Source: Pseudomonas hefeiensis | GTDB taxonomy: Bacteria; Pseudomonadota; Gammaproteobacteria; Pseudomonadales; Pseudomonadaceae | Assembly (NCBI RefSeq): GCF_030687835.1 | Contig: NZ_CP117449.1 | Coordinates: 3,410,001-3,474,000, forward strand | Direction of reading: 5' to 3' | DNA: 64,000 nucleotides | Part shown: positions 1 through 64,000 of the stretch, piece by piece | Position numbering within the stretch: position 1 is the stretch's first letter | How the letters are laid out: every line of letters begins with the position of its first letter | The notes under the pieces: model-generated | Told to the model about the DNA's origin: nothing | What the model saw: the letters and a program-made list of their open reading frames with translations, nothing else | Databases searched by the model: none | Position numbers and translations under genes: made by a program

Positions 1-326
1 AACCTTCCTCACCAGCGGCCTGTTGCATTGTTGAAACACCCTTCCCGCGCCGAACCCGCCCCCAGAGCGCCTTGATGCAATTTTCATCGGCTCTGTTAGT
101 TTTTTGAAACACCTGCTAGCAATGCCTTGACCCAGAGCCAAGCAATAGCGCGCGGCCATTAGCCTTTATCCGTGCGTCTCACGGATGAAACAGTCGCGGT
201 GTGCGGTTTCTAGGTAAAACGCCAACCCGTTGATTTTTCGAGATTTTCTAAACCCGGCACAACACCTGCTCTCTCCTCCTCGCAACGCTGGACCAAGGCC
301 AGCCCACCGAAGAAGGAACCGATGCC
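1..326. promoter_or_regulatory. Leader region upstream of the fap operon
   Basis: No gene is seen here. This stretch should carry the fap promoter unless that lies before the window. The ten-base word TTGAAACACC occurs twice in direct orientation, at 31-40 and 104-113. No clear -24/-12 sigma-54 element and no confident -35/-10 pair were found by eye. A Shine-Dalgarno stretch (AGAAGGAA, 311-318) precedes the fapA start. Confidence 0.35.
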
Positions 327-776
327 GTGGGGACTTTCGATAAAAGTTTGACCTGTCTGCTGTTGATCGGCTGCGCCGCTGGCGCAACGTTCAGCCTGCC
401 CGTGCAGGCCGAGGGCAACGGCGTCATTGTGCTCACCCGTGACGTACAACCCGTTCATATCGGGCGCAACGGTGGCAAAGACCCCTACCCGACGACCGTC
501 AACGCCAACCCATCCGATCGAATCAATCAGGCGACCGCCAACATTGAGTTGAGCGACGGCGAATTCGCCAGCGTCGCCAGCGGCTCGTCGATCCGCAACG
601 CCGGCAACCCGAACAACACCGGCGTACAAGGCCTGAACATCGTGACCAACCCCAACGGTCTGCCAGGTATGCGCGCCGGGCATGGTGGCGGCAGCGGTGG
701 CGCGATCTCCGGCACGATCAATCGCTCGCTGAGTTCCGGGCTGGCCCCGCTCGGCCGGCTGGCCGGAGGTCAGTGA
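327..776 (+). CDS. fapA: Functional amyloid operon protein FapA
   Basis: First gene of a complete fapABCDEF operon. The product is 149 residues and begins with a secretion signal (hydrophobic stretch, cleavage probably after VQA near residue 28). The mature part is low in complexity and rich in Gly, Asn and Ser. FapA is known as a small periplasmic component that influences which subunit dominates the fibre. Assignment rests on length, secretion signal and position directly before fapB. The start is GTG, about 9 bases after a good ribosome site. An ATG five bases upstream is in another frame and stops after nine codons. The stop lies one base before the fapB ATG, so the two are surely co-transcribed. 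Confidence 0.85.
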   Translation: MGTFDKSLTCLLLIGCAAGATFSLPVQAEGNGVIVLTRDVQPVHIGRNGGKDPYPTTVNANPSDRINQATANIELSDGEFASVASGSSIRNAGNPNNTGVQGLNIVTNPNGLPGMRAGHGGGSGGAISGTINRSLSSGLAPLGRLAGGQ

Positions 777-777
777 C

Positions 778-1356
778 ATGAAGCCAGCCTTGTTTCTGCT
801 TGCCCTGCTCGGCTCGTCCACCGCGTTCGCCGATCCAGGCGTGGCGGTGATCAGCAACGCCAGCCTGCAGGACTCCGGCAGCCGCTATACCGGCAACTTC
901 AACGTCAACCAGGCCGCCGGTGACCAGACCCAGCAGACCAACACCCGTGCCATCGCCATCGGCACCCACGCCCAGGCCACTACCCAGGTGCGCCAACGGC
1001 TGGACACAGCAGCCAACCCATCCATGAACGCAACGGCCCGCATCGGCGGCAGTTCATTCAGCAATGGCAACGGAGTACTGGGCGTGAACCAGTCCGCCGG
1101 CGCCAACAACCAGATGGCCAATGTCATGCGGGTGGGCATCAGTGCCCGGCCGCAGAGCATCGACGATAGCGCCCTTTCTCAACAGAACGTGGCGTTGTTA
1201 CCAAACTCAGGAACAACTGGCACCCCAACCGGCAGTCGCCAGGTCGTCACCAGCGACCAGGCCTTCACCGGCAGCCGAGGGGTCATCCAGGTGAACCAGA
1301 GTGCCGGGGTGGGGAACCGCATGGCTAACACCCTGAGCATCCGGGTCGCTGACTGA
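778..1356 (+). CDS. fapB: Minor amyloid subunit FapB
   Basis: 192-residue secreted protein, with a signal peptide ending near AFA (residue 18). It carries three imperfect copies of the Fap amyloid repeat, recognisable as NVNQAAGDQTQQTN, GVNQSAGANNQMAN and QVNQSAGVGNRMAN. FapB is the minor, nucleating subunit of the Pseudomonas fibre. It lacks the C-terminal Cys-x-x-Cys seen in the neighbouring fapC product. GGAGGT precedes the ATG at ideal spacing, and the gene begins one base after fapA, suggesting strong coupled translation. The repeats together with the neighbours make the assignment firm. Confidence 0.92.
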   Translation: MKPALFLLALLGSSTAFADPGVAVISNASLQDSGSRYTGNFNVNQAAGDQTQQTNTRAIAIGTHAQATTQVRQRLDTAANPSMNATARIGGSSFSNGNGVLGVNQSAGANNQMANVMRVGISARPQSIDDSALSQQNVALLPNSGTTGTPTGSRQVVTSDQAFTGSRGVIQVNQSAGVGNRMANTLSIRVAD

Positions 1357-1419
1357 CCCGAAAACAGTGGGCATAAGAAAGTACTGACACTTAACCAACG
1401 ACACGCAAGGAGAAACACC

Positions 1420-2403
1420 ATGAAACCTACAATGGCACTCAAACCATTGGTTTTCGCTCTCGCCGCTGTCATGGCAATGGCCGCACAGGCTGAAGGAAAC
1501 GGACGTGGCAACGGGCACGGCAACGGGCATGGCAATCACGGTCCGCAAGGCCCGTCGTTTGAGCAACTGCTCTCGATCACCGCCGGGGCTAGCGCGGCCG
1601 TGATGGATGAGCAGAACAGCGACGGCAACGTCGTGACCAATCAGGCCACCCGCAACACCGCCGAAGCCGCTGACTCGCTCAATGGCAGCAACGGCAATAT
1701 GGGCGCCAACATCGCCGCCGGCGATGGCAACCAGCAGGACAACGCCGCAGCCATTGCCACCGCTGACGAAGCATTCATCTTCGGCTCGGCGGTCGCTACC
1801 TCCAGCGCCATGCAGGTCAATAACAATAACTACGTCAAAAACAACTCCACCCGAAACAACGCCTCGCTCACCAATGCGGGCAACAATGGCTCCGGCAACA
1901 TCGGCATCAACGTGACTGCCGGCAACTTCAACCAACAGAAAAACAACCTGGCCATCGCTGTATCGGGTGGACGTGTCGCAGAAGCCGCAGCCTCGGCCGA
2001 TCAGTCTTCCACTGGCCTGGTGGTCGACAACAAAGGTGTGCGGACCTACAAGACCGACACCCTCACCAGCACCTACGCCGCTTCCGGCACGTTCAAAGCC
2101 AAAGGCACTGGCACCGCCGAAGACGACGATCATGGCGGCTGGGGCAACAGAGGCGGCTACGGCGGCGGTCACGATGACGACAAGTTCAAGTTCTCCGCCG
2201 TGGGTACTTTCGAACTGGCCGGCAGCAACACTCAACAAGTGCTGACCCGCGATGGCTGGAAAAACCCTGTCATCAACAACGCCACCATGACCAACTCCAT
2301 GAACGGCTTCTCCGGTAACGGCGGCGCCAACGTGTCGGCGGGCGTGGGCAACCAGCAAAGCAACTCGCTGTCCATTTCGGCCGGTTGCAGGGCTTGCATG
2401 TAA
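1420..2403 (+). CDS. fapC: Major amyloid fibre subunit FapC
   Basis: 327-residue secreted protein and main building block of the Fap biofilm fibre. The signal peptide ends near AQA (residue 24). Three amyloid repeats follow, with cores GANIAAGDGNQQ, GINVTAGNFNQQ and GANVSAGVGNQQ, separated by two linkers of unequal length. The second linker is long and holds a Gly/His/Asp-rich patch. The protein ends in CRACM, the Cys-x-x-Cys typical of FapC. AAGGAG lies at good distance from the ATG. A hairpin with a T-rich tail follows the stop codon and probably makes this the most abundant transcript segment with fapAB. Confidence 0.95.
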   Translation: MKPTMALKPLVFALAAVMAMAAQAEGNGRGNGHGNGHGNHGPQGPSFEQLLSITAGASAAVMDEQNSDGNVVTNQATRNTAEAADSLNGSNGNMGANIAAGDGNQQDNAAAIATADEAFIFGSAVATSSAMQVNNNNYVKNNSTRNNASLTNAGNNGSGNIGINVTAGNFNQQKNNLAIAVSGGRVAEAAASADQSSTGLVVDNKGVRTYKTDTLTSTYAASGTFKAKGTGTAEDDDHGGWGNRGGYGGGHDDDKFKFSAVGTFELAGSNTQQVLTRDGWKNPVINNATMTNSMNGFSGNGGANVSAGVGNQQSNSLSISAGCRACM

Positions 2404-2416
2404 GCGCGATCGAAAC

Positions 2417-2444
2417 GAAGCCCCGGAAACGGGGCTTCTTTCCC
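2417..2444 (+). terminator. Intrinsic-terminator-like hairpin between fapC and fapD
   Basis: Perfect 8-base inverted repeat, GAAGCCCC (2417-2424) and GGGGCTTC (2431-2438), with the six-base loop GGAAAC and followed by TTT. It sits 13 bases after the fapC stop. It looks like a partial terminator or a 3'-end stabiliser that would raise the level of the fibre subunits over fapDEF. Confidence 0.7.
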
Positions 2445-2468
2445 AGGTTTGCATAAGGCGTATCGATC

Positions 2469-3149
2469 ATGCGAGCGGCAGCCCTTTCCCTGCTCCTTTG
2501 CCTGGCCAGCGTGGCTGAAGCTGCGCAAATGCCGGTCGCCGCCCTACCCGGCGGCATGCTGGTCTACAAGCCGGTGCAGAGCGTGCGCGAGCGCAAGTTC
2601 AGCGACATCGTCGAACAGAAAACCGATTTCAGTTGCGGCGCCGCCGCGCTGGCCACGGTGCTGCGCCAGGCCTATTGGCTTGACGTGGATGAAGAGCACG
2701 TCATCAAGGGCATGCTGGTCAAAGCCGACCACGACCTGGTCCGCACCCAGGGATTTTCCATGCTCGACATGAAGCGCTACGTGGAAAGCATCGGCATGCG
2801 CGCACGGGGCTACCGGATACCGCCGGAAAAGCTCGAGGCGGTGACCATTCCGGTGGTGGTCCTGATGGACATCCGTGGCTACAAGCACTTCGTGGTATTG
2901 CAGCGAGCCGACCAGCAATGGGTCTACATTGCCGACCCCGTGCTGGGGCACAAGCGCTACGCCCATGATGATTTCGTCAAAGGCTGGAACGGCATCGTGT
3001 TTGCCATCGTCGGCCCGGGTTACGACAAGGCCAACGCCCTGCGCACCCCTCCGCAACCGCTGACAGCGCGCAATAAATTGGACGGGTTCAACCCGGTCAA
3101 AGATGCAGAGCTGATGGATTTTGGTTTCATACAGAGCGACTTTTTCTAA
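2469..3149 (+). CDS. fapD: C39-like cysteine peptidase FapD
   Basis: 226 residues, with a signal peptide ending near AEA (residue 18). The rest is a C39-type papain-like domain. The likely catalytic residues are visible: oxyanion Gln50 and Cys56 in the stretch EQKTDFSCGAAALA, His140 in GYKHFVVL and Asp156 in IADP. FapD is required for fibre assembly, probably by processing Fap proteins in the periplasm. C39 peptidases usually sit on ABC exporters, whereas this one is a free exported domain, as in other fap operons. The start follows a modest ribosome site (AAGG). It lies behind the fapC hairpin, so it is probably expressed less than the subunits. Confidence 0.92.
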   Translation: MRAAALSLLLCLASVAEAAQMPVAALPGGMLVYKPVQSVRERKFSDIVEQKTDFSCGAAALATVLRQAYWLDVDEEHVIKGMLVKADHDLVRTQGFSMLDMKRYVESIGMRARGYRIPPEKLEAVTIPVVVLMDIRGYKHFVVLQRADQQWVYIADPVLGHKRYAHDDFVKGWNGIVFAIVGPGYDKANALRTPPQPLTARNKLDGFNPVKDAELMDFGFIQSDFF

Positions 3150-3207
3150 TCGCCGACCAATCGCCAACGATAAGTACAAATGGAGCAGGAAGCTCCGGGA
3201 GCAGCAC

Positions 3208-3954
3208 ATGAAAACTTCACGCTGGCTGGTGTTTGCCAGCCTTGCCGCGGCTGTGTCGGGCCATGCCCACGCCGGATTCAAACCCATCGAAGTCAAGGAT
3301 CAAGAGCTTGCCGAACTGCGTGGACGCTATGTGATGCCCGGGCGGGTCATCAGCTTCGGCATTGTCATGAGCAGCACCTGGCGCAACGCCAGCGGTGACC
3401 TGATCGGCGCCAGCAGCTCGATGCAAATACAGGCCGCCACGGTCAAACCGCAGTTCTATGTCTCGACCATCAAGCAGACCGGCAACGGCCAGGCCCCGCA
3501 ACAGGGCCGCGGCAACATTGTCGGGGGTGCGGGCCTGGCTAGCGGCCAGGGCGTGACCCAGAGTGTGCGCGCCGCGGGCGATGGCAACTCCGCTTATAAC
3601 AACGTCAGCATCAACGTCAGGGAAAGCAGCCAGGCCCCTGCGCTGGAGCCTGCTCAAGGCCAGTTGCTGAGCAGAGGTCAGACCATCAGCGGCAGCAACG
3701 CCGCCGGCAGTGTCGCGGTCACGGCCACCGGCAGCGGCGTGCAGATGGCGATCCAGGCCAATCACAACCAGGGGAGTGCTCTGCAACAAGTGGCCCAAGG
3801 TGGCTTGCTGCAAAACACCCGGTTGCTGGGCAACAGCAATCTGGTTAACAACATGACGCAACTCAACGTGGTTTTGAACAACAACGGTCCCAGCGCCGGA
3901 GCTTTGGACTGCAACCTGACCCAGCTGCGCGGCCTGCGCAATCTCGGATATTGA
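3208..3954 (+). CDS. fapE: Fap fibre-associated protein FapE
   Basis: 248 residues, secreted (signal peptide ending near AHA, residue 22). The middle contains Asn/Gln/Gly-rich segments reminiscent of the FapB/C repeats, for example [15 protein letters not shown] and [15 protein letters not shown]. One cysteine stands near the C-terminus ([11 protein letters not shown]). FapE is a minor component found associated with Fap fibres. The start was set at the ATG giving a clean signal peptide. The reading frame is open 29 codons further upstream, but that extension has no secretion signal. Identity rests on order between fapD and fapF and on composition. Confidence 0.88.
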
Positions 3955-4000
3955 ACTACGCTGCCTTGCGACCACTGGGCAAATAGGGACGGCATATTTC

Positions 4001-5281
4001 ATGTATCGATCCGTATCGTTGCGCGCTGTAATGTGTGTAAGCGCTCTTTTACCGGCGCCCCTGCTGCAAGCGGCACCCGACGCCGACATTGAGGCCCTGA
4101 AACAGGAGCTAATGGAGCTCAGACAACGATACGAGGTGCAACAACGAGCCCTGGCGGTACTCGAGCAGCGAGTTCGTCAGGTCGAGGATCAACCCGCTGC
4201 TCCGGCGCCCAAGCGCCTGGCCAAATCCCCGGCCGACATGAAAGGCAACCAGAGCGTGGCCGGCGGCGCAGCAACGGCCGGTGGCAGCGGTTATGGGCAG
4301 TCGCTGGCCGATGATTCACAGCCAGCCCAGAGCGTATCTAACCTCTATGACGAGGCCAGCGGCTTCTTCGGCGGAGGCAAATTCAGCTTCGAAACCGGTG
4401 TGACCTATTCGCGCTACGACACGCGGCAACTGATCCTCAATGGCTTCCTGGCCCTGGACTCGATTTTCCTGGGCAACATCAATCTGGACCGGATCAAGGC
4501 TGACACCTGGACGCTGGACCTCACCGGTCGCTACAACTTCGACAATCGCTGGCAGTTCGACCTCAACGTACCGGTGATCTACCGCGAATCCACCTATCAG
4601 TCCGGCGGTGCCAATGAAGGGGCGGCCGGGGTCACCAGCGAAGAAACCGTTACCCGCGACCCCACCATCGGTGACGTCAACTTCGGCATCGCCTATAAGT
4701 TCATGGACGAATCGGTCAACAGCCCGGACGCGGTGCTCACCCTGCGCGTCAAAGCACCCACCGGCGACGAGCCGTTCGGCATCAAGCTGCGTCAGTCCCA
4801 GGCCAACACCAACCTGTTCGTGCCTGAAGACCTGCCCACCGGTAACGGCGTCTGGTCGATCACACCCGGGATCTCGCTGGTCAAGACCTTCGATCCGGCA
4901 GTGCTGTTCGGCAGCCTTTCCTACACCCACAACTTTGAAGAGTCCTTCGACGACATAAGTTCCACCGTCAACCAGAGGGTACCGGGCAAGGTCCGGATCG
5001 GCGACAGCTTCCAGATCGGCGCGGGCATTGCCTTCGCGCTGAACGAGAAGATGAGTATGTCGTTCTCGGTTTCCGACCTCATACAAAAGAAAAGCAAGCT
5101 CAAGCAGGATGGCGGAGACTGGGAATCGGTGGTCTCCAGCGATGCCAATGCCGGCTACTTCAACATCGGCATGACCGTAGCGGCCAGCGATAACCTGACC
5201 ATCGTGCCCAACCTGTCCATCGGGCTGACCGACGATGCACCGGACTTTACCTTCAGCCTTAAATTCCCGTATTACTTCTAG
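4001..5281 (+). CDS. fapF: Outer-membrane amyloid secretion channel FapF
   Basis: 426 residues. The signal peptide ends near LQA (residue 24). A predicted coiled coil follows at residues 26-63 (heptads of Leu, Ala and Val among Glu, Gln and Arg), then a Pro/Ala/Gly linker, then about 310 residues of amphipathic beta strands ending in aromatic Phe (FPYYF), the usual outer-membrane barrel signature. FapF is known to form a trimeric 12-strand barrel whose N-terminal coiled coil helps gate export of Fap subunits. It is the last gene of the operon; a REPIN follows its stop codon. Confidence 0.93.
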
Positions 5282-5290
5282 ACTGTCCCC

Positions 5291-5378
5291 CTGTGGGAGC
5301 GAGCCTGCTCGCGATAGCGGTAGATCAGTGACCTGTCAGTGACTGACACACCGCCATCGTGAGCAGGCTCGCTCCCAC
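5291..5378. repeat. REPIN between fapF and the sigma-54 regulator
   Basis: Two inverted REP sequences. The left arm (5291-5320) reads TGTGGGAGCGAGCCTGCTCG at its start. The right arm (5351-5378) is its near-complement and ends in GCTCGCTCCCAC. About 30 bases separate them. It belongs to the same family as the copies near 39.3 and 42.5-42.9 kb and lies between two convergent genes. Confidence 0.9.
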
Positions 5379-5400
5379 ATTGAGTAGTGCAAGGCTTGAT

Positions 5401-6726
5401 TCAGCGGATTTGATGCTTGTGCAGAAGCCGGTAGAACGTCGGCCGGGATATGCCCAGCACGCGGGCAGCGACGCTCAGGTTGTCACTGTGCCGGTTAAGC
5501 ACATCGCTCAGCGCCTGGCGCTCAGCACGGGTCTTGTAGTCTTCAAGGGTGCCCATCGGCGCAGCCGGCCCTTGATGGCTTGCCAGACCAAGGTCCATGG
5601 CTTCTATCTGTCGCCCCTCCGCCAACACCAGGCCGCGACGTACGCGGTTGGCCAGCTCACGCACATTGCCTGGCCAATCATGCTTACCCATGGCCACCAG
5701 CGCGTCTTCACTGAAACTGCGGGGCCTTCGACCGGTTTCCTGACTGTAGAAATGAGAGAAGTGGCTGGCCAGCATCGACAAATCGCCATGGCGTTCACGC
5801 AACGGTGCCATCAACACCTGCAGCACGTTCAAGCGATAATACAAGTCCTCGCGAAAAAGCTTGTGCTCGATAGCGGCCTCCAGATCCACATGGGTAGCCG
5901 CCAGAACCCGCACATCGACGGCAATTGGCTGGCTGCCACCGACCCGTTCGATGTGTTTTTCTTGCAGAAAACGCAGCAGATTGGCCTGTAACTCCAACGG
6001 CAGATCGCCAATCTCATCCAGGAACAGCGTGCCGCCGTGGGCCGCTTCGATCCGTCCGACCTTGCGCTGATGGGCACCTGTAAAGGCACCTTTCTCATGC
6101 CCGAACAATTCCGACTGAATCAAGTGCTCCGGTATCGCGCCACAATTGATGGCAATGAACGGTTTGTTACAACGATGGGACTGGCGGTGCAGCGTGCGCG
6201 CCACCAACTCCTTGCCGGTGCCGCTTTCGCCGCGAATCAACACCGGCGATTCGGCAGGTGCCAGTTTGCTCAACAATTTGCGCAGCTCCCGGATGGGTTT
6301 GCTGTCGCCCAATAATTCATGCTCGGGCTGATTAATGTGAATCGAACCCTGCCCCCGCAAACGCGCCATGCCGAACGCCCGGCCCAGGGTCACCTGAACC
6401 CGGGACACATCGAATGGCAAGGTATGGAAATCAAAAAACCATTCGCAGACGAAATCTCCCACATTCTTCAAGCGAAGTACTTCCTGGTTAAGCACGGCGA
6501 TCCATTCGGTGCCGCTACGGCTGATCAACTCCTTGACCGCCTCTGGCCGTTCCAGGTGAAAAGGTTGAAGTCGCAGAAGGCCGACGTCGCACGTTCGATC
6601 ACCCGCATGTTCAAGGGAACAGCTCTCCACGTCCCAGCCAATGATGCGTAATCCGGGCAACAGGCGATGACAATCATCGCAGGGATCAACCACGAGCAGA
6701 CGACGCGACGTACTGGCTTCGATCAT
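5401..6726 (-). CDS. Sigma-54-dependent activator with VpsR-like N-terminal domain
   Basis: 441-residue enhancer-binding protein. Residues 1-115 form a degenerate receiver-like domain of the VpsR type, without a clear phospho-acceptor set. The central AAA+ domain has Walker A GESGTGKE (166-173) and the sigma-54 contact loop GAFTGA (213-218). A Fis-type helix-turn-helix closes the protein (ARVLGISRPTFYRLL). The start was placed at the internal ATG before IEASTSRRLLVVDP, because the upstream extension looks like untranslated leader. It faces fapF across a REPIN. VpsR-type regulators elsewhere control biofilm matrix genes, so control of fap is plausible but unproven; no sigma-54 promoter was seen upstream of fapA. 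Confidence 0.85.
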   Translation of the reverse strand: MIEASTSRRLLVVDPCDDCHRLLPGLRIIGWDVESCSLEHAGDRTCDVGLLRLQPFHLERPEAVKELISRSGTEWIAVLNQEVLRLKNVGDFVCEWFFDFHTLPFDVSRVQVTLGRAFGMARLRGQGSIHINQPEHELLGDSKPIRELRKLLSKLAPAESPVLIRGESGTGKELVARTLHRQSHRCNKPFIAINCGAIPEHLIQSELFGHEKGAFTGAHQRKVGRIEAAHGGTLFLDEIGDLPLELQANLLRFLQEKHIERVGGSQPIAVDVRVLAATHVDLEAAIEHKLFREDLYYRLNVLQVLMAPLRERHGDLSMLASHFSHFYSQETGRRPRSFSEDALVAMGKHDWPGNVRELANRVRRGLVLAEGRQIEAMDLGLASHQGPAAPMGTLEDYKTRAERQALSDVLNRHSDNLSVAARVLGISRPTFYRLLHKHQIR

Positions 6727-7067
6727 GACTGAACCTTGGCGCCAAAATAAGGAATATGAGTAAAAACAGACGTTTGGCGAGCCTGCATGTAACAGTAGCA
6801 AGAAGTTGACACGCCCTTGTATCAATTGATTATCGAGGCGGCTTTAAAGTGGTTATAAGCGAGCGTTTCGTTAGTTACCGCACCGCTGAATTCTTTCATC
6901 AAGCTTTCAAACAAAAGTCCAAAAGCCGTGTCTGAAAGAAAATCGAAATTTATTTAAGGAATGTGTGACCCGCCCCCCCATTCGAGACATCAGTACAAGT
7001 AACCAGCCGCACGGTACGCCCAACCGACGGCACATCATTTGATTGGGCACACTTAAGAGATAACGCC
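6727..7067. other. Divergent intergenic region
   Basis: No gene seen. It separates the divergently transcribed activator and the small gene at 7068. A TTGACA (6806-6811) followed after 17 bases by ATTATC (6829-6834) could be a plus-strand sigma-70 promoter, but it lies far from the gene start and is only suggestive. Confidence 0.3.
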
Positions 7068-7334
7068 ATGAACGCCCCGCTCCGTATCAACGAAGCTCTT
7101 TTGATTGCCGACCGCGCCTTTCGTCCATTTCAATGCGTGGCCTGGGCTCCACAAGACGGTAATGGTGAACTGAGCCTGACCGTCATTGACCGCACCAATA
7201 CTCATATTGGCCGCACTCAGATTCCAAGCAGCGCCTATACCGACCCCGTCCAATTGGCCGACCTGTTGAAGCAGGCGCGCGCCGAGTTGAGCCAGGAAGG
7301 TTACGCACTGCAATCTTGGTCCATGCCTGAGTAA
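7068..7334 (+). CDS. Small conserved-looking hypothetical protein
   Basis: 88 residues with no signal peptide or membrane segment. The composition is that of a soluble mixed alpha/beta protein: an amphipathic N-terminal segment, a central strand-rich part (ELSLTVIDRTN) and a C-terminal helix (DPVQLADLLKQARAELSQEG). I do not recognise a family. The start is preceded by a purine-rich TAAGAGATAA. A TTACCGGTAA palindrome follows the stop at 7338-7347. Codon use matches the neighbours, which supports a real gene. Confidence 0.7.
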   Translation: MNAPLRINEALLIADRAFRPFQCVAWAPQDGNGELSLTVIDRTNTHIGRTQIPSSAYTDPVQLADLLKQARAELSQEGYALQSWSMPE

Positions 7335-7521
7335 ATCCTTACCGGTAAAGCTGATGATGGATTGCAGGCTTTGCAGTGGGTCGAAAAGTCAATGTTCTGG
7401 CACGATTCGCTGGTGTATCTGCAGCGTCTGACAGTTGTGCATTGTCCCATTCAGGGATTGAATGTTGCCCTCATGCAGTCGTCGCCCCTACGGGCCTATC
7501 GACGCGCAAGGAGAGGCACGC

Positions 7522-8811
7522 ATGCTCGATCAAACCGCGTTTGCGATTCCGACTGCTGCAACTTATGCCGGACAACTCGACCCAGGCTTTGCTGACTCCG
7601 GCAAAGCCTGGGTCGATTTCGTCGGTAGCCGCACAAGCCTGGTCACGGGGCTGACAATCGATCATGCCGGTCGGATTCTGGTCGCAGCCAGGATCGACAC
7701 GGCACAGGGCAGCCGATTCGGGCTTGCACGACTCAACCACGACGGCTCGACCGATCCAGGCTTCGCAAATCATGGCAGTGTGATCGGCTCCTTTGAGCGC
7801 GGCTTCGAAGCCACAGCGGGCAAAGTCATCGTGTTATCCGACGGACATATCCTGCTGTCTGGCCTGCACTACGAAAACACCGATCGCACCCTTCCCGCCT
7901 TGGCGCTGTTCGATCAGCAGGGCCGTGCCGTCCAAAGCTTCGGCATAGCCGGGCAGCAGGTCATACGGCTCTGCGGCAATCTCTCCCAGGGGCTGCGCGA
8001 TCCCTGGCTACCGCCCGGCGTACCGGGCCTTGAAGCCTGCGATATGCGGGTGCAGGCCGATGGCCGGATTCTCATCCTAGCCAACCATCATTATCAATTA
8101 TCTGACCATGTTGGCATTCTGATCCGGCTGCTGCCGGACGGTGCATTGGACACCTCGTTCAACAGCCGCGGCTTCGTGATGGTCCGGCGCTTATTAAAAA
8201 ACACCTGGTTGGGCTGCCTGACGCTTCAGGCCGACGGCAATATCGTGGTGGGCGGAGCCATCGACCTGCCCCAACAAGGCTTGATGGCGCGCTATGACCC
8301 CAATGGCAAACTCGATGAAAGCTTTGGCGAGGACGGGTTTCTCTCCATCACGACGCAACAGCGCAGCGTGATGGTCAGCCAGATCGCGGAACATGAAAAT
8401 GGTGATCTGCAGGCATTCGGCAGCAGCCGCGACCCAATGCATTGCCTGTCGCTAAGAGTGGACAAGGACGGCAAACCGGACCCTCACTGCAATCAAGGAC
8501 AGTGTCGGCTCCTGAAAATTGGAAACAATGCCAGTCAATGGACCGCGGCCCAGGTTCAACCTGACGCAAAACTGGTGACCGCCGGGGCTACGATCGGCGG
8601 TATCGAGGCCGACTTCGTTCTGGCCCGGCACTTGCCGGACGCCAGCCTCGACCCGGATTTCGGTCAGGGCCGGGGCTGGGTCCGCACTCGACTCGGCTAC
8701 AGCCTCGACACCGCCACATCCCTGGCTCTCCAGGCAGACGGGAAGATCCTGGTGGGTGGCTACTCCCTGCATGGCAACTATCGTGCGGTGGTGGCGCGGT
8801 ACTGGGCCTGA
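7522..8811 (+). CDS. Delta-60 repeat (beta-propeller-like) protein
   Basis: 429 residues made almost entirely of repeats of about 55-60 residues with the delta-60 signature, a turn such as LDPGFADSG, TDPGFANHG, LDTSFNSRG, LDESFGEDG or LDPDFGQG, followed by a strand and a second signature of the type QADGKILVGG. Such repeats form propeller-like folds in proteins of unknown function, often surface or secreted ones. No signal peptide is visible. The ATG was chosen because AAGGAG precedes it. A 16-base perfect inverted repeat lies inside the first codons (7577-7616). The gene is single and convergent with the HAD phosphatase gene. Confidence 0.82.
   Translation: MLDQTAFAIPTAATYAGQLDPGFADSGKAWVDFVGSRTSLVTGLTIDHAGRILVAARIDTAQGSRFGLARLNHDGSTDPGFANHGSVIGSFERGFEATAGKVIVLSDGHILLSGLHYENTDRTLPALALFDQQGRAVQSFGIAGQQVIRLCGNLSQGLRDPWLPPGVPGLEACDMRVQADGRILILANHHYQLSDHVGILIRLLPDGALDTSFNSRGFVMVRRLLKNTWLGCLTLQADGNIVVGGAIDLPQQGLMARYDPNGKLDESFGEDGFLSITTQQRSVMVSQIAEHENGDLQAFGSSRDPMHCLSLRVDKDGKPDPHCNQGQCRLLKIGNNASQWTAAQVQPDAKLVTAGATIGGIEADFVLARHLPDASLDPDFGQGRGWVRTRLGYSLDTATSLALQADGKILVGGYSLHGNYRAVVARYWA
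7577..7616 (+). other. Strong hairpin within the 5' end of the delta-60 gene
   Basis: Sixteen bases (7577-7592, starting TCGACCCAGG) are the exact reverse complement of 7601-7616, with the eight-base loop TGACTCCG. The stem starts 55 bases after the ATG and would form in the mRNA. It codes for LDPGFADSGKAWVD, that is, the first repeat of the protein. Confidence 0.75.
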
Positions 8812-8824
8812 GGATTTGCGTGGT

Positions 8825-9646
8825 TTATCGCGCCAGAATGAATCGCTCGATTGCCAGCGCCGCGCCGTCTTCGGTGTTAGCTGCAGTGATGACATCGGCT
8901 TGGCGCTGAATCGCCACCTCCGCCTGTCCCATGGCAATCGACAACCCCGCGCGGTGAAACATCGCCGGATCGTTGCCACCGTCGCCCATGGCGGCGGTCT
9001 GCTCCAACGGCACCCCGAGGAACTCTGCCAGGGTCGCCAGCGCCTCACCCTTGTTAGCCTGCATCGCCGTCACATCCAGATAAATCGGTTGCGAACGCGA
9101 GACCTGAGCCTGGCCCTGGAGCAGAGGATGCAACCGAGCCTCCAGCTCAACCAGTAGCTGCGTATTGGCGCTGGTCGCGACGATCTTGTCGATACGCTCC
9201 AGATAAGGCTCGAAACTCTCGACTTGCACCGGTGGATAGCCCAGGCCGCGCGTCTCCACCGGCACCATCGGACCGTTGGCGTCGCGCACCAGCCAGTCAC
9301 CGTCGGCAAACACCCAAACCTCGATGCCAGGCTGATCGGCGTACAAGGCCAATGTCGCCAAAGCCGCCTCTGGCGGCAGGTAGTGCACGGCAAGGAAACT
9401 GCCGTCCGGGTGCACCAACGTGCCGCCATTGAACGCGGCAGTCGGCAAGTCGACACCCAAGGCCTCGATCTGCTGCAACATCGCTCGGGGTGGCCGTCCG
9501 GTGGCGAGGCTGAACAGCACGCCAGCCTCACGTAATGAGCGAACGGCTTCGATGGTGCGCTGGTTGAGACTGTGGTCGGGCAGCAGCAGCGTGCCGTCCA
9601 TGTCACTGAGTAAAAAACGGATGGGGTGTTGCATCTGATTACTCAT
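8825..9646 (-). CDS. Cof-type HAD-family sugar-phosphate phosphatase
   Basis: 273 residues of the Cof/YbiV subgroup of HAD hydrolases. Motif I DMDGTLL holds the nucleophilic Asp, motif II is SLATGRPP and motif IV is GDGGNDPAMFHRAG; the cap domain lies between. Members remove phosphate from sugar phosphates, FMN or PLP. The chosen ATG overlaps the zwf stop codon by eight bases, so the gene is translationally linked to gnd-zwf. A second in-frame ATG 12 bases later is also possible. The context suggests a substrate among pentose-pathway or Entner-Doudoroff sugar phosphates; the substrate cannot be read from the sequence. Confidence 0.85.
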   Translation of the reverse strand: MSNQMQHPIRFLLSDMDGTLLLPDHSLNQRTIEAVRSLREAGVLFSLATGRPPRAMLQQIEALGVDLPTAAFNGGTLVHPDGSFLAVHYLPPEAALATLALYADQPGIEVWVFADGDWLVRDANGPMVPVETRGLGYPPVQVESFEPYLERIDKIVATSANTQLLVELEARLHPLLQGQAQVSRSQPIYLDVTAMQANKGEALATLAEFLGVPLEQTAAMGDGGNDPAMFHRAGLSIAMGQAEVAIQRQADVITAANTEDGAALAIERFILAR

Positions 9647-11162
9647 CGAGCGCATGCCAAACGCGGCCATCGCGTGTCAGCAGGTCATCTGCGCACGACG
9701 GGCCATCCTCACCGGCCTTATAGGGCTGGACCGCGGCGTCCTGTTGCCAGGCATCAAGAAACGGTTGCACCGCGCGCCAGCCGTTTTCAATGTTGTCGGC
9801 CCGCTGGAACAAGGTCTGATCGCCGGTCAGGCAATCGTAAATCAGGGTTTCGTAGCCCGTAGACGGTTGCATTTCGAAGAAGTCCTTGTAAGCAAAGCCC
9901 AGTTCAATGTTCGCCATGTTGAGGGCCGGTCCCGGCCGCTTGGCCAGCAGGTCGAACCACATGCCTTCATTGGGCTGGATCTGGATTCTCAAGTACGTCG
10001 GTTGCAGTTCATCGACTTCGGTATCGCGAAACTGCGCATAAGGCGCCGGTTTGAAGCAGATGATGATTTCCGTGTCCCGCACACTCATGCGTTTGCCTGT
10101 GCGCAGGTAAAACGGCACCCCGACCCATCGCCAGTTATCGATCATGACCTTGAGGGCGACGTAGGTTTCGGTGCTGCTGTCGGGCGCGACATTCGCTTCT
10201 TCGCGGTAACCGTTGACCGGCCCACCATCGACGTGGCCTGCGGTGTACTGGCCACGCACCGAGTTGGCGCGGGCCTGTTCTACCGACCAGGGCCGAATGG
10301 CCCCTACCACCTTGGCCTTTTCACCACGCACCGCATCGGCGCCGAACGCGGCCGGTGGCTCCATGGCTACCATCGCCAGTAACTGGAACAGATGGTTAGG
10401 CACCATGTCCCGCAGGGCGCCGGTGTGTTCGTAAAAACTGCCACGGGTTTCCACGCCGACGGTTTCAGCGGCGGTGATTTGCACATGGTCGATGTAGTGA
10501 TTGTTCCAGAAGGCCTCGAACAGACTGTTAGAAAAACGGCTGACCAGAATGTTCTGCACCGTTTCCTTGCCCAGGTAATGGTCGATCCGGTAGATCTGTT
10601 TTTCGCTCATGACTTTGAGCAGGCAGGCATTGAGCGCTTCGGCGGTTTGCAGGTCGGAACCGAACGGTTTCTCGATCACCACTCGCCGGAAGGCATCATC
10701 CTGCTCCTGAAGTAGCCCGGCCGCACCGAGGCGGCGAACAACTTCACTGAAAAAGCGCGGCGCGGTCGCCAGATAGAAAACCGCGTTGCCGGTGCCGCTG
10801 GCGGCGATTTTCGCCGCCAGCGCTGCGTAGGTGCCGTCATCGAGGAAATCACCCTGAACGTAGCTGATGCCCCGGGCCAGGCGGGCCCACAGCACCGGGT
10901 CGAGCGCCCGCTCGGCATCGCCGCCTTTGCTCACCGCCTGGTGACGGATGAAATCCTCGAGTTTGCTGGCGAAGTCCACATCGCTGATAGCGTTATGGTC
11001 GACCCCAATGATCTGCAGGCCATCCCCCAGCAGCCCGTCGCGACTCAGATGGTAAAGCGCCGGCATCAGCAGCCGCTTGACCAGATCACCATGGGCGCCG
11101 AACAGAAACAGCGTGGTCGGCGGCGCGGGTTCTGCTTTGGATTTCCTGCCGATCGAGGTCAT
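9639..11162 (-). CDS. zwf: Glucose-6-phosphate 1-dehydrogenase
   Basis: 507 residues. It oxidises glucose 6-phosphate to 6-phosphogluconolactone with NAD(P)+, feeding the Entner-Doudoroff and pentose phosphate routes. The N-terminal dinucleotide motif is [16 protein letters not shown] (usual form GASGDL). The substrate-binding and catalytic motif RIDHYLGKE is intact, and length is normal for the family. The start overlaps the gnd stop in an ATGA, and the 3' end overlaps the HAD gene. Pseudomonas often has several zwf copies. This copy, tied to gnd, is not the one linked to hexR and pgl, and no 6-phosphogluconolactonase gene is present here. Confidence 0.95.
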
Positions 11163-12139
11163 TTTTTCGGCGCCTCCACATGGCCACCGAAGCCAAAGCG
11201 CATGGCCGAGAGCATTTTGTCGCCGTAAGTGCTCTGCTGGCGCGAGCGGAAACGGGCGAACAATGAACTGGACAGCACCGGCACCGGCACCGCTTGTTCG
11301 ATGGCCGCTTCAATGGTCCAGCGCCCTTCGCCGCTGTCGGCGACTTCACCGGAAAAGCCATCCAGCTTCGGATCGCTGGCCAGGGCGTCGGCGGTCAAGT
11401 CCAGCAACCAGGAGGAAACCACGCTGCCGCGCCGCCAAACCTCGGCGATATCAGCGACATTCAAGTCGAAACGTTGTTCAGGCGGCAGGCTTTCGCTGGA
11501 TTTGGTCTTGAGGATGTCAAAGCCCTCAGCGAAGGCCTGCATCATTCCGTATTCGATGCCGTTGTGGATCATCTTCACGAAATGCCCGGAGCCGGCCGGG
11601 CCCGCGTGGATGTAACCGCGTTCGGCACGATCATCCTCGGACTTACGGTCGCGGGTGCGCGGGATATCGCCCATCCCTGGCGCCAGACTGTCAAACAATG
11701 GGTCCAGGCGCTTCACCACTTCGGCGTCACCGCCAATCATCATGCAATAACCGCGCTCCAGGCCCCAGACGCCACCGGAGGTGCCGACATCGATGTAGCT
11801 TAAGCCTTTTTCCGACAAGGCCTGGGCGCGACGGATGTCATCCTTGTAGTACGTATTACCGCCATCAATGATGACGTCGCCAGGCTCCAGCAGCTCGCTG
11901 AGGGCGTTAATCGTGTCTTCAGTGGGTGCGCCGGCCGGCAGCATGACCCAGACTGCCCGTGGTTTTTCCAGACCGGCGACCAGTGCCGGCAGATCCACAA
12001 CGCCCGTGGCGCCTTCCTGGCTCAGGTTTTCGACAAAAGCGGCATTGCGGTCGTAGACGACGGTGGTGTGCCCATTGAGCATCAGGCGCCGTGCGATATT
12101 GCCGCCCATGCGGCCCAGTCCGATGATCCCGAGTTGCAT
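11159..12139 (-). CDS. gnd: 6-phosphogluconate dehydrogenase, short (Gnd/GntZ) form
   Basis: 326 residues, the short class of decarboxylating 6-phosphogluconate dehydrogenase, which lacks the duplicated C-terminal part of the 470-residue enzymes. The N-terminal Rossmann motif [13 protein letters not shown] is followed by [10 protein letters not shown] and [13 protein letters not shown], and by the substrate and active-site segment [16 protein letters not shown]. The product is ribulose 5-phosphate, CO2 and NAD(P)H; short forms often prefer NAD+. It is first in an overlapping gnd-zwf-phosphatase unit. About 285 bases separate it from the divergent small gene at 12424, giving space for its promoter. 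Confidence 0.94.
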
Positions 12140-12360
12140 GTGCTGATGCTCCCTACTACAAATAAAGGTATGTCAAAGGTTTAAATCGATAAGCTCGATA
12201 CGACTAGTGGAGGTTAGTCCAGAGCATGGCTACATAGTTTCCGGGTAATTTGCGCGATCACAAGGGATAACGCTCCGAACCCGGCTGAAGACACAGCGAC
12301 CATGAAAAATAAAAAAGTTCCAATCCCAAGCAAAAGAAATCAGAATCGGCGCCGATAGTA

Positions 12361-12390
12361 GAGGTGTCGACCAAATACTGGCGACATCTC
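12361..12390. promoter_or_regulatory. Inverted repeat upstream of the 57-codon gene
   Basis: GAGGTGTCG (12361-12369) pairs with CGACATCTC (12382-12390) with one G-U, and an inner CC/GG extends the stem past a single bulged A. The loop is AAATACT. It ends 33 bases before the start of the small gene. It could be an operator or an mRNA leader structure. Confidence 0.45.
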
Positions 12391-12423
12391 TATAGTTGAT
12401 GTACGCCATTTGCGAGGTGAGCA

Positions 12424-12597
12424 ATGGACTCCGTAGTTACCGCACGTCCTCCCCAAACCCTTTACGTGACCATTCGTCGCGACGAATTACGCCTGCTCAA
12501 AGAAGAGCGTGATCTGCTGCTCGATGAGGTGACGCAATTGCGCATGCAGTTGCAACACTCACAGCTGTCCCATCAGAGCCAGGCCCTGACTCGGTAA
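12424..12597 (+). CDS. 57-residue coiled-coil protein
   Basis: A small open frame that is probably real: GAGGTG ends four bases before the ATG. The product starts MDSVVTARPPQTLYV, then forms a charged amphipathic helix (DELRLLKEERDLLLDEVTQL) and ends in a Gln/Ser/His-rich tail. Leu spacing (about every 3-4 residues from 22 to 43) suggests a short coiled coil. No family recognised. It stands alone between two RNA-hairpin-like repeats and is divergent from gnd. Confidence 0.65.
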   Translation: MDSVVTARPPQTLYVTIRRDELRLLKEERDLLLDEVTQLRMQLQHSQLSHQSQALTR

Positions 12598-12925
12598 CCC
12601 GAGCAGAGGCGCGGCGCCGGAAGTGACACTGGACAAACCGGTGTCATTTCCATGTATCCCCATTTCGTGCCAAGGCATTTGACCCTGCTGGAGCGGCCAG
12701 CGTCCTGCCCCTGGTGCGCGGTGTGCCGGCTCGAGAGGCTGTGACGCAACCATCGTGGATAAAGCCCCTCGCCACAGCTCCCGGCGTTCGATTTGTAACC
12801 AAATAACTCACAATTTTTTCACACCCCTATCGTGATACTCCCGGCCTTTTAAGACTGTTCGGCGCATGCCTGTGGGCCTCTATCAGGTGCCAACGGCTTC
12901 GTCGACAAAAAGGCTGGAGCGCTTG
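12598..12925. other. Intergenic region with a stable RNA hairpin (12619-12651)
   Basis: No further gene seen. In RNA, 12619-12632 (GGAAGTGACACTGG) pairs over all 14 positions with 12638-12651, using two G-U pairs and an ACAAA loop. No T tract follows, so it may be a 3'-end stabiliser or a factor-dependent terminator for the 57-codon gene. The rest leads to the cptA-like gene; no clear promoter was recognised. Confidence 0.5.
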
Positions 12926-14665
12926 ATGAGTTTGTTCAAACGCAGCACAACGACTGCGAAAGGTTTCGACTGGGCCGGGTTTGGCTGGCTTTTTCTGTTT
13001 TTCTGGTATTTCTCGGGTATTACCCAACTGCTCATACTGGTGACTGACACCTCCGGGTTCACCGGGTTTCGCCAGGCCTTCGTGATGAGCGCACTGTGGC
13101 TGGCGCCCATGTTGCTCTTCCCTGCCCGGACCCGCTTGCTTGCCGCATTGATCGGCATCGTGCTGTGGGCCTGTTCCATGGCCAGCCTGGGTTACTTCTT
13201 CATCTATCAGCAGGAGTTTTCCCAGAGCGTCATCTTCATCATGTTCGAATCGAACGTGTCCGAAGCCGGCGAGTACATGACGCAGTATTTTGCCTGGTGG
13301 ATGGTGGCGGCCTTCCTGGCCCACACCGTCGTCGGATATTGGCTCTGGACACGTCTGCGCCCGGTGTATCTGCCCCGCAGCCAAGCCATGCTGGCGGCAA
13401 CCATGATCGTAGTGGCAGTGGTCGGCTATCCGCTGGTCAAGCATACCCTGCGTGCTGGCACGCTGGCCGGTGGCCTGGAGAAGTTCGAAAGTCGCATCGA
13501 ACCGGCCGTGCCATGGCAGATGCTGGTGGCGTACCGTCGCTATGGCGAACAGCTGGAAAACATGCAGGGCATGCTTCACAGCGCGAGCAAGATCGCACCG
13601 CTGCGCCACCTCAAGGACGCCGCGGCCGACCAGCCCGCCACCCTGGTGCTGGTCATCGGCGAGTCCACCAACCGCCAGCGCATGAGCTTGTACGGCTATC
13701 CAAGGAAAACGACGCCGGAGTTGGACAAGCTCAAGGACCAACTCTCGGTTTTCGACAATGTCATCACCCCGCGCCCCTATACCATCGAAGCGCTGCAGCA
13801 GGTGCTGACGTTCGCCGATGAGCAGAACCCGGATCTTTACCTGAGTACGCCGTCCCTGGTGAGCATGATGAAGCAGGCGGGCTACAAGACTTTCTGGATC
13901 ACCAACCAGCAGACCATGACCAAGCGCAACACCATGCTCACAACCTTCTCTCAACAGGCCGATGCGCAGGTATACCTGAACAACAACCGTAACCAGAACG
14001 CGGCGCAATACGACGGCGATGTGATCGCCCCGTTCAACCAGGCCCTGGCGGACAGCGCACCGCGCAAACTGATCGTGGTACACCTGCTGGGTACACACAT
14101 GAGCTACCAGTACCGGTATCCACCGACCTTCAAGAAGTTCACCGACCGTCAGGGCGTACCTGCGGGCGTGCGTGACGATCAGGTTCCGACCTACAACAGT
14201 TACGACAACGCGGTGCTGTACAACGACTTCGTGGTCTCCAGCCTGATCAAGGACTACGCCAAAACCGACCCCAATGGCTTTTTGCTGTACCTCTCGGACC
14301 ATGGCGAAGACGTGTTCGATTCGCCTGGCCATAGCACGCTTGGCCGCAACGAAGGCAAGCCGACCGCGCCGATGTACACGGTTCCGTTTATCGCCTGGGC
14401 CTCGCCCAAGTGGCGCGAAACTCATGACTGGAACTTCAGCAGTGACCTGTCACGCCCCTACAGCAGCGCGCACTTGATCCACACCTGGGCAGACCTGGCC
14501 GGTTTGAGTTTTGATGAGCTGGACCACAGCAAAAGCCTGGTCAGCGCCGACTTCAAGGCCCGCCCGCTGTTGATCGGCAACCCGTATGAACGCCAGCGCA
14601 AGGCCCTGATCGACTTCAGCCTGATGCAACCCAAGGCGCCTGCGGTGCGGGTCGTGCAAAAATAG
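12926..14665 (+). CDS. cptA: Phosphoethanolamine transferase, CptA-like
   Basis: 579 residues. The N-terminal part has about five membrane helices (first near residues 20-35, FGWLFLFFWYFSGI). The periplasmic C-terminal half is an alkaline-phosphatase-fold sulfatase-like domain. The nucleophile motif is VIGESTNRQRMSLYGYPR (Thr acceptor), and metal-binding SDHGEDVFDSPGHS lies near the end. The EptA/CptA family moves phosphoethanolamine from phosphatidylethanolamine to lipid A or LPS core, altering surface charge. Closest in style to CptA, which acts on core heptose. The start was put at the ATG before SLFKRSTTT, with GGAG upstream. Single gene, convergent with the GNAT gene. Confidence 0.85.
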   Translation: MSLFKRSTTTAKGFDWAGFGWLFLFFWYFSGITQLLILVTDTSGFTGFRQAFVMSALWLAPMLLFPARTRLLAALIGIVLWACSMASLGYFFIYQQEFSQSVIFIMFESNVSEAGEYMTQYFAWWMVAAFLAHTVVGYWLWTRLRPVYLPRSQAMLAATMIVVAVVGYPLVKHTLRAGTLAGGLEKFESRIEPAVPWQMLVAYRRYGEQLENMQGMLHSASKIAPLRHLKDAAADQPATLVLVIGESTNRQRMSLYGYPRKTTPELDKLKDQLSVFDNVITPRPYTIEALQQVLTFADEQNPDLYLSTPSLVSMMKQAGYKTFWITNQQTMTKRNTMLTTFSQQADAQVYLNNNRNQNAAQYDGDVIAPFNQALADSAPRKLIVVHLLGTHMSYQYRYPPTFKKFTDRQGVPAGVRDDQVPTYNSYDNAVLYNDFVVSSLIKDYAKTDPNGFLLYLSDHGEDVFDSPGHSTLGRNEGKPTAPMYTVPFIAWASPKWRETHDWNFSSDLSRPYSSAHLIHTWADLAGLSFDELDHSKSLVSADFKARPLLIGNPYERQRKALIDFSLMQPKAPAVRVVQK

Positions 14666-14701
14666 CCGGAGCACCCTCGCCCGCTACCACAGGGGCGGCC
14701 T

Positions 14702-15211
14702 CTACAGGGGCTTTGTCCAGAACAGCATACGGCCATGGGCCGGGTCGAACATACCTGGGGCAAAGCCAAACCTGGTATAGCTGGCCTGGGCGATGGCATT
14801 GCCTTCAAGCACTTCCAGAGTGATTTTGCAGCAACCACGCTGGCGGGCGATATCCTCGACCTTCTGCAGCATCTTCTGGCTCAACCCCAACCCGCGGAAC
14901 GGCTTCATCACCACCACATCGTGGACATTGACCAGCGGTCTGCAGGCGAAGGTCGAAAAACCTTCGAAGCAATTGACCAGGCCCGCTGGTTCGCCGTTGA
15001 CGAAAGCCAGTACGCTGAAGGCATGCGGGCGCTTGGCCAGTTCCTCGGGTAGATGCAGCAGCACTTCGGGCGGCAGCGGCTGGCCACCGCCCATTGGATC
15101 TTCGGCATAGCCGTTCAGCACATAACAGATTGCTTCGGCGTGGACTGCATTGGTATAGCTGGCTTGTAATACAAGAATGTCCCTGGTTTCTTCCACGGCG
15201 TTCCATCTCAC
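14702..15211 (-). CDS. GNAT-family N-acetyltransferase
   Basis: 169 residues, a single GNAT domain. The acetyl-CoA site motif A is visible as DVVVMKPFRGLGLSQKML, and motif B as LEVLEGNAIAQASYTRFGF. The signature YAEDPMGGGQPLP near residue 40 is shared by a subgroup of uncharacterised bacterial GNATs. Substrate unknown. The start appears to be GTG; no good ribosome site precedes it, and another GTG five codons later is possible. It lies 42 bases after zapE on the same strand and may be read from that transcript. Confidence 0.8.
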   Translation of the reverse strand: MRWNAVEETRDILVLQASYTNAVHAEAICYVLNGYAEDPMGGGQPLPPEVLLHLPEELAKRPHAFSVLAFVNGEPAGLVNCFEGFSTFACRPLVNVHDVVVMKPFRGLGLSQKMLQKVEDIARQRGCCKITLEVLEGNAIAQASYTRFGFAPGMFDPAHGRMLFWTKPL

Positions 15212-15253
15212 GTCGGTATTACCGGCGGCTCCGATGCCGTCGGCGGGATACGG

Positions 15254-16375
15254 TCAGGCAGACTGACCAAAACGCTGCATTTGCATTTCCTGCAGGCGAC
15301 TGAGCGTACGACGAAACGGGAACTGCAGATAGCCCTCGGTGTACAACCGCTCCATCGGCACCTGTGCCGAAAGGTACAACGGCACCTTGCGGTCGTAGCA
15401 TTCATCGACCAGGGCGATGAAACGCCGCACGCCGTCATCATGGATGGACAACTGCGGCAACTCGCGATCGCCGGCCTCGACCCGTTCGACGCCGTCTTCG
15501 GTTCCACGGGCAATGCGCCCCTCGCGCTGTTCGGCGCTGAGACTGGGTACGTCGCTGATCAGGATGGCCTTGAAACGGTCGCACAGTGCCATGAAATCCA
15601 TGGCCGAGTACGGCTGCTCACACATATCCGCGTAACGACTCCACAACACCGTATCGCTGGCCCGCACGGGTTCAAGCAGACGATGACCGACTTCAATCGG
15701 CAAACAGTTTGACGCCTGCCCAGCGGTCAACTGGGCGAAAACAGCCGCCAATGGATCGGGTTGCCCAAGGTCGCGTAGCCAATAGCGCTGCTGCAATGCA
15801 CCCGGATGCTGGCGATGGTCTTGCCATCCGTTGACCGGCACCACCTGCATGTGCTGCTTGATCGCCGTGATGGTCGGCAGGAATCGTTCGCGATTGTGGC
15901 CGTTGGCATAAAGCTCCTCGGGCGGCAGATTGGACGTGCTGACCACCACCATGCCCCGTTCGAACATGACCTGAAACAGACGGGACAGAATGATGGCATC
16001 GCCGATATCGGTGACGAACAACTCGTCGAAACACAACACCCTGACCTCTTGGCTCAGCTCTGCAGCTAATGCCTGCAAGGGGTCCGGCGTGCCCGTAAGC
16101 TGGAACGAGCGCTGATGCACCCAGGCCATGAAATGATGGAAATGCTGCCGACGGCCCGGCACCCTCAGGCTTTCGTAGAAACGGTCCATCAACCAGGTCT
16201 TGCCGCGTCCGACCGGCCCCCAGAGATAAACGCCCTGGATCGACTTTCGCCCTTCGTGCAATGCCTGGTGGCACTGTTGCAGAGCCATGATGGCCAGTTC
16301 TTGGGCTTCATCCTGGACGAAACCATGGTGTTCGATGGCATGCTGCCAGGCACTCAAGGGGGAGTCGAAAGTCAT
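15254..16375 (-). CDS. zapE: AFG1/ZapE-family ATPase
   Basis: 373 residues. P-loop ATPase of the AFG1-like family: Walker A GPVGRGKT (53-60), Walker B in VLCFDELFVTDIGDA and sensor region VVVSTSNLPPEELY. In E. coli ZapE binds the division ring and shapes FtsZ under stress; in mitochondria AFG1 helps protein turnover. Pseudomonads often carry more than one such protein, and this one is not beside the usual ribosomal or petA genes, so it may be a paralogue with a separate job. The start was placed at the ATG before TFDSPLSAW; the frame continues upstream but reads through a REP-like repeat. Confidence 0.85.
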   Translation of the reverse strand: MTFDSPLSAWQHAIEHHGFVQDEAQELAIMALQQCHQALHEGRKSIQGVYLWGPVGRGKTWLMDRFYESLRVPGRRQHFHHFMAWVHQRSFQLTGTPDPLQALAAELSQEVRVLCFDELFVTDIGDAIILSRLFQVMFERGMVVVSTSNLPPEELYANGHNRERFLPTITAIKQHMQVVPVNGWQDHRQHPGALQQRYWLRDLGQPDPLAAVFAQLTAGQASNCLPIEVGHRLLEPVRASDTVLWSRYADMCEQPYSAMDFMALCDRFKAILISDVPSLSAEQREGRIARGTEDGVERVEAGDRELPQLSIHDDGVRRFIALVDECYDRKVPLYLSAQVPMERLYTEGYLQFPFRRTLSRLQEMQMQRFGQSA

Positions 16376-16467
16376 ACAGCCCGGATCCGGAAAACGAGGT
16401 CGGGGAGTATGCCATGTTGGCGGCTTTGAGTGAGTGATCCCACCTGCCTGCAAATCCACACGAAACC

Positions 16468-16499
16468 CTGTGGCGAAGGAGCTTAACCCCTCGCCACAG
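16468..16499. repeat. REP-like inverted repeat
   Basis: CTGTGGCGA (16468-16476) and TCGCCACAG (16491-16499) form a perfect 9-base stem, with further partial pairing inside. It resembles a second Pseudomonas REP family (GTGGCGAGGGG type). It lies between the NTF2-like gene and zapE and may also end transcription. Confidence 0.65.
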
Positions 16500-16527
16500 G
16501 CGTGTTGACGAACCAACATGCAAACAT

Positions 16528-16869
16528 CTAGATCGAGATATCCAGCCGGCTGATCTTCCCCTGCTCGTCGAGCCGGAAGGTGTAGCGCAACTCCAGCGGG
16601 CTGCCGGGAAAAGTGCCGGAGATCAGGTTATGTACCAGCACCTTGCCGGTGCGTTGCTGCACATTGAGCACCTCAACCCGAGGCTGAAAACGCCGGGCGG
16701 TGTCTTCCATCCATTGAGCGATGGCCTGGGTACCGACGCGGTGCTGACCTTCATCGAATACATTGGCATCCTCGGCGAAAAAACGCGTCACCGCCGAACT
16801 GTCACGGGCATTGGCGGCCTCAATGTAGCCGGCGATGGCCGGGGCCAGGGAAGAGACGGGATTGGACAT
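16528..16869 (-). CDS. NTF2/SnoaL-like protein
   Basis: 113 residues with the cone-shaped NTF2-like fold pattern: an N-terminal helix (IAGYIEAANARDSSAVTRFF), FAEDANVFDEGQ, a middle helix (AIAQWMEDTARRF) and C-terminal strands (LELRYTFRLDEQGKISRLDI). Members range from isomerases and hydrolases to simple ligand binders; no catalytic set is obvious. AGGAG precedes the ATG. It follows the WYL regulator gene by 51 bases on the same strand, a pairing that suggests joint control. Confidence 0.8.
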   Translation of the reverse strand: MSNPVSSLAPAIAGYIEAANARDSSAVTRFFAEDANVFDEGQHRVGTQAIAQWMEDTARRFQPRVEVLNVQQRTGKVLVHNLISGTFPGSPLELRYTFRLDEQGKISRLDISI

Positions 16870-16920
16870 GGTGCGGCTCCTTGTTCTATCGATCTGACGC
16901 TATGCTAGAACAGCCTTGTG

Positions 16921-17637
16921 TCAGTTTTTGTCAGGAGTGAAACGCCCCGCTTCGTCCAGTTCCATCAGCTTGAACCAGGCACGCAACAAGTCGCTGCGCC
17001 TACCGGGATAGCGCTCGCCCTGCTCGGTGGCAGAAGCAATCCGGTCGGTGCGAAACGTCCGATAGGCGCCGCGTAATTCACACCAGGCAACCACTACCCG
17101 CGCTTCATTGAAAAAGCCCAGGGCCAAAGGCCAGATCAAACGCTGGCTGGGGGTTTTATTCACGTCGGCGTAATCAATGTGCAGCTTGGCTTGAGCGCGA
17201 ATAGCCTGTCGGTACACATTCAGCTCCACCGCATTCTGCGGATAGCCATAGCCTGGCGGCCCGGGCAAAACCGTGGGGTTGCGCAAGGCATCCCGGACTT
17301 CAGGCGCCAACACTGCAGCCACCTTGGCCAAAGCGTCGGCGGCGGCCTTGCCCAGCACCTCATCGCCACGCTGATCAACGTAGCGCAGGCCCAGCACAAT
17401 GGCTTCGATTTCATCCGCCGTGAACATCAGCGGTGGTAGGAACAGGCCACTGCGCAACACATAGCCAATACCCGCCTCGCCCTGGATCGGCGCCCCCAAG
17501 GCCGAGAGTTCGGCGATATCACGGTAGAGCGTGCGCTCGGACACTTTCAGCTCGGTCGCCAATGTCGCAGCAGTAACCGGGCAGCGCTTGCCTCGCAAGA
17601 CTTGCAACAATGTGAGCAGCCGAGTGGTACGCGACAC
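16921..17637 (-). CDS. YafY-type transcriptional regulator (HTH and WYL domains)
   Basis: 238 residues. The N-terminal DeoR-like winged helix (RLLTLLQVLRGKRCPVTAATLA, ELKVSERTLYRDIAEL) is followed by a WYL domain at about 130-220 (IDYADVNKTPSQRLIWPLAL, RVVVAWCELRGAYRTFRTDRI). WYL domains sense nucleic acids or small ligands. The start is GTG. It is first in a two-gene unit with the NTF2-like gene and divergent from the lipoprotein gene at 17819. Confidence 0.87.
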   Translation of the reverse strand: MSRTTRLLTLLQVLRGKRCPVTAATLATELKVSERTLYRDIAELSALGAPIQGEAGIGYVLRSGLFLPPLMFTADEIEAIVLGLRYVDQRGDEVLGKAAADALAKVAAVLAPEVRDALRNPTVLPGPPGYGYPQNAVELNVYRQAIRAQAKLHIDYADVNKTPSQRLIWPLALGFFNEARVVVAWCELRGAYRTFRTDRIASATEQGERYPGRRSDLLRAWFKLMELDEAGRFTPDKN

Positions 17638-17818
17638 GATGGGCGATCCGCGGAAAAGAATGACGCAGATTAGCAGAGCCTGGTGTCAGAAACTGTCAGG
17701 AGCCATGCGCCCTCTCTGGACTGGAAACAGCGTGAGGTGCGGTGGTTTGAGCGGGATGTGGGTTATCGTGCTCAACAGTTCGCCTGCTTGCCCCACCTAT
17801 TATCGTGAGAGTTGATCC

Positions 17819-18289
17819 ATGCGCAGAGCCCTCGGTTTTTCCCTTTTCCTGATGTTGCTCAGTCTGAGCGCCTGCGCCCTCTTCCCGCACCGCGATCCGC
17901 TGAATATCACCGTGGTGGGCATCGAGCCATTGCCCAGCCAGGAGCTGGAGATGCGCTTTGCCGTGAAACTGCGCTTGCAGAACCCAAATGAAACCGCCAT
18001 CGATTACAACGGTGTCGCGCTGGACCTTGAGGTAAACGGCCGGACACTGGCATCGGGGGTCAGTGATCAGACCGGTTCCATCCCACGGTTCTCCGAAGCG
18101 GTGCTGAGCGTGCCGGTGAGCATCTCGGCTTTCTCCGTACTGCGCCAGACGCTCGGCCTGAGCCAGACCCAAAGCCTGGACAACCTGCCTTACGTACTCA
18201 AAGGTAAACTGGCGGGTGGACTGTTCGGCACCATGCGCTTCGTTGACCGTGGCACCCTGGATTTGCCGAGTACCGCGGCCACTTGGTAA
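17819..18289 (+). CDS. LEA14-like (LEA type 2) lipoprotein
   Basis: 156 residues. The lipoprotein signal ends in lipobox LSAC (Cys near residue 19). The mature part has the water-stress and hypersensitive-response fold pattern: VVGIEPLPSQELEMRFAVKL, then LQNPNETAIDYNGVALDLEV. The family is linked to desiccation tolerance in plants; in bacteria its role is not settled. The stop codon abuts the stop of the convergent nitrilase gene with no gap. Confidence 0.85.
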   Translation: MRRALGFSLFLMLLSLSACALFPHRDPLNITVVGIEPLPSQELEMRFAVKLRLQNPNETAIDYNGVALDLEVNGRTLASGVSDQTGSIPRFSEAVLSVPVSISAFSVLRQTLGLSQTQSLDNLPYVLKGKLAGGLFGTMRFVDRGTLDLPSTAATW

Positions 18290-19213
18290 TCAACGGGTAA
18301 AACGCACGCCAGGCTTGGCACGTTCGTCGACCACCAATTCGAACACATCCGGCCGGGCGTAATGCCCGACCACGTCATAGTCGTAGCGCGCCGGCACCAG
18401 TTCATCGGTATCGATTTCGGCGGTCAATAACCCGGCCGTGCCTTTCAGCGGCCCGGCCAGCACATCCCCCATGGGCCCGACAATCACGCTGCCACCGGCA
18501 ATCAACGCACGCTCGGCAGGCCAGTTCGCCACGTCAATACCTAACGCCTGAGGCGAAGCCTGAACCTGACAGGCACTGACCACAAAACAGCGACCTTCGT
18601 GGGCGATATGGCGCATGGTCACCTGCCACATCTCCCGCTCATCCACCGTCGGCGCACACCAGACCTGCACCCCTTTTGCGTACATCGCGGTGCGCAACAG
18701 CGGCATCATGTTCTCCCAACACACCGCAGCGCCCACACGACCGACCTGGCTGTCGATCACCGGTAAAGTCGAGCCGTCGCCCTTACCCCAAATCAGACGC
18801 TCGGTGCCGGTGGGCATCAGCTTGCGATGTTTGGCCACCAGACCTGCATCAGGCTCGAAGTACAGGGCGGTGCAATACAAGGTACTGCCGTCGCGCTCAA
18901 TGACGCCCAATACCAGACTTGCCCCCGTGCGCGCCGAAAGCCCGGCCAACGCCTCGGTTTCACTGCCTGGCACGTCGATAGCGTTGGCAAAATAGCGGGC
19001 AAAAGCCTCGCGCCCCTCGGGCAACCGGTATCCCAGTTGAGTGCCGAAACTCTCGCCCTTGGGGTACCCGCCCAGCAGCGCTTCGGGCATCACCACCAGA
19101 CGAGCACCGGCCTGGCGTATGGCATCTTCATAGGAAAGGATCTGCGCCAGGGTGTCAGCTTTGCCGCCGGGCAACGAACCGATCTGCAGGGCAGCCACAA
19201 TGGATTTGGGCAT
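18290..19213 (-). CDS. Nitrilase-family carbon-nitrogen hydrolase
   Basis: 307 residues. The complete catalytic triad of the nitrilase superfamily is visible: Glu44 in [10 protein letters not shown], Lys131 in [16 protein letters not shown] and Cys165 in [14 protein letters not shown]. The CWEN segment and the HRKLMPT stretch are typical of true nitrilases (branch 1) rather than amidases, so the reaction is probably nitrile to carboxylic acid and ammonia. AAGGAG lies upstream of the chosen ATG; the reading frame is open further upstream, but that part overlaps the divergent regulator promoter. The divergent LysR gene at 19299 is the likely regulator. Confidence 0.87.
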
Positions 19214-19298
19214 AGTTTTGAACTCCTTGATCATCAGGTGTTGCTGATTCTCAGGCGGCGGTCGATGATGAATAAAGCCCCATACGCTGCTAAATGAT

Positions 19299-20207
19299 AT
19301 GAGCCTTATGAATATCGTGGATGTCGACCTTAATCTGCTGAAGACCTTCGAAGCCCTGCACGATGAATCCAGCGCCAGCCGCGCTGCGCTGCGCCTGGGC
19401 GTGACCCAGTCGGCCATCAGCGCGGCCCTGCGCAGGCTTCGAAATATGTATGACGATCAGTTGTTTGTGCGCACCGGCCGCGGCCTGGCACCGACCCTAC
19501 GGGCCAATCAGCTCAAACCGGTGATCAGCGACGCATTGAATAAATGTCGCCAGAGCCTGGCGATGGTTGACCCTGGCGCCAGTCATTACGAGGGCCGCTC
19601 GGTCATCGTCGGGCTGTCCGATGATTTCGAAATTGCCCATGGCCGAGGCTTGATCGAGGAAGTGGCACGACGTGCGCCGGGGCTGCGATTGATTTTCCGC
19701 CAGACTCATAGCCAGATCGTCGGCCGGGCCCTGATGGAGCGCAGCTTCGATCTGGCGATCACCGCGGGAGGTTTTACCGAACGCTTGCTCAGCCGCCAGG
19801 TATTGGGCGAAGGCGACTACGCCTGTCTTGTCGACCCGACCAGTCTGACGCAAGACCAGCAGGCCCTCACCCTGGCGGAGTTCGTGGCCCGCGAGCATCT
19901 GCTCGTGTCTTCGGGTGGGTTCATTGGCATCACCGACGAAGGGCTGGCCGGGCTTGGCCTGAGCCGGCGGGTGTGTGCCTCGACTACCCACTTTGCGGCC
20001 CTGCCGTTCTTGCTCAAGGGCAGCCAGGCCGTGGCGACCATTCCGCTGCATGCCGCCCGGGCGATCGCCTCGCTCAGTGGCCTGGCGTTGCTGCCCTGCC
20101 CCCTGGACCTGCCCCGCTACCCTATAGAACTGGGCTGGCGAACCCATACACAGATGGATCCAGCCGTGACCAAGGTGCGCGAGGCCATCATCGAGAGCTT
20201 TGCCTAA
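19299..20207 (+). CDS. LysR-type transcriptional regulator, divergent from nitrilase
   Basis: 302 residues. The N-terminal helix-turn-helix is [21 protein letters not shown], followed by the linker helix and an effector-binding domain ([20 protein letters not shown] onward). The gap to the nitrilase start is 85 bases, the classic LysR arrangement, so it probably controls that gene in response to a nitrile or related compound. Two starts are close together (19299 and 19308). The 3' end and stop codon lie inside a 19-base tandem duplication. Confidence 0.88.
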
Positions 20208-20233
20208 AGGTCTAAGCTTTGCCTAAAGGTCTA
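20196..20233. repeat. Perfect 19-base tandem duplication at the ends of two genes
   Basis: The unit AGCTTTGCCTAAAGGTCTA occurs at 20196-20214 and again at 20215-20233. Each copy holds TAA in the LysR frame and CTA, the reverse of TAG, in the frame of the convergent gene, so both copies offer both stop codons. Confidence 0.9.
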
Positions 20234-20485
20234 TTTGTTGGCGGCCATCAGACGATTGACTTCACTGCGCACCATGTTGGCGTACTCGGGCGGCGACATG
20301 CCGTCCAGTTCGGCACGCACCCATTCGGACCACTTGCCCTTGCGCTTGGAACGCTCGCCGAACAAGCGGGCGGCGTCGCCCTTGGCCTTGCCCAGATTGT
20401 TTTGCCACAGTTCAAAGAGTCGGGACTTTTCGTCTTCCAGTGCCGCACGCTCGGCCAGGGGCTTGTCAGCCAGATTGAAACTCAT
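20231..20485 (-). CDS. Small conserved-looking hypothetical protein
   Basis: 84 residues, highly charged and probably all helical: ERAALEDEKSRLFELWQNNL in the first half, KWSEWVRAELDGMSPPEYANM in the second. No signal peptide, membrane helix or metal site. A basic patch (FGERSKRKGK) lies in the middle. I do not recognise the family. AGGT precedes the ATG. Convergent with the LysR gene. Confidence 0.7.
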   Translation of the reverse strand: MSFNLADKPLAERAALEDEKSRLFELWQNNLGKAKGDAARLFGERSKRKGKWSEWVRAELDGMSPPEYANMVRSEVNRLMAANK

Positions 20486-20645
20486 GGGAATTACCTGTTG
20501 CGTAAATAAGCGCCATCTTACACCTTGAAGAGACGCGTCTTAACCACGTTTTATGATCCACAGTGCTGCCGATGCCACACGTTGCAACTTTTGCCCAAGG
20601 GCAGCACTCCATTGTTCACTGCCATCATCAGCAAGGAGTATCTCA

Positions 20646-20963
20646 ATGGCTCGCAAAAGCACGCTGCAAGGGAATGGAGAGCAAATCAAGGATCAAGCCT
20701 TCAGCGAACTGAAGGCTTTGATTGAAGAGTCGGAAAAGCTGCTTAAAAGCAGCGCCTCGCTGGTCGGCGAAGACGCTGAAAACCTGCGCGACCAGATCTC
20801 CCAGAAGCTGCAACAAGCCCTGGATTCGGTTGCCAGCGCGCGGGAGCGGACCCGTCCGATGGTTGATGCCACCGAAGTCTATATCGGCGGACATCCATGG
20901 CAGACCGTGGCCATTTCCGCAGGCTTCGGGCTGGTGGTGGGTTTGTTGCTCGGACGGCGTTAA
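20646..20963 (+). CDS. DUF883 family inner-membrane protein (ElaB/YqjD-like)
   Basis: 105 residues. A long charged helix (SELKALIEESEKLLKSSASL to about residue 70) precedes a single C-terminal membrane helix (TVAISAGFGLVVGLLLG) ending in RR. ElaB and YqjD of E. coli have the same plan; they are tail-anchored and bind ribosomes in stationary phase. AAGGAG precedes the ATG. Single gene, with a hairpin downstream at 21005-21028 shared with the convergent dpkA. Confidence 0.87.
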   Translation: MARKSTLQGNGEQIKDQAFSELKALIEESEKLLKSSASLVGEDAENLRDQISQKLQQALDSVASARERTRPMVDATEVYIGGHPWQTVAISAGFGLVVGLLLGRR

Positions 20964-21004
20964 TCGATTGGTAAAAAACTTGTTTGAATGATCACCGATA
21001 GCGC

Positions 21005-21028
21005 GGCGAGGGGATTTATCCTCTCGCC
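21005..21028. terminator. Hairpin between convergent genes
   Basis: GGCGAGGGGAT pairs with ATCCTCTCGCC, allowing one mismatch, around a short TT loop. It lies between the DUF883 and dpkA stops. It may be a bidirectional terminator or a copy of the GTGGCGAGGGG-type REP family; no strong T tract follows. Confidence 0.5.
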
Positions 21029-21066
21029 ATTGATATGTGATCGCCACGCCCTCATCCGAAACCGAA

Positions 21067-22095
21067 TTACAACCCCGCCAGCTCCCGCAACTGCGCCAAT
21101 GTCTGCTCATCCAGGGTAATTCCCTGCGCATTGGATTTGCTGCGTTCGCTATGCCGACGATCACCCGGCAACCTTCGTAACCCGACACCATGCATCTGTC
21201 TGACCAGCTCCTGACTGCGCTCGGCAAAGTTCTGCCCGGCGGCCTTGCTCGGGTCGATCACGATCAGCAACTGACCGGTCCACGGTGTCTTGGCCCCAGG
21301 ATGGTTGTGCCAATCGAACTCAAAGGAAAAGTTGCCACCGGTCAGGGCCGCCGCCAACAACTCGACCATCATCGACAACGCCGACCCCTTGTGCCCGCCA
21401 AAAGGCAGGAGCGCCCCGCCCTCGAGAATCGCCTTCGGATCGCAAGTCGGCTGACCGAGGCTGTCCACCCCCATTCCGGGCGGTAACGATTCGCCCTTGC
21501 GTGCAGCAATCTGCACATCACCGTGGGCGATAGCGCTCGTGGCCAAGTCGAAGACAATCGGCTCACCGTCGGCCCGTGGCGCTGCGAAGGCAATGGGATT
21601 GGTACCAAAGAGTGGCCGGTCAGCACCGTGAGGCACCACGCACGTCATGCTGTTGACCACGCTCAATGCCACCAGGCCTTCGTAGGCAAACGGTTCGACA
21701 TCCGGCCAAAGGGCAGCGAAATGGTGGGAGTTACGAATCGCCAACACCGCAATCCCGGCGCTGCGGGCCTTGGCCACCAACAACGGACGCGCGGCGGCCA
21801 GAGCCGGCTGGGCGAAACCGTTACCGGCGTCCACGCGTACAAACCCCGATGCCACGTCTTCGACCGTTGGCACTGCCTGACCATTGACCCATCCACTTTG
21901 CAGGGTCGAGACATAACCGGGAATGCGAAACACCCCATGACTGTGGGCTCCGTCGCGTTCAGCCCCGGCGCAGTTTTCGGCCAGGGCCCGGGCAACCTCG
22001 GCCGACGTGCCGTGTCGCAGAAAAATCTTCTCCAGCAAGCTCACCAAAGCGGCAAAAGACAGGGGGCTTGAAGCATGATCGGATAGCGCAGACAT
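21067..22095 (-). CDS. dpkA: Delta1-piperideine-2-carboxylate / delta1-pyrroline-2-carboxylate reductase
   Basis: 342 residues of the malate/L-lactate dehydrogenase-like (Ldh_2) family. It closely resembles Pseudomonas DpkA along its whole length, for example AENCAGAERDGAHSHGVFRI, VDAGNGFAQPAL and NSMTCVVPHGA. The enzyme uses NADPH to reduce the cyclic imines formed from D-lysine and D-proline, giving L-pipecolate and L-proline. The Ser-His pair in GAHSHG is the usual catalytic and substrate site. The start was put at the ATG preceding SALSDHASS, with GGAG eight bases upstream. No other lysine-catabolism genes are adjacent, so it is probably transcribed alone. Confidence 0.9.
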   Translation of the reverse strand: MSALSDHASSPLSFAALVSLLEKIFLRHGTSAEVARALAENCAGAERDGAHSHGVFRIPGYVSTLQSGWVNGQAVPTVEDVASGFVRVDAGNGFAQPALAAARPLLVAKARSAGIAVLAIRNSHHFAALWPDVEPFAYEGLVALSVVNSMTCVVPHGADRPLFGTNPIAFAAPRADGEPIVFDLATSAIAHGDVQIAARKGESLPPGMGVDSLGQPTCDPKAILEGGALLPFGGHKGSALSMMVELLAAALTGGNFSFEFDWHNHPGAKTPWTGQLLIVIDPSKAAGQNFAERSQELVRQMHGVGLRRLPGDRRHSERSKSNAQGITLDEQTLAQLRELAGL

Positions 22096-22324
22096 CTGAA
22101 GCTCCAGAATGATTGTTGGAGGTAGCAACAGCGTAAGTAAGTAGGACCAGCAGGCTGATTAAACACCGCTTCACCGTCGCAGCAAAGCGGGCTGGCGCAG
22201 GATTACGCTGATCACCGCGCTCACGTGCGATAACTATGTACCACCTTTGCTCATTGATCGTTGCCTAGTCTGGCCGCTCATCCACGAATGTGCCGCCTCA
22301 CGGCGCCTTGAGCGAGAAGCAACG

Positions 22325-25300
22325 ATGACCATTGAAACCACGCCGCTATTATTTCCTGAGGTATTGGACGCCAATAGTCTGGACGACTTGAACGACTCCC
22401 ACGGATTGACGCAGACAGACCTTGACTGGTTACGCCACGCTTCCCTGCCCAGTCACACGTTACGCGCCGCACAGACGCCCCCCATGTCGGCCGAAACGAT
22501 TCTCCTGGAGATCGAGGGAAAGCCCCCGATCCCGCTGGCCGGCTGCTTTATGCTCAAAGCCCTGCCAGATGCAGATGCACCACAGACCAGGCCGGCATTC
22601 CTCTACACGCCGTATGGTGGAATCAAAAAATTCAACAGCCCCGAATCGCTCGAAGAGGAGATTGCGCAGATACTGGAGAGTCCAGCAGAACGTGACGAAT
22701 TTTTTCGCCTGTTATCAATTACCCAACGCGCCGAACTCAACAGCACATCCGTGATCAGGAGTACCCGGCAGACCATCGACGGTGATGTTTTCACAACCCT
22801 GGTTGAATCGGTTGAATACGCTCAAGGGCAAAATGCCCGGGCAGTGGTGGATGAACTGGTCAAATTACCCTCCCTCAGATCGATGCTTGACGACGCATTG
22901 AACGAGGTACTGTCGAACTTTGATCATAGACAGGTCCGCGTAACAATGAGCACAGGGAGTAGCGCGGGCAGTGCGAATGCAAGTCAGCTGACTAAAAGCA
23001 TGACCCTGAGCGACGCGGTCCTGATCTACTTCCACAATCAGGGGCGGCCCGCCGGGCATGACGTTGATTTCATTCACCCGCAAATAAATGTATCGCCCCA
23101 GAACACGCGCCAGTGGCAGAACCTATTGAAGGTCACCGCCAGCAACCTGATTCCCAAGCTCACCCAGTGCATCGAAACCTACTGGGATGCAACCGCCCCC
23201 TTGCATACCTCACGCCGGCGCTTTCTTTCGCAAGTCCTCAGCGATGCGCTACGAGCGACGATCCTGATCATGCGGGAAAAGAGGCAACTTACTGATGCGC
23301 AAAGCCGGGAGCTGCATCGGCTGTACAGGCCGTCTCGCCCGGACGAGCCGCTTCTGTTCGTCGAGACACTTCGTCTTTGGGAATATGCGCCGCTTTATGT
23401 AGAACCCGCGGGATCCTTGATGATCAGCGGCAAAGGACACTACCTCTATACCCCCAGTCACGGTCTTCAGAAAGTAGACAACTATCTGGGTTTCAAAGAT
23501 GCGCTGCTCGACACACCCGCCCGTGCTGCGCGAAAAGAACAGCTCTACAGCCTGCTGAGCCTGGAAGAGCGCAATCGTTTTCTGCGCCTTGACGATCCCC
23601 AAGTGTCAGGTAAGTCGGTGGCCTGGCCGGTGTTCGGCTCGCTGGCCGATGCAATCATTGGCAAGCAGCTGGAAAACCTTCACTTCGCAATGGAAATGTC
23701 CCGCCAGGGAGATGTAGACGTCCATGCACTCGTGGACAAGGCGCTGGACATACGCACCTTGATCAGCAAAAGCCTGCTCAGTCAAAACGCCGATGGACAT
23801 TGGGGGACGCAACCCGCTTTCTTCGGAGACCTGCGTCCGTCCAACTTCATGGCTGATCAACTGGAGAGGAAGGTCAAGAGCTATCTCAGTGTCGAAGAGG
23901 CTTTGAATGCCGAGTTCAGCCAATTACCACTTTCCAACGAAATCTCACTGCGTTTCGCGTTGAGAGGTCTTCTTCCGGAACTGACCAACGTTTTTTCCCT
24001 GGGAATACGTGCAGAGGCAGAGCTAAGAGAACTCAACGCAACGCTACCGCCCGCCGCGCGCGACCTCATCGCAACTGTCTTTGCCTTTGATTCCGAATAC
24101 CCTGACCGCATTCACCGTGTCGGGGTCAAAGGCTTCCGGCCTGATGTCTATTCGTTGAGGCTGGCATGCACCGAAGAAGGCGAAACGGTCTCCCTGCCCT
24201 TGGCCAATTGTTTCCTGTTGACCGAACGTGGCGGGCTGGACACACCTTATTCGGGGCTGGGAATTCTCTGGACGCCTGCCGAAGGTTTGCAGGCATTTGC
24301 ATCAGTCGAGCTTGCCACAAAGCAATTGAATCGACATTTGCTCGATTCACAAAAGCGCTTTGGTTGGCTCGCCAACCTCCCTCCCTCACACCGCAAGCCC
24401 CATGGGCGCTATCAACTTGATGTATTTGAGCTTATCGAAGACAACGTACTGCTCAATAGAATGAATTCGTTCATCACACTGTTCGAGGCCGAACATGGGT
24501 ACTTGAGCACATTAAAGAGCGGGGACTGGCAGCTGGCAGGGCCTGAGCGGGTAAAAAGCCTTGAAGCATTGCTTGAAAAAGGTGCTCCCACCAATCTGAC
24601 ACGCGCCAGACGCATAGCCCAGGCCATCCGTTGGCAACAGAAACTCCCCGCCTGGCTCGGCACCGCCTCTCTTGAAGAACAAAGCCTGCAGATTGACCTG
24701 CTTGAGCAATACAGAAGCAGTGTGGCCGATGACAAGGATTACCTGGACGGTATCGAGTCGCTACACGGCTATGTGAATAAAAGGCTCAAAGCGCTTCTGG
24801 AGGCACGTTTTGCCGTAAAGGACCTGGATCCCGACACCCTGCAGATCACGCCGAACCTTGCGTTGTCGGGGCCCGCCAGCACCTTGACCGAGTTCGCCCT
24901 GAATCATGCCGATATCACTCAAAAGACCGGATTCAAGGTGTCCTCGACTTCCGGGCGCAAGTTGCCCGACAGCTTGAATGAGAGCGCTGTCAGGCAGATT
25001 CTGTTGTCATTGGACATCCCGACCGCCTATAAAAAAACCGTGCTGGACGAACTCTCCGACACCACAGTCGATGGCCAGAAAAGAAAACAACGATTTCACC
25101 GGCAGTTACCCTGGCAACTGTTGCAGCACGCTCACGCATTGCATCTACAACAGCATCTTTCTCCTGCAGCATTTGACTTGATTCGCCAGGTACTGGACAT
25201 GCCGGACGCCATCGCTCGCCAGGCAGTGGAAGGCGCCAGCGCGTTGATTCGTCCACTGGAGCTGATCAAAACCGAAGGGACTGCAGCGATCAAGGCACTG

Positions 25301-27163
25301 GGACTCTATCTGATCGGATCGAGTAACGATGACAAAGCCCCCCACGTGCTGTACTCCCCCTATCACGCGGGCCATAACTTCACCGAGTTCAAGGACCAGG
25401 CCAGCATCGTTGCCGCACTGAACACGCCGGGAGCCCTTCAGGACCTGTTGATTCGTCGACTTCCCGAAACCCAGCAGGCCACGTTCAAGAACCTGTTCGC
25501 TGCCACGGTCGGCTCCCTATCGGAAATCACCCTGGCCTCCAATCCGATCAAGACAAATCTGTTCGACACGTTGTTCGACGACAATACAACCCTGCTATCC
25601 CACATGTTGACCGCCCAAATGGATAAAAAACGTCAGTTTGACTGGGAAACGGTCCTGCACCTGTTCAGCGCCGGCGTCAAGTTGGTGGGGAGACAATTAC
25701 AGGGCAAACTGACGTTTATCGAAACGCTTTGGGACAGTTATCAAGACTTCAAGGCCTCTGCGCAATCCCTGCAGCAGCATGACTGGAAGGCAGGTTTGCA
25801 CGACTTCATCGCCGGCGCGGCGGAGATGGTCTCCCTGGGTTTCTTGAATCGCGACGACACCTTTGGCCTGCTCGACCCGATAGGCCCCCTCGCGCAGAAC
25901 GCAGCTGCGCCGGCCCCGCCCCATTGGAAGGACATCGCCTCCACCGCGCCAGCGCGCACCAACCTGCGGGCCTTCGAAGCCACGGATGTAAGCCTGCAGG
26001 ATTTGCAGAAAAACGCGATCGACGGCACCTACAGGTCGCCACGATCCGACAAGCTATATGCGCCTGTTGCCGGCATCGTCTTTCAGGTGGCCAAAGCCAA
26101 TCAGGTCTGGCGCGTGGTCCACGAACAGGGAGAGGGCCCAATACTGAGACACTCGCCTGATAGCCAGCAGTGGACCATAGATCCACAACGGCAGACCATT
26201 CGCTACGGCAAGGTGATGTCAACGCTGGCCAGCTCCTACAGCGACTACAAGGCTTCAACGTCGCTCAACATTGAGGCGCGTGGCATGGCGCAAATACGCC
26301 GGAATTACCCGGCCTACGCGAACATGATTGTTCAAGCCCTGGAAGTGGCAAGGTATTACTCGTTCAACGCCCTGCATAATCTCGATCAAGTTAAACACCA
26401 GGTCCTGCCAGGCTCACGGTTGGATACTTTTCTGAAATCGTTCTTTGGGGTGAAAAAAGTCGATGCCAGCCTGATCAAAAAAATACACACTGCGGTCTCG
26501 CCGCTATGCCAGGCATTGGCCGACCCGTCCTGGGAAAAACGCAACGCCAAGCGCCTTGTGATCGGCAGTTTGAAATACACCGACGATAGAGCGACTGCAT
26601 TCGTGCTCGAACCTGAAGCGGCAGGAAGGATCTATCTCACCCAGTATTTCTTCGAGGTCGGGCTGGATTGGTACAAGGACGCGGTACCAGACTCCTTCAA
26701 TGTCGACGCCCACGCCCAGGCCGCGGTGCTTATCCACGAAGTTTCTCATCAGCTTTTCGACACGCTCGACATTGTTTATCTGGACGCGGCACTCCCGTTC
26801 CTGGACTTGATTTCCAACGCCACTCAGTTCGGATATTCAAAATACAATGATCAAAAGGACCAGCAACGCAACGGGCTGTCATTGACCACGCCACGATCCA
26901 AACTGTTCATGGCTTGGGACAGCGCAACCGGCGGGCTCAAGAGCCTGGAGCTTTTCCCTGAGCATCGCGATATGGCCCGGGAGATCCTGAAGATGACCGG
27001 CGCCAGAACCATGAGCGAGGCACGCAGTATCTTTCTGGATCCAGATTCATCGGCAGGACGCATCGACGTTATCTTGCGAAACGCCGATTCCATGACGCTG
27101 CTCATCTGTGAGCTGGGACGTCAGCTTGACTCCCCCCCGATGAGTCCTGCTACCACGTCTTAA
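22325..27163 (+). CDS. Giant dermonecrotic-toxin-like protein with C-terminal HExxH motif
   Basis: 1612 residues, the largest gene of the window. The style matches the large Pseudomonas proteins annotated as dermonecrotic toxin domain (DUF6543) proteins: no signal peptide, long helical stretches and repeated modules. A landmark (L/F)(Y/W)(T/S)P, followed by a Gly-rich turn and helices, recurs near residues 94, 375, 649 and 1010. Around 1230-1290 lies a segment (DGTYRSPRSDKLYAPVAG, then WRVVHEQGEG) common before toxin tips. Near the C-terminus, IHEVSHQLFDTLDIVYLDAA holds a zinc-peptidase-like HExxH (His1471, Glu1472, His1475) with Asp residues just after it, as in aspzincins. Activity and secretion route are unknown; no T6SS, Tc or immunity gene is adjacent. 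The ribosome site is weak. Confidence 0.75.
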   Translation: MTIETTPLLFPEVLDANSLDDLNDSHGLTQTDLDWLRHASLPSHTLRAAQTPPMSAETILLEIEGKPPIPLAGCFMLKALPDADAPQTRPAFLYTPYGGIKKFNSPESLEEEIAQILESPAERDEFFRLLSITQRAELNSTSVIRSTRQTIDGDVFTTLVESVEYAQGQNARAVVDELVKLPSLRSMLDDALNEVLSNFDHRQVRVTMSTGSSAGSANASQLTKSMTLSDAVLIYFHNQGRPAGHDVDFIHPQINVSPQNTRQWQNLLKVTASNLIPKLTQCIETYWDATAPLHTSRRRFLSQVLSDALRATILIMREKRQLTDAQSRELHRLYRPSRPDEPLLFVETLRLWEYAPLYVEPAGSLMISGKGHYLYTPSHGLQKVDNYLGFKDALLDTPARAARKEQLYSLLSLEERNRFLRLDDPQVSGKSVAWPVFGSLADAIIGKQLENLHFAMEMSRQGDVDVHALVDKALDIRTLISKSLLSQNADGHWGTQPAFFGDLRPSNFMADQLERKVKSYLSVEEALNAEFSQLPLSNEISLRFALRGLLPELTNVFSLGIRAEAELRELNATLPPAARDLIATVFAFDSEYPDRIHRVGVKGFRPDVYSLRLACTEEGETVSLPLANCFLLTERGGLDTPYSGLGILWTPAEGLQAFASVELATKQLNRHLLDSQKRFGWLANLPPSHRKPHGRYQLDVFELIEDNVLLNRMNSFITLFEAEHGYLSTLKSGDWQLAGPERVKSLEALLEKGAPTNLTRARRIAQAIRWQQKLPAWLGTASLEEQSLQIDLLEQYRSSVADDKDYLDGIESLHGYVNKRLKALLEARFAVKDLDPDTLQITPNLALSGPASTLTEFALNHADITQKTGFKVSSTSGRKLPDSLNESAVRQILLSLDIPTAYKKTVLDELSDTTVDGQKRKQRFHRQLPWQLLQHAHALHLQQHLSPAAFDLIRQVLDMPDAIARQAVEGASALIRPLELIKTEGTAAIKALGLYLIGSSNDDKAPHVLYSPYHAGHNFTEFKDQASIVAALNTPGALQDLLIRRLPETQQATFKNLFAATVGSLSEITLASNPIKTNLFDTLFDDNTTLLSHMLTAQMDKKRQFDWETVLHLFSAGVKLVGRQLQGKLTFIETLWDSYQDFKASAQSLQQHDWKAGLHDFIAGAAEMVSLGFLNRDDTFGLLDPIGPLAQNAAAPAPPHWKDIASTAPARTNLRAFEATDVSLQDLQKNAIDGTYRSPRSDKLYAPVAGIVFQVAKANQVWRVVHEQGEGPILRHSPDSQQWTIDPQRQTIRYGKVMSTLASSYSDYKASTSLNIEARGMAQIRRNYPAYANMIVQALEVARYYSFNALHNLDQVKHQVLPGSRLDTFLKSFFGVKKVDASLIKKIHTAVSPLCQALADPSWEKRNAKRLVIGSLKYTDDRATAFVLEPEAAGRIYLTQYFFEVGLDWYKDAVPDSFNVDAHAQAAVLIHEVSHQLFDTLDIVYLDAALPFLDLISNATQFGYSKYNDQKDQQRNGLSLTTPRSKLFMAWDSATGGLKSLELFPEHRDMAREILKMTGARTMSEARSIFLDPDSSAGRIDVILRNADSMTLLICELGRQLDSPPMSPATTS

Positions 27164-27358
27164 ACGGTGGCTCTGCGATCAGTGCAGCGGGTTAATTGAT
27201 CTTTTTTTCACGCGATTCATGCCACGCTATGACCACGACATAACGGTGTCCGAGCCTTTGACCGGAAAAAACAGGCTCATTTTGATGTGCAAACGCCATG
27301 ATGGCGGTTCTCGACAGGTCATGCCGAAGGTTAGAATGCGGCAAACCAGGAAGAGTCA

Positions 27359-28360
27359 ATGACCGAACATACACTCTCGGAAGCCGAATACGACGCCATT
27401 ACCGATGCGGCCGCGCATTGGTGCATGCGTTTGCACGCCGTCGACTGCACCGACGCTGAACGGCTGGCGTTCAAGCAATGGCACGATGCCGATCCCCTGC
27501 ACGCCTTCGAATACCAAGCCATGCTGGAGATCTGGGCCGTGGCCGATCATCTTCCGCGTGTCGAAGCGGCACCATCCCCCGCTCCAATACCGCGACCTCG
27601 GTCGCGCTGGAGTCGGTTGGCTGTCGCAGCCGCAGTGCTTGTGCTGGGTGTGCCCCTGGCCGCCTACACGGGCTGGCACCTGGGCTGGGTTGCCAACTCC
27701 TACGAACGATTCGAAGCCGATGCAAACGTACGCCACATCACCTTGGGTGACGGTAGCCAGGTAGAACTTAATCTGGGCAGTGAACTGGTGTTTGCCAATT
27801 ACAAGAATGAGCGTCGGGTGACGCTGAAAAAGGGCGAGGCGTTTTTCGACGTCAGCCATGACACACAACACCCATTCGTTGTTCGGGCGGGCCAGGGCCA
27901 GGTGCGCGTGACCGGCACCCGCTTCAATGTATGGATGTATCAGGATCAGGTCCGGGTGACGCTGGTGGAGGGCTCGGTATGGGTGACCAGCAACCAGGCG
28001 CTTGCCGGTAACGGCTCGCAACTGTCGCCGGGCATGCAGGCCAGCTACAAAGCCGGCGACTACCAACCACAAATCCGTGAAGTCGCCCCAAATGACAGCT
28101 CACTGGCGTGGCGCAACGGCAAGCTGGTGCTGGACAACCTTGCCCTCAGCGATGCGCTCCCGCTGATCAATCGTTATCTCGAACATCCCGTCATGCTGGC
28201 CGACAACAGCACTGGCGCCCTGCGTATCGGTGGTATCTACAACCTGAACGAGGTGAAGAACCTTGTGCCTTCGTTGCCCAAAGTCCTGCCGGTTTACCTG
28301 ACGCAGAACAAGGACGGCAATCCAGTCCTCAACTCCATCGGTCAACGGCCGTCCAACTGA
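27359..28360 (+). CDS. FecR-family anti-sigma regulator (FpvR candidate)
   Basis: 333 residues. The N-terminal cytoplasmic sigma-binding part contains the FecR-type segment AAHWCMRLHAVDCTDAERLAF. One membrane helix spans about 87-104 (LAVAAAVLVLGVPLAAYT). The periplasmic FecR domain starts with RHITLGDGSQVELNLGSEL and includes KKGEAFFDVSHD and PFVVRAGQGQVRVTGTRFNV. Such proteins transmit siderophore-receptor signals to ECF sigma factors. It is convergent with pvdQ, and in P. aeruginosa fpvR lies close to pvdQ, so FpvR is the best guess. Unlike usual FecR genes it has no sigma-factor gene beside it. GGAAG precedes the ATG. Confidence 0.8.
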   Translation: MTEHTLSEAEYDAITDAAAHWCMRLHAVDCTDAERLAFKQWHDADPLHAFEYQAMLEIWAVADHLPRVEAAPSPAPIPRPRSRWSRLAVAAAVLVLGVPLAAYTGWHLGWVANSYERFEADANVRHITLGDGSQVELNLGSELVFANYKNERRVTLKKGEAFFDVSHDTQHPFVVRAGQGQVRVTGTRFNVWMYQDQVRVTLVEGSVWVTSNQALAGNGSQLSPGMQASYKAGDYQPQIREVAPNDSSLAWRNGKLVLDNLALSDALPLINRYLEHPVMLADNSTGALRIGGIYNLNEVKNLVPSLPKVLPVYLTQNKDGNPVLNSIGQRPSN

Positions 28361-28392
28361 AAAAGCCGCGACCTGATCAGGTCGCGGCTTTT
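28361..28392. terminator. Bidirectional intrinsic terminator
   Basis: The 32 bases form an exact palindrome, AAAAGCCGCGACCTGA followed by its own reverse complement ending in CTTTT. The GC-rich stem with A tract before and T tract after suits both convergent genes, the FecR-type regulator and pvdQ. Confidence 0.92.
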
Positions 28393-28409
28393 GTGTAAGA
28401 CAACAGCGA

Positions 28410-30758
28410 TTATTGCTTGGCCACCCTGCCCGCCTCATCAGGCTCACGGATAATCACGGCCTGATAGTGCGGATCAGCTTTGATCTGCTGCTCGGTAAAT
28501 GGCAGCACACTCCATTGTTTCTTCGAAAATGCCTGGGTCTGGTCCGCCGAATACGGCGATGCGGGGTCGCTGGAAATGGAAAATGCCAACAGACCTTGAG
28601 CCTGGGGTCCCTTGCTATCAAAACTCACCACTTGCAGGTAGCTGGTGCCGCTGACCACTTCCCGCTTGCCGTTGGCACCCGGTACGCTCTGAATCGCGTT
28701 ATAGATTCCCAACTCGCCGGGACCGCCGTGGATTGGTGTCTGCCGGCTGCCACTGCTGGCAACCTGCACATCTTGCCAGCGGCTGCCCTTCGGCAATCCG
28801 GCGGCCTTCACAGACGCCTGCGAGGCCAGCATGGCCTGACGCACAGCCTTATGCACCGGGGCACGCTCAATCGCCAGGCCACTAGGAGTATGTCGTGGAT
28901 CTCGCGGATCGAACGGGACACGCCACGAATCAGGTACACCCTGCACCTGCTCCATAATGTGCTGGAAATGAATGAACCCCAATCCGCTGTTCAAACCGGC
29001 TGTTCGATCCCAGGCCTTGAGGCCGTTGCAAACCTCGGTCAACGCCAAGGCATCGCTCCCCAAGTCACCGGCACAAAAGCCAAGCAGGTCCGGCATCACC
29101 TGATCAGCGAGGTAGACCTGATCGTCCATGACCATGCGCTGCAAGTCATTGACCTTTACCGGCCCGTCCTTGGCCAGTTGACCCAGCCGCTGCAGGGCAA
29201 AACGCGCCCGCAGGCCCAACGGCTGGTCCTGCTGGCTGATCACCGGCGAATAACCGGACAAGGGTTTTGCGGGGTTGACCATCCACGCCGAATCGTTGGA
29301 GTTCTGCACATAATCGCGGCGTAACAACTGCGGTAGCTTGTCGGAGGCATAGATGCCTTTCTGTACGACTTTGGGATCAATATCCCAGGCGCATTCGCCA
29401 CGCGAACCGTCCAGTACGATGAGTTGCAGCCCTGCCCGCGGGTCGCTGCAGCGGGCCAACTTGTCGGCGTCAACATTCGGCACCACCGACACGTTCATGT
29501 AGAGGCTTTGCCCCTGATCGTCCACCGCCAGGGTGTTGACCCAGGGAATGCCCTGGATCTTATGGACCGCATTCTGCAAATCCCTGAGCGTGACGGCCTT
29601 GTTCATGGCGTACCACTGGGCCAGCACCCGATCATTTTCCAGGTTCGCATCGCGCAGGCTGTAGGCGAACTTGTCATCCCAGTCCAGCCGGCCGGGCCAT
29701 TGCACGATCGGGCCGAACTGCGAGCCGTAGACCACCCGCGAAACCGTCTTCACCTGGCCATCGGGTTGTTGGATGTCCACCGCGACCATCTGTTGGCTCA
29801 TCGGTACCGATTGACCATCAAGCAGATAGCGAGTCGGGTCTTTTGGGTCGAGTTGCAAACGGTACAGAGTGAAATGTTTGGAAGTATCGACGGTATGGGT
29901 CCAGGCCAGGTGCTGGCTGAAACCGATGTTGATCACCGGCAGGCCTGGCAGGGCCGCGCCCATGACGTCCAGTTTGCCGGGGATGGTCAGGTGCATCTGG
30001 TAAAAACGCATGCCCCCCAACCATGGGAAGTGTGGGTTCGCCAGCAACATCCCACGCCCGTTGAAGGAGCGCTCACTGCCGATGGCGACCGCGTTACTGC
30101 CGCGCTCCAGGGCGAAACGCTGCTGCCGGGTCGCTGCGCCTGCAAAACCTGCCATCGGCTCGCCAGCCACCGCCGTCGGTTGGGGCGGCTGCGCACCCGC
30201 CAGGGCTTCGGCGAACTGGCCGATGCCACCTTCCACCAACAGGCGCCGGGTCAGTTTGACCAGGTCCAGCGCGGTGATCGGCCGTACCCACTCACTGGCG
30301 CATTGCTCGGGCAGGCCGACGGCCTTGCGTTCGGCCAGCGCGCGGTTGAAACCCGCGACATAGCCTTCGACCAGTTGCTGTACTTGAGGCGTCTGGGCCT
30401 GCCAGAAACCGGAAACGGCTCGCGGCGTGTTGAGCCAGTTGAAAAACACATCGCTGACGCGGTTCTCCCGCTGTTCGAGCGTGACCTGCTCCGGGCCGAA
30501 GTAACGCGAGCGCTGGCCGTTGACCGTGACGATCTCATTGGCCAGCAGGCATAAATTATCCTCAGCGTACGCGTACCCGATGCCGTAGCCCAACCCGCGC
30601 TCATCCTGAGCCCGGATATGCGGCACACCAAAACTGGTGCGACGGATCTCGGCGCTGGCCGGTTCTACATCGCCTTGAGCGCCGGCAACGGAGCTGAGCC
30701 CCAGGCCCATCCCTAAAAACACGCCTGCGAGACAAAACCTCGATAACTGCCCGGACAT
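28410..30758 (-). CDS. pvdQ: Pyoverdine maturation acylase PvdQ
   Basis: 782 residues. An Ntn-hydrolase precursor exported to the periplasm (signal peptide ending near AGA, residue 27). Self-cleavage before Ser221 in ERGSNAVAIGSER would give the alpha and beta chains, and Ser221 becomes the nucleophile. Strong resemblance to P. aeruginosa PvdQ runs through LLANPHFPW, RFYQMHLTIPG and GFSQHLAWTHTVDTS. PvdQ removes the fatty acid from acylated pyoverdine precursors and can also cleave long-chain acyl-homoserine lactones. AGGAG is better spaced for a GTG two codons upstream (30764) than for the chosen ATG, so either start is possible. No other pyoverdine genes are in the window. Confidence 0.95.
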   Translation of the reverse strand: MSGQLSRFCLAGVFLGMGLGLSSVAGAQGDVEPASAEIRRTSFGVPHIRAQDERGLGYGIGYAYAEDNLCLLANEIVTVNGQRSRYFGPEQVTLEQRENRVSDVFFNWLNTPRAVSGFWQAQTPQVQQLVEGYVAGFNRALAERKAVGLPEQCASEWVRPITALDLVKLTRRLLVEGGIGQFAEALAGAQPPQPTAVAGEPMAGFAGAATRQQRFALERGSNAVAIGSERSFNGRGMLLANPHFPWLGGMRFYQMHLTIPGKLDVMGAALPGLPVINIGFSQHLAWTHTVDTSKHFTLYRLQLDPKDPTRYLLDGQSVPMSQQMVAVDIQQPDGQVKTVSRVVYGSQFGPIVQWPGRLDWDDKFAYSLRDANLENDRVLAQWYAMNKAVTLRDLQNAVHKIQGIPWVNTLAVDDQGQSLYMNVSVVPNVDADKLARCSDPRAGLQLIVLDGSRGECAWDIDPKVVQKGIYASDKLPQLLRRDYVQNSNDSAWMVNPAKPLSGYSPVISQQDQPLGLRARFALQRLGQLAKDGPVKVNDLQRMVMDDQVYLADQVMPDLLGFCAGDLGSDALALTEVCNGLKAWDRTAGLNSGLGFIHFQHIMEQVQGVPDSWRVPFDPRDPRHTPSGLAIERAPVHKAVRQAMLASQASVKAAGLPKGSRWQDVQVASSGSRQTPIHGGPGELGIYNAIQSVPGANGKREVVSGTSYLQVVSFDSKGPQAQGLLAFSISSDPASPYSADQTQAFSKKQWSVLPFTEQQIKADPHYQAVIIREPDEAGRVAKQ

Positions 30759-31057
30759 TCTCACGTTCACTCCTGATCGATCACTTTCAAAAACCAGGAC
30801 GGCTACCGTTACGGCAGTAAAAAACACTTGGCCCGGCCTGGGAACCCACATACCGCGTGCCTGACCGGAATGTGCATCCCTTGAAAACGAACCGGATGAA
30901 AAAAAATTAATCGCCTGGCAACCGCCTGACTACGGGGCTTGATCATATCCAGGCAAATTTTTCAGCTTTTGGCCTTCATGATTGGTCACGTTCGTTCGTC
31001 CTATTACAGGAGAGTATCCGTGACCCTTTTCTGATCAGGCTGGTAAGGAGTTTTTGC

Positions 31058-31438
31058 ATGCATGACGCGCGTCAGCCCATGGAGGGTAAGCCCAGGTCGA
31101 CCGGCGTTCCGGCGACAGCCACCAACAACCTGTTCGACAGGCCGGCAGAACGAGGTTGCAATGAGCACATCAGGCTTTTGCTCAAGAGCTTCGGCCTCAG
31201 GACCAGCCTGATTCGCCTCAAAGTCATCGACGCATTGCTCAAGGCCGCCGGTGAAAACCGCAGCCTGGGTGTACGAGGCGTGCATAGCCAACTGCTGGGG
31301 CTGGACATTCCGTTGTCCTTCCTCAGCGTGCGCGAGGTATTGAAGCGTCTGTGCAGCGAGGGTGTCGTCACCCTTAACGCCGATAAAACCTACAGCCTGC
31401 ACCGCAAGGCCATGGCCGTGCTTCAGGGCGCAGAGTGA
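31058..31438 (+). CDS. Fur-like winged-helix protein
   Basis: 126 residues. After a variable 35-residue start comes a segment that reads like the DNA-binding half of a Fur-family protein: LLLKSFGLRTSLIRLKVIDA, then GVHSQLLGLDIPLSFLSVRE with VLKRLCSEGVV forming the helix-turn-helix and wing. It then ends, so the metal-binding and dimer domain of Fur is missing. It may be a short regulator or partner of a full Fur protein. AAGGAG precedes the ATG. It is divergent from pvdQ, which is iron-regulated in other pseudomonads; whether this protein takes part is inference. Confidence 0.7.
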   Translation: MHDARQPMEGKPRSTGVPATATNNLFDRPAERGCNEHIRLLLKSFGLRTSLIRLKVIDALLKAAGENRSLGVRGVHSQLLGLDIPLSFLSVREVLKRLCSEGVVTLNADKTYSLHRKAMAVLQGAE

Positions 31439-31447
31439 CGCCTGCGT

Positions 31448-31636
31448 TCAGGGTTTGACCTTGCGTCGCATTACGCCGTTGATCACTACCACGATGACCG
31501 CTACGGCAATAGCGATGTATTGAAACAGCTGCTCGCTGATCATGCCGTTGTTCTGCATCCAGGTCAGTCCCAGCATGATCGCCAGAACGACGAGAACCAC
31601 CAGAATCGAGTATTTCAAACGTTGCGATTGAGTCAT
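31448..31636 (-). CDS. Small two-helix inner-membrane protein
   Basis: 62 residues. Two hydrophobic helices (about 9-25, YSILVVLVVLAIMLGLT, and 38-54, FQYIAIAVAVIVVVING) are joined by a short polar loop (MQNNGMISEQ). The tail is basic (MRRKVKP). AGGAA lies eight bases before the ATG. Function unknown; such mini-proteins often modulate membrane complexes or respond to envelope stress. Convergent with the Fur-like gene. Confidence 0.7.
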   Translation of the reverse strand: MTQSQRLKYSILVVLVVLAIMLGLTWMQNNGMISEQLFQYIAIAVAVIVVVINGVMRRKVKP

Positions 31637-31785
31637 TGCCAATTTCCTGAATGTATCCGCTCTGTATCCGAATGCTTGCCAGGCGCATACCGTGTTTTGG
31701 GGATGGCGGGCGGCAGACGGGGTCTCATGGTACAGCCGAAGGGGCGTATTCGCGCAACCGCGGTGTTTATCATGAGGAGTTCTGT

Positions 31786-31923
31786 ATGTTTCGCCGTATA
31801 ACCCTGCTGCTTTCCCTGTTTTCCGTCCTGACCCTGAGCGGTTGCCTCTTCTTCCCACATGATCGCGGTCACGGCGACCGCCATGAGCACCGTGGCGGCC
31901 CAGGTGTGGACATGCATCGCTAG
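31786..31923 (+). CDS. 45-residue His-rich lipoprotein
   Basis: A very small gene with a strong ribosome site (GAGGAG). The product is MFRRITLLLSLFSVLTLSGC as signal and lipobox, followed by a 25-residue mature tail with Phe-Phe-Pro and six His among Arg, Asp and Gly (HDRGHGDRHEHRGG). The tail could bind metal. Similar tiny lipoproteins are common in Pseudomonas, mostly without known role. A terminator follows about 80 bases later. Confidence 0.75.
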   Translation: MFRRITLLLSLFSVLTLSGCLFFPHDRGHGDRHEHRGGPGVDMHR

Positions 31924-32001
31924 GAACTTCCCGTTTTAGACCTGATGCGTCTGCGCACCGGTTAACTGACACCTATCAGATTAATTGCTCACATCACGAA
32001 C

Positions 32002-32031
32002 AAATGTCCGCCCCTTGGTGGACATTTTTCT
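32002..32031 (+). terminator. Intrinsic terminator upstream of the Lux-like operon
   Basis: AAATGTCC (32002-32009) pairs exactly with GGACATTT (32020-32027), with additional inner G/C pairs, and is followed by TTTCTT. It probably ends the small-lipoprotein transcript and insulates the operon that starts at 32155. Confidence 0.8.
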
Positions 32032-32154
32032 TACAGATTTAACTCACATTTCCTCCACGAACAAAGGGAAAGACTTCTTTTGGCCCTTAGTTTCACCGAC
32101 GTATTCTCGAATAAGAGGCGCTTACCTCCTTACCGAAAATTAACGTTGAAAATC

Positions 32155-33390
32155 ATGCAAAACTTGCTGACAACTCTTTCGCCAATACGATTGACAGGCT
32201 TCTGCCTGGCTATCGCTCTTTTCGAACTATTGACTTACATGGCCAGCGACCTAGTCATGCCAGCCATGCTCGCGGTGACCCAGGAACTGGATGCGCCCGC
32301 AGACCAGATTCCCTACGCCTTCAATCTGTACCTGTTGGGCGGCGTCTTGCTGCCGTGGCTGATCGGTCCACTGTCGGATCGCTATGGACGTCGCTCATTC
32401 ATGCTCGCCGGGTGTGCCGGCTTTGTGCTGGCATGTGCGGCGATCACCCTGGTCACCCATATGCAGGGATTCAATGGGCTTCGTCTGATCCAGGGCATGG
32501 GCCTGGGCTTCGTGATTGCGGTCAGTTACCCCGCCATACAGGAAGTCTTCAACGAATCGGACGCCGTGAAAGTCATGGCGTTGCTGGGCAATCTCGCGCT
32601 CCTCTCGCCCTTGCTGGGGCCGCTGCTGGGTGGGTTGCTGCTGCAATGGCTGTCCTGGCGCGAGCTGTTTGTACTGCTGGCGGGCCTTGGCGCGGTGAGC
32701 TGGCTGACCTTATGGGCATTCATGCCCCGACACCCTGGCCTGGCGCCTCCCCGCGCCAGGCAGCCTACGCAGCAGCCGTTCAAGCTGCGCACGCTCATCG
32801 GGCGGTATGGCGCGCTGCTGAGTCATGCCGGATTCATGGCCGCCTGCGTGGCACTGGGGCTGATGAGCCTGCCGCTGATTGCCTGGATCGGTCTGTCCCC
32901 GCTGCTACTGATCCAGGGGCAGGGCCTGTCGCCCTTGGTGTACGGCCTGTGGCAGATCCCGGTGTTCTCGGCCGTGATCCTTGGCAATCTCCTGCTGAAC
33001 CGCCTGGTGGAGCGGCTGGGCGTGCGCGGGGTATTGCGCTACAGCCTGTGGCCCTTGTCTACCGGACTCATCGCACTGGTGATTGCCAGTCAGTTCAACC
33101 TGTGTCTATCCGCGCTGGTCAGCGGCCTGGCGCTCTATGCCCTGGGGCTCGGCATGGGCAATGCGGCGTTGTATCGATTGGCCCTGTTCGCCAGCGACGA
33201 CAGCAAAGGGCTGGTCTCGGCCATGGTCGGGATGATTTCCATCGCCGTGATGAGCACAGCCGGATCGCTGCTCGCGCTACTGGGCGCCGGAGCGAGCCTG
33301 AACGCCTTTGCCTTGATGGTCGGCATCGCGGGGCTCAGTTGCCTTGTGGCGTTGCGCCTGTTCCTGTCGCGCCCGCCCGCTCTCGTCTGA
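32155..33390 (+). CDS. MdfA-like MFS exporter
   Basis: 411 residues from the chosen ATG, with about 12 membrane helices. Helix 1 carries Glu24 and Asp32 (FELLTYMASDLVMPAM), the acidic pair that binds cationic drugs in E. coli MdfA, and the MFS motif A follows helix 2 (GPLSDRYGRRSFML). Proton-driven export of a small, perhaps cationic, molecule is likely. It is the first gene of a tight five-gene operon with acyl-activation and reduction genes, so its cargo may be that pathway's product. A TTG 75 bases upstream in frame could also start translation, but the extra residues are not membrane-like. Confidence 0.82.
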   Translation: MQNLLTTLSPIRLTGFCLAIALFELLTYMASDLVMPAMLAVTQELDAPADQIPYAFNLYLLGGVLLPWLIGPLSDRYGRRSFMLAGCAGFVLACAAITLVTHMQGFNGLRLIQGMGLGFVIAVSYPAIQEVFNESDAVKVMALLGNLALLSPLLGPLLGGLLLQWLSWRELFVLLAGLGAVSWLTLWAFMPRHPGLAPPRARQPTQQPFKLRTLIGRYGALLSHAGFMAACVALGLMSLPLIAWIGLSPLLLIQGQGLSPLVYGLWQIPVFSAVILGNLLLNRLVERLGVRGVLRYSLWPLSTGLIALVIASQFNLCLSALVSGLALYALGLGMGNAALYRLALFASDDSKGLVSAMVGMISIAVMSTAGSLLALLGAGASLNAFALMVGIAGLSCLVALRLFLSRPPALV

Positions 33391-33417
33391 AAATCCCCTC
33401 CCTGAGGAACGATACCC

Positions 33418-34545
33418 ATGATTCATTTTCCCCACGCCGATGCGCTGTGTGCATTGGCGCAACCCTACGATCCCGACTCAGTACCTGCTGGTCTGTTTGA
33501 TCGGGCCATGGCCCAGATCAGCCTGTTCCATTGCCACCACACCCCCGGCTACGAACACTGGCTCAACGCCAACGGCCTGGCTGCCGAGGACCTGGAGCAT
33601 TTGACTGACTGGTCGCGCTTGCCGCCCATCTACGCCAACTACTTCAAGCAGCGCTTGCTGCTCAGCCCCACAGGCGAGAACGCGCTGGAGCTGACATCCT
33701 CCGGCACCAGCGGCCAGAAAAGCCGAATGCGCTATGACGAACGCAGCATGGCAGCGGCCCAGGGCATGGTGGCGCGTATCTTTGAGCATTACGGCTGGTC
33801 CACACCGGACTCGCCCTGCAACTACCTGTTGTTCAGCCACGAACCCGAGAAGGTCAATCACGTCGGCACCGCCCATACGGACCAATTCTTACGCAGCTTC
33901 GCGCCGGCCAATCGGGTTTTCCATGCGCTGCGGCGCACTGGAAAAGGTCATGAGTTCGATGTCTTTGGCGCGATCCGGGCCCTTCAGGAGTTCGCCGAGG
34001 AAGGCTTGCCGGTGAGGATCTTCGGCTTCCCGGCGCTGCTCTGTCATGCACTTGAGCGCATGCGAGAAACCGCAACGCCAGACCTCAAGCTTGCCCCCGA
34101 CTCCCTGGTGTTTCTGGGAGGCGGCTGGAAAAAGCAGGCCGCCCAAGAGATCCCCCGCCACGAGGTCTATGAGCACATTACCCGGCAACTGGGCATTGAG
34201 CCCCACCGATGCCGCGATGGTTACGGTGCGGTCGAGCACGCAGTGCCGTACATCGAATGCGCACACCACAGGTTTCATGTGCCGGTCTATTCGAAAGCTT
34301 TCGTGCGTCACCCCTCGGACTTCAGTGTCCAGCCCTTCGGTGCGACGGGGTTGTTGTCATTCGTCTCACCTTACATCTCTTCCAGTCCCGCCCATGCCGT
34401 GGTGATGAGCGACCTGGCAACCCTGCATCCGGCCAATTGTGAGTGCGGCTTGAACACTCAATGGTTCGAACTGCACGGTCGGGCCGGCACCAGTGCCAGC
34501 CGAAGCTGCGCCATGGCCGCCGCCGAAATGATCAAGGAGAATTGA
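33418..34545 (+). CDS. LuxE-like acyl-protein synthetase
   Basis: 375 residues, the normal length of LuxE. The ATP-binding loop is LTSSGTSGQKSRMRYDERS. The C-terminal SCAMAAAEM places a Cys at residue 364, the position at which LuxE of luminous bacteria carries its acyl thioester. The expected reaction is acid plus ATP to acyl-AMP, then transfer to this Cys and on to a LuxC partner. That partner is encoded one base downstream. No luciferase or LuxD genes are near, so the acid is not destined for light. GAGGAA precedes the ATG. Acid specificity cannot be read from the sequence. Confidence 0.85.
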   Translation: MIHFPHADALCALAQPYDPDSVPAGLFDRAMAQISLFHCHHTPGYEHWLNANGLAAEDLEHLTDWSRLPPIYANYFKQRLLLSPTGENALELTSSGTSGQKSRMRYDERSMAAAQGMVARIFEHYGWSTPDSPCNYLLFSHEPEKVNHVGTAHTDQFLRSFAPANRVFHALRRTGKGHEFDVFGAIRALQEFAEEGLPVRIFGFPALLCHALERMRETATPDLKLAPDSLVFLGGGWKKQAAQEIPRHEVYEHITRQLGIEPHRCRDGYGAVEHAVPYIECAHHRFHVPVYSKAFVRHPSDFSVQPFGATGLLSFVSPYISSSPAHAVVMSDLATLHPANCECGLNTQWFELHGRAGTSASRSCAMAAAEMIKEN

Positions 34546-34546
34546 T

Positions 34547-36958
34547 ATGTATCTCATCAACGGCCAATTGCAGGCTGATCTGCCACTCGACGCAGCCCTT
34601 GAACGCTTGCAGACGCAACTGCCCACGCTTCTGGGCGCACCGCCGCCCAGCGATAGGGTGCTCGATTGTGCGCAGGCGTTCGCACAGACGCTGCGGGACG
34701 CAGGACAGACTCCGTTTCTGGACGATGACCAACGCCAGGCCCTGATCGCCTTCTGCGAACGCAAGCACTTGAGCCGCAAACTTGAACGGGAGCTGGGGGC
34801 GGACGCGCGCTCGCTGCGCCGAATCGACTATTGCGATGGCCCTTTCGAAAGCTGGCAGCCCCTGGGGCTGGTGGTGCATGTCACCCCTGGCAATGCACCT
34901 TTGCTGGGATTTTTCGCGGCCCTAGAAAGCCTGCTGGCGGGCAACGTCAACTGGCTGCGACCCAGCACACGCGATGCAGACCTGACTGCGCAGGTGCTAG
35001 CGGCGTTCCTCAATTGCGACCCAAGTGGCCAACTGCACGATTACGTTGCGGTGCTGCCAGTGCCCTACCACGAGTGCCGGCGTCTCTTCGCACTGGCCCA
35101 AGGCGTCAGCGCCTGGGGTGGTGAGACCGCACTCAAGACCATGCGTAAGCAAATTCCAAGCGGCTGCCGCTGGATCGATTGGGGGCATCGCATCAGCTTC
35201 GCCTATGTCACGCCACAGGCCGCCAGCCAGCAGGCACTGGACAGTCTGGTGGATGAGGTCTGCCGACTCGATCAGCAAGCCTGTTCCAGCCCCCAGTGGC
35301 TGTTGGTGGACAGCGACGAACCGGCTCAGATGCAGGCACTGGGTAACGCCCTGGCCGCCGCCTTCGAACGACGGACCGGGCAATGGCCGGCGTTGCCAAC
35401 CACTGCAGCCGAAGCGTGTGAAATCACCACCCGCACGGCACTTGCCCGACTTGACCATAGCTTTGCAGAACAAACCGGCCAGATTTGGGAAGGACATGGC
35501 TGGCGCATTGTTTGGGAGCATCACCGCGACCTGTCGCCATCGCCGCTGTTTCGCACACTTTTGTTACGGCCGGTACCCCATGGGCTGATTACCGAAACCC
35601 TGCTGCCCTGGCGGAATGTGTTGCAGAGCTGCGCGCTGATCTGTGAACCGCAACGGGCGCCTGAACTGGCACGTCGCGTATTAGCCGCCGGCGTGACCCG
35701 CATCTCGGCAACCGCAGACATCCAGCAAGGCTATGAGGGCGAGCCTCATGACGGTGTCTACGCGCTACAACGTTTGAGTCGCCGGGTGTCGGTTGGTCTT
35801 GAACCTGAGGTCGCAAGTCTTCGTGTGACACTGGACGCGCCGCCGGCAACGATACCCATTTCTCCCTCGACGCCGATCATGGACAAAGCGGCATTCCTGG
35901 CGCTGCCTGCCGCACCCCAGGCACAGTTGTTCTTCCGCTCAGGTGGTAGCAGCGGCGCACCGGTGCTGTCGCCCTACAGTTACCGCGATTTTGATCGCCA
36001 CATGCGGGCCGCCGCCGATGGACTACGCGCAGCCGGCCTGGATCCGGCGAAAGATCGGGTCATGAATCTGTTTTATGGTGGCAATCTCTACGGCGGTTTC
36101 TTCAGTTTCTCAAAGATACTGGAGCACATGAATGTTGTGCACTACCCCATGGGTGCTACGTCAGACGTGGACTTTGAAGAGATCGCACGGATGATCGTCG
36201 CCCACAAGGTCAACACCCTGGTCGGCATGCCAAGTACCTTGCAGCGCCTCTTTTCCAGCCAGCTAAAAACCCTTCAAGGCTACGGCGGTGTGCGCAAAGT
36301 CATGCTGGGCGGCGAGCGCCTGGGGCAAGGCTGCCGTCAATTGCTTCAGGACTGCGGCGCCACAAGTATCCGCTCAGCCATCTACGGCAGTGTCGACGCG
36401 GGCCCCCTTGGCCATGCCTGCACTGCCAGCGGCGACGGTGTTTTCCATCTCATGGAAGACATTCAACACTTGGAGATCGTCCAGCTGGAACAGGACGCTC
36501 CGGTCGAGCCGGGGGAAACCGGACGGCTCCTGTTCACTTCTCGCATACGCCATGCGCAACCCCTTCACCGTTATGAAGTCGGCGATTGCGGGCGCTGGCT
36601 TCCCGAGCCCTGCCCCTGTGGCCTGGAGTCACCCCGGTTCGAATTGCGCCAGCGCCACGGCTCCCTGATACGCATCGTGACGTACTTAATCAATACCCAC
36701 GAGCTGGCCGAACAGGCGCAAACAGCCATTCAAATCGTGCTTGATTACCACAGCAGCGGCTGCGAACGCCTGCTGATTCGCGCCGATGGCGATGCGCAAA
36801 CGGTTCGGAGCAGGGTCATGGACCTCGAACTGCTGTCCACCCTGGTGGAGTCCGAAATGCTCGTACTGGATATTCAATCCTGTCCGGCAGCAAGTTTCGA
36901 ACATAACAAACACAGCGGCAAAGTTCCGCTGGTGATTGACTGCAGAATATCCGCTTGA
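34547..36958 (+). CDS. LuxC-like acyl reductase fused to an ANL (PaaK-like) ligase domain
   Basis: 803 residues in one uninterrupted frame. Residues about 1-430 are a LuxC-type reductase: LVVHVTPGNAPLLGFFAALE, VSAWGGETALKTMRK, and the thioester Cys246 in DQQACSSPQW, the usual LuxC active-site surrounding. A linker near 430-450 leads to an adenylating domain with LFFRSGGSSGAPVLSPYSYR as P-loop, GMPSTLQRLF, YGSVDAGPLGH and YEVGDCGRW. A C-terminal lid ends in HSGKVPLVIDCR, where Lys is probably catalytic. I infer one polypeptide that both activates an acid and reduces an acyl thioester with NADPH. Such a fusion is not a standard lux gene. The ribosome site lies within the end of the preceding gene. 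Confidence 0.82.
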   Translation: MYLINGQLQADLPLDAALERLQTQLPTLLGAPPPSDRVLDCAQAFAQTLRDAGQTPFLDDDQRQALIAFCERKHLSRKLERELGADARSLRRIDYCDGPFESWQPLGLVVHVTPGNAPLLGFFAALESLLAGNVNWLRPSTRDADLTAQVLAAFLNCDPSGQLHDYVAVLPVPYHECRRLFALAQGVSAWGGETALKTMRKQIPSGCRWIDWGHRISFAYVTPQAASQQALDSLVDEVCRLDQQACSSPQWLLVDSDEPAQMQALGNALAAAFERRTGQWPALPTTAAEACEITTRTALARLDHSFAEQTGQIWEGHGWRIVWEHHRDLSPSPLFRTLLLRPVPHGLITETLLPWRNVLQSCALICEPQRAPELARRVLAAGVTRISATADIQQGYEGEPHDGVYALQRLSRRVSVGLEPEVASLRVTLDAPPATIPISPSTPIMDKAAFLALPAAPQAQLFFRSGGSSGAPVLSPYSYRDFDRHMRAAADGLRAAGLDPAKDRVMNLFYGGNLYGGFFSFSKILEHMNVVHYPMGATSDVDFEEIARMIVAHKVNTLVGMPSTLQRLFSSQLKTLQGYGGVRKVMLGGERLGQGCRQLLQDCGATSIRSAIYGSVDAGPLGHACTASGDGVFHLMEDIQHLEIVQLEQDAPVEPGETGRLLFTSRIRHAQPLHRYEVGDCGRWLPEPCPCGLESPRFELRQRHGSLIRIVTYLINTHELAEQAQTAIQIVLDYHSSGCERLLIRADGDAQTVRSRVMDLELLSTLVESEMLVLDIQSCPAASFEHNKHSGKVPLVIDCRISA

Positions 36959-37011
36959 TTGTTTTTCCCGTGTAAATGAATAAGCGGACGTTAAAGTCCG
37001 AGAGAATCCTG

Positions 37012-38286
37012 ATGAGCATCTCTTTACCATTCGAACAATGGCTCGACCATATTCGTACGCATTCGAAGTTCTACCGCAAGTACTTACGGCATTTACCAGC
37101 ACACAATTGCGCTTTGGAGGATGTCCCCATCGTCGACGTCGCCGACTACTGGGCCGGCAGTCATGACCTGGACAATTGGGACGTACTGACTGACAAAGTA
37201 GAAGACGCACTGATCTACAAAACCGGCGGTACGACCAGCCAGGGAAAACTGTCGGTGTACACCCACACGGAATGGCAGCGGATGCTCGACTGCTTCGGTC
37301 AGAGCCTGTCAACACAACTGAAGGCAGGCGATCGAATCGCCAACCTGTTTTTTTCCGGAGACCTGTACGCCAGTTTCCTGTTTATTCATGGTGCACTTGG
37401 CAAAGTCGATGTAGCGATCACCGAATTCCCCTTCACCGGCTCGGTGGATCTCGACGTGCTGAGCGAGGCCGTGACCGGTCACCGCATCAATGTACTGGCC
37501 GGTGTGCCCGCGCATCTGCTGGCGTTTGCCGACCACTTGGACCAACAGGGGCGCACGCTGCCAGGCATCACTACCGTACTGTTCGGTGGGGAAAACCTGT
37601 TCGAGCGTCAATTGCCTGCGTTGCAACGCGCCTTCCCGCAGGCACGCTTCGCGTCCATCGGCTATGCCAGCGTGGACGCAGGGCTGGTGGGCGCCAGTGC
37701 ACCGGACTGCAACCTCGGCGAACACCGCCTGTTCGACGAGCAGATAAGGGTGGAGATCATTGATGAACTGAGCGGTGAGGTCATCCAGGCATGTGATCGG
37801 CCTGGCAATCTGGTGGTGACCAACTTCAGCCGGACCCTGATGCCCATCGTGCGCTATCCGGTGGGTGACCGGGCGTGCTGGCGCGAGCCGGTCGGCACCC
37901 CACGGCGCAAGTTCGCGCTTCAGGGCCGCAGCGCGAAAAGCCAGCGGGTGCGGGTAGGCGTCTTCTCGTTGTTTTCGCAGGAGATCAGCGACATCATCCG
38001 CGGCGTTGGCGGAGACCTTCAATGGCAATTGATCATTGAGCACGTACAAAACAACGACCGCGTATTACTCAAATGGGTGCCTGGAGGGCAAACCCAGGCT
38101 TGCCAATCACTCTCCATGACATTGAAAGCCGCGCTGACCCAACAGTATCCGGGTATCGAGCAACTCGACCTGCACATTCAGGCCTGCGGTCTACAAGAGT
38201 TGGAACGCCATCCGCGCTCCGGCAAGCACCTGTCGATCATCGACCGCCGCATCTATGCTCCGCTGACAGCGAGGCACGCCGGATGA
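37012..38286 (+). CDS. PaaK-like AMP-forming ligase
   Basis: 424 residues. Adenylate-forming enzyme of the phenylacetate-CoA ligase/LuxE branch: ATP loop IYKTGGTTSQGKLSVYTHTE, GVPAHLLAFAD, FGGENLF, YASVDAGLVGA, YPVGDRACW and a C-terminal PRSGKHLSIIDRR with the expected lid Lys. It is related to the C-terminal domain of the preceding fusion protein (shared VDAGLxGxxxPDxxL-type features) and may have arisen by duplication. Substrate unknown. The start was set at the second in-frame ATG; an ATG at 36976 lacks any ribosome site. A small hairpin (36985-37000) lies between the genes. The end overlaps the next start in ATGA. Confidence 0.82.
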   Translation: MSISLPFEQWLDHIRTHSKFYRKYLRHLPAHNCALEDVPIVDVADYWAGSHDLDNWDVLTDKVEDALIYKTGGTTSQGKLSVYTHTEWQRMLDCFGQSLSTQLKAGDRIANLFFSGDLYASFLFIHGALGKVDVAITEFPFTGSVDLDVLSEAVTGHRINVLAGVPAHLLAFADHLDQQGRTLPGITTVLFGGENLFERQLPALQRAFPQARFASIGYASVDAGLVGASAPDCNLGEHRLFDEQIRVEIIDELSGEVIQACDRPGNLVVTNFSRTLMPIVRYPVGDRACWREPVGTPRRKFALQGRSAKSQRVRVGVFSLFSQEISDIIRGVGGDLQWQLIIEHVQNNDRVLLKWVPGGQTQACQSLSMTLKAALTQQYPGIEQLDLHIQACGLQELERHPRSGKHLSIIDRRIYAPLTARHAG

Positions 38287-39227
38287 GCAGCGTGGTCATC
38301 CGGCCGTTCCGGCCCACGGATGGCGTCGGGATCAGCGAATTGTTCCGCCGGGTTTACGGCGATCACTACGTCTCGCCAGACGTCTACCTGCCTCACATGA
38401 TTGGCCAGCACAACCTGCTGAACCGTTGGCACTCCGTGGTCGCCCTGGTGAACGATCGCGTGGTCGGCCATGCTGCATTGTGCCGGCCGACAGCCGAGGG
38501 TGAAGACGCGGAGTTGGCACTGATCGCGGTAGATCCGGCGGTGCAAGGCGGCCAGATTGCGACGCGCCTGGGCCAGCGTTTACTGGATAGCTGCCAGGAC
38601 CTTGGGCTTGCCAGGCTGTCGATCAAGCAAGTCACCAGCCACTTCTACAGCCAGCGGTTGGCACAACGACTGGGTTTCCATGACACCGGGCTGTTGCCTG
38701 ACCATGTGCCCTCGCCCTTTGCCACTGTCCACGCCGAAACCATCGTGGTCGGCAGCCAAGTGATCAGCGACAATCATCGTCCCCTGCCGCAGCTTCAGTG
38801 GCCCGCGGCATGCCAATGGCTGATGCAGCCATTGGCGTCGCTGTTTGGCACCTCGCCCGATGCGCCCTTACCTTCGGCACAGCCTTTTCAAATCAGACAA
38901 CTGCCCGGAAGGGTCGACATTGTCGCCGGGCACATAGACCTTCGCCTGGCCGGACAACTGCTGCGCTTACCGGCCCATTGGTCGCTTTCGGTGCGACTCG
39001 GACTGCGCCAGCAATTTGCCGACGATTATCAGCGGTTGATCGACGCCGGATTCGCTTTCACCGGGATCATGCCTGCCGAAGGTAACCCCGGCTGGCAGGC
39101 GCTGTTTCACCGTGGCGCCCTGGCTCACCCACTCACCTTGCACTCGGACCCGATGCAACGGCTCCACGAACACGTGCAAGCCCAAGCACACATCTGGTGG
39201 GGCGCTCAGGCAGGTTCGGCGACTTGA
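38283..39227 (+). CDS. Two-part GNAT N-acetyltransferase
   Basis: 314 residues. The first half is a clear GNAT domain: VIRPFRPTDGVGISELFRRV, LIAVDPAVQGGQIATRLGQR with the acetyl-CoA loop, and SHFYSQRLAQRLGF. The second half (about 165-314) resembles nothing I can name; its strands and helices might be a degenerate second GNAT or a substrate-binding part. It is the last gene of the Lux-like operon and starts within the stop codon of the ligase gene, so production is coupled. It probably acylates a pathway intermediate, for self-protection or product tailoring; that is inference. Confidence 0.78.
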   Translation: MSSVVIRPFRPTDGVGISELFRRVYGDHYVSPDVYLPHMIGQHNLLNRWHSVVALVNDRVVGHAALCRPTAEGEDAELALIAVDPAVQGGQIATRLGQRLLDSCQDLGLARLSIKQVTSHFYSQRLAQRLGFHDTGLLPDHVPSPFATVHAETIVVGSQVISDNHRPLPQLQWPAACQWLMQPLASLFGTSPDAPLPSAQPFQIRQLPGRVDIVAGHIDLRLAGQLLRLPAHWSLSVRLGLRQQFADDYQRLIDAGFAFTGIMPAEGNPGWQALFHRGALAHPLTLHSDPMQRLHEHVQAQAHIWWGAQAGSAT

Positions 39228-39272
39228 AGACGGGTTTGCCGCTAAAGCGCCCCAGGCTGTTTGCGCACGGAC

Positions 39273-39363
39273 CTGTGGGAGCGAGCCTGCTCGCGATGAC
39301 GGCGGCAAGGTCGACACTGGCCAAGCTGACCCACCGCGATCGCGAGCAGGCTCGCTCCCACAG
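39273..39363. repeat. REPIN after the Lux-like operon
   Basis: Inverted pair of REP sequences. The left arm starts CTGTGGGAGCGAGCCTGCTC at 39273. The right arm, GCGAGCAGGCTCGCTCCCAC, ends near 39362. Same family as the copies at 5.3 kb and 42.5 kb. It separates the operon from the DUF411 gene. Confidence 0.9.
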
Positions 39364-39514
39364 GGTTCAGCAGTGGCTGGCGAATTTGCGCCGGACTTCC
39401 AATCAGCATCACTCCCAACCTGACAGTTCTGTAATCCGCCCCTCAGCCCGCTGTCAGCTCGCACTCGCTACTCTGGTATCCTCCTCCCAAACCGTTCGAT
39501 ACGAGACTGCCCCC

Positions 39515-39961
39515 ATGGCCAATCCCCTGCACCTGCTCGCCCTGAGCGCGCTTTTTGTCACCACGCTGGCCCAGGCCGCCGAACCGAACACAATCGACGT
39601 GCACCGCGATGCCAATTGCGGTTGCTGTAAAAAGTGGATTTCGCATCTGCAAGAAAACGGCTTCAAGGTCAACGACCATGTTGAAACCGACATGAGTTCA
39701 GTCAAGCAGCGCCTGGGCGTGGCGCCGAACCTGCGCTCCTGCCACACCGCCCAAATCAATGGCAAATTCGTTGAGGGCCATGTCCCGGCCGACCAGGTCC
39801 TGGCGTTGAGCAAACGGGACGACCTGCTCGGTGTGGCCGCGCCCGGCATGCCCATGGGTTCGCCTGGTATGGAAACGGACGGCAGAAGTGATGCGTATCA
39901 GGTGATCGGCCTGAAAAAAGACGGTACTCAAACCGTGGTGGCAGATTACCCGGCCCACTGA
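39515..39961 (+). CDS. DUF411 periplasmic protein
   Basis: 148 residues, secreted (signal peptide ending near AQA, residue 21). The mature start TIDVHRDANCGCCKKWISHL has the CGCC motif of the DUF411 family, whose members are periplasmic, thioredoxin-like and often linked to copper resistance. A second His/Cys site (LRSCHTAQING) and a Met/Gly/Pro segment (APGMPMGSPGME), typical of copper-binding proteins, follow. Copper handling is therefore likely. The stop overlaps the start of the next gene (TGATG), implying joint translation. Confidence 0.85.
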   Translation: MANPLHLLALSALFVTTLAQAAEPNTIDVHRDANCGCCKKWISHLQENGFKVNDHVETDMSSVKQRLGVAPNLRSCHTAQINGKFVEGHVPADQVLALSKRDDLLGVAAPGMPMGSPGMETDGRSDAYQVIGLKKDGTQTVVADYPAH

Positions 39962-40395
39962 TGGGCGAGGCTTACATTGGGTTGTTCCTGGCGGCTTTTG
40001 GTGCCGCCACCTTGTTACCGCTGCAATCCGAAGCACTGTTGGTTGGGCTATTGCTCGGCGAACGCCATGAAACCTGGCTGTTGCTGAGCGTCGCCACCCT
40101 GGGCAACGTACTGGGCTCGCTGGTGAACTGGTGGCTGGGCACACGCCTGGAACAATTCAAGGATCGCCGCTGGTTTCCGGTCAGCCCGGCTCATCTGGAC
40201 AAGGCCCGCGCGCATTACCAGCGTTATGGACGTTGGTCGCTGTTGCTCAGCTGGATGCCCATCATCGGCGATCCACTGACTCTGGTGGCGGGCGTGATGG
40301 GTGAGCCGTGGCGTCGCTTCATACTGATCGTGACCTTTGCCAAAGGGCTGCGCTATGGCGTGCTCGCCCTCGCGACTCTCGGCTGGATGGGTTGA
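39961..40395 (+). CDS. YqaA-family (DedA-like) membrane protein
   Basis: 144 residues, with four or so membrane segments. Start LFLAAFGAATLLPLQSEALL and the central NVLGSLVNWWLG match YqaA, a small branch of the DedA/SNARE-associated superfamily; re-entrant Pro and Gly residues (SWMPIIGDPLTLVAGVM) are conserved in style. DedA proteins are implicated in lipid flipping and membrane-potential upkeep. It shares bases with the DUF411 gene and is probably co-expressed with it. Confidence 0.85.
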   Translation: MGEAYIGLFLAAFGAATLLPLQSEALLVGLLLGERHETWLLLSVATLGNVLGSLVNWWLGTRLEQFKDRRWFPVSPAHLDKARAHYQRYGRWSLLLSWMPIIGDPLTLVAGVMGEPWRRFILIVTFAKGLRYGVLALATLGWMG

Positions 40396-40481
40396 ACGTT
40401 CGAGCCTTTGGGTTGCCTGTGGTTAATGTCGTCATAATCGGGCCGCGCCAGGATCGGCCGGATGCCCATAGGAGATTACCC

Positions 40482-41514
40482 ATGTCGCGTTCCACTGCTC
40501 GCTGGTTACCCAGCCTGTTTCTGACTGCCGCCCTGCCGCTGTTCGCCCAGGCCGAAAACCCGCCAGAAGGCCCGGCCTATGGCCCGGAACTCCAGGGCTT
40601 CGAATACCCCTACACACTCAAACACTTCCCCTTCCAGTCCCAAGGCAAAGCTTTGCAGATGGGTTACATGGACGTGCCGGCCCAGGGCCAGGTCAACGGC
40701 CGCACCGTGGTACTGATGCACGGCAAGAACTTTTGCGCCGCCACCTGGGGCGATTCGATCAAGGCGCTCAGCGAGGCCGGTTACCGGGTGATTGCCCCGG
40801 ATCAGATCGGTTTCTGCACGTCCAGCAAACCCGCTCATTACCAGTACAGCTTCCACCAACTGGCAACCAACACCCAGGCCCTGCTCAAGGCCCTCGGGGG
40901 TGCAGAAAAGCATTGTGCTCGGCCACTCCACCGGCGGCATGCTCGCCACCCGCTATGCCTTGCAGTTTCCCGATCAGGTCGAGCGGTTGGCGATGGTCAA
41001 CCCCATCGGCCTGGAGGACTGGAAAGCCCTCGGCGTGCCCTACCGCACCGTGGACCAGTGGTACGAGCGCGAGCTGAAACTAAGCGCCGACGGTATCCGC
41101 AACTACGAGCGCAAGACCTACTACGGTGGCCGCTGGAAGCCGGAGTTCGAACGCTGGGTGGACATGCTCGCCGGGCTGAACAAGGGGCCGGGGCACACGC
41201 AAGTCGCGTGGAATTCGGCGCTGATCTACGACATGATCTTCACCCAGCCGGTCTATTACGAATTCAAGGACCTGAAAGTACCGACGCTGCTGCTGATCGG
41301 CACCTCCGACACCACCGCCATCGGCAGCGACATCGCGTCGCCGGCCGTGAAAGCCATACTGGGTCGGTATGAAGTGCTGGGCAAGCAAGTGGCTCAACTG
41401 ATTCCCCAGTCGACCCTGGTGGAGTTCGCTCATCTGGGGCATGCCCCACAGATGGAAGAGCCGGACCGCTTCCACCAGGCCTTGCTGGGCTGGCTGAACA
41501 AACCCATTCCCTGA
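40482..41514 (+). pseudogene. Alpha/beta hydrolase gene split by a one-base frameshift
   Basis: Would encode a 343-residue secreted alpha/beta hydrolase. Signal peptide MSRSTARWLPSLFLTAALP up to AQA; oxyanion region VVLMHGKNFCAATW; nucleophile elbow GHSTGGM; catalytic Asp/His region in DTTAIG and FAHLGHAPQ. The first 139 or so codons read in one frame and the rest in another. The break is at a run of five G (40896-40900): removal of one G gives ALGVQKSIVLGHSTGG and restores the full protein. It is either a genuine recent mutation or a sequencing error. AGGAG precedes the ATG. A D-2-hydroxyacid dehydrogenase gene follows after 11 bases. Confidence 0.85.
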
Positions 41515-41525
41515 CGAGGTGTTCC

Positions 41526-42488
41526 ATGGCGGTGCAAATAGCAGTCATCGATGATTGGCAGGACGTAGCGCGGGATGTGGTGGACTGGTCGGTGCTGGAC
41601 AGCATCGGCCAGGTGACATTTGTTCACGAGTACCCTGCCGACCGCGACACCCTCGCCGCGCGCCTGCAACGTTACGAGGTGATCTGCGTGATGCGTGAAC
41701 GCACGCCATTCGATGAAGGCCTGCTGCGCCGCCTGCCCAACCTCAAGCTGTTGCTCACCGGCGGCATGCGCAATGCCGCCCTGGATCTCAAGACAGCCGC
41801 CGAACTGGGTATCCAGGTATGCGGCACCGAAAGCTACAAGCATGCCGCCCCCGAACTGACCTGGGCGCTGATCATGGCCCTGACCCGCAACTTGGTGCAG
41901 GAGGCCAATGCCTTGCGCGCCGGCCTGTGGCAGCAGGGCCTGGGCGGCGACCTGCATGGCAAGACACTGGCGATCCTGGGCCTGGGCAGCATCGGCACAC
42001 GGGTAGCCCAGTTCGGCCAGGTCTTCGGCATGCGGGTGATCGCCTGGAGCCAGAACCTCACCGCCGAACGGGCCGGCGAAGTGGGTGTGACCTACGTGAG
42101 CAAACAGGAACTGTTCGAACAGGCTGACGTTCTCTCGGTGCATCTGGTACTCAGCGAGCGCTCCCGCGGTTTGGTGGACGCCCAGGCGCTGGCATGGATG
42201 AAGCCCGAGGCGCTGCTGGTCAATACCGCACGCGGGCCAATCGTCGATGAGGTCGCCTTGATCGACGCCCTGCGCGACAAACGCCTGGCCGGTGCCGCCC
42301 TGGACGTCTTTGCCGAGGAACCCTTGCCATCCGACCACCCGTTCCGAACGCTGGAGAATGTACTGGCCACACCACACGTCGGCTACGTCACCCGGCACAA
42401 TTATCAGAAGTTCTATTCCCTGATGATCGAAGACTTGCAAGCCTGGGCGGCCGGCAAACCGATCCGTCTGTTGACCCCGACTGGCTGA
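41526..42488 (+). CDS. D-2-hydroxyacid dehydrogenase (NAD-dependent)
   Basis: 320 residues. The N-terminal catalytic lobe is followed by a Rossmann domain with LAILGLGSIGTRVAQFG. The catalytic set of the family is complete: Arg in NTARGPIVDE, Glu in DVFAEEPLP and His in TPHVGYVT. Members reduce 2-oxoacids such as glyoxylate, hydroxypyruvate or phosphohydroxypyruvate; the substrate here is not evident. GAGGTG precedes the ATG and the gene follows the hydrolase closely, so both were probably one operon. Confidence 0.88.
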   Translation: MAVQIAVIDDWQDVARDVVDWSVLDSIGQVTFVHEYPADRDTLAARLQRYEVICVMRERTPFDEGLLRRLPNLKLLLTGGMRNAALDLKTAAELGIQVCGTESYKHAAPELTWALIMALTRNLVQEANALRAGLWQQGLGGDLHGKTLAILGLGSIGTRVAQFGQVFGMRVIAWSQNLTAERAGEVGVTYVSKQELFEQADVLSVHLVLSERSRGLVDAQALAWMKPEALLVNTARGPIVDEVALIDALRDKRLAGAALDVFAEEPLPSDHPFRTLENVLATPHVGYVTRHNYQKFYSLMIEDLQAWAAGKPIRLLTPTG

Positions 42489-42526
42489 GCACTCGCCCGG
42501 AAAATCCCTGTGCTCACAACAAATTA

Positions 42527-42890
42527 CTGTGGGAGCGAGCCTGCTCGCGATAGCGCTGGGTCAGCTTGCATCCATCCTGAATGTGCCGCCACCATCGCGG
42601 GCAAGCCTTGCTCCCACACCGGTTTTTCAGGGTTAACCGATTCGGTATCCACCGCAAATACCCTTGTGGGAGCGAGCCTGCTCGCGAAAGCGCTGGGTCA
42701 GCTTGCATCCATCCTGAATGTGCCGCCGTCATCGCGGGCAAGCCTTGCTCCCACACTGTTTTTTTCAGGGTTAACCGATTCGGTGTTCACCGCAAACCCC
42801 TTGTGGGAGCGGGCTTGCTCGCGAAAGCGCTCTGTCAGTCACATATCCACTCACTGATACACCGCGTTCGCGAGCAAACCCACTCCCACA
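42527..42890. repeat. Tandem array of three REPINs with 137-base period
   Basis: Inverted REP pairs start at 42527, 42664 and 42801. The first two are followed by nearly the same spacer (TTTTCAGGGTTAACCGATTC in both), so the whole REPIN-plus-spacer unit has been duplicated. The third copy is more diverged (GGGCTTGCTCG and TTCGCGAGCAAACCC arms). It fills the gap between the dehydrogenase gene and the glgA leader. Confidence 0.92.
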
Positions 42891-43415
42891 GAAACAGCAC
42901 ATTTCCAGTGCCAACAATGGCCACTAAAACGCCTCCATCTCACGCGCCCCCCGATGGTGCGTCCCGCCATCCCATCGCGCACGCCGATGAAACAGCCCCT
43001 TCCCCATACACCTATTTCATTTCCAGAAACTGCACTTCGTCGGTGCGTATCTCCCTTTGTCACGTAAGACATTGCCGACAATAAAGCTGATTGTCGGACA
43101 ATTCGACGAAGCGCGCCGCACCGCTCTAGGTTCTGACCTAGACTGCCCAACCGGGGATAAAACCGACCGGTCGTCCAGACGAAAAAAAGTGGAAACTTTT
43201 CGCTACGGCCACAGGTCAGGTTAGAGGTAGGGCAACAACGGCTGGTGCAGTCCTTGCAAGTCCCTGAAGCAGCCCCTTCACCTGATTCGCTTAACCGCAT
43301 TGGGCAGCGCTTTGCTTACCTTGCGTAGCGCTTGTGCGCCTGGCCGCAGGATTCGGCCAATGAAACAACAGCTCTGGCGCTTGCCGGAAACAGATCGAGA
43401 AAATGGGAGAAAGTT
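42891..43415. promoter_or_regulatory. Long glgA upstream region with inverted repeat
   Basis: No gene seen. CCGACAAT (43075-43082) and ATTGTCGG (43090-43097) form a perfect stem around AAAGCTG, extended by ATTG/CAAT outside with a bulge (43071-43102). No T tract follows, so an operator is likelier than a terminator. Further down GAAACTT (43192-43198) and GTCAGG (43215-43220) are spaced by 16 bases, a weak resemblance to an AlgU-type promoter. Confidence 0.35.
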
Positions 43416-44987
43416 ATGATCAGTGCTGCCTTGGAACCACAACAAGTCCGTTCTCAACTTCCGCCGGCGACTGACTCGCCGACGGCACCGGTGCTGGCCA
43501 CCGGCGGCAAGGCACTGCTCCCCGTCGTCAGGCAGAATCCCAATCGCAAGAAAGTATTGTTCGTAACCTCGGAAATCGCCGACCTGGTGAAGACCGGCGG
43601 CCTGGGTGACGTCTCGTCCGCCCTGCCCCGGGCCATGGCCGGCCTGCATGATGTCCGGGTACTGATCCCCGGTTACCCGCAGGTAATGAACAGCGGCAAC
43701 CCGATCCACATCATCGGTGAACTGGGCGGCCACGCAGCGCTGCCACCTTGCAAGATCGGTCGTATGGACATGGCCGACGGTCTGGTGATTTACGTACTGA
43801 TCTGTCCGGAACTCTTTGCCCGTGAAGGCTCACCTTACGGCGCCAACAACGGTCGCGATTGGCCCGACAACCACATTCGCTTCGCCCGACTGGGCCTGGC
43901 CGCGGCTGACATCGCCGCCAACCTCGCCCAAATCCACTGGTGCCCCGATCTGGTCCACGCCCATGACTGGCCGGCCGGGCTGGCGCCAGCCTACATGCAC
44001 TGGCGCGGGCAACGCACGCCAACCCTGTTCACCATCCACAACCTGGCGTACCAGGGCGTGGTTAGCCTGGCCTCCTGCCCGGAGCTGGGTATCCCGGAGC
44101 ACGCGTTGCAACAGGAAGGCATGGAGTTCTACGGCAAGTTGTCGTTTCTCAAGGCCGGCATGGCCTACTCCAGCCATATCACCACGGTCAGTGCCACCTA
44201 CGCCCAGGAAATCACCACCCCGGCATTCGGCTGTGGGCTCGACGGTTTTCTCGCGGCCAAAACGCAACAAGGCCTTCTCAGCGGCATTCCCAATGGTATC
44301 GATGAGAGTTGGGACTCGGCCACCGATACGCACTTGTTCCGCCAGTTCGCCATGGGCGACTGGGAGGGCAAGGCGGTGAACGCTGCCCATGTGCGCGATC
44401 TGTTCGGCCTCGACGACTCCAGCGGCCCGCTGTTCGCCGTGGTTTCGCGCCTGGTGTACCAGAAAGGCCTGGACCTGACCGAGGCCGTCGCCGAGTTCAT
44501 CGTCGAATCCGGAGGCCAGATCGCGATCATTGGTCGCGGCGAACCGGAGGAAGAGCAAGCCATGCGTGAACTGGCGCTGCGTTTTCCCGGACGAATCGGC
44601 GTACGCATCGGCTTCAACGAAACGGATGCGCGGCGGATGTTCGCCGGCAGCGACTTTCTGCTGATGCCTTCGCGCTACGAGCCCTGCGGCTTGAGCCAGA
44701 TGTATGCCCAGCGCTTCGGCTCGCTGCCGGTGGCACGCAATACCGGCGGGTTGGCGGACACCATCGAAGACGGCATCACTGGTTTCCTGTTCGATGAATC
44801 CACTGCCGACAGCTACAAACTGGCATTGAGCCGGGCCTTCAAGGTCTTTGACTTTCCTGACCTGCTCAACGCGATGCGCTGCCGGGCCATGTCAGCGCCA
44901 TTCAACTGGTGCAAGGCCGTGGAACCCTACGCCGAACTCTATGAACAGCTAGTGGCCAAGTCACTGGGTAAATCGGCCAGACAATGA
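43416..44987 (+). CDS. glgA: Glycogen synthase (ADP-glucose)
   Basis: 523 residues, GT5 family. It extends alpha-1,4-glucan from ADP-glucose. The ADP-glucose motif KTGGLGDV starts at Lys59, about 45 residues later than in E. coli, so there is an N-terminal extension rich in Pro, Ala and Thr. The C-terminal half has the GT-B nucleotide site (SRLVYQKGLDLTEAV, PSRYEPCGLSQMYAQRFGS, NTGGLADTI). GGGAGAAA precedes the ATG. It leads the glgA-treZ-malQ-treY-DUF2934-glgX block, the same order as in P. aeruginosa, where the genes serve osmotic and desiccation stress. Confidence 0.95.
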   Translation: MISAALEPQQVRSQLPPATDSPTAPVLATGGKALLPVVRQNPNRKKVLFVTSEIADLVKTGGLGDVSSALPRAMAGLHDVRVLIPGYPQVMNSGNPIHIIGELGGHAALPPCKIGRMDMADGLVIYVLICPELFAREGSPYGANNGRDWPDNHIRFARLGLAAADIAANLAQIHWCPDLVHAHDWPAGLAPAYMHWRGQRTPTLFTIHNLAYQGVVSLASCPELGIPEHALQQEGMEFYGKLSFLKAGMAYSSHITTVSATYAQEITTPAFGCGLDGFLAAKTQQGLLSGIPNGIDESWDSATDTHLFRQFAMGDWEGKAVNAAHVRDLFGLDDSSGPLFAVVSRLVYQKGLDLTEAVAEFIVESGGQIAIIGRGEPEEEQAMRELALRFPGRIGVRIGFNETDARRMFAGSDFLLMPSRYEPCGLSQMYAQRFGSLPVARNTGGLADTIEDGITGFLFDESTADSYKLALSRAFKVFDFPDLLNAMRCRAMSAPFNWCKAVEPYAELYEQLVAKSLGKSARQ

Positions 44988-44994
44988 GGTAACA

Positions 44995-46798
44995 ATGCCG
45001 TCAAGGACGCCTGAAACCTGGACCCATGGCGCGGTCATGCTTGATGCTGAGCACACCCGCTTCACCCTCTGGGCCCCGGATGCTTTTTTTGTGAGTGTCG
45101 AACTCGACACTGGAGATTCAATACCGCTACTGCCCCAGGCCGATGGCTGGTTCATGATCCAGACCCGCTGCCCCGCCGGCACCCGTTATCGCTACAACAT
45201 CGACGGCGAACTGGAGGTGCCCGACCCGGCGTCCCGCGCCCAGGCCGGTGACATTGACCGCCACAGCGTGGTGGTCGATCCTCATGCTTACCCATGGCGC
45301 CATACCCACTGGTCCGGCCGCCCCTGGCACGAAGCCGTGATCTATGAATTGCATGTCGGCGCCCTCGGTGGCTTCCAAGGCGTCGAACAGCACTTGGCGC
45401 GTCTGGCCGGATTGGGCGTGACCGCCATCGAACTGATGCCGCTGTCGCAATTTCCTGGTGACCGCAATTGGGGCTACGACGGTGTCCTGCCCTACGCACC
45501 CCAGGCCTCCTACGGCACGCCGGAACAGCTCAAGCACCTGATCGACAGCGCCCACGGCCACGGGCTGGCGGTGATTGTGGACGTGGTCTACAACCATTTC
45601 GGCCCCGACGGCAACTATCTGCATCGCTACGCAAAAGGCTTCTTCCGCGAAGACAAGCACACGCCCTGGGGCGCGGCGATTGACTTTCGGCGCCGCGAAG
45701 TGCGGGACTTCTTTATCGACAATGCGCTGATGTGGCTGTTGGAGTACCGTTTCGACGGCCTGCGCCTGGACGCCGTGCACGCGATCGAAGATCCGGATTT
45801 CCTCCAGGATCTGGCCGCCAGGGTGCGCGAACAGGTAGACCCGGTACGACATGTCTGGCTGACCGTGGAAAACGAACACAACCAGGCCGGCCTGCTGGAG
45901 CACGGCTATGACGCCCAGTGGAACGATGACGGGCACAACGCCCTACACGTGCTGCTGACCGGCGAAACCGACGCCTATTATGCTGATTATGCCGAGGAGC
46001 CGACGGAACAGTTGGCACGCTGCCTCAGCCAGGGTTTTGTCTTCCAGGGCCATATCAACCGCCACGGCGAACCCCCGGGGCGAACCCAGCGGTCACCTGC
46101 CCCCCAGCGCTTTCGTGCTGTTCCTGCAGAACCATGACCAGATTGGCAACCGCGCCCTGGGAGAACGCCTGCATCAACTGGCGCCACCCCAGGCTCTGCA
46201 AGCGGCGACCGTCTTGTTGCTCTTGTCGCCGATGATTCCGCTGCTGTTCATGGGCGATGAAGTGGCCGCCCGGCAACCCTTTCTGTTTTTCACCAGCCAT
46301 CACGGCGAACTGGCGGAACTGGTTCGTGAAGGCCGACGCAACGAGTTCAAGGCGTTCAGTGCCTTTGCCGACCCCGAAAAGCGCGCGCGCATTCCCGATC
46401 CCAATGCGGCCGACACCTTCGACGCATCGCGCCCGAACCTGGAGGCGCAACACCCTGAGCAACACGCCAGCGAGGCACTGTACCGCCAGTTGTTGAAAAT
46501 CCGCCGGGAAGCGATCGTCCCGCGCTTGCCTGGGGCTCAGGCCCTGGGCGCCGAAGTGCTGGGCCATGGCGCGGTCAGCGCACGCTGGCGCATGGGCGAC
46601 GGCTGCGTATTGCGCATTGACCTGAACCTCAGCAATCAGTCGGTCAAGCACACCGTTCAAGAAGAGGCCGAGATTCTTTTCGAACATCCGCAGCATGCCA
46701 TGGGTCTGTTGCAACAGGGTGCCCTTGCGCCCTACAGCGCGCTGGTCAGTCTGACGCAAGCGGCAAACTTGCCCAACATCACTGGAGAGCGCCTATGA
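44995..46798 (+). pseudogene. treZ: Malto-oligosyltrehalose trehalohydrolase, split by a one-base frameshift
   Basis: GH13 enzyme that cuts trehalose from maltooligosyl-trehalose made by TreY. The N-terminal glucan-binding fold starts TWTHGAVMLDAEHTRFTLWA; catalytic motifs FDGLRLDAVHAI and LTVENEHN are in the first part, and FLQNHDQIGNRALGERL is in the second. The two parts are in different frames. The break lies in CCCCCGGGG (46072-46080): without one C the text reads NRHGEPRGEPSGHLPPSAF, giving a normal 600-residue protein. All flanking genes are intact and overlapping, so a sequencing error is a serious possibility; otherwise trehalose release by this route is broken. GAGGT precedes the ATG; the end overlaps malQ in ATGA. 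Confidence 0.9.
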
Positions 46799-48873
46799 GC
46801 GATGCGCAACTGGAGATCCTCGCCGGCCGGGCCGGGCTGGCGGTGGACTGGATCGACGCCAACGGCCGGGCGCAAAAAGTCTCGCCCGCCGTCTTGCGTT
46901 CGGTCCTCACCGGTCTGGGCCATCCAGCCGGTACCGCCCAGGAAATCGACGCCAGCCTGCTGCAATTGCAGCAGGATCAACAGAACCATCAACTGCCACC
47001 GCTGATCACTGCCGATGTCGGGACCAGCGTAGACCTGAGCCGTTATTTCGAAGCTGCGACGCCCTGCGAAATCCAGCTCGAAGATGGCGCCACACTGAAC
47101 CTGAAACTCGACGCCGAAGCCAGGTTGCCGGGGATGGTCCCGGTGGGTTACCAGCACGTCAGCATCCAGGACCAGCATTTCACCCTGGCGGTCGCACCGG
47201 CACGTTGCTACAGCGTGGCCGACGCCGTGGATGACCCGACGCCCCGCGCCTGGGGCCTGAGCGCGCAGCTATATGGGTTGCGCCGTCCGGGCGACGGCGG
47301 TTTTGGCGATACCCAGGCCCTGGAGGAGTTGGCACGAGTGGCCGGCGAGCGCGGTGCCGATGCCTTGGCCATCAGCCCGATGCACGCGATGTTCAGCAGC
47401 GACACCGGCCGTTACAGCCCATACTCACCGTCCAGTCGACTCTTCCTCAACAGTCTCTATGCCGCGCCGGGCACCATCCTGGGTGAACGCGCGCTGCGCA
47501 CCGCCATCGATGCCACTGGCTTGACCAATCAACTGCGCAACCTGGAAGAGCAGCCGCTGGTGGATTGGCCTGTGGCGGCCCAGGCCAAGCAGAAGATCCT
47601 GCGAGCCCTGTACGACGGCTTCAGCCAGGGCGAGCACCCACTGCATGAGGACTTCAGCAGTTTCCGCCATACCAGCGGCGAAGCGCTGGAGAATCATTGC
47701 CGCTTCGAAGCCCTGCAGGCCGAACGCGCGGCTCGGGGAGAAAGCCTCGACTGGCGCCACTGGCCCGAAGAATGGCGCAACCCTCGCAGCGCGACGCTGG
47801 CGCATTTTGCCGAGGAGAACGCCGACGAAATCGGCTTCTACGCGTTTTGCCAGTGGCTGATCACTCGATGCCTGGAGCGCGTCCAGAGCGCGGCTAAAGC
47901 CAGCGGCATGGGCATTGGCCTGATCGCCGACCTGGCTGTAGGCGCCGATGGTGGAGGCAGTCAGGCCTGGAGTCGACAGGATGAACTGCTCGCCTCGCTG
48001 ACCGTGGGCGCACCACCGGACATTCTCAACCGCTCCGGCCAAGGTTGGGGCATCTCGGCGTTCTCGCCAGAGGGGCTGGTACGCAACGGCTTTCGCGCTT
48101 TCATTGAAATGCTGCGGGCCAACTTCGCCCACGCTGGCGGCTTGCGTATCGATCACGTGATGGGCTTGCAGCGCTTGTGGGTGATTCCCAACGACGCCCC
48201 ACCCTGCGATGGCGCATACCTCTATTATCCGGTGGACGACTTGCTGCGCCTGCTGGCCCTCGAATCCCATCGCCATCAGGCCATCGTGCTGGGCGAAGAC
48301 CTCGGCACCGTGCCTGACGGCCTTCGAGAAAAACTCAGTGCCCGGTCAATCCTGGGCATGCGCGTGCTCTTGTTCGAACAGGACAATACCCACTTCAAAC
48401 CCATTCTCGACTGGCCGGACAACGCACTGGCCACCACCAGTACCCATGACTTGCCAACCCTCAATGGCTGGTGGCACGGCCATGATATCGACTGGAACGC
48501 ACGACTGGACCTGATCGACTCCCACACCGAGATGGACTGGCGCAGACACCGCGAACGTGAACGTGAAGGCCTGAGCAATGTGTTGAACCAGGATCCGCAG
48601 AACTTTCGGGAGGAACACCGGCAACCCGACGAGATACTCGATGCCAGTGTGCGCTTCCTCGGCCACACCCGTGCGCCGCTGGTGTTGCTGCCACTGGAAG
48701 ACGCCCTGGGCATCGACGAGCAGGCTAACCTGCCCGGCACCACCGATACCCATCCCAACTGGCGACGTCGCCTGGCGTGCGACAGCCAGGCGTTGCTGGA
48801 TGACCCGGACGCTGCCCGGCGTCTGGAAATACTCGCCTGCGCAAGGCTTCAGGCGAACGAGCGTGACCAATGA
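46795..48873 (+). CDS. malQ: 4-alpha-glucanotransferase (amylomaltase)
   Basis: 692 residues, GH77 family. It moves maltodextrin segments between chains and so shapes substrates for TreY. An N-terminal extension of about 130 residues precedes the barrel, as in the long MalQ type. Motifs: WGLSAQLYGLRRPGDGGFGD at entry, GLRIDHVMGLQRLW with the nucleophilic Asp, VLGEDLGTVP with the acid/base Glu, and STHDLPTLNGWW. Start and stop both overlap neighbours in ATGA, so translation is coupled across treZ, malQ and treY. Confidence 0.94.
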   Translation: MSDAQLEILAGRAGLAVDWIDANGRAQKVSPAVLRSVLTGLGHPAGTAQEIDASLLQLQQDQQNHQLPPLITADVGTSVDLSRYFEAATPCEIQLEDGATLNLKLDAEARLPGMVPVGYQHVSIQDQHFTLAVAPARCYSVADAVDDPTPRAWGLSAQLYGLRRPGDGGFGDTQALEELARVAGERGADALAISPMHAMFSSDTGRYSPYSPSSRLFLNSLYAAPGTILGERALRTAIDATGLTNQLRNLEEQPLVDWPVAAQAKQKILRALYDGFSQGEHPLHEDFSSFRHTSGEALENHCRFEALQAERAARGESLDWRHWPEEWRNPRSATLAHFAEENADEIGFYAFCQWLITRCLERVQSAAKASGMGIGLIADLAVGADGGGSQAWSRQDELLASLTVGAPPDILNRSGQGWGISAFSPEGLVRNGFRAFIEMLRANFAHAGGLRIDHVMGLQRLWVIPNDAPPCDGAYLYYPVDDLLRLLALESHRHQAIVLGEDLGTVPDGLREKLSARSILGMRVLLFEQDNTHFKPILDWPDNALATTSTHDLPTLNGWWHGHDIDWNARLDLIDSHTEMDWRRHREREREGLSNVLNQDPQNFREEHRQPDEILDASVRFLGHTRAPLVLLPLEDALGIDEQANLPGTTDTHPNWRRRLACDSQALLDDPDAARRLEILACARLQANERDQ

Positions 48874-51656
48874 ATCAGACGTTGATCCAACCGCTGCGGG
48901 CAACCCTTCGCCTGCAGTTTCATAAAGGCTTTACCCTGGACGACGCCATACCGCAGGTGCCCTACTTCGCATCGCTGGGCATCAGCCACATTTATGCCTC
49001 GCCGCTGCTTAAAGCCCGGGCCGGCTCCATGCACGGCTACGATGTGGTCGATCCGACCCAGGTCAACCCGGAACTGGGCGGGGAAGACGCCCTGCGGCGT
49101 CTGGTCGCCAGCCTGCGCGAGCATGGGATGGGACTGATCCTCGACATTGTGTCCAACCACATGGCCGTCGGCGGCAATGACAACCCTTGGTGGCAGGACC
49201 TGTTGGAGTGGGGACGCTTGAGCCCCTACGGTCAGTTCTTTGACATTCAGTGGCATTCCCCCGATCCGTTGATGGAGGGCCAGCTATTGCTGCCATTTTT
49301 GGGCAGCGACTACGGTGTGGCCTTGCAGGAAGGCACGCTTAAGCTGCGTTTCGATGCCGGGCAAGGCAGCTTTTTAGCCGAACATTACGAACATCACTTT
49401 CCGATCTGCCCGATGCAGTACGGCGAGTTGCTCAAACCCGCTGAAACACTGCCATCCGAACAGGCCGAATCCCTCAAGGCTCTGGCCGAGCGCTTTACCA
49501 CGCTGAACTACCAGACTGACGCCCATACCCTGTCCCGGCCACTGCAACAGCAATTGCAAGAACTGGCCAGCCAACCGGGCATCCTGGCCGCCATCGAAGA
49601 GAACTTGCGCGCGTACGACTCCCGGCAACCCGAGGGGTTCGAGCGTCTGCATCAGTTGCTGGAGCGCCAGAGTTACCGGCTCGCCAGTTGGCGCACGGCG
49701 GCGGACGACATCAACTGGCGGCGCTTTTTCGACGTCAATGAGCTGGGTGGCCTGCGGGTCGAGCGCCCGGCGGTGTTCGAGGCCACCCACGCAAAAATTT
49801 TTGAATTGATCGCCGAAGGCCTGGTGGACGGGTTGCGGATCGATCACATCGACGGTCTTGCCGATCCTCGTGGTTATTGCCGTAAATTGCGCAGGCGCGT
49901 CGATTCGCTTTCACCCTCGCGGCATCTGCCCATTTTCATTGAAAAAATCCTCGGCGATGGCGAAACCTTGCGTCAGGACTGGAACATCGACGGCAGTACC
50001 GGTTACGAGTTCATGAACCAGATCTCGTTGCTGCAACATGACCCGGCCGGTGCCGAGTCCCTCGCCCAACTGTGGAGTCGCCACAGTGAGCGGCCGGCGC
50101 ACTTCATCGAAGAAGCCCGCCTGGCCCGTCAACAGATTCTCAACGGTTCCCTGGCCGGAGACTTCGAAAGCGTTGCCCAGGCCCTGCTTCAGGTCGCGCG
50201 GGACGACGTGATGACCCGTGACCTGACCCTCGGCGCGATTCGCCGGGCGTTGCAGGAACTGATCGTGCATTTCCCGGTGTACCGCACGTACATCAACCCG
50301 TTGGGGCGCTCGAGCGAAGACGATGTGTTTTTTCGCCAGGCCCTGGAAGGCGCCCGACAAACCCTCAGCGAAGCCGACTGGCCGGTGCTCGACTATCTGG
50401 CCGACTGGCTCGGCGGCATGCCCTGGCGGGATCGCCCACGGGGCAGCCAGCGCAAACGGCTGCGCCATGCCTGCGTGCGCTTCCAGCAACTGACCTCGCC
50501 AGCCGCCGCCAAGGCCGTGGAAGACACGGCGCTTTATCGTTCGGCAGTGCTGCTGTCGCGCAACGACGTGGGCTACAACACCGAACGGTTCAGCGCCCCA
50601 CTGCAGGAATTCCATAACGCCTGCCTCGAACGGTTGAAGCATTTCCCTGACAACCTCATGACCACCGCCACTCACGACCATAAGCGCGGCGAAGACACCA
50701 GGGCGCGGCTGGCGGTCATCAGCGAACGGGCGGACTGGTACATGGCGTGCGTGGAGCAGTGGCGCATGCTTGCGCCATCGCTGCACAGCGATCCTGCCGC
50801 TCCTTCGACCGGCGACGAACTGATTTTGTACCAGGCGCTACTGGGAAGTTGGCCGCTGGAGCTTGATGTGCGCGACCACAAGGCACTGGCCGACTACAAC
50901 GAGCGCCTGTGGCAATGGCAACGCAAGGCTTTGCGCGAAGCCAAGTTGCAGAGCAGTTGGGCGGCCGTCAACGACGTCTATGAGCAGGCGACCCAGATAT
51001 TCCTGGAGCGGCTGTTGCTCGGTGATGAGGGGCTGCCCCTGCGCAGCGCCATCGCCGAGGCGGTCCAGGCCATCGCCCCGGCGGGCGCCCTCAACAGTCT
51101 GGCGCAAACCTTGCTGCGTATGACCGTACCCGGTGTGCCGGACCTGTACCAGGGTAACGAGTTCTGGGACTTCAGCCTGGTGGATCCGGACAACCGCCGC
51201 CCGGTGGACTTCATGGCGCGCCGCGAGGCGATGCAAGCTCAAAGCACCCCCGCGCAACTGGTAGACACCTGGCGCGATGGCAGGGTCAAGCAAGCATTGA
51301 TCGCCAGGGCGCTGGCCGTGCGCACCGAACACCCGCAACTGTTCCAACAGGGCCGCTACCAACCGCTCCAAGTGGTGGGCGAGCAGTCAGAACGGGTCTT
51401 GGCGTTTATGCGTGAGCATGAGCAACAAAGGGCGATCATAGTGGTACCGATCCATGCGGCCGCCCTGCTGGAAAACGGTGCTGTGCCACTGGTAGCTGCA
51501 TCGCGTTGGGGCGATACCCGCGTGTCGTTACCGTTCGCCACCGGGGATGCAAAACTGAAGGGACTTTTTTCAAGCGCAGCAGTCACACCCCAAGGAGAGC
51601 TGATGGTCAGCGCCGCGCTGGGGGACTTCCCCGTCAATGTCTTTATCCAATGTTGA
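48870..51656 (+). CDS. treY: Malto-oligosyltrehalose synthase
   Basis: 928 residues, GH13 family. It turns the reducing-end bond of maltodextrin into a trehalose-type alpha-1,1 bond. Motifs in order: LRLQFHKGFTLDDAIPQVPY at the start (typical of TreY), ILDIVSNHMAVGGNDNPWW, GLRIDHIDGLADP (nucleophile), PIFIEKILGDGE (acid/base), TATHDHKRGEDTRARL, and MTVPGVPDLYQGNEFWDFSL. Length is usual for the family. It works together with TreZ, whose gene is frameshifted here. The DUF2934 gene starts 20 bases after its stop. Confidence 0.95.
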   Translation: MNQTLIQPLRATLRLQFHKGFTLDDAIPQVPYFASLGISHIYASPLLKARAGSMHGYDVVDPTQVNPELGGEDALRRLVASLREHGMGLILDIVSNHMAVGGNDNPWWQDLLEWGRLSPYGQFFDIQWHSPDPLMEGQLLLPFLGSDYGVALQEGTLKLRFDAGQGSFLAEHYEHHFPICPMQYGELLKPAETLPSEQAESLKALAERFTTLNYQTDAHTLSRPLQQQLQELASQPGILAAIEENLRAYDSRQPEGFERLHQLLERQSYRLASWRTAADDINWRRFFDVNELGGLRVERPAVFEATHAKIFELIAEGLVDGLRIDHIDGLADPRGYCRKLRRRVDSLSPSRHLPIFIEKILGDGETLRQDWNIDGSTGYEFMNQISLLQHDPAGAESLAQLWSRHSERPAHFIEEARLARQQILNGSLAGDFESVAQALLQVARDDVMTRDLTLGAIRRALQELIVHFPVYRTYINPLGRSSEDDVFFRQALEGARQTLSEADWPVLDYLADWLGGMPWRDRPRGSQRKRLRHACVRFQQLTSPAAAKAVEDTALYRSAVLLSRNDVGYNTERFSAPLQEFHNACLERLKHFPDNLMTTATHDHKRGEDTRARLAVISERADWYMACVEQWRMLAPSLHSDPAAPSTGDELILYQALLGSWPLELDVRDHKALADYNERLWQWQRKALREAKLQSSWAAVNDVYEQATQIFLERLLLGDEGLPLRSAIAEAVQAIAPAGALNSLAQTLLRMTVPGVPDLYQGNEFWDFSLVDPDNRRPVDFMARREAMQAQSTPAQLVDTWRDGRVKQALIARALAVRTEHPQLFQQGRYQPLQVVGEQSERVLAFMREHEQQRAIIVVPIHAAALLENGAVPLVAASRWGDTRVSLPFATGDAKLKGLFSSAAVTPQGELMVSAALGDFPVNVFIQC

Positions 51657-51676
51657 GTTCAGTCAGGAGCACTGCG

Positions 51677-52018
51677 ATGAGTACCGACGATAAACGCATT
51701 CGTGAGTTCGCCTATCAGATATGGGAATCCGAGGGTAAGCCTGCAGGGCAGGAAACACGCCACTGGGAGATGGCCCGCAAACTTGCCGAAGCCGAAGCCC
51801 TGGCACCGAGCAAGCCCGCCAAGGCGGCCGGAAAACCAACGGCCAGCAAGGCTGATGGCGTCAAGTCTGGCGCGGCCAAGAGCACCGCCGCCAAGACCGC
51901 CACGAAAAGCACGACGCCCAAGGCCAAGCCTGCGGCAAAACCTGCCGCCACTACCTCGGCGGCTCAAAAGCCTGCCGACAAGAAGCCACGAGCACCGCGC
52001 AAGCCACCGGCGAGTTGA
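51677..52018 (+). CDS. DUF2934 protein with histone-H1-like tail
   Basis: 113 residues. The first 45 residues are the DUF2934 domain (IREFAYQIWESEGKPAGQET, then RHWEMARKLAEAE). The remaining 65 residues are almost only Ala, Lys, Pro, Ser and Thr, in repeats such as AAKSTAAKTATKSTTPKAKP, resembling the tails of eukaryotic histone H1 and of Pseudomonas AlgP. A role in DNA or polyanion binding is possible. CAGGAG precedes the ATG. A gene of this class lies at the same place, between treY and glgX, in other pseudomonads, so it belongs to the operon. Confidence 0.85.
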   Translation: MSTDDKRIREFAYQIWESEGKPAGQETRHWEMARKLAEAEALAPSKPAKAAGKPTASKADGVKSGAAKSTAAKTATKSTTPKAKPAAKPAATTSAAQKPADKKPRAPRKPPAS

Positions 52019-52089
52019 TTCATCGGCTGATCGGTCTCAAGCAAACGCTTCTTGGTGGCCGTGTGGCGAGGGAGGCAGCTCGCCGGCCC

Positions 52090-52193
52090 GTAGGAGCTGA
52101 CGAGTAGAACGAGGCTGCGATCTTGTCCCAGACAATTGAATCTGGAGCGAAAGATCAAGATCCAAGGATCGCAGCCCTCGGCAGAGCTCCTAC
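52090..52193. repeat. REPIN of a second family
   Basis: The left arm GTAGGAGCTGACGAGTAGAA (52090 on, continuing into GGCTGCGATCTT) and the right arm ending CGGCAGAGCTCCTAC (52193) are near-complements. They differ from the GTGGGAGCGAGC family. A shorter GGCGAG...CTCGCC hairpin precedes it (52065-52084). Lies between the DUF2934 gene and glgX. Confidence 0.85.
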
Positions 52194-52304
52194 ACGGCGC
52201 ACGCCATAGGGCGGTGCGACGTTTCCCTAAATCCGGTAGCGCACAGACCCCCGTCCTAATTTGAACAGCATTGCCAAATCTGTATGTCTTTTGCAGGAGC
52301 AACT

Positions 52305-54464
52305 ATGACCCATCCAAAAAACGCCACGCCGCCGCCCGTTATCGAGGCCTCGCGGATTCGTGAAGGCCTGCCTTTCCCGCTCGGTGCAACCTGGGATGGC
52401 CTGGGGGTCAATTTCGCGCTGTTCTCCGCTAACGCCACCAAGGTTGAACTGTGTATTTTCGATGATGCCGGCGAGGTCGAACTCGAACGTATCGAGCTGC
52501 CGGAGTACACCGACGAGATTTATCACGGCTATCTGCCTGACGCCCATCCGGGAATGATCTATGGCTACCGGGTCTATGGCGCCTATGACCCGGAAAATGG
52601 TCATCGCTTCAACCCCAATAAACTGCTGATCGACCCTTACGCCAAGCAACTGGTCGGCGAGTTGAAGTGGTCCGAAGCGCTGTTTGGCTACACCATCGGC
52701 CACCCGGATGGCGACCTGAGTTTCGATGAGCGCGACAGCGCACCGTTCGTGCCCAAATGCAAGGTCATCGACCCGGCCCACACCTGGGGCAACGACCAGC
52801 GTGTCAGCGTACCGTGGGACAAGACCATCCTGTATGAAACCCATGTTCGCGGCATCAGCATGCGTCATCCCTCGGTGCCGGAAAACCTGCGAGGCACCTT
52901 CGCCGGATTGATGGTGGACGATGTGCTCGAGCACATCCGCAAGCTGGGTGTTTCATCGGTGGAACTGCTGCCCGTCCACGCGTTCGTCAATGACCAGCAT
53001 CTGTTGCACAAGGGCATGACCAACTACTGGGGCTACAACAGCATCGCCTTCTTTGCCCCGGACCCGCGCTACCTGGCCAGCGGCAAAATCGCCGAGTTCA
53101 AGGAGATGGTCGCGCACCTGCACGAGGCCAACCTGGAAGTCATCCTCGACGTGGTCTACAACCACACCGCTGAAGGCAACGAACAAGGTCCGACCCTGTC
53201 CATGCGCGGCATCGACAATGCCTCGTACTACCGGCTGATGCCCGATGACAAACGCTATTACATCAACGATTCCGGCACCGGCAACACCCTGGACCTGAGT
53301 CACCCCTGTGTGCTGCAAATGGTCACCGACTCCCTGCGCTACTGGGCCACGGAAATGCACGTCGATGGTTTCCGTTTCGACCTGGCAACCATTCTGGGCC
53401 GATACCATGACGGCTTCGACGAGCGCCACAGTTTCCTCGTCGCCTGTCGCCAGGACCCAGTGCTGCGCCAGGTGAAAATGATCGCCGAGCCTTGGGATTG
53501 CGGCCCTGGTGGTTATCAGGTGGGAGGGTTCCCACCGGGTTGGGTGGAGTGGAACGACAAGTTCCGCGACACGGTGCGCGCTTTCTGGAAAGGCGACGAC
53601 GGCCAGCTCGCCGACTTCGCCAGCCGCATGACCGCCTCAGGCGAGATGTTCAACCAGCGCGGTCGTCGCCCATACGCCTCGGTGAACTTCGTGACCGCCC
53701 ACGACGGTTTTACCCTGCATGACCTGGTGTCGTACAACGACAAGCACAATGAAGCCAACGACGAAAACAACCAGGACGGCAGCAACAACAACCTGTCCTG
53801 GAACCACGGCGTCGAAGGCCCGACGGACGATCCCGAGATCAATGAACTGCGTCATCGGCAGATGCGCAACTTCTTCGCGACCTTGCTGCTGGCCCAAGGC
53901 ACGCCGATGATCGTCGCTGGCGATGAGTTCGCTCGGACCCAGCATGGCAACAACAACGCTTATTGCCAGGACAGCGAGATCGGCTGGGTCAATTGGGACT
54001 TGAGCGAGGATGGCGAGGCGCTGCTCAAGTTCGTCAAGCGCCTGATCAAATTGCGCCTGACCTATCCGATCCTGCGACGCGGGCGGTTCCTGGTGGGCAA
54101 CTACAACGAGGACATCGGCGTCAAGGACGTCACCTGGCTGGCCCCCGATGGCAGCGAGATGACCACCGAACAATGGCACGACGGCCATGGTCGGTGCCTG
54201 GGAATGCTGATGGACGGGCGCGCCCAGGAAACCGGCATTCGTCGCAAGGGCGGCAACGCGACCCTGCTTTTGGTGGTCAATGCCCATCACGACATCGTTA
54301 ACTTCCGCCTGCCGGAAGTACCCGAGGGCAGTTTCTGGACATGCATGGTCGACACTAACCAGCCGAAAGTACGTGGCCAGGAGCGTTTCGAATTCGACTA
54401 CGAATACTCCGTCACCGGCCGCTCGCTGCTGTTGTTTGAGCTGCAGCGCGAGGAAGAGGAATAA
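52305..54464 (+). CDS. glgX: Glycogen debranching enzyme GlgX
   Basis: 719 residues, GH13 isoamylase type with an N-terminal CBM48 (PFPLGATWDGLGVNFALFSA). It removes alpha-1,6 branches from glycogen and supplies linear chains for MalQ and TreY. Motifs: YNHTAEGNEQGPTLSMRGID, VDGFRFDLATILG (nucleophile), MIAEPWDCGPGGYQVG (acid/base) and VTAHDGFTLHDLVSYNDKHN. The chosen ATG follows GCAGGAG. It lies about 290 bases behind the DUF2934 gene, with a REPIN between, so it may have its own promoter. An imperfect hairpin near 54489-54511 may end the transcript. Confidence 0.95.
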   Translation: MTHPKNATPPPVIEASRIREGLPFPLGATWDGLGVNFALFSANATKVELCIFDDAGEVELERIELPEYTDEIYHGYLPDAHPGMIYGYRVYGAYDPENGHRFNPNKLLIDPYAKQLVGELKWSEALFGYTIGHPDGDLSFDERDSAPFVPKCKVIDPAHTWGNDQRVSVPWDKTILYETHVRGISMRHPSVPENLRGTFAGLMVDDVLEHIRKLGVSSVELLPVHAFVNDQHLLHKGMTNYWGYNSIAFFAPDPRYLASGKIAEFKEMVAHLHEANLEVILDVVYNHTAEGNEQGPTLSMRGIDNASYYRLMPDDKRYYINDSGTGNTLDLSHPCVLQMVTDSLRYWATEMHVDGFRFDLATILGRYHDGFDERHSFLVACRQDPVLRQVKMIAEPWDCGPGGYQVGGFPPGWVEWNDKFRDTVRAFWKGDDGQLADFASRMTASGEMFNQRGRRPYASVNFVTAHDGFTLHDLVSYNDKHNEANDENNQDGSNNNLSWNHGVEGPTDDPEINELRHRQMRNFFATLLLAQGTPMIVAGDEFARTQHGNNNAYCQDSEIGWVNWDLSEDGEALLKFVKRLIKLRLTYPILRRGRFLVGNYNEDIGVKDVTWLAPDGSEMTTEQWHDGHGRCLGMLMDGRAQETGIRRKGGNATLLLVVNAHHDIVNFRLPEVPEGSFWTCMVDTNQPKVRGQERFEFDYEYSVTGRSLLLFELQREEEE

Positions 54465-54714
54465 CCCGCGATAAACGGTTTGAAAAGCGAGAACCGCAGG
54501 GACGCGGCTCTGTTGTCTACACAGCTCAGAGAGTGGAAAAAAGTACAGTTCAGATAAACATGTGAGGCGACGAATCGCCCAACATGATCAATACTTCACG
54601 TGCGGTAGATTCCAGGATTCGGAGCATCGCAGATCGCAGCCAACCCTTATGGGCGCCACCGGGCAATCGGCCCGGTGCAGGGCTGAAAGATTGAATACAA
54701 CAAGGACGTCCCTC

Positions 54715-55479
54715 ATGAAACTCGCTTCTCGCTTGCAAGGTCGGCAGCACCTGCAAATATGGAACAGCGCCGCCCAGTTGGCCGACATTCCCATTATCAG
54801 CACCCAGACACTCATTCCCGCTGGCGCCCGCGCCGTCATCCTCGCACCGCACCCTGGCGATGAAGTCGGAGCCTGTGGTGGCCTGCTCCAGTTGCTAAGC
54901 AATCTGGACCATCCCATATTGCTGGTCTCGGTCACTGACGGCAGCATCAGCCATCCCGGCTCACCGTTGTGGGCCGATGAGCGTCAGCATACCTACCGCC
55001 CTCATCCCCAGGAAAGCGTGGACGCCCTGCATCGTCTGGGGGTACCGGCCCATGGCTTTCAGTGGGTGCGCGGCGGCTTCCCGGAAAAAAACCTTGCCGA
55101 ACATGAGGCACAACTGAGCGCTTTCATCGCTCGGTACTTGAAGCCCGGAGACGTTGTGTTCAGCACCTGGCGCAAGGATGGTGACAGCGACCATGATACG
55201 GTCGGCCGCGCCGGAGCCCTGGCCGCCGAAGGCATCAAGGCGGTGTTCATTGAGTTACCGGTGTGGGCTTGGCACTGGCCAGTGCGCGAGCAAAACAAGA
55301 TCCCTTGGCACCGGGCACGCAAACTGCGTCTTGATATCTGGACCACCGCCCGCAAACGCCACGCCATGCACGCCTACGCCAGCCAACTCAACGGCGAACC
55401 CGCCAGCGGCATCGCGCCGCTGGTGCCACGGGTCATTCTTGATCGCATGGGTTTGCCTTATGAAATTGTGTTCATCTGA
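54715..55479 (+). CDS. PIG-L/LmbE-family deacetylase-like protein
   Basis: 254 residues. LmbE fold: zinc motif near residue 44 (VILAPHPGDEVGACGG) and a second ligand region WRKDGDSDHDTVGRAG. Family members remove N-acetyl groups from amino sugars. In the usual PHPDDE the first Asp is the general base; here it is Gly (PHPGDE), while the zinc-binding His, second Asp and distal His remain. The enzyme may therefore be weakened, use another base, or bind a ligand without catalysis. The start has a modest AAGGA about 10 bases upstream. Same direction as glgX and the next gene. Confidence 0.82.
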   Translation: MKLASRLQGRQHLQIWNSAAQLADIPIISTQTLIPAGARAVILAPHPGDEVGACGGLLQLLSNLDHPILLVSVTDGSISHPGSPLWADERQHTYRPHPQESVDALHRLGVPAHGFQWVRGGFPEKNLAEHEAQLSAFIARYLKPGDVVFSTWRKDGDSDHDTVGRAGALAAEGIKAVFIELPVWAWHWPVREQNKIPWHRARKLRLDIWTTARKRHAMHAYASQLNGEPASGIAPLVPRVILDRMGLPYEIVFI

Positions 55480-55586
55480 CCACCGTCAATCCAGTGTGAC
55501 GTGATTGACTCGGCAACGGGAAAAATCCGGAACTGCGGCAGTCTCCATAAGTCGCATGAACAGGTACGTCTGATTCAGGAGTGAAC

Positions 55587-56387
55587 GTGACTGGCGATCC
55601 CACCCGGCAAGCCGCCGAATCAATGCCTTTGGACACGCCCGCGGCGGTTCATCGGCTGCGGGTTCTGACGGTCAATACCCATAAGGGTTTTACCGCCCTC
55701 AATCGTCGCTTCATCCTGCCCGAGCTGCGTGAAGCGGTACGCAGCACCCGCGCCGACCTGGTGTTCCTGCAAGAAGTGCTGGGGGAACACGACCGTCACG
55801 CGTCACGCTACGAGAACTGGCCTCAAACGTCCCAGTACGAGTTCCTCGCCGACAGCATGTGGAGCGACTTTGCTTACGGCCGTAACGCGGTGTATCCAGA
55901 TGGCCACCATGGCAACGCATTACTGTCCAAATACCCGATCCGCCAGTTCCGCAACCTCGACGTTTCCATCACCGGTCCCGAGCGGCGCGGACTGCTGCAT
56001 TGCGTGCTGGACGTACCGGGCCACGCCGAAGTCCATGGGATCTGCGTGCATTTGAGCCTTTTGGAAAGCCATCGCCAGTTGCAGCTAAAGCTTCTCTGCC
56101 AACTGCTTGATTCGCTGCCCGAAGACGCGCCGGTGATCATCGCCGGTGACTTCAACGACTGGCAGTTGCGCGGCAATACCGCCCTCGCCCGACGCCAGTA
56201 CCTGCACGAAGCCTTCGAACACCACCACGGTCGCCCGGCGAGGACCTACCCGGCCCGTTTCCCCCTGCTGCGCCTGGACCGCATTTATCTGCGCAACGCG
56301 AGCAGCCATGCCCCGCAAATCCTGGGCAGCAAACCCTGGACGCACCTGAGTGATCACTTGCCGCTGTTCGTGGAGGTGCATTTGTGA
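55587..56387 (+). CDS. Endonuclease/exonuclease/phosphatase-fold protein
   Basis: 266 residues. EEP superfamily motifs in order: LTVNTHKGF with Asn as metal ligand, [10 protein letters not shown] with Glu, [17 protein letters not shown] with His, IIAGDFNDW with Asp and Asn, and [11 protein letters not shown] with the catalytic Asp-His. Substrates of the superfamily include DNA, sphingomyelin and inositol phosphates. In pseudomonads related genes often precede a cardiolipin synthase gene near trehalose genes; none follows here. A GTG start spaced five bases from CAGGAG was chosen over a GTG two codons earlier. Confidence 0.85.
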
Positions 56388-56561
56388 TCCCAGACCCGTT
56401 GCTGAGCCTTCAGCACCTGTAAGTTCTGACAGTAGCGACGCTCGTTATTCGTTGTTAGGGTCCTTTCCATACAGCGAGCGTTGCCAGGCCCTGCGTGCCT
56501 TCTGTAGTGCAACCGATGCTGAAACCGGCATAACACGGGTGCCGATGCAGAGGGATAGCAC

Positions 56562-58985
56562 ATGAGCTTGCGCGATCAGGGTTTCAATCGGCTGTTCCAC
56601 GCCTTCTGCGTATCGGCCCCCTTCCTGTTATCCGCTTCATCTGCCATGGCGGCTTGCACATTGACGCCAACGGCGGGCGATGACGTTTATGTCTGTGACA
56701 GCGGCATCAGCCCCGGGCTGACGGACCTCTCGGGTAACAACAGTCTGACAATGCCGGCCAACGGCAGCGGTATCATCCAGGGTGATGTCATCTTCGACGC
56801 CGGGACCGACCGCATCGAGATCAACGCCAACGGTGTGATTGACGGTGACGTCGAGCAGGGTTCGGAAGCCGACGTGTTCGTGATGAATGGCGGCAGGATT
56901 CTCTCCATATCCCAAGGCGACGGCCTCGATCAGTTCACGATGACCGGCGGCACCATCGTCGATGCGTTCGAAGACGGCGACATTGCGCGGATGACCGGCG
57001 GCAGCATCGGCAGGGTCGATATGAAACTCGATGACAATGTGTTCGATATGTCGGGCGGGCAGATCATCGGCAACCTGGTGGCCGGTTTCGGCCACGACAC
57101 CATCATCCTGTCCGCAGGCCGCATTGGCGGCAACGTCAGCGTCAGCGGCGGCAACGACCGCATCACCGTGAGCGGGGGCGAAATCATCGGCGAAGTCCGG
57201 GCCAGTGCCGGGGATGATCGATTGCAATGGAGCGGTGGCCTTATTCACTCGGCCGTTCTGATGGGTGAAGGCAGCGACACCGCCGTGTTGCGCACCCTCG
57301 ACGAAACACAACTCGCCATCACGCCCAGTGTGGATGGCGGGATGGGCCAGGACCTATTGACCTTTGAGGGCAGCACCTCCGGCACGGGTGCCCGTTATGC
57401 CAACTGGGAAACGGTCAGCCTTATCTGGGGCTCACGCCTGGATCTGGATGACACGCTGGTGCTGGGTGACAGCATTACCGGCACAGGGGCCCTGACTATC
57501 GACGTCAGCAGCACGCTGACGTCGACCCAGGGCAGCGTCGCGCCGTTTACTGCCGGCCAACTGACAACGCTCAACAACAACGGCGTCATTGATCTCACCC
57601 ACGAGAACACCCGCACTGACGACACCCTCACCGTGCAAGGCAACTATGTCGGTACGAACGGCCAATTGCGCCTGCAAACGGTGGTCGGTGCCGACAATTC
57701 TGCCAGCGACAAGCTGGTGGTCAATGGCGGAACTCTCACGGGCAGCACCTCCATCACGGTCACGAACCTGGGCGGCGTGGGCGCACAGACCACCCAGAAC
57801 GGCATCGAACTGGTCCAGGCTCAGGGTGGCGCGGTCAGCGACATCGGTGCCTTCTCGCTGGCGCAATCGGTCTCGGCTGGTGCATTCGATTACCGCTTGT
57901 TCAAAGGCGGCGTGGCCGGCAATGAAAACAGCTGGTACCTACGCTCAGATGTCGTAGCCGGACCGATAGCGGCGCCCAGCCCGACGTTGCCGGCCTTACC
58001 GGCGGCAGTGCCCGGTGCTGCGCCCATTCCCTTGTACCGCCCGGAAGTGCCCACTTGGTCGGTGTTGCCTCCCGCGGTGGCACAACTGACCCTGATGGCC
58101 CTGGGCACGTTCCATGACCGTCAGGGCGACCAGCGCCTGCTCACCGAAACCGGTGCGTTCGGAGCAGGTTGGGGCCGGGTCTATGGCAAGGATCTGGACC
58201 AGACCTGGGCCGGCACGGTGACCCCGCGTCTGGACGGCTCCATCAAGGGCTTTCAGGTAGGCAATGATGTGTACAGCGCGCCGATGTCCGGCGGCCAGAC
58301 CCAGCGCATCGGTTTCTTCGTCGGCCATACCGAACTCAACGGCAATGTCGACGGTTTCAACCTGGGCTGGCAGGGCCGACGCGCCGGCAAGATAGAGCTC
58401 GACGGTGACAGCTACGGGTTGTACTGGACCCTTACCGATCCCAGCGGTGGCTACGTTGACGCGGTGGTGATGGGCACACGACTCAACGGCGACAACCGCT
58501 CCGAGCGCGGCCTTAAAATCGATAATCGCGGGCACGCCCTGACCTTGTCGGCGGAAGCCGGTTATCCATTCGCCGTAGCGGCTGATTGGGTGTTGGAACC
58601 CCAGGTCCAGGTCATCCATCAGAAGGTTTCCCTGGATACGCAGGACGACGGGGTCTCAAGGGTCGAGTTCGATTCCGATAGCGCCTGGACCGGTCGCCTC
58701 GGCGCCCGGCTCAAGGGTCGCTACCTGGTCAGCGGCACGCCCGTGGAGCCTTATCTGCGGGCCAATATCTGGCACACCTTTTCCGGCACCGATACGGTGA
58801 CATTCGACGATGCCCATCGGATCGAGACCCAGCAGCGCGCCTCCACCGGCGACCTGGGCGTCGGCGTCATCGTGAGCCTGGCCCCCACGGTCAGCGTCTA
58901 TGCGGCTGCGGATTACAGCCACGACCTCGACAGCACTCAACAACGCAGTGTGGCGGGCAATCTTGGCGTACGAATCAGTTGGTGA
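56562..58985 (+). CDS. Autotransporter (type Va) with beta-helix passenger
   Basis: 807 residues. The signal peptide ends near AMA (residue 30). The passenger, about 31-480, shows short beta-helix rungs of the kind GGxIxGxVxxxxGxD (for example SGGQIIGNLVAGFGHDTIIL and SAGRIGGNVSVSGGNDRITV). A Pro/Ala linker (AAPSPTLPALPAAVPGAAPI) leads to a C-terminal barrel of about 280 residues ending in VRISW, with the terminal aromatic needed by the BAM machinery. The passenger probably stays at or is released from the surface; adhesin or enzyme role unknown. AGAGGGA precedes the ATG. A barrel-only paralogue lies 300 bases downstream. Confidence 0.9.
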   Translation: MSLRDQGFNRLFHAFCVSAPFLLSASSAMAACTLTPTAGDDVYVCDSGISPGLTDLSGNNSLTMPANGSGIIQGDVIFDAGTDRIEINANGVIDGDVEQGSEADVFVMNGGRILSISQGDGLDQFTMTGGTIVDAFEDGDIARMTGGSIGRVDMKLDDNVFDMSGGQIIGNLVAGFGHDTIILSAGRIGGNVSVSGGNDRITVSGGEIIGEVRASAGDDRLQWSGGLIHSAVLMGEGSDTAVLRTLDETQLAITPSVDGGMGQDLLTFEGSTSGTGARYANWETVSLIWGSRLDLDDTLVLGDSITGTGALTIDVSSTLTSTQGSVAPFTAGQLTTLNNNGVIDLTHENTRTDDTLTVQGNYVGTNGQLRLQTVVGADNSASDKLVVNGGTLTGSTSITVTNLGGVGAQTTQNGIELVQAQGGAVSDIGAFSLAQSVSAGAFDYRLFKGGVAGNENSWYLRSDVVAGPIAAPSPTLPALPAAVPGAAPIPLYRPEVPTWSVLPPAVAQLTLMALGTFHDRQGDQRLLTETGAFGAGWGRVYGKDLDQTWAGTVTPRLDGSIKGFQVGNDVYSAPMSGGQTQRIGFFVGHTELNGNVDGFNLGWQGRRAGKIELDGDSYGLYWTLTDPSGGYVDAVVMGTRLNGDNRSERGLKIDNRGHALTLSAEAGYPFAVAADWVLEPQVQVIHQKVSLDTQDDGVSRVEFDSDSAWTGRLGARLKGRYLVSGTPVEPYLRANIWHTFSGTDTVTFDDAHRIETQQRASTGDLGVGVIVSLAPTVSVYAAADYSHDLDSTQQRSVAGNLGVRISW

Positions 58986-59288
58986 GTCGGTGAATCAAAA
59001 GGTTGAAACGGTTGATTGACGTCAATTCAACCCTGCGGATAATCGAAAAGAATCAATTATTTATTAGCACTGATTTCAGTTTGCCATTCATCGTTCATTT
59101 TCTTGACGCGACGGCGCCCGTCTTCTTGACTACAACGTACTACCCCCGGAAATACAGTCAGGGGCAGGCCTCGGAACCCCGCGACAGCGGGCCGCCCGAG
59201 GCTTGCCTCAATCCATTCGGTCGCCCCTCATTCGGGGTAGGAGAGACGCCATAAGCGAGAAACGCATGCGATTGCAAGGCAGGCCCCC
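58986..59288. other. Intergenic region between two autotransporter-type genes
   Basis: No gene seen. It is AT-richer than its surroundings near 59035-59100. A double stem occurs at 59168-59202: outer GCCTCGG with CCGAGGC, inner CCCGC with GCGGG around GACA. It could end the first gene's transcript, though no T tract follows. A Shine-Dalgarno before the second gene is weak. Confidence 0.4.
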
Positions 59289-60203
59289 ATGAAAACTTCC
59301 CTCCGCCCACAAGAGATCACCACCACTTTTTACACCCTCTCGACTTCGTTGTTGTTGTGTTCGTCCATGGAGGTGTGGGCCTGGCCCGCCGAGGAAACGT
59401 CGCAACCCTGGTATGGCCGAACACCTTCCGACAGCCAGGACATCGCCCCCACAGACAATGACCCCGTTTCCAGCAAGAGTCCCGCCCTCTTCACCCTGAA
59501 AAACGGCAGTGGTCACACCCAGCGCGTGGGCCTGATCAGTGGACAGAATCAAGTCATCACCCGCGTCAATGGCATGCTGGTGACACCGGCCATGGTCGAT
59601 TCAGGCAAGAACAAGCTGAATCTGCAAGGTGACCATCTGGGCGCCTACTGGAGCCTGACCGGCCCCGCAGGCTGGCACGTGGACCTGAGCGCCAGCGGCG
59701 GGCGAGTCAACGGTTACAGCCGTACCGAACAAGGCCAGCGCCAAGCGGCCGAAGGCAATGCCGTCACACTGTCGGTCGAAGGCGGATTCCCTATCGGCAT
59801 CAGCGACCACTGGGTGGTCGAACCCCAGGCGCAACTGATCAACCAGCGCATCACCCTCGACAGCCCCAATGCCGAGAACGGCACCAACAATGAACTGAAC
59901 ACCTGGAGCGGGCGCGTCGGTGCGCGACTCAAAGGGTCATACCAGGTCAATGGCCTGGGCGTGGAACCCTACGTGCGTACCAACCTGTGGCACACCGTCC
60001 AGATCGCCGATAACTTGACCCTGGACAAAGTCGACAAGATCAGCAGCAGCCGAAAATCTTCCACTGTCGAAGTAGGCCTTGGGTTGGTGGCGCGGGTTAC
60101 GCCGGTGGTGAGCCTCTACATCAGCGCTGACTACAGCAGCGACGTCGATGACAACGACCTGAACGGCCTCATCGGCAGCCTGGGGGTACGGATGCGTTGG
60201 TAA
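59289..60203 (+). CDS. Passenger-less, shortened autotransporter barrel paralogue
   Basis: 304 residues. From residue about 70 on it aligns with the barrel of the upstream autotransporter: HTQRVGLISG with QTQRIGFFVG, GDHLGAYWSLTGPAGWHVDL with GDSYGLYWTLTDPSGGYVDA, WSGRVGARLKGSYQVNG with WTGRLGARLKGRYLVSG, and the same terminal aromatic (VRMRW). The N-terminal 65 residues are unrelated: a poor signal-like start (FYTLSTSLLLCSSMEVWAW) and a polar Pro/Asp/Ser stretch. The linker helix and the first barrel strands of the paralogue are absent, so a normal 12-strand autotransporter pore is unlikely. It may be a degraded duplicate or a protein with a new role. Confidence 0.75.
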   Translation: MKTSLRPQEITTTFYTLSTSLLLCSSMEVWAWPAEETSQPWYGRTPSDSQDIAPTDNDPVSSKSPALFTLKNGSGHTQRVGLISGQNQVITRVNGMLVTPAMVDSGKNKLNLQGDHLGAYWSLTGPAGWHVDLSASGGRVNGYSRTEQGQRQAAEGNAVTLSVEGGFPIGISDHWVVEPQAQLINQRITLDSPNAENGTNNELNTWSGRVGARLKGSYQVNGLGVEPYVRTNLWHTVQIADNLTLDKVDKISSSRKSSTVEVGLGLVARVTPVVSLYISADYSSDVDDNDLNGLIGSLGVRMRW

Positions 60204-60423
60204 ACCTCCGCTTCAGGGCGGGTCGCAGCCATGTATTGGCGGCTCGCCATGCCCTCCGGCAATGAGCCCAGCCTGCCCGCCGCCACACTTCCCTGACGCC
60301 GATAAAATCCTCTCCCTCGCCCCCGGCACTTAAAAAGCACCGCCATTTGGGCGTATAACCCTAAAAGCGATTTACGCCTGCAAGCCGTCAGCCCATGGCT
60401 CATTTCATTGATGGAGTAACGAC

Positions 60424-62049
60424 ATGACCCAAGCCAACCTCTTTGCCAACCTGTTTCCCAGCGCTGCCGATATTCCGCAGGCCTACCGCCTCGAGGGCCA
60501 AATCGAGCAGCGCGAATACCTGATCGATGGTGTCCTGCAAACCTGGCAAGGACCATTGGCGGTTGTTCGCAGCCCGGTGTACCTGGCAGGCCCGCAGGGT
60601 GACGAACAGGTGATACTTGGCAGTACGCCGCTGCTGGATGCACAGACCGCGCTCACCGCGCTGGACGCCGCCGTCCGCGCGTATGACCGCGGCCAGGGCC
60701 AGTGGCCAACGATGCGCGTTGCTGAACGCATCCGCCATGTGGAGGCTTTCCTGGCGCGTATGCGCGAACAACGCGAGGCCGTGGTCAAGTTGCTGATGTG
60801 GGAAATCGGCAAGAACCTCAAGGACTCCCAAAAAGAATTCGACCGCACCTGCGATTACATCGTCGACACCATCAACGCCCTCAAGGAGCTGGACCGTCGC
60901 TCCAGCCGCTTTGAGCTGGAACAGGATACGCTCGGGCAGATCCGCCGCGTGCCGCTGGGCGTGGCCTTGTGCATGGGCCCTTACAACTATCCGCTGAACG
61001 AAACCTTCACCACGTTGATTCCGGCGTTGATCATGGGCAACACCGTGGTGTTCAAGCCGGCCAAGCTCGGCGTACTGCTGGTGCGGCCGCTGCTGGAAGC
61101 CTTTCGCGACAGCTTCCCGGCGGGTGTGATCAATGTAATCTACGGCAGCGGCCGGGAAACCGTCAGCGCCCTGATGGCCAGCGGCAAGATCGACATCTTT
61201 GCCTTCATCGGCACCAACAAGGCCGCCAGCGACCTGAAAAAACTCCATCCGCGCCCGCACCGTTTACGTGCCGCCCTGGGCCTGGACGCGAAGAACCCCG
61301 GCCTGGTGCTGCCGGACGTGGATCTGGACAACGCCGTCAGCGAGGCGCTGACCGGCTCGCTGTCCTTCAATGGCCAGCGCTGCACAGCGCTGAAAATCCT
61401 GTTTGTCCACGAAGACCTGGCACCGGAATTCATCGAGAAATTCAACACAGGCCTTGCTGCCCTGAAACCCGGCATGCCGTGGGAAGATGGCGTGGCACTG
61501 ACACCGTTACCCGAGGCGGGCAAGGTCGATTATTTGCACTCGCTGGTGGCCGATGCCGTCGCCAAAGGCGCGCAGGTGATGAATAAACACGGTGGCGAAT
61601 CCCGCGGTTCGTTCTTCTATCCGGCCGTGCTCTATCCGGTGAACACTGCAATGCGGGTCTACCACGAAGAACAGTTCGGCCCGGTCGTCCCCATCGTGCC
61701 GTACCGCGACCTCAACACCGTGGTCGATTACGTGCTTGAGTCCGACTTCGGCCAGCAGCTGAGCATCTTCGGCAACAACCCGGCCGAAGTCGGCAAGCTG
61801 GTGGACATCTTCGCCAACCAGGTCGGACGCATCAACATCAACGCCCAGTGCCAGCGTGGCCCGGATACGTTCCCGTTCAACGGCCGGAAAAACTCGGCCG
61901 AGGGCACGTTATCGGTTCACGATGCGCTGCGCACCTTTTCGATCCGCACGCTGGTGGCGACCAAGTTCCAGGACAGCAACAAAGCGCTGATCAGCGACAT
62001 TATCCGCCAGCGGGACTCGACCTTCCTGACCACCGACTACATCTTCTGA
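60424..62049 (+). CDS. NADP-dependent glyceraldehyde-3-phosphate dehydrogenase-like ALDH
   Basis: 541 residues, aldehyde dehydrogenase superfamily, of the type annotated in Pseudomonas as non-phosphorylating NADP-dependent GAPDH (GapN). The cofactor region is PLGVALCMGPYNYPLNETFT and FKPAKLGV. The thiol Cys is in SFNGQRCTALKI. The usual ELGGK box, with its general-base Glu, reads GLDAK here. If GapN in function, it oxidises glyceraldehyde 3-phosphate straight to 3-phosphoglycerate and yields NADPH. GGAGT precedes the ATG. It stands alone; convergent with the DMT transporter gene. Confidence 0.8.
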   Translation: MTQANLFANLFPSAADIPQAYRLEGQIEQREYLIDGVLQTWQGPLAVVRSPVYLAGPQGDEQVILGSTPLLDAQTALTALDAAVRAYDRGQGQWPTMRVAERIRHVEAFLARMREQREAVVKLLMWEIGKNLKDSQKEFDRTCDYIVDTINALKELDRRSSRFELEQDTLGQIRRVPLGVALCMGPYNYPLNETFTTLIPALIMGNTVVFKPAKLGVLLVRPLLEAFRDSFPAGVINVIYGSGRETVSALMASGKIDIFAFIGTNKAASDLKKLHPRPHRLRAALGLDAKNPGLVLPDVDLDNAVSEALTGSLSFNGQRCTALKILFVHEDLAPEFIEKFNTGLAALKPGMPWEDGVALTPLPEAGKVDYLHSLVADAVAKGAQVMNKHGGESRGSFFYPAVLYPVNTAMRVYHEEQFGPVVPIVPYRDLNTVVDYVLESDFGQQLSIFGNNPAEVGKLVDIFANQVGRININAQCQRGPDTFPFNGRKNSAEGTLSVHDALRTFSIRTLVATKFQDSNKALISDIIRQRDSTFLTTDYIF

Positions 62050-62067
62050 CCCGCGCCGGACAATGGA

Positions 62068-62961
62068 TTATGGCAGGGCTGGACGGCGCTGTTTGATGCC
62101 CCAGCCCTGTTGCATGCCGGCGGCCGCCAAGAGGATTGCCGCCACCCCCAGCCATTGCAGCGGTTCGAGGCGATGACCGAAGGCGAACCAGTCGACGAAA
62201 ATCGCCGCGATCGGATAGATGAACGACAACGCACCGGTCACTGCGGTGGGCAGCCGTTGAATCGCGCTGTACAACAATACATACATCACACCGGTATGAA
62301 CCATGCCCAAGGTTATCAGGCTAGCCCAGGCCTCGGGGTGCTGCGGCAACGCCGAGAAGTTAGCCCAGGGCGCCAACAGCAATACACCGGTGCTGACCTG
62401 GATCAGCGCGATCAAGTGCGGCGGTGTTCCGGTCAGACGCTTGATGATCAACGCGGCAATGGCGTACAGCAACGCAGCCCCCAGCGCCAGAGCAATACCT
62501 GTCAGATAGTCCCCGCCACCCTGCCCTTGCTCACCGTGGGCGCTGACGATTGCGAGCATGCCGAGAAACGACACCGCCAGCCAGCACAGCTTTTGTGCGG
62601 TGATTCTTTCCCCCAGCAACAACGCCGCCAACCCCACCAACATGAACGGCTGAACGTTGTATACCGCCGTACCGATGGCAATCGAGGCGCGGGAGTAGGA
62701 GGCAAACAGCAGCACCCAGTTGCCCACGATCGCCACGCCACTGAGGACCGCCAAAAGGAAAGTGGTGCGCGTCAGGATACCCGGGCGCAAGAACCCGAAA
62801 CCGGCGCAAATCAACAGCAAAGTCGCGGCGCCGAACACGCAGCGCCAGAACACCACGTCCAGCACCGGCACGCCCGAAACCAGCACGAACCAGCCTATGG
62901 TTCCGGAAATCAACATGGCGGCGGTCATTTCCAGCGAACCGCGACGTAAGGTCTTGTCCAT
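62068..62961 (-). CDS. EamA-family (DMT) transporter
   Basis: 297 residues with ten predicted membrane helices in two EamA halves (first half includes SGTIGWFVLVSGVPVLDVVF, second IVSAHGEQGQGGGDYLTGIA and LSFIYPIAAIFVDWFAFG). Such proteins export amino acids or metabolites. AAGGAG is seven bases before the chosen ATG; a GTG two codons upstream is less well spaced. Divergent from an Lrp/AsnC regulator, which suggests an amino-acid cargo sensed by that regulator. Confidence 0.87.
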   Translation of the reverse strand: MDKTLRRGSLEMTAAMLISGTIGWFVLVSGVPVLDVVFWRCVFGAATLLLICAGFGFLRPGILTRTTFLLAVLSGVAIVGNWVLLFASYSRASIAIGTAVYNVQPFMLVGLAALLLGERITAQKLCWLAVSFLGMLAIVSAHGEQGQGGGDYLTGIALALGAALLYAIAALIIKRLTGTPPHLIALIQVSTGVLLLAPWANFSALPQHPEAWASLITLGMVHTGVMYVLLYSAIQRLPTAVTGALSFIYPIAAIFVDWFAFGHRLEPLQWLGVAAILLAAAGMQQGWGIKQRRPALP

Positions 62962-63095
62962 CTTCACGCTCCTTCAGCAAGTGGGCACAGTATGCCGAGC
63001 CGAAGTGGCGATCCTCCATGGCATGAAAAAGGCTAAACTGGCTTTCAACCTTTTTTATCAAGGCAATTTCGAGCATTGACCTAATGGAGTGGAAA

Positions 63096-63533
63096 ATGAC
63101 TGACGACATCGACCAGATTCTCATCAGCGCCCTGATGGAAGACTCCCGACTTTCCCTCAAGGCCCTGGCGAACCTGAGCGGCCTGTCCTCCCCCAGCGTC
63201 GCCGAGCGGCTTCGAAGGCTCGAAGAGCGTGGCGTGCTCAGGGCATATACCGTTGAAGTGGACCCCAAGTGTTTCGGCTACCAGCTCCAGGCAATTGTGC
63301 GTATCCGCCCGCTGCCCGGGCAGTTGCAGGAAGTGGAACGGCAGATCCAGGCCATCGCTGAATTTACCGAATGCGACAAGGTGACCGGCGATGACTGCTT
63401 CATCGCCCGCCTGCATGTGCGTTCAATGGAGCAACTGGACACCTTGCTGGACAAGCTCAATGTTCTGGCAGAAACCAACACCGCCATCGTCAAGAAGACA
63501 CCCGTCAAGCGGCGACTGCCGCCCATGGCCTGA
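63096..63533 (+). CDS. Lrp/AsnC-family transcriptional regulator
   Basis: 145 residues. The N-terminal helix-turn-helix contains LKALANLSGLSSPSVAERLR, with the typical RLEERGVLRAYTVEVDPKCFGY following. The C-terminal RAM (amino-acid sensing) domain begins AIVRIRPLPGQLQEVERQIQ and includes VTGDDCFIARLHV. The chosen ATG has GGAG seven bases upstream. The 134-base gap to the divergent EamA gene is the probable target. A terminator follows the stop. Confidence 0.9.
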   Translation: MTDDIDQILISALMEDSRLSLKALANLSGLSSPSVAERLRRLEERGVLRAYTVEVDPKCFGYQLQAIVRIRPLPGQLQEVERQIQAIAEFTECDKVTGDDCFIARLHVRSMEQLDTLLDKLNVLAETNTAIVKKTPVKRRLPPMA

Positions 63534-63539
63534 GCCTGA

Positions 63540-63571
63540 CCCGGCCTCGGTGTCATCCGAGGCCGGGATTT
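63540..63571. terminator. Bidirectional intrinsic terminator
   Basis: An exact 11-base stem, CCCGGCCTCGG (63540-63550) with CCGAGGCCGGG (63557-63567), loop TGTCAT, followed by ATTT. It serves the convergent Lrp-type gene and the cytochrome gene. Confidence 0.9.
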
Positions 63572-63574
63572 AGG

Positions 63575-64000
63575 CTACTCGAGGTCTTCCAGCTCAGGAC
63601 TGCGCTGCACTTTTTGCACCTCATCCTGAGGCGCGTTGCTTGCCTTCATCAACTTCAGAGGCACGATTTTTTCGCAAGCATTCTTGCCGTCGGCATAGAC
63701 GCCACTGTGATTACATTTCCAGTCATAGAAGTTGGCCAAGGCTGCGGACAATTGCAGGCTGTAGTCCGTGCTTTGGGTACCCGGGGTAAAGGGTTGGCCG
63801 GCGGGGATGTTCTGGAACCATTTCATCCACTCTTCAGTACCCGGCGCTGGTGGGTTGGCCTGGAAGGTCGGGTTCATGATCGCCAGTTGCTGGTATTCAC
63901 CGGTCATGTGACAGCTCAGGCATGAAGCCTGGGGGTTGTCCACCGGACCATTGAGGCGTCCGTTCCACCCCAGGTGGGTCGGCGGCAACTCCTTGGCATT
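63575..64000 (-). CDS. C-type cytochrome-like protein, C-terminal part only
   Basis: The reading frame is open to the window edge, so the start is missing; 141 residues are visible. Near the visible beginning, HLGWNGRLNGPVDNPQASCLSCHMTGEY has one CxxCH haem-binding site. The rest includes a Trp/Pro-rich stretch (EEWMKWFQNIPAGQPFTPGT) and DWKCNHSGVYADGKNACEK, whose two Cys could form a disulfide in the periplasm. The tail is acidic (ELEDLE). It is probably a periplasmic electron-transfer or di-haem protein. More haem sites and the signal peptide would lie upstream, outside the window. Confidence 0.75.
   Translation of the reverse strand, partial: NAKELPPTHLGWNGRLNGPVDNPQASCLSCHMTGEYQQLAIMNPTFQANPPAPGTEEWMKWFQNIPAGQPFTPGTQSTDYSLQLSAALANFYDWKCNHSGVYADGKNACEKIVPLKLMKASNAPQDEVQKVQRSPELEDLE

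Follow-up and report, generated by a model that had tools for sequence, protein, structure and literature searches.

Leupeptin is the peptide aldehyde Ac-Leu-Leu-argininal, and an operon that makes it without NRPS enzymes was reportedly described by Li et al. in 2020. According to passages of PMC8283571, the genes leupABCD belong to the Klebsiella oxytoca complex (K. michiganensis) and occupy 5.8 kb in CAV1374, with a transporter gene adjacent; the same passages give the primers leupA_f and leupB_r, which define a 1,235-bp product, as well as primers flanking the leup insertion site. Passages of PMC11480411 state that in Klebsiella the operon gives rise to leupeptin together with a lysine analogue, and that it is silent in the usual media and elicited by Neu5Ac; they also give m/z 252.1819 for a leucine-arginine pyrazinone. 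In Xenorhabdus bovienii, leupeptin comes from separate AMP-dependent ligases and a reductase, and the leup operon of strain SS-2004 has been proven (passages of PMC11212599). No leup operon of Pseudomonas is reported in the passages of PMC8283571 and PMC11480411, and one may be listed by Li et al. 2020 or in the supplement to that paper. Here we describe five genes in a 64-kb window of the Pseudomonas hefeiensis genome (the window being the whole stretch of DNA that was analyzed), which look like an instance, in a Pseudomonas, of this already known pathway and not like a new pathway.

The five genes and their products

The genes are tightly packed (Table 1), with gaps of 27 bases between the exporter and LuxE genes, a single base between LuxE and LuxC-ANL, and 53 bases between LuxC-ANL and the PaaK-like ligase, followed by a 4-base overlap with the GNAT gene; an alternative in-frame ATG at 36976 would shorten the 53-base gap to 17. 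All five reading frames are intact. The spacing and the family of each product had been proposed in an initial annotation of this DNA, and both were confirmed, each protein having the matching Pfam domain. The exporter matches MFS_1 (E 8e-36), and its best NCBIfam match is the MdfA subfamily model, at 318 of 439 bits and thus below the curated cut-off. The LuxE protein (Pfam LuxE, E 3.9e-25) aligns with chain E of the solved Lux complex 7xc6. The fusion protein of 803 residues contains a LuxC domain (E 1.7e-102, residues 34-413) and an AMP-binding domain (E 1.7e-8, residues 533-664), and aligns with chain A of the same complex and with PaaK structures. The equivalog cut-offs of NCBIfam are not passed by LuxE (58.1 of 550 bits) or LuxC (56.5 of 750 bits), and the stand-alone ligase (AMP-binding, E 3e-8; structural match PDB 2y27) matches the DVU_1553 family and PaaK, both below cut-off. 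The Pfam matches of the five operon proteins include no carrier or condensation domain and no luciferase family, in agreement with the description of the operon as one without luciferase.

Table 1. Positions of the P. hefeiensis features (in the window) and of the corresponding genes in locus L122 (reversed).
Locus	Feature	Position	Strand	Basis
P. hefeiensis	Hairpin, possible terminator, upstream of operon	32002-32027		11-bp inverted repeat, 4-nt loop
P. hefeiensis	MdfA-like MFS exporter (counterpart of the leupABCD-adjacent transporter)	32155-33390	+	Pfam, NCBIfam, homology
P. hefeiensis	LuxE-type acyl-protein synthetase (leupA counterpart)	33418-34545	+	Pfam LuxE, PDB 7xc6 chain E
P. hefeiensis	LuxC reductase fused to PaaK-like ANL domain (leupB counterpart)	34547-36958	+	Pfam LuxC and AMP-binding
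P. hefeiensis	Stand-alone PaaK-like ANL ligase (leupC counterpart)	37012-38286	+	Pfam AMP-binding, PDB 2y27
P. hefeiensis	GNAT acetyltransferase (leupD counterpart)	38283-39227	+	Pfam Acetyltransf_1, AlphaFold model
P. hefeiensis	REPIN downstream of operon	39272-39364		34-nt arms, 91% complementary
L122	Transporter	3015-4274		Between flanking primers
L122	LuxE (leupA)	4302-5438		Between flanking primers
L122	LuxC-ANL (leupB)	5440-7848		Between flanking primers
L122	PaaK-like (leupC)	7884-9224		Between flanking primers
L122	GNAT (leupD)	9221-10138		Between flanking primers

Four positions were followed through the related loci described below. Cys364 of LuxE is present in 86 of 87 loci (there is a gap in the remaining one), Cys246 of LuxC and Lys792 in the ANL domain of the fusion are present in all 87, and Lys417 of the PaaK-like ligase in all 82 rows compared (L005, L015, L043, L054 and L070 were left out of this count, as a wrong frame had been picked for them). 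The two lysines each lie in a conserved GK stretch close to the C-terminus of their protein, and from Lux and ANL enzymology we take all four residues to be catalytic. At these candidate catalytic positions, LuxE, LuxC and the two ANL modules are thus intact. In the GNAT protein (Acetyltransf_1, E 2e-11), which the initial annotation called two-part, the N-terminal half (residues 2-168) has a confident GNAT fold in the AlphaFold model (mean pLDDT 88), and the top-ranked structure matches of this domain include phosphinothricin and protein N-alpha acetyltransferases, which act on alpha-amines. These matches may be a weak pointer to an alpha-amine substrate, as most GNATs score alike.

Repeated elements lie on both sides of the operon. 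The upstream hairpin had been annotated as a terminator; the inverted repeat is real, but in the terminator scan it received a score on the minus strand only, and its region holds 16 terminator-like sites, compared with 8.4 ± 3.7 after shuffling. The REPIN recognized downstream is borne out, with arms at 39272-39305 and 39331-39364 and a motif that occurs six times in the window (further copies lie at 5293, 5356, 42529 and 42666) and in none of the shuffles.

Correspondence with leupABCD

Leupeptin was suggested as a candidate product by relatives of the operon on Salmonella plasmids, which carry LuxE, LuxC-ANL, PaaK and GNAT genes, and on a Streptomyces plasmid. When 20 genomes of a Klebsiella-like genus were sampled, an exact leupA_f site was present in one (G1170), at a locus here called L122. 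Both leupA_f and leupB_r match L122 exactly, and the product they define has the published length of 1,235 bp, so that L122 is taken to be the leup operon; its placement as the Klebsiella leup locus is by primer matches alone. The reversed locus also has exact sites for the two flanking primers, at 2443 and 10258, and five genes lie between these sites (Table 1).

On gene order and protein identity, the P. hefeiensis operon is homologous to and colinear with leupABCD plus the adjacent transporter. The four-gene core of LuxE, LuxC-ANL, PaaK-like ligase and GNAT, which spans 5,810 bp in P. hefeiensis, compared with 5.8 kb for leupABCD, has the same order in L122, and the MFS protein is 48% identical to the product of the gene directly upstream of L122 leupA, inside the insertion site. 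Identity to L122 is highest for LuxE (61%) and lowest for GNAT (42%), with 50% for LuxC-ANL and 51% for PaaK. The corresponding values between L122 and Xenorhabdus budapestensis are 66% (LuxE), 52% (LuxC-ANL), 49% (PaaK) and 40% (GNAT), and between P. hefeiensis and X. budapestensis 61%, 52%, 45% and 36%. P. hefeiensis and L122 thus appear to have diverged about as far as L122 and Xenorhabdus, although in LuxE P. hefeiensis is somewhat further from Klebsiella than Xenorhabdus is, and in PaaK and GNAT it is further from X. budapestensis. The initial annotation could match the operon to no named Pseudomonas product and took the pathway for an unmatched one, a reading that no longer holds given this correspondence with the described leup pathway.

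Distribution, phylogeny and a Streptomyces version

Relatives were sought with the LuxC-ANL fusion as query in genomes sampled at one per species, and the best 80 of 128 were taken: 64 loci from Pseudomonas and 16 from elsewhere (13 from Xenorhabdus, one from Parachitinimonas and two from enterobacterial MAGs). Among these best 80, all 64 Pseudomonas loci have the five genes together in the order of Table 1 (A-B-C-D-E, beginning with the exporter), although in two (L012 and L024) one of the five matches in two pieces. The genes therefore stay together across these Pseudomonas loci and are not scattered; their co-occurrence in order is more than chance. Over 84 proteobacterial loci, a set that includes P. 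hefeiensis, L122 and two Salmonella plasmids, the order is A-B-C-D-E in 70, B-C-D-E in 13 and B-C-D-E-A in one (L067, where the downstream MFS protein is merely 26% identical). The Salmonella plasmids are counted as A-B-C-D-E, with an exporter match consisting only of a 121-aa ORF. The flanking genes differ between genera, many being common to the Pseudomonas loci, and it is thus the operon itself that forms the unit. Ten Pseudomonas genomes without a fusion-gene match were searched and two of them compared with P. hefeiensis; the two flanks are 3.65 kb apart in G011 and 10.3 kb apart in G017, compared with 7.65 kb in P. hefeiensis, with no operon match between them in either genome.

By a count made by eye, the fusion gene is present in 75 of 398 Pseudomonas genomes, 73 with one full-length match and two (G281 and G294) in which it is divided between two matches. 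At E<=0.001, 177 of the 398 have some match, the weaker ones being mostly to the ANL domain alone. With the Salmonella plasmid protein as query and a threshold of E<=1e-60, the gene is present in one of 369 sampled Gammaproteobacteria (the P. hefeiensis genome itself) and in 15 of 392 genomes of the family of one enterobacterial MAG, one of the 15 carrying an internal TGA.

A tree of 87 LuxC-ANL rows was built by a quick method from a set lacking the operons of X. bovienii and Photorhabdus that have been proven, and with three Streptomyces proteins cut to their last 810 residues, as the open frames of these extend too far upstream. All 65 Pseudomonas rows, P. hefeiensis included, form one clade, which lies beside and not inside a group of Klebsiella, Salmonella, Parachitinimonas and Xenorhabdus. 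With the clade placed outside the Klebsiella and Xenorhabdus rows, the Pseudomonas product is not phylogenetically bracketed by known producers.

Less expected than the Pseudomonas operon is an actinobacterial version, and its rearranged form in Streptomyces is the most interesting by-product of the analysis. In BLAST comparisons, proteins of three Streptomyces plasmids are 49-57% (LuxE), 39-41% (LuxC-ANL) and 33-37% (PaaK) identical to those of P. hefeiensis, and on all three these counterparts lie near a GNAT that is recognized by the proteobacterial GNAT profile. One plasmid has the order AraC regulator, PaaK, MFS, GNAT, LuxE, LuxC-ANL. The run of genes in Streptomyces sp. NBC_00158 includes an annotated MFS gene. 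Beyond the leup-like run of NBC_00158 there is one kinase gene and then three I36 peptidase-inhibitor genes. Leupeptins were first described in actinomycetes (a reference in the passages of PMC11212599), and since passages of PMC10548850, which name S. roseus ATCC 31245 as a leupeptin producer, group Streptomyces leupeptin with NRPS products, the plasmid loci represent a testable alternative and a candidate for the leupeptin genes of actinomycetes. Tentatively, the leup core might be an old carrier-free peptide-aldehyde toolkit common to Pseudomonadota and Actinomycetota, of which the rearranged Streptomyces version (ligase, MFS, GNAT, LuxE, LuxC-ANL) could underlie Streptomyces leupeptin, while Pseudomonas lineages may have diversified into undescribed peptide aldehydes.

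Proposed product and relation to known systems

The P. hefeiensis operon very probably makes and exports a leupeptin-type protease inhibitor, an N-acetyl-dipeptidyl-argininal or close analogue, without NRPS modules. Of its three adenylating modules, two most plausibly form amide bonds and the third activates for reduction, which would be the equipment for a peptide aldehyde, and the module count fits leupeptin, with one acetyl group, two amide bonds and one reduction. By homology, the GNAT would use acetyl-CoA to acetylate the first amino acid, which in leupeptin is leucine, at its alpha-amine, and the ANL domain of the fusion and the PaaK-like ligase would each adenylate a carboxylate and form one of the two amide bonds. 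LuxE would then adenylate the C-terminal carboxylate of the acetylated tripeptide, carry the acyl group on Cys364 and hand it over, as a thioester, to LuxC at Cys246; LuxC would reduce it with NADPH to the aldehyde for export by the MFS protein. Early enzymology of leupeptin in Streptomyces, comprising acetyl-leucine synthesis, an ATP-dependent leupeptin acid synthetase and a reductase, fits these proposed steps. The chemistry inferred in the initial annotation (an activated acid, reduction to an aldehyde by LuxE and LuxC, possible acetylation, and export) likewise agrees with the leup pathway matched by homology.

It is possible, though less probable, that this leup-family operon makes a different peptide aldehyde, in which the N-acyl group or the residues differ or the C-terminus is a lysinal, a reading that overlaps with the close analogue just proposed. 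A lysine analogue is already among the products of the Klebsiella operon, the Pseudomonas rows are not bracketed in the LuxC-ANL tree, and conservation is uneven, LuxE being the best and GNAT the worst conserved; as the GNAT is the least conserved part, the choice of substrate may be different. Against such a departure, P. hefeiensis and the Klebsiella operon differ about as much as the Klebsiella and Xenorhabdus operons do.

A fatty-acid or aryl-aldehyde pathway related to the LuxCDE of bioluminescence, in which the ligases would make CoA esters, seems highly improbable: the family labels (LuxE, LuxC, PaaK-like) and the matches of LuxE and LuxC to the solved Lux complex point toward it, but the NCBIfam matches of LuxE, LuxC and PaaK are far under their curated cut-offs and the operon is colinear and homologous with leupABCD. 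The open frames and retained candidate catalytic residues of P. hefeiensis, together with the presence of the same genes in L002 at 96% identity, also make it highly improbable that the operon is decayed and kept by chance, notwithstanding the internal TGA in one enterobacterial-family match, the fusion gene split between two matches in two Pseudomonas genomes and the short exporter ORF of the Salmonella plasmids. If the leupeptin-type operon works as its relatives do, about one-fifth of the sampled Pseudomonas species could secrete such an inhibitor, which would target trypsin- and papain-like proteases; this would bear on how these species live with plants, insects and competitors, as well as on protease assays that use such strains.

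Among known systems, the Streptomyces clusters for antipain, MAPI and other peptide aldehydes give the same class of product as proposed here, but they use NRPS modules (passages of PMC11212599 and PMC10548850), of which there are none in the five P. hefeiensis proteins. The luxCDE fatty acid reductase of luminous bacteria shares the LuxE acyl-protein synthetase and LuxC reductase families, whereas the P. hefeiensis operon is without luciferase, has LuxC fused to an ANL domain, and has an extra ligase, a GNAT and an exporter. The 13 Xenorhabdus loci, which are from species other than X. bovienii, have LuxE, LuxC-ANL, PaaK and GNAT in the same order as P. hefeiensis, but in contrast have no homologous exporter directly upstream of LuxE. 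The leupABCD genes and transporter of the Klebsiella oxytoca complex have different chromosomal neighbors, and Pseudomonas forms its own clade; nonetheless, they share with the P. hefeiensis operon the same five genes in the same order, including the LuxC-ANL fusion, at 42-61% identity.

Genes upstream of the operon

The acylase gene adjoining the operon is probably a conserved neighbor that is unrelated to it, because its family is found both in 51 of the 81 loci compared and in seven of ten Pseudomonas genomes that lack the operon. Members of the family of the small ORF that follows lie on the operon's upstream side in 50 of the 81 loci, and a Pfam search with the 126-residue product gave no match. 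The repeat at the 3′ side of the operon recurs elsewhere in the window, and of these additional copies two make up an inverted pair, whereas the other two point the same way.

Features of the window and of a Streptomyces plasmid locus
Feature	Position	Strand	Remark
REP motif copies	5293-5378 and 42529-42688		same motif as operon's 3′ side
1638-aa protein	22247-27163	+	ToxA_N (dermonecrotic toxin N-terminal) domain, Pfam match
Acylase, penicillin-amidase family	28410-30851	-	beside operon
126-aa ORF	31058-31438	+	upstream of operon
NBC_00158 cluster	L097 9818-17259		PaaK-like ligase, MFS, GNAT, LuxE, LuxC-ANL

Related clusters on plasmids

The leup core is carried by conjugative IncF plasmids of Salmonella enterica (CP054717.1, L094; CP053580.1, L095), in both of which the exporter match is only a 121-aa ORF. 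The gene table of CP053580.1, which is incomplete, shows no GNAT entry; the ORF called for it on this plasmid is shorter (226 aa versus 294). A rearranged leup-like cluster is present in Actinomycetota, on the plasmid of Streptomyces sp. NBC_00158 (L097) and at two further Streptomyces plasmid loci (L096 and L098); in NBC_00158 one kinase gene separates it from three I36 peptidase-inhibitor genes, which lie downstream on the opposite strand.
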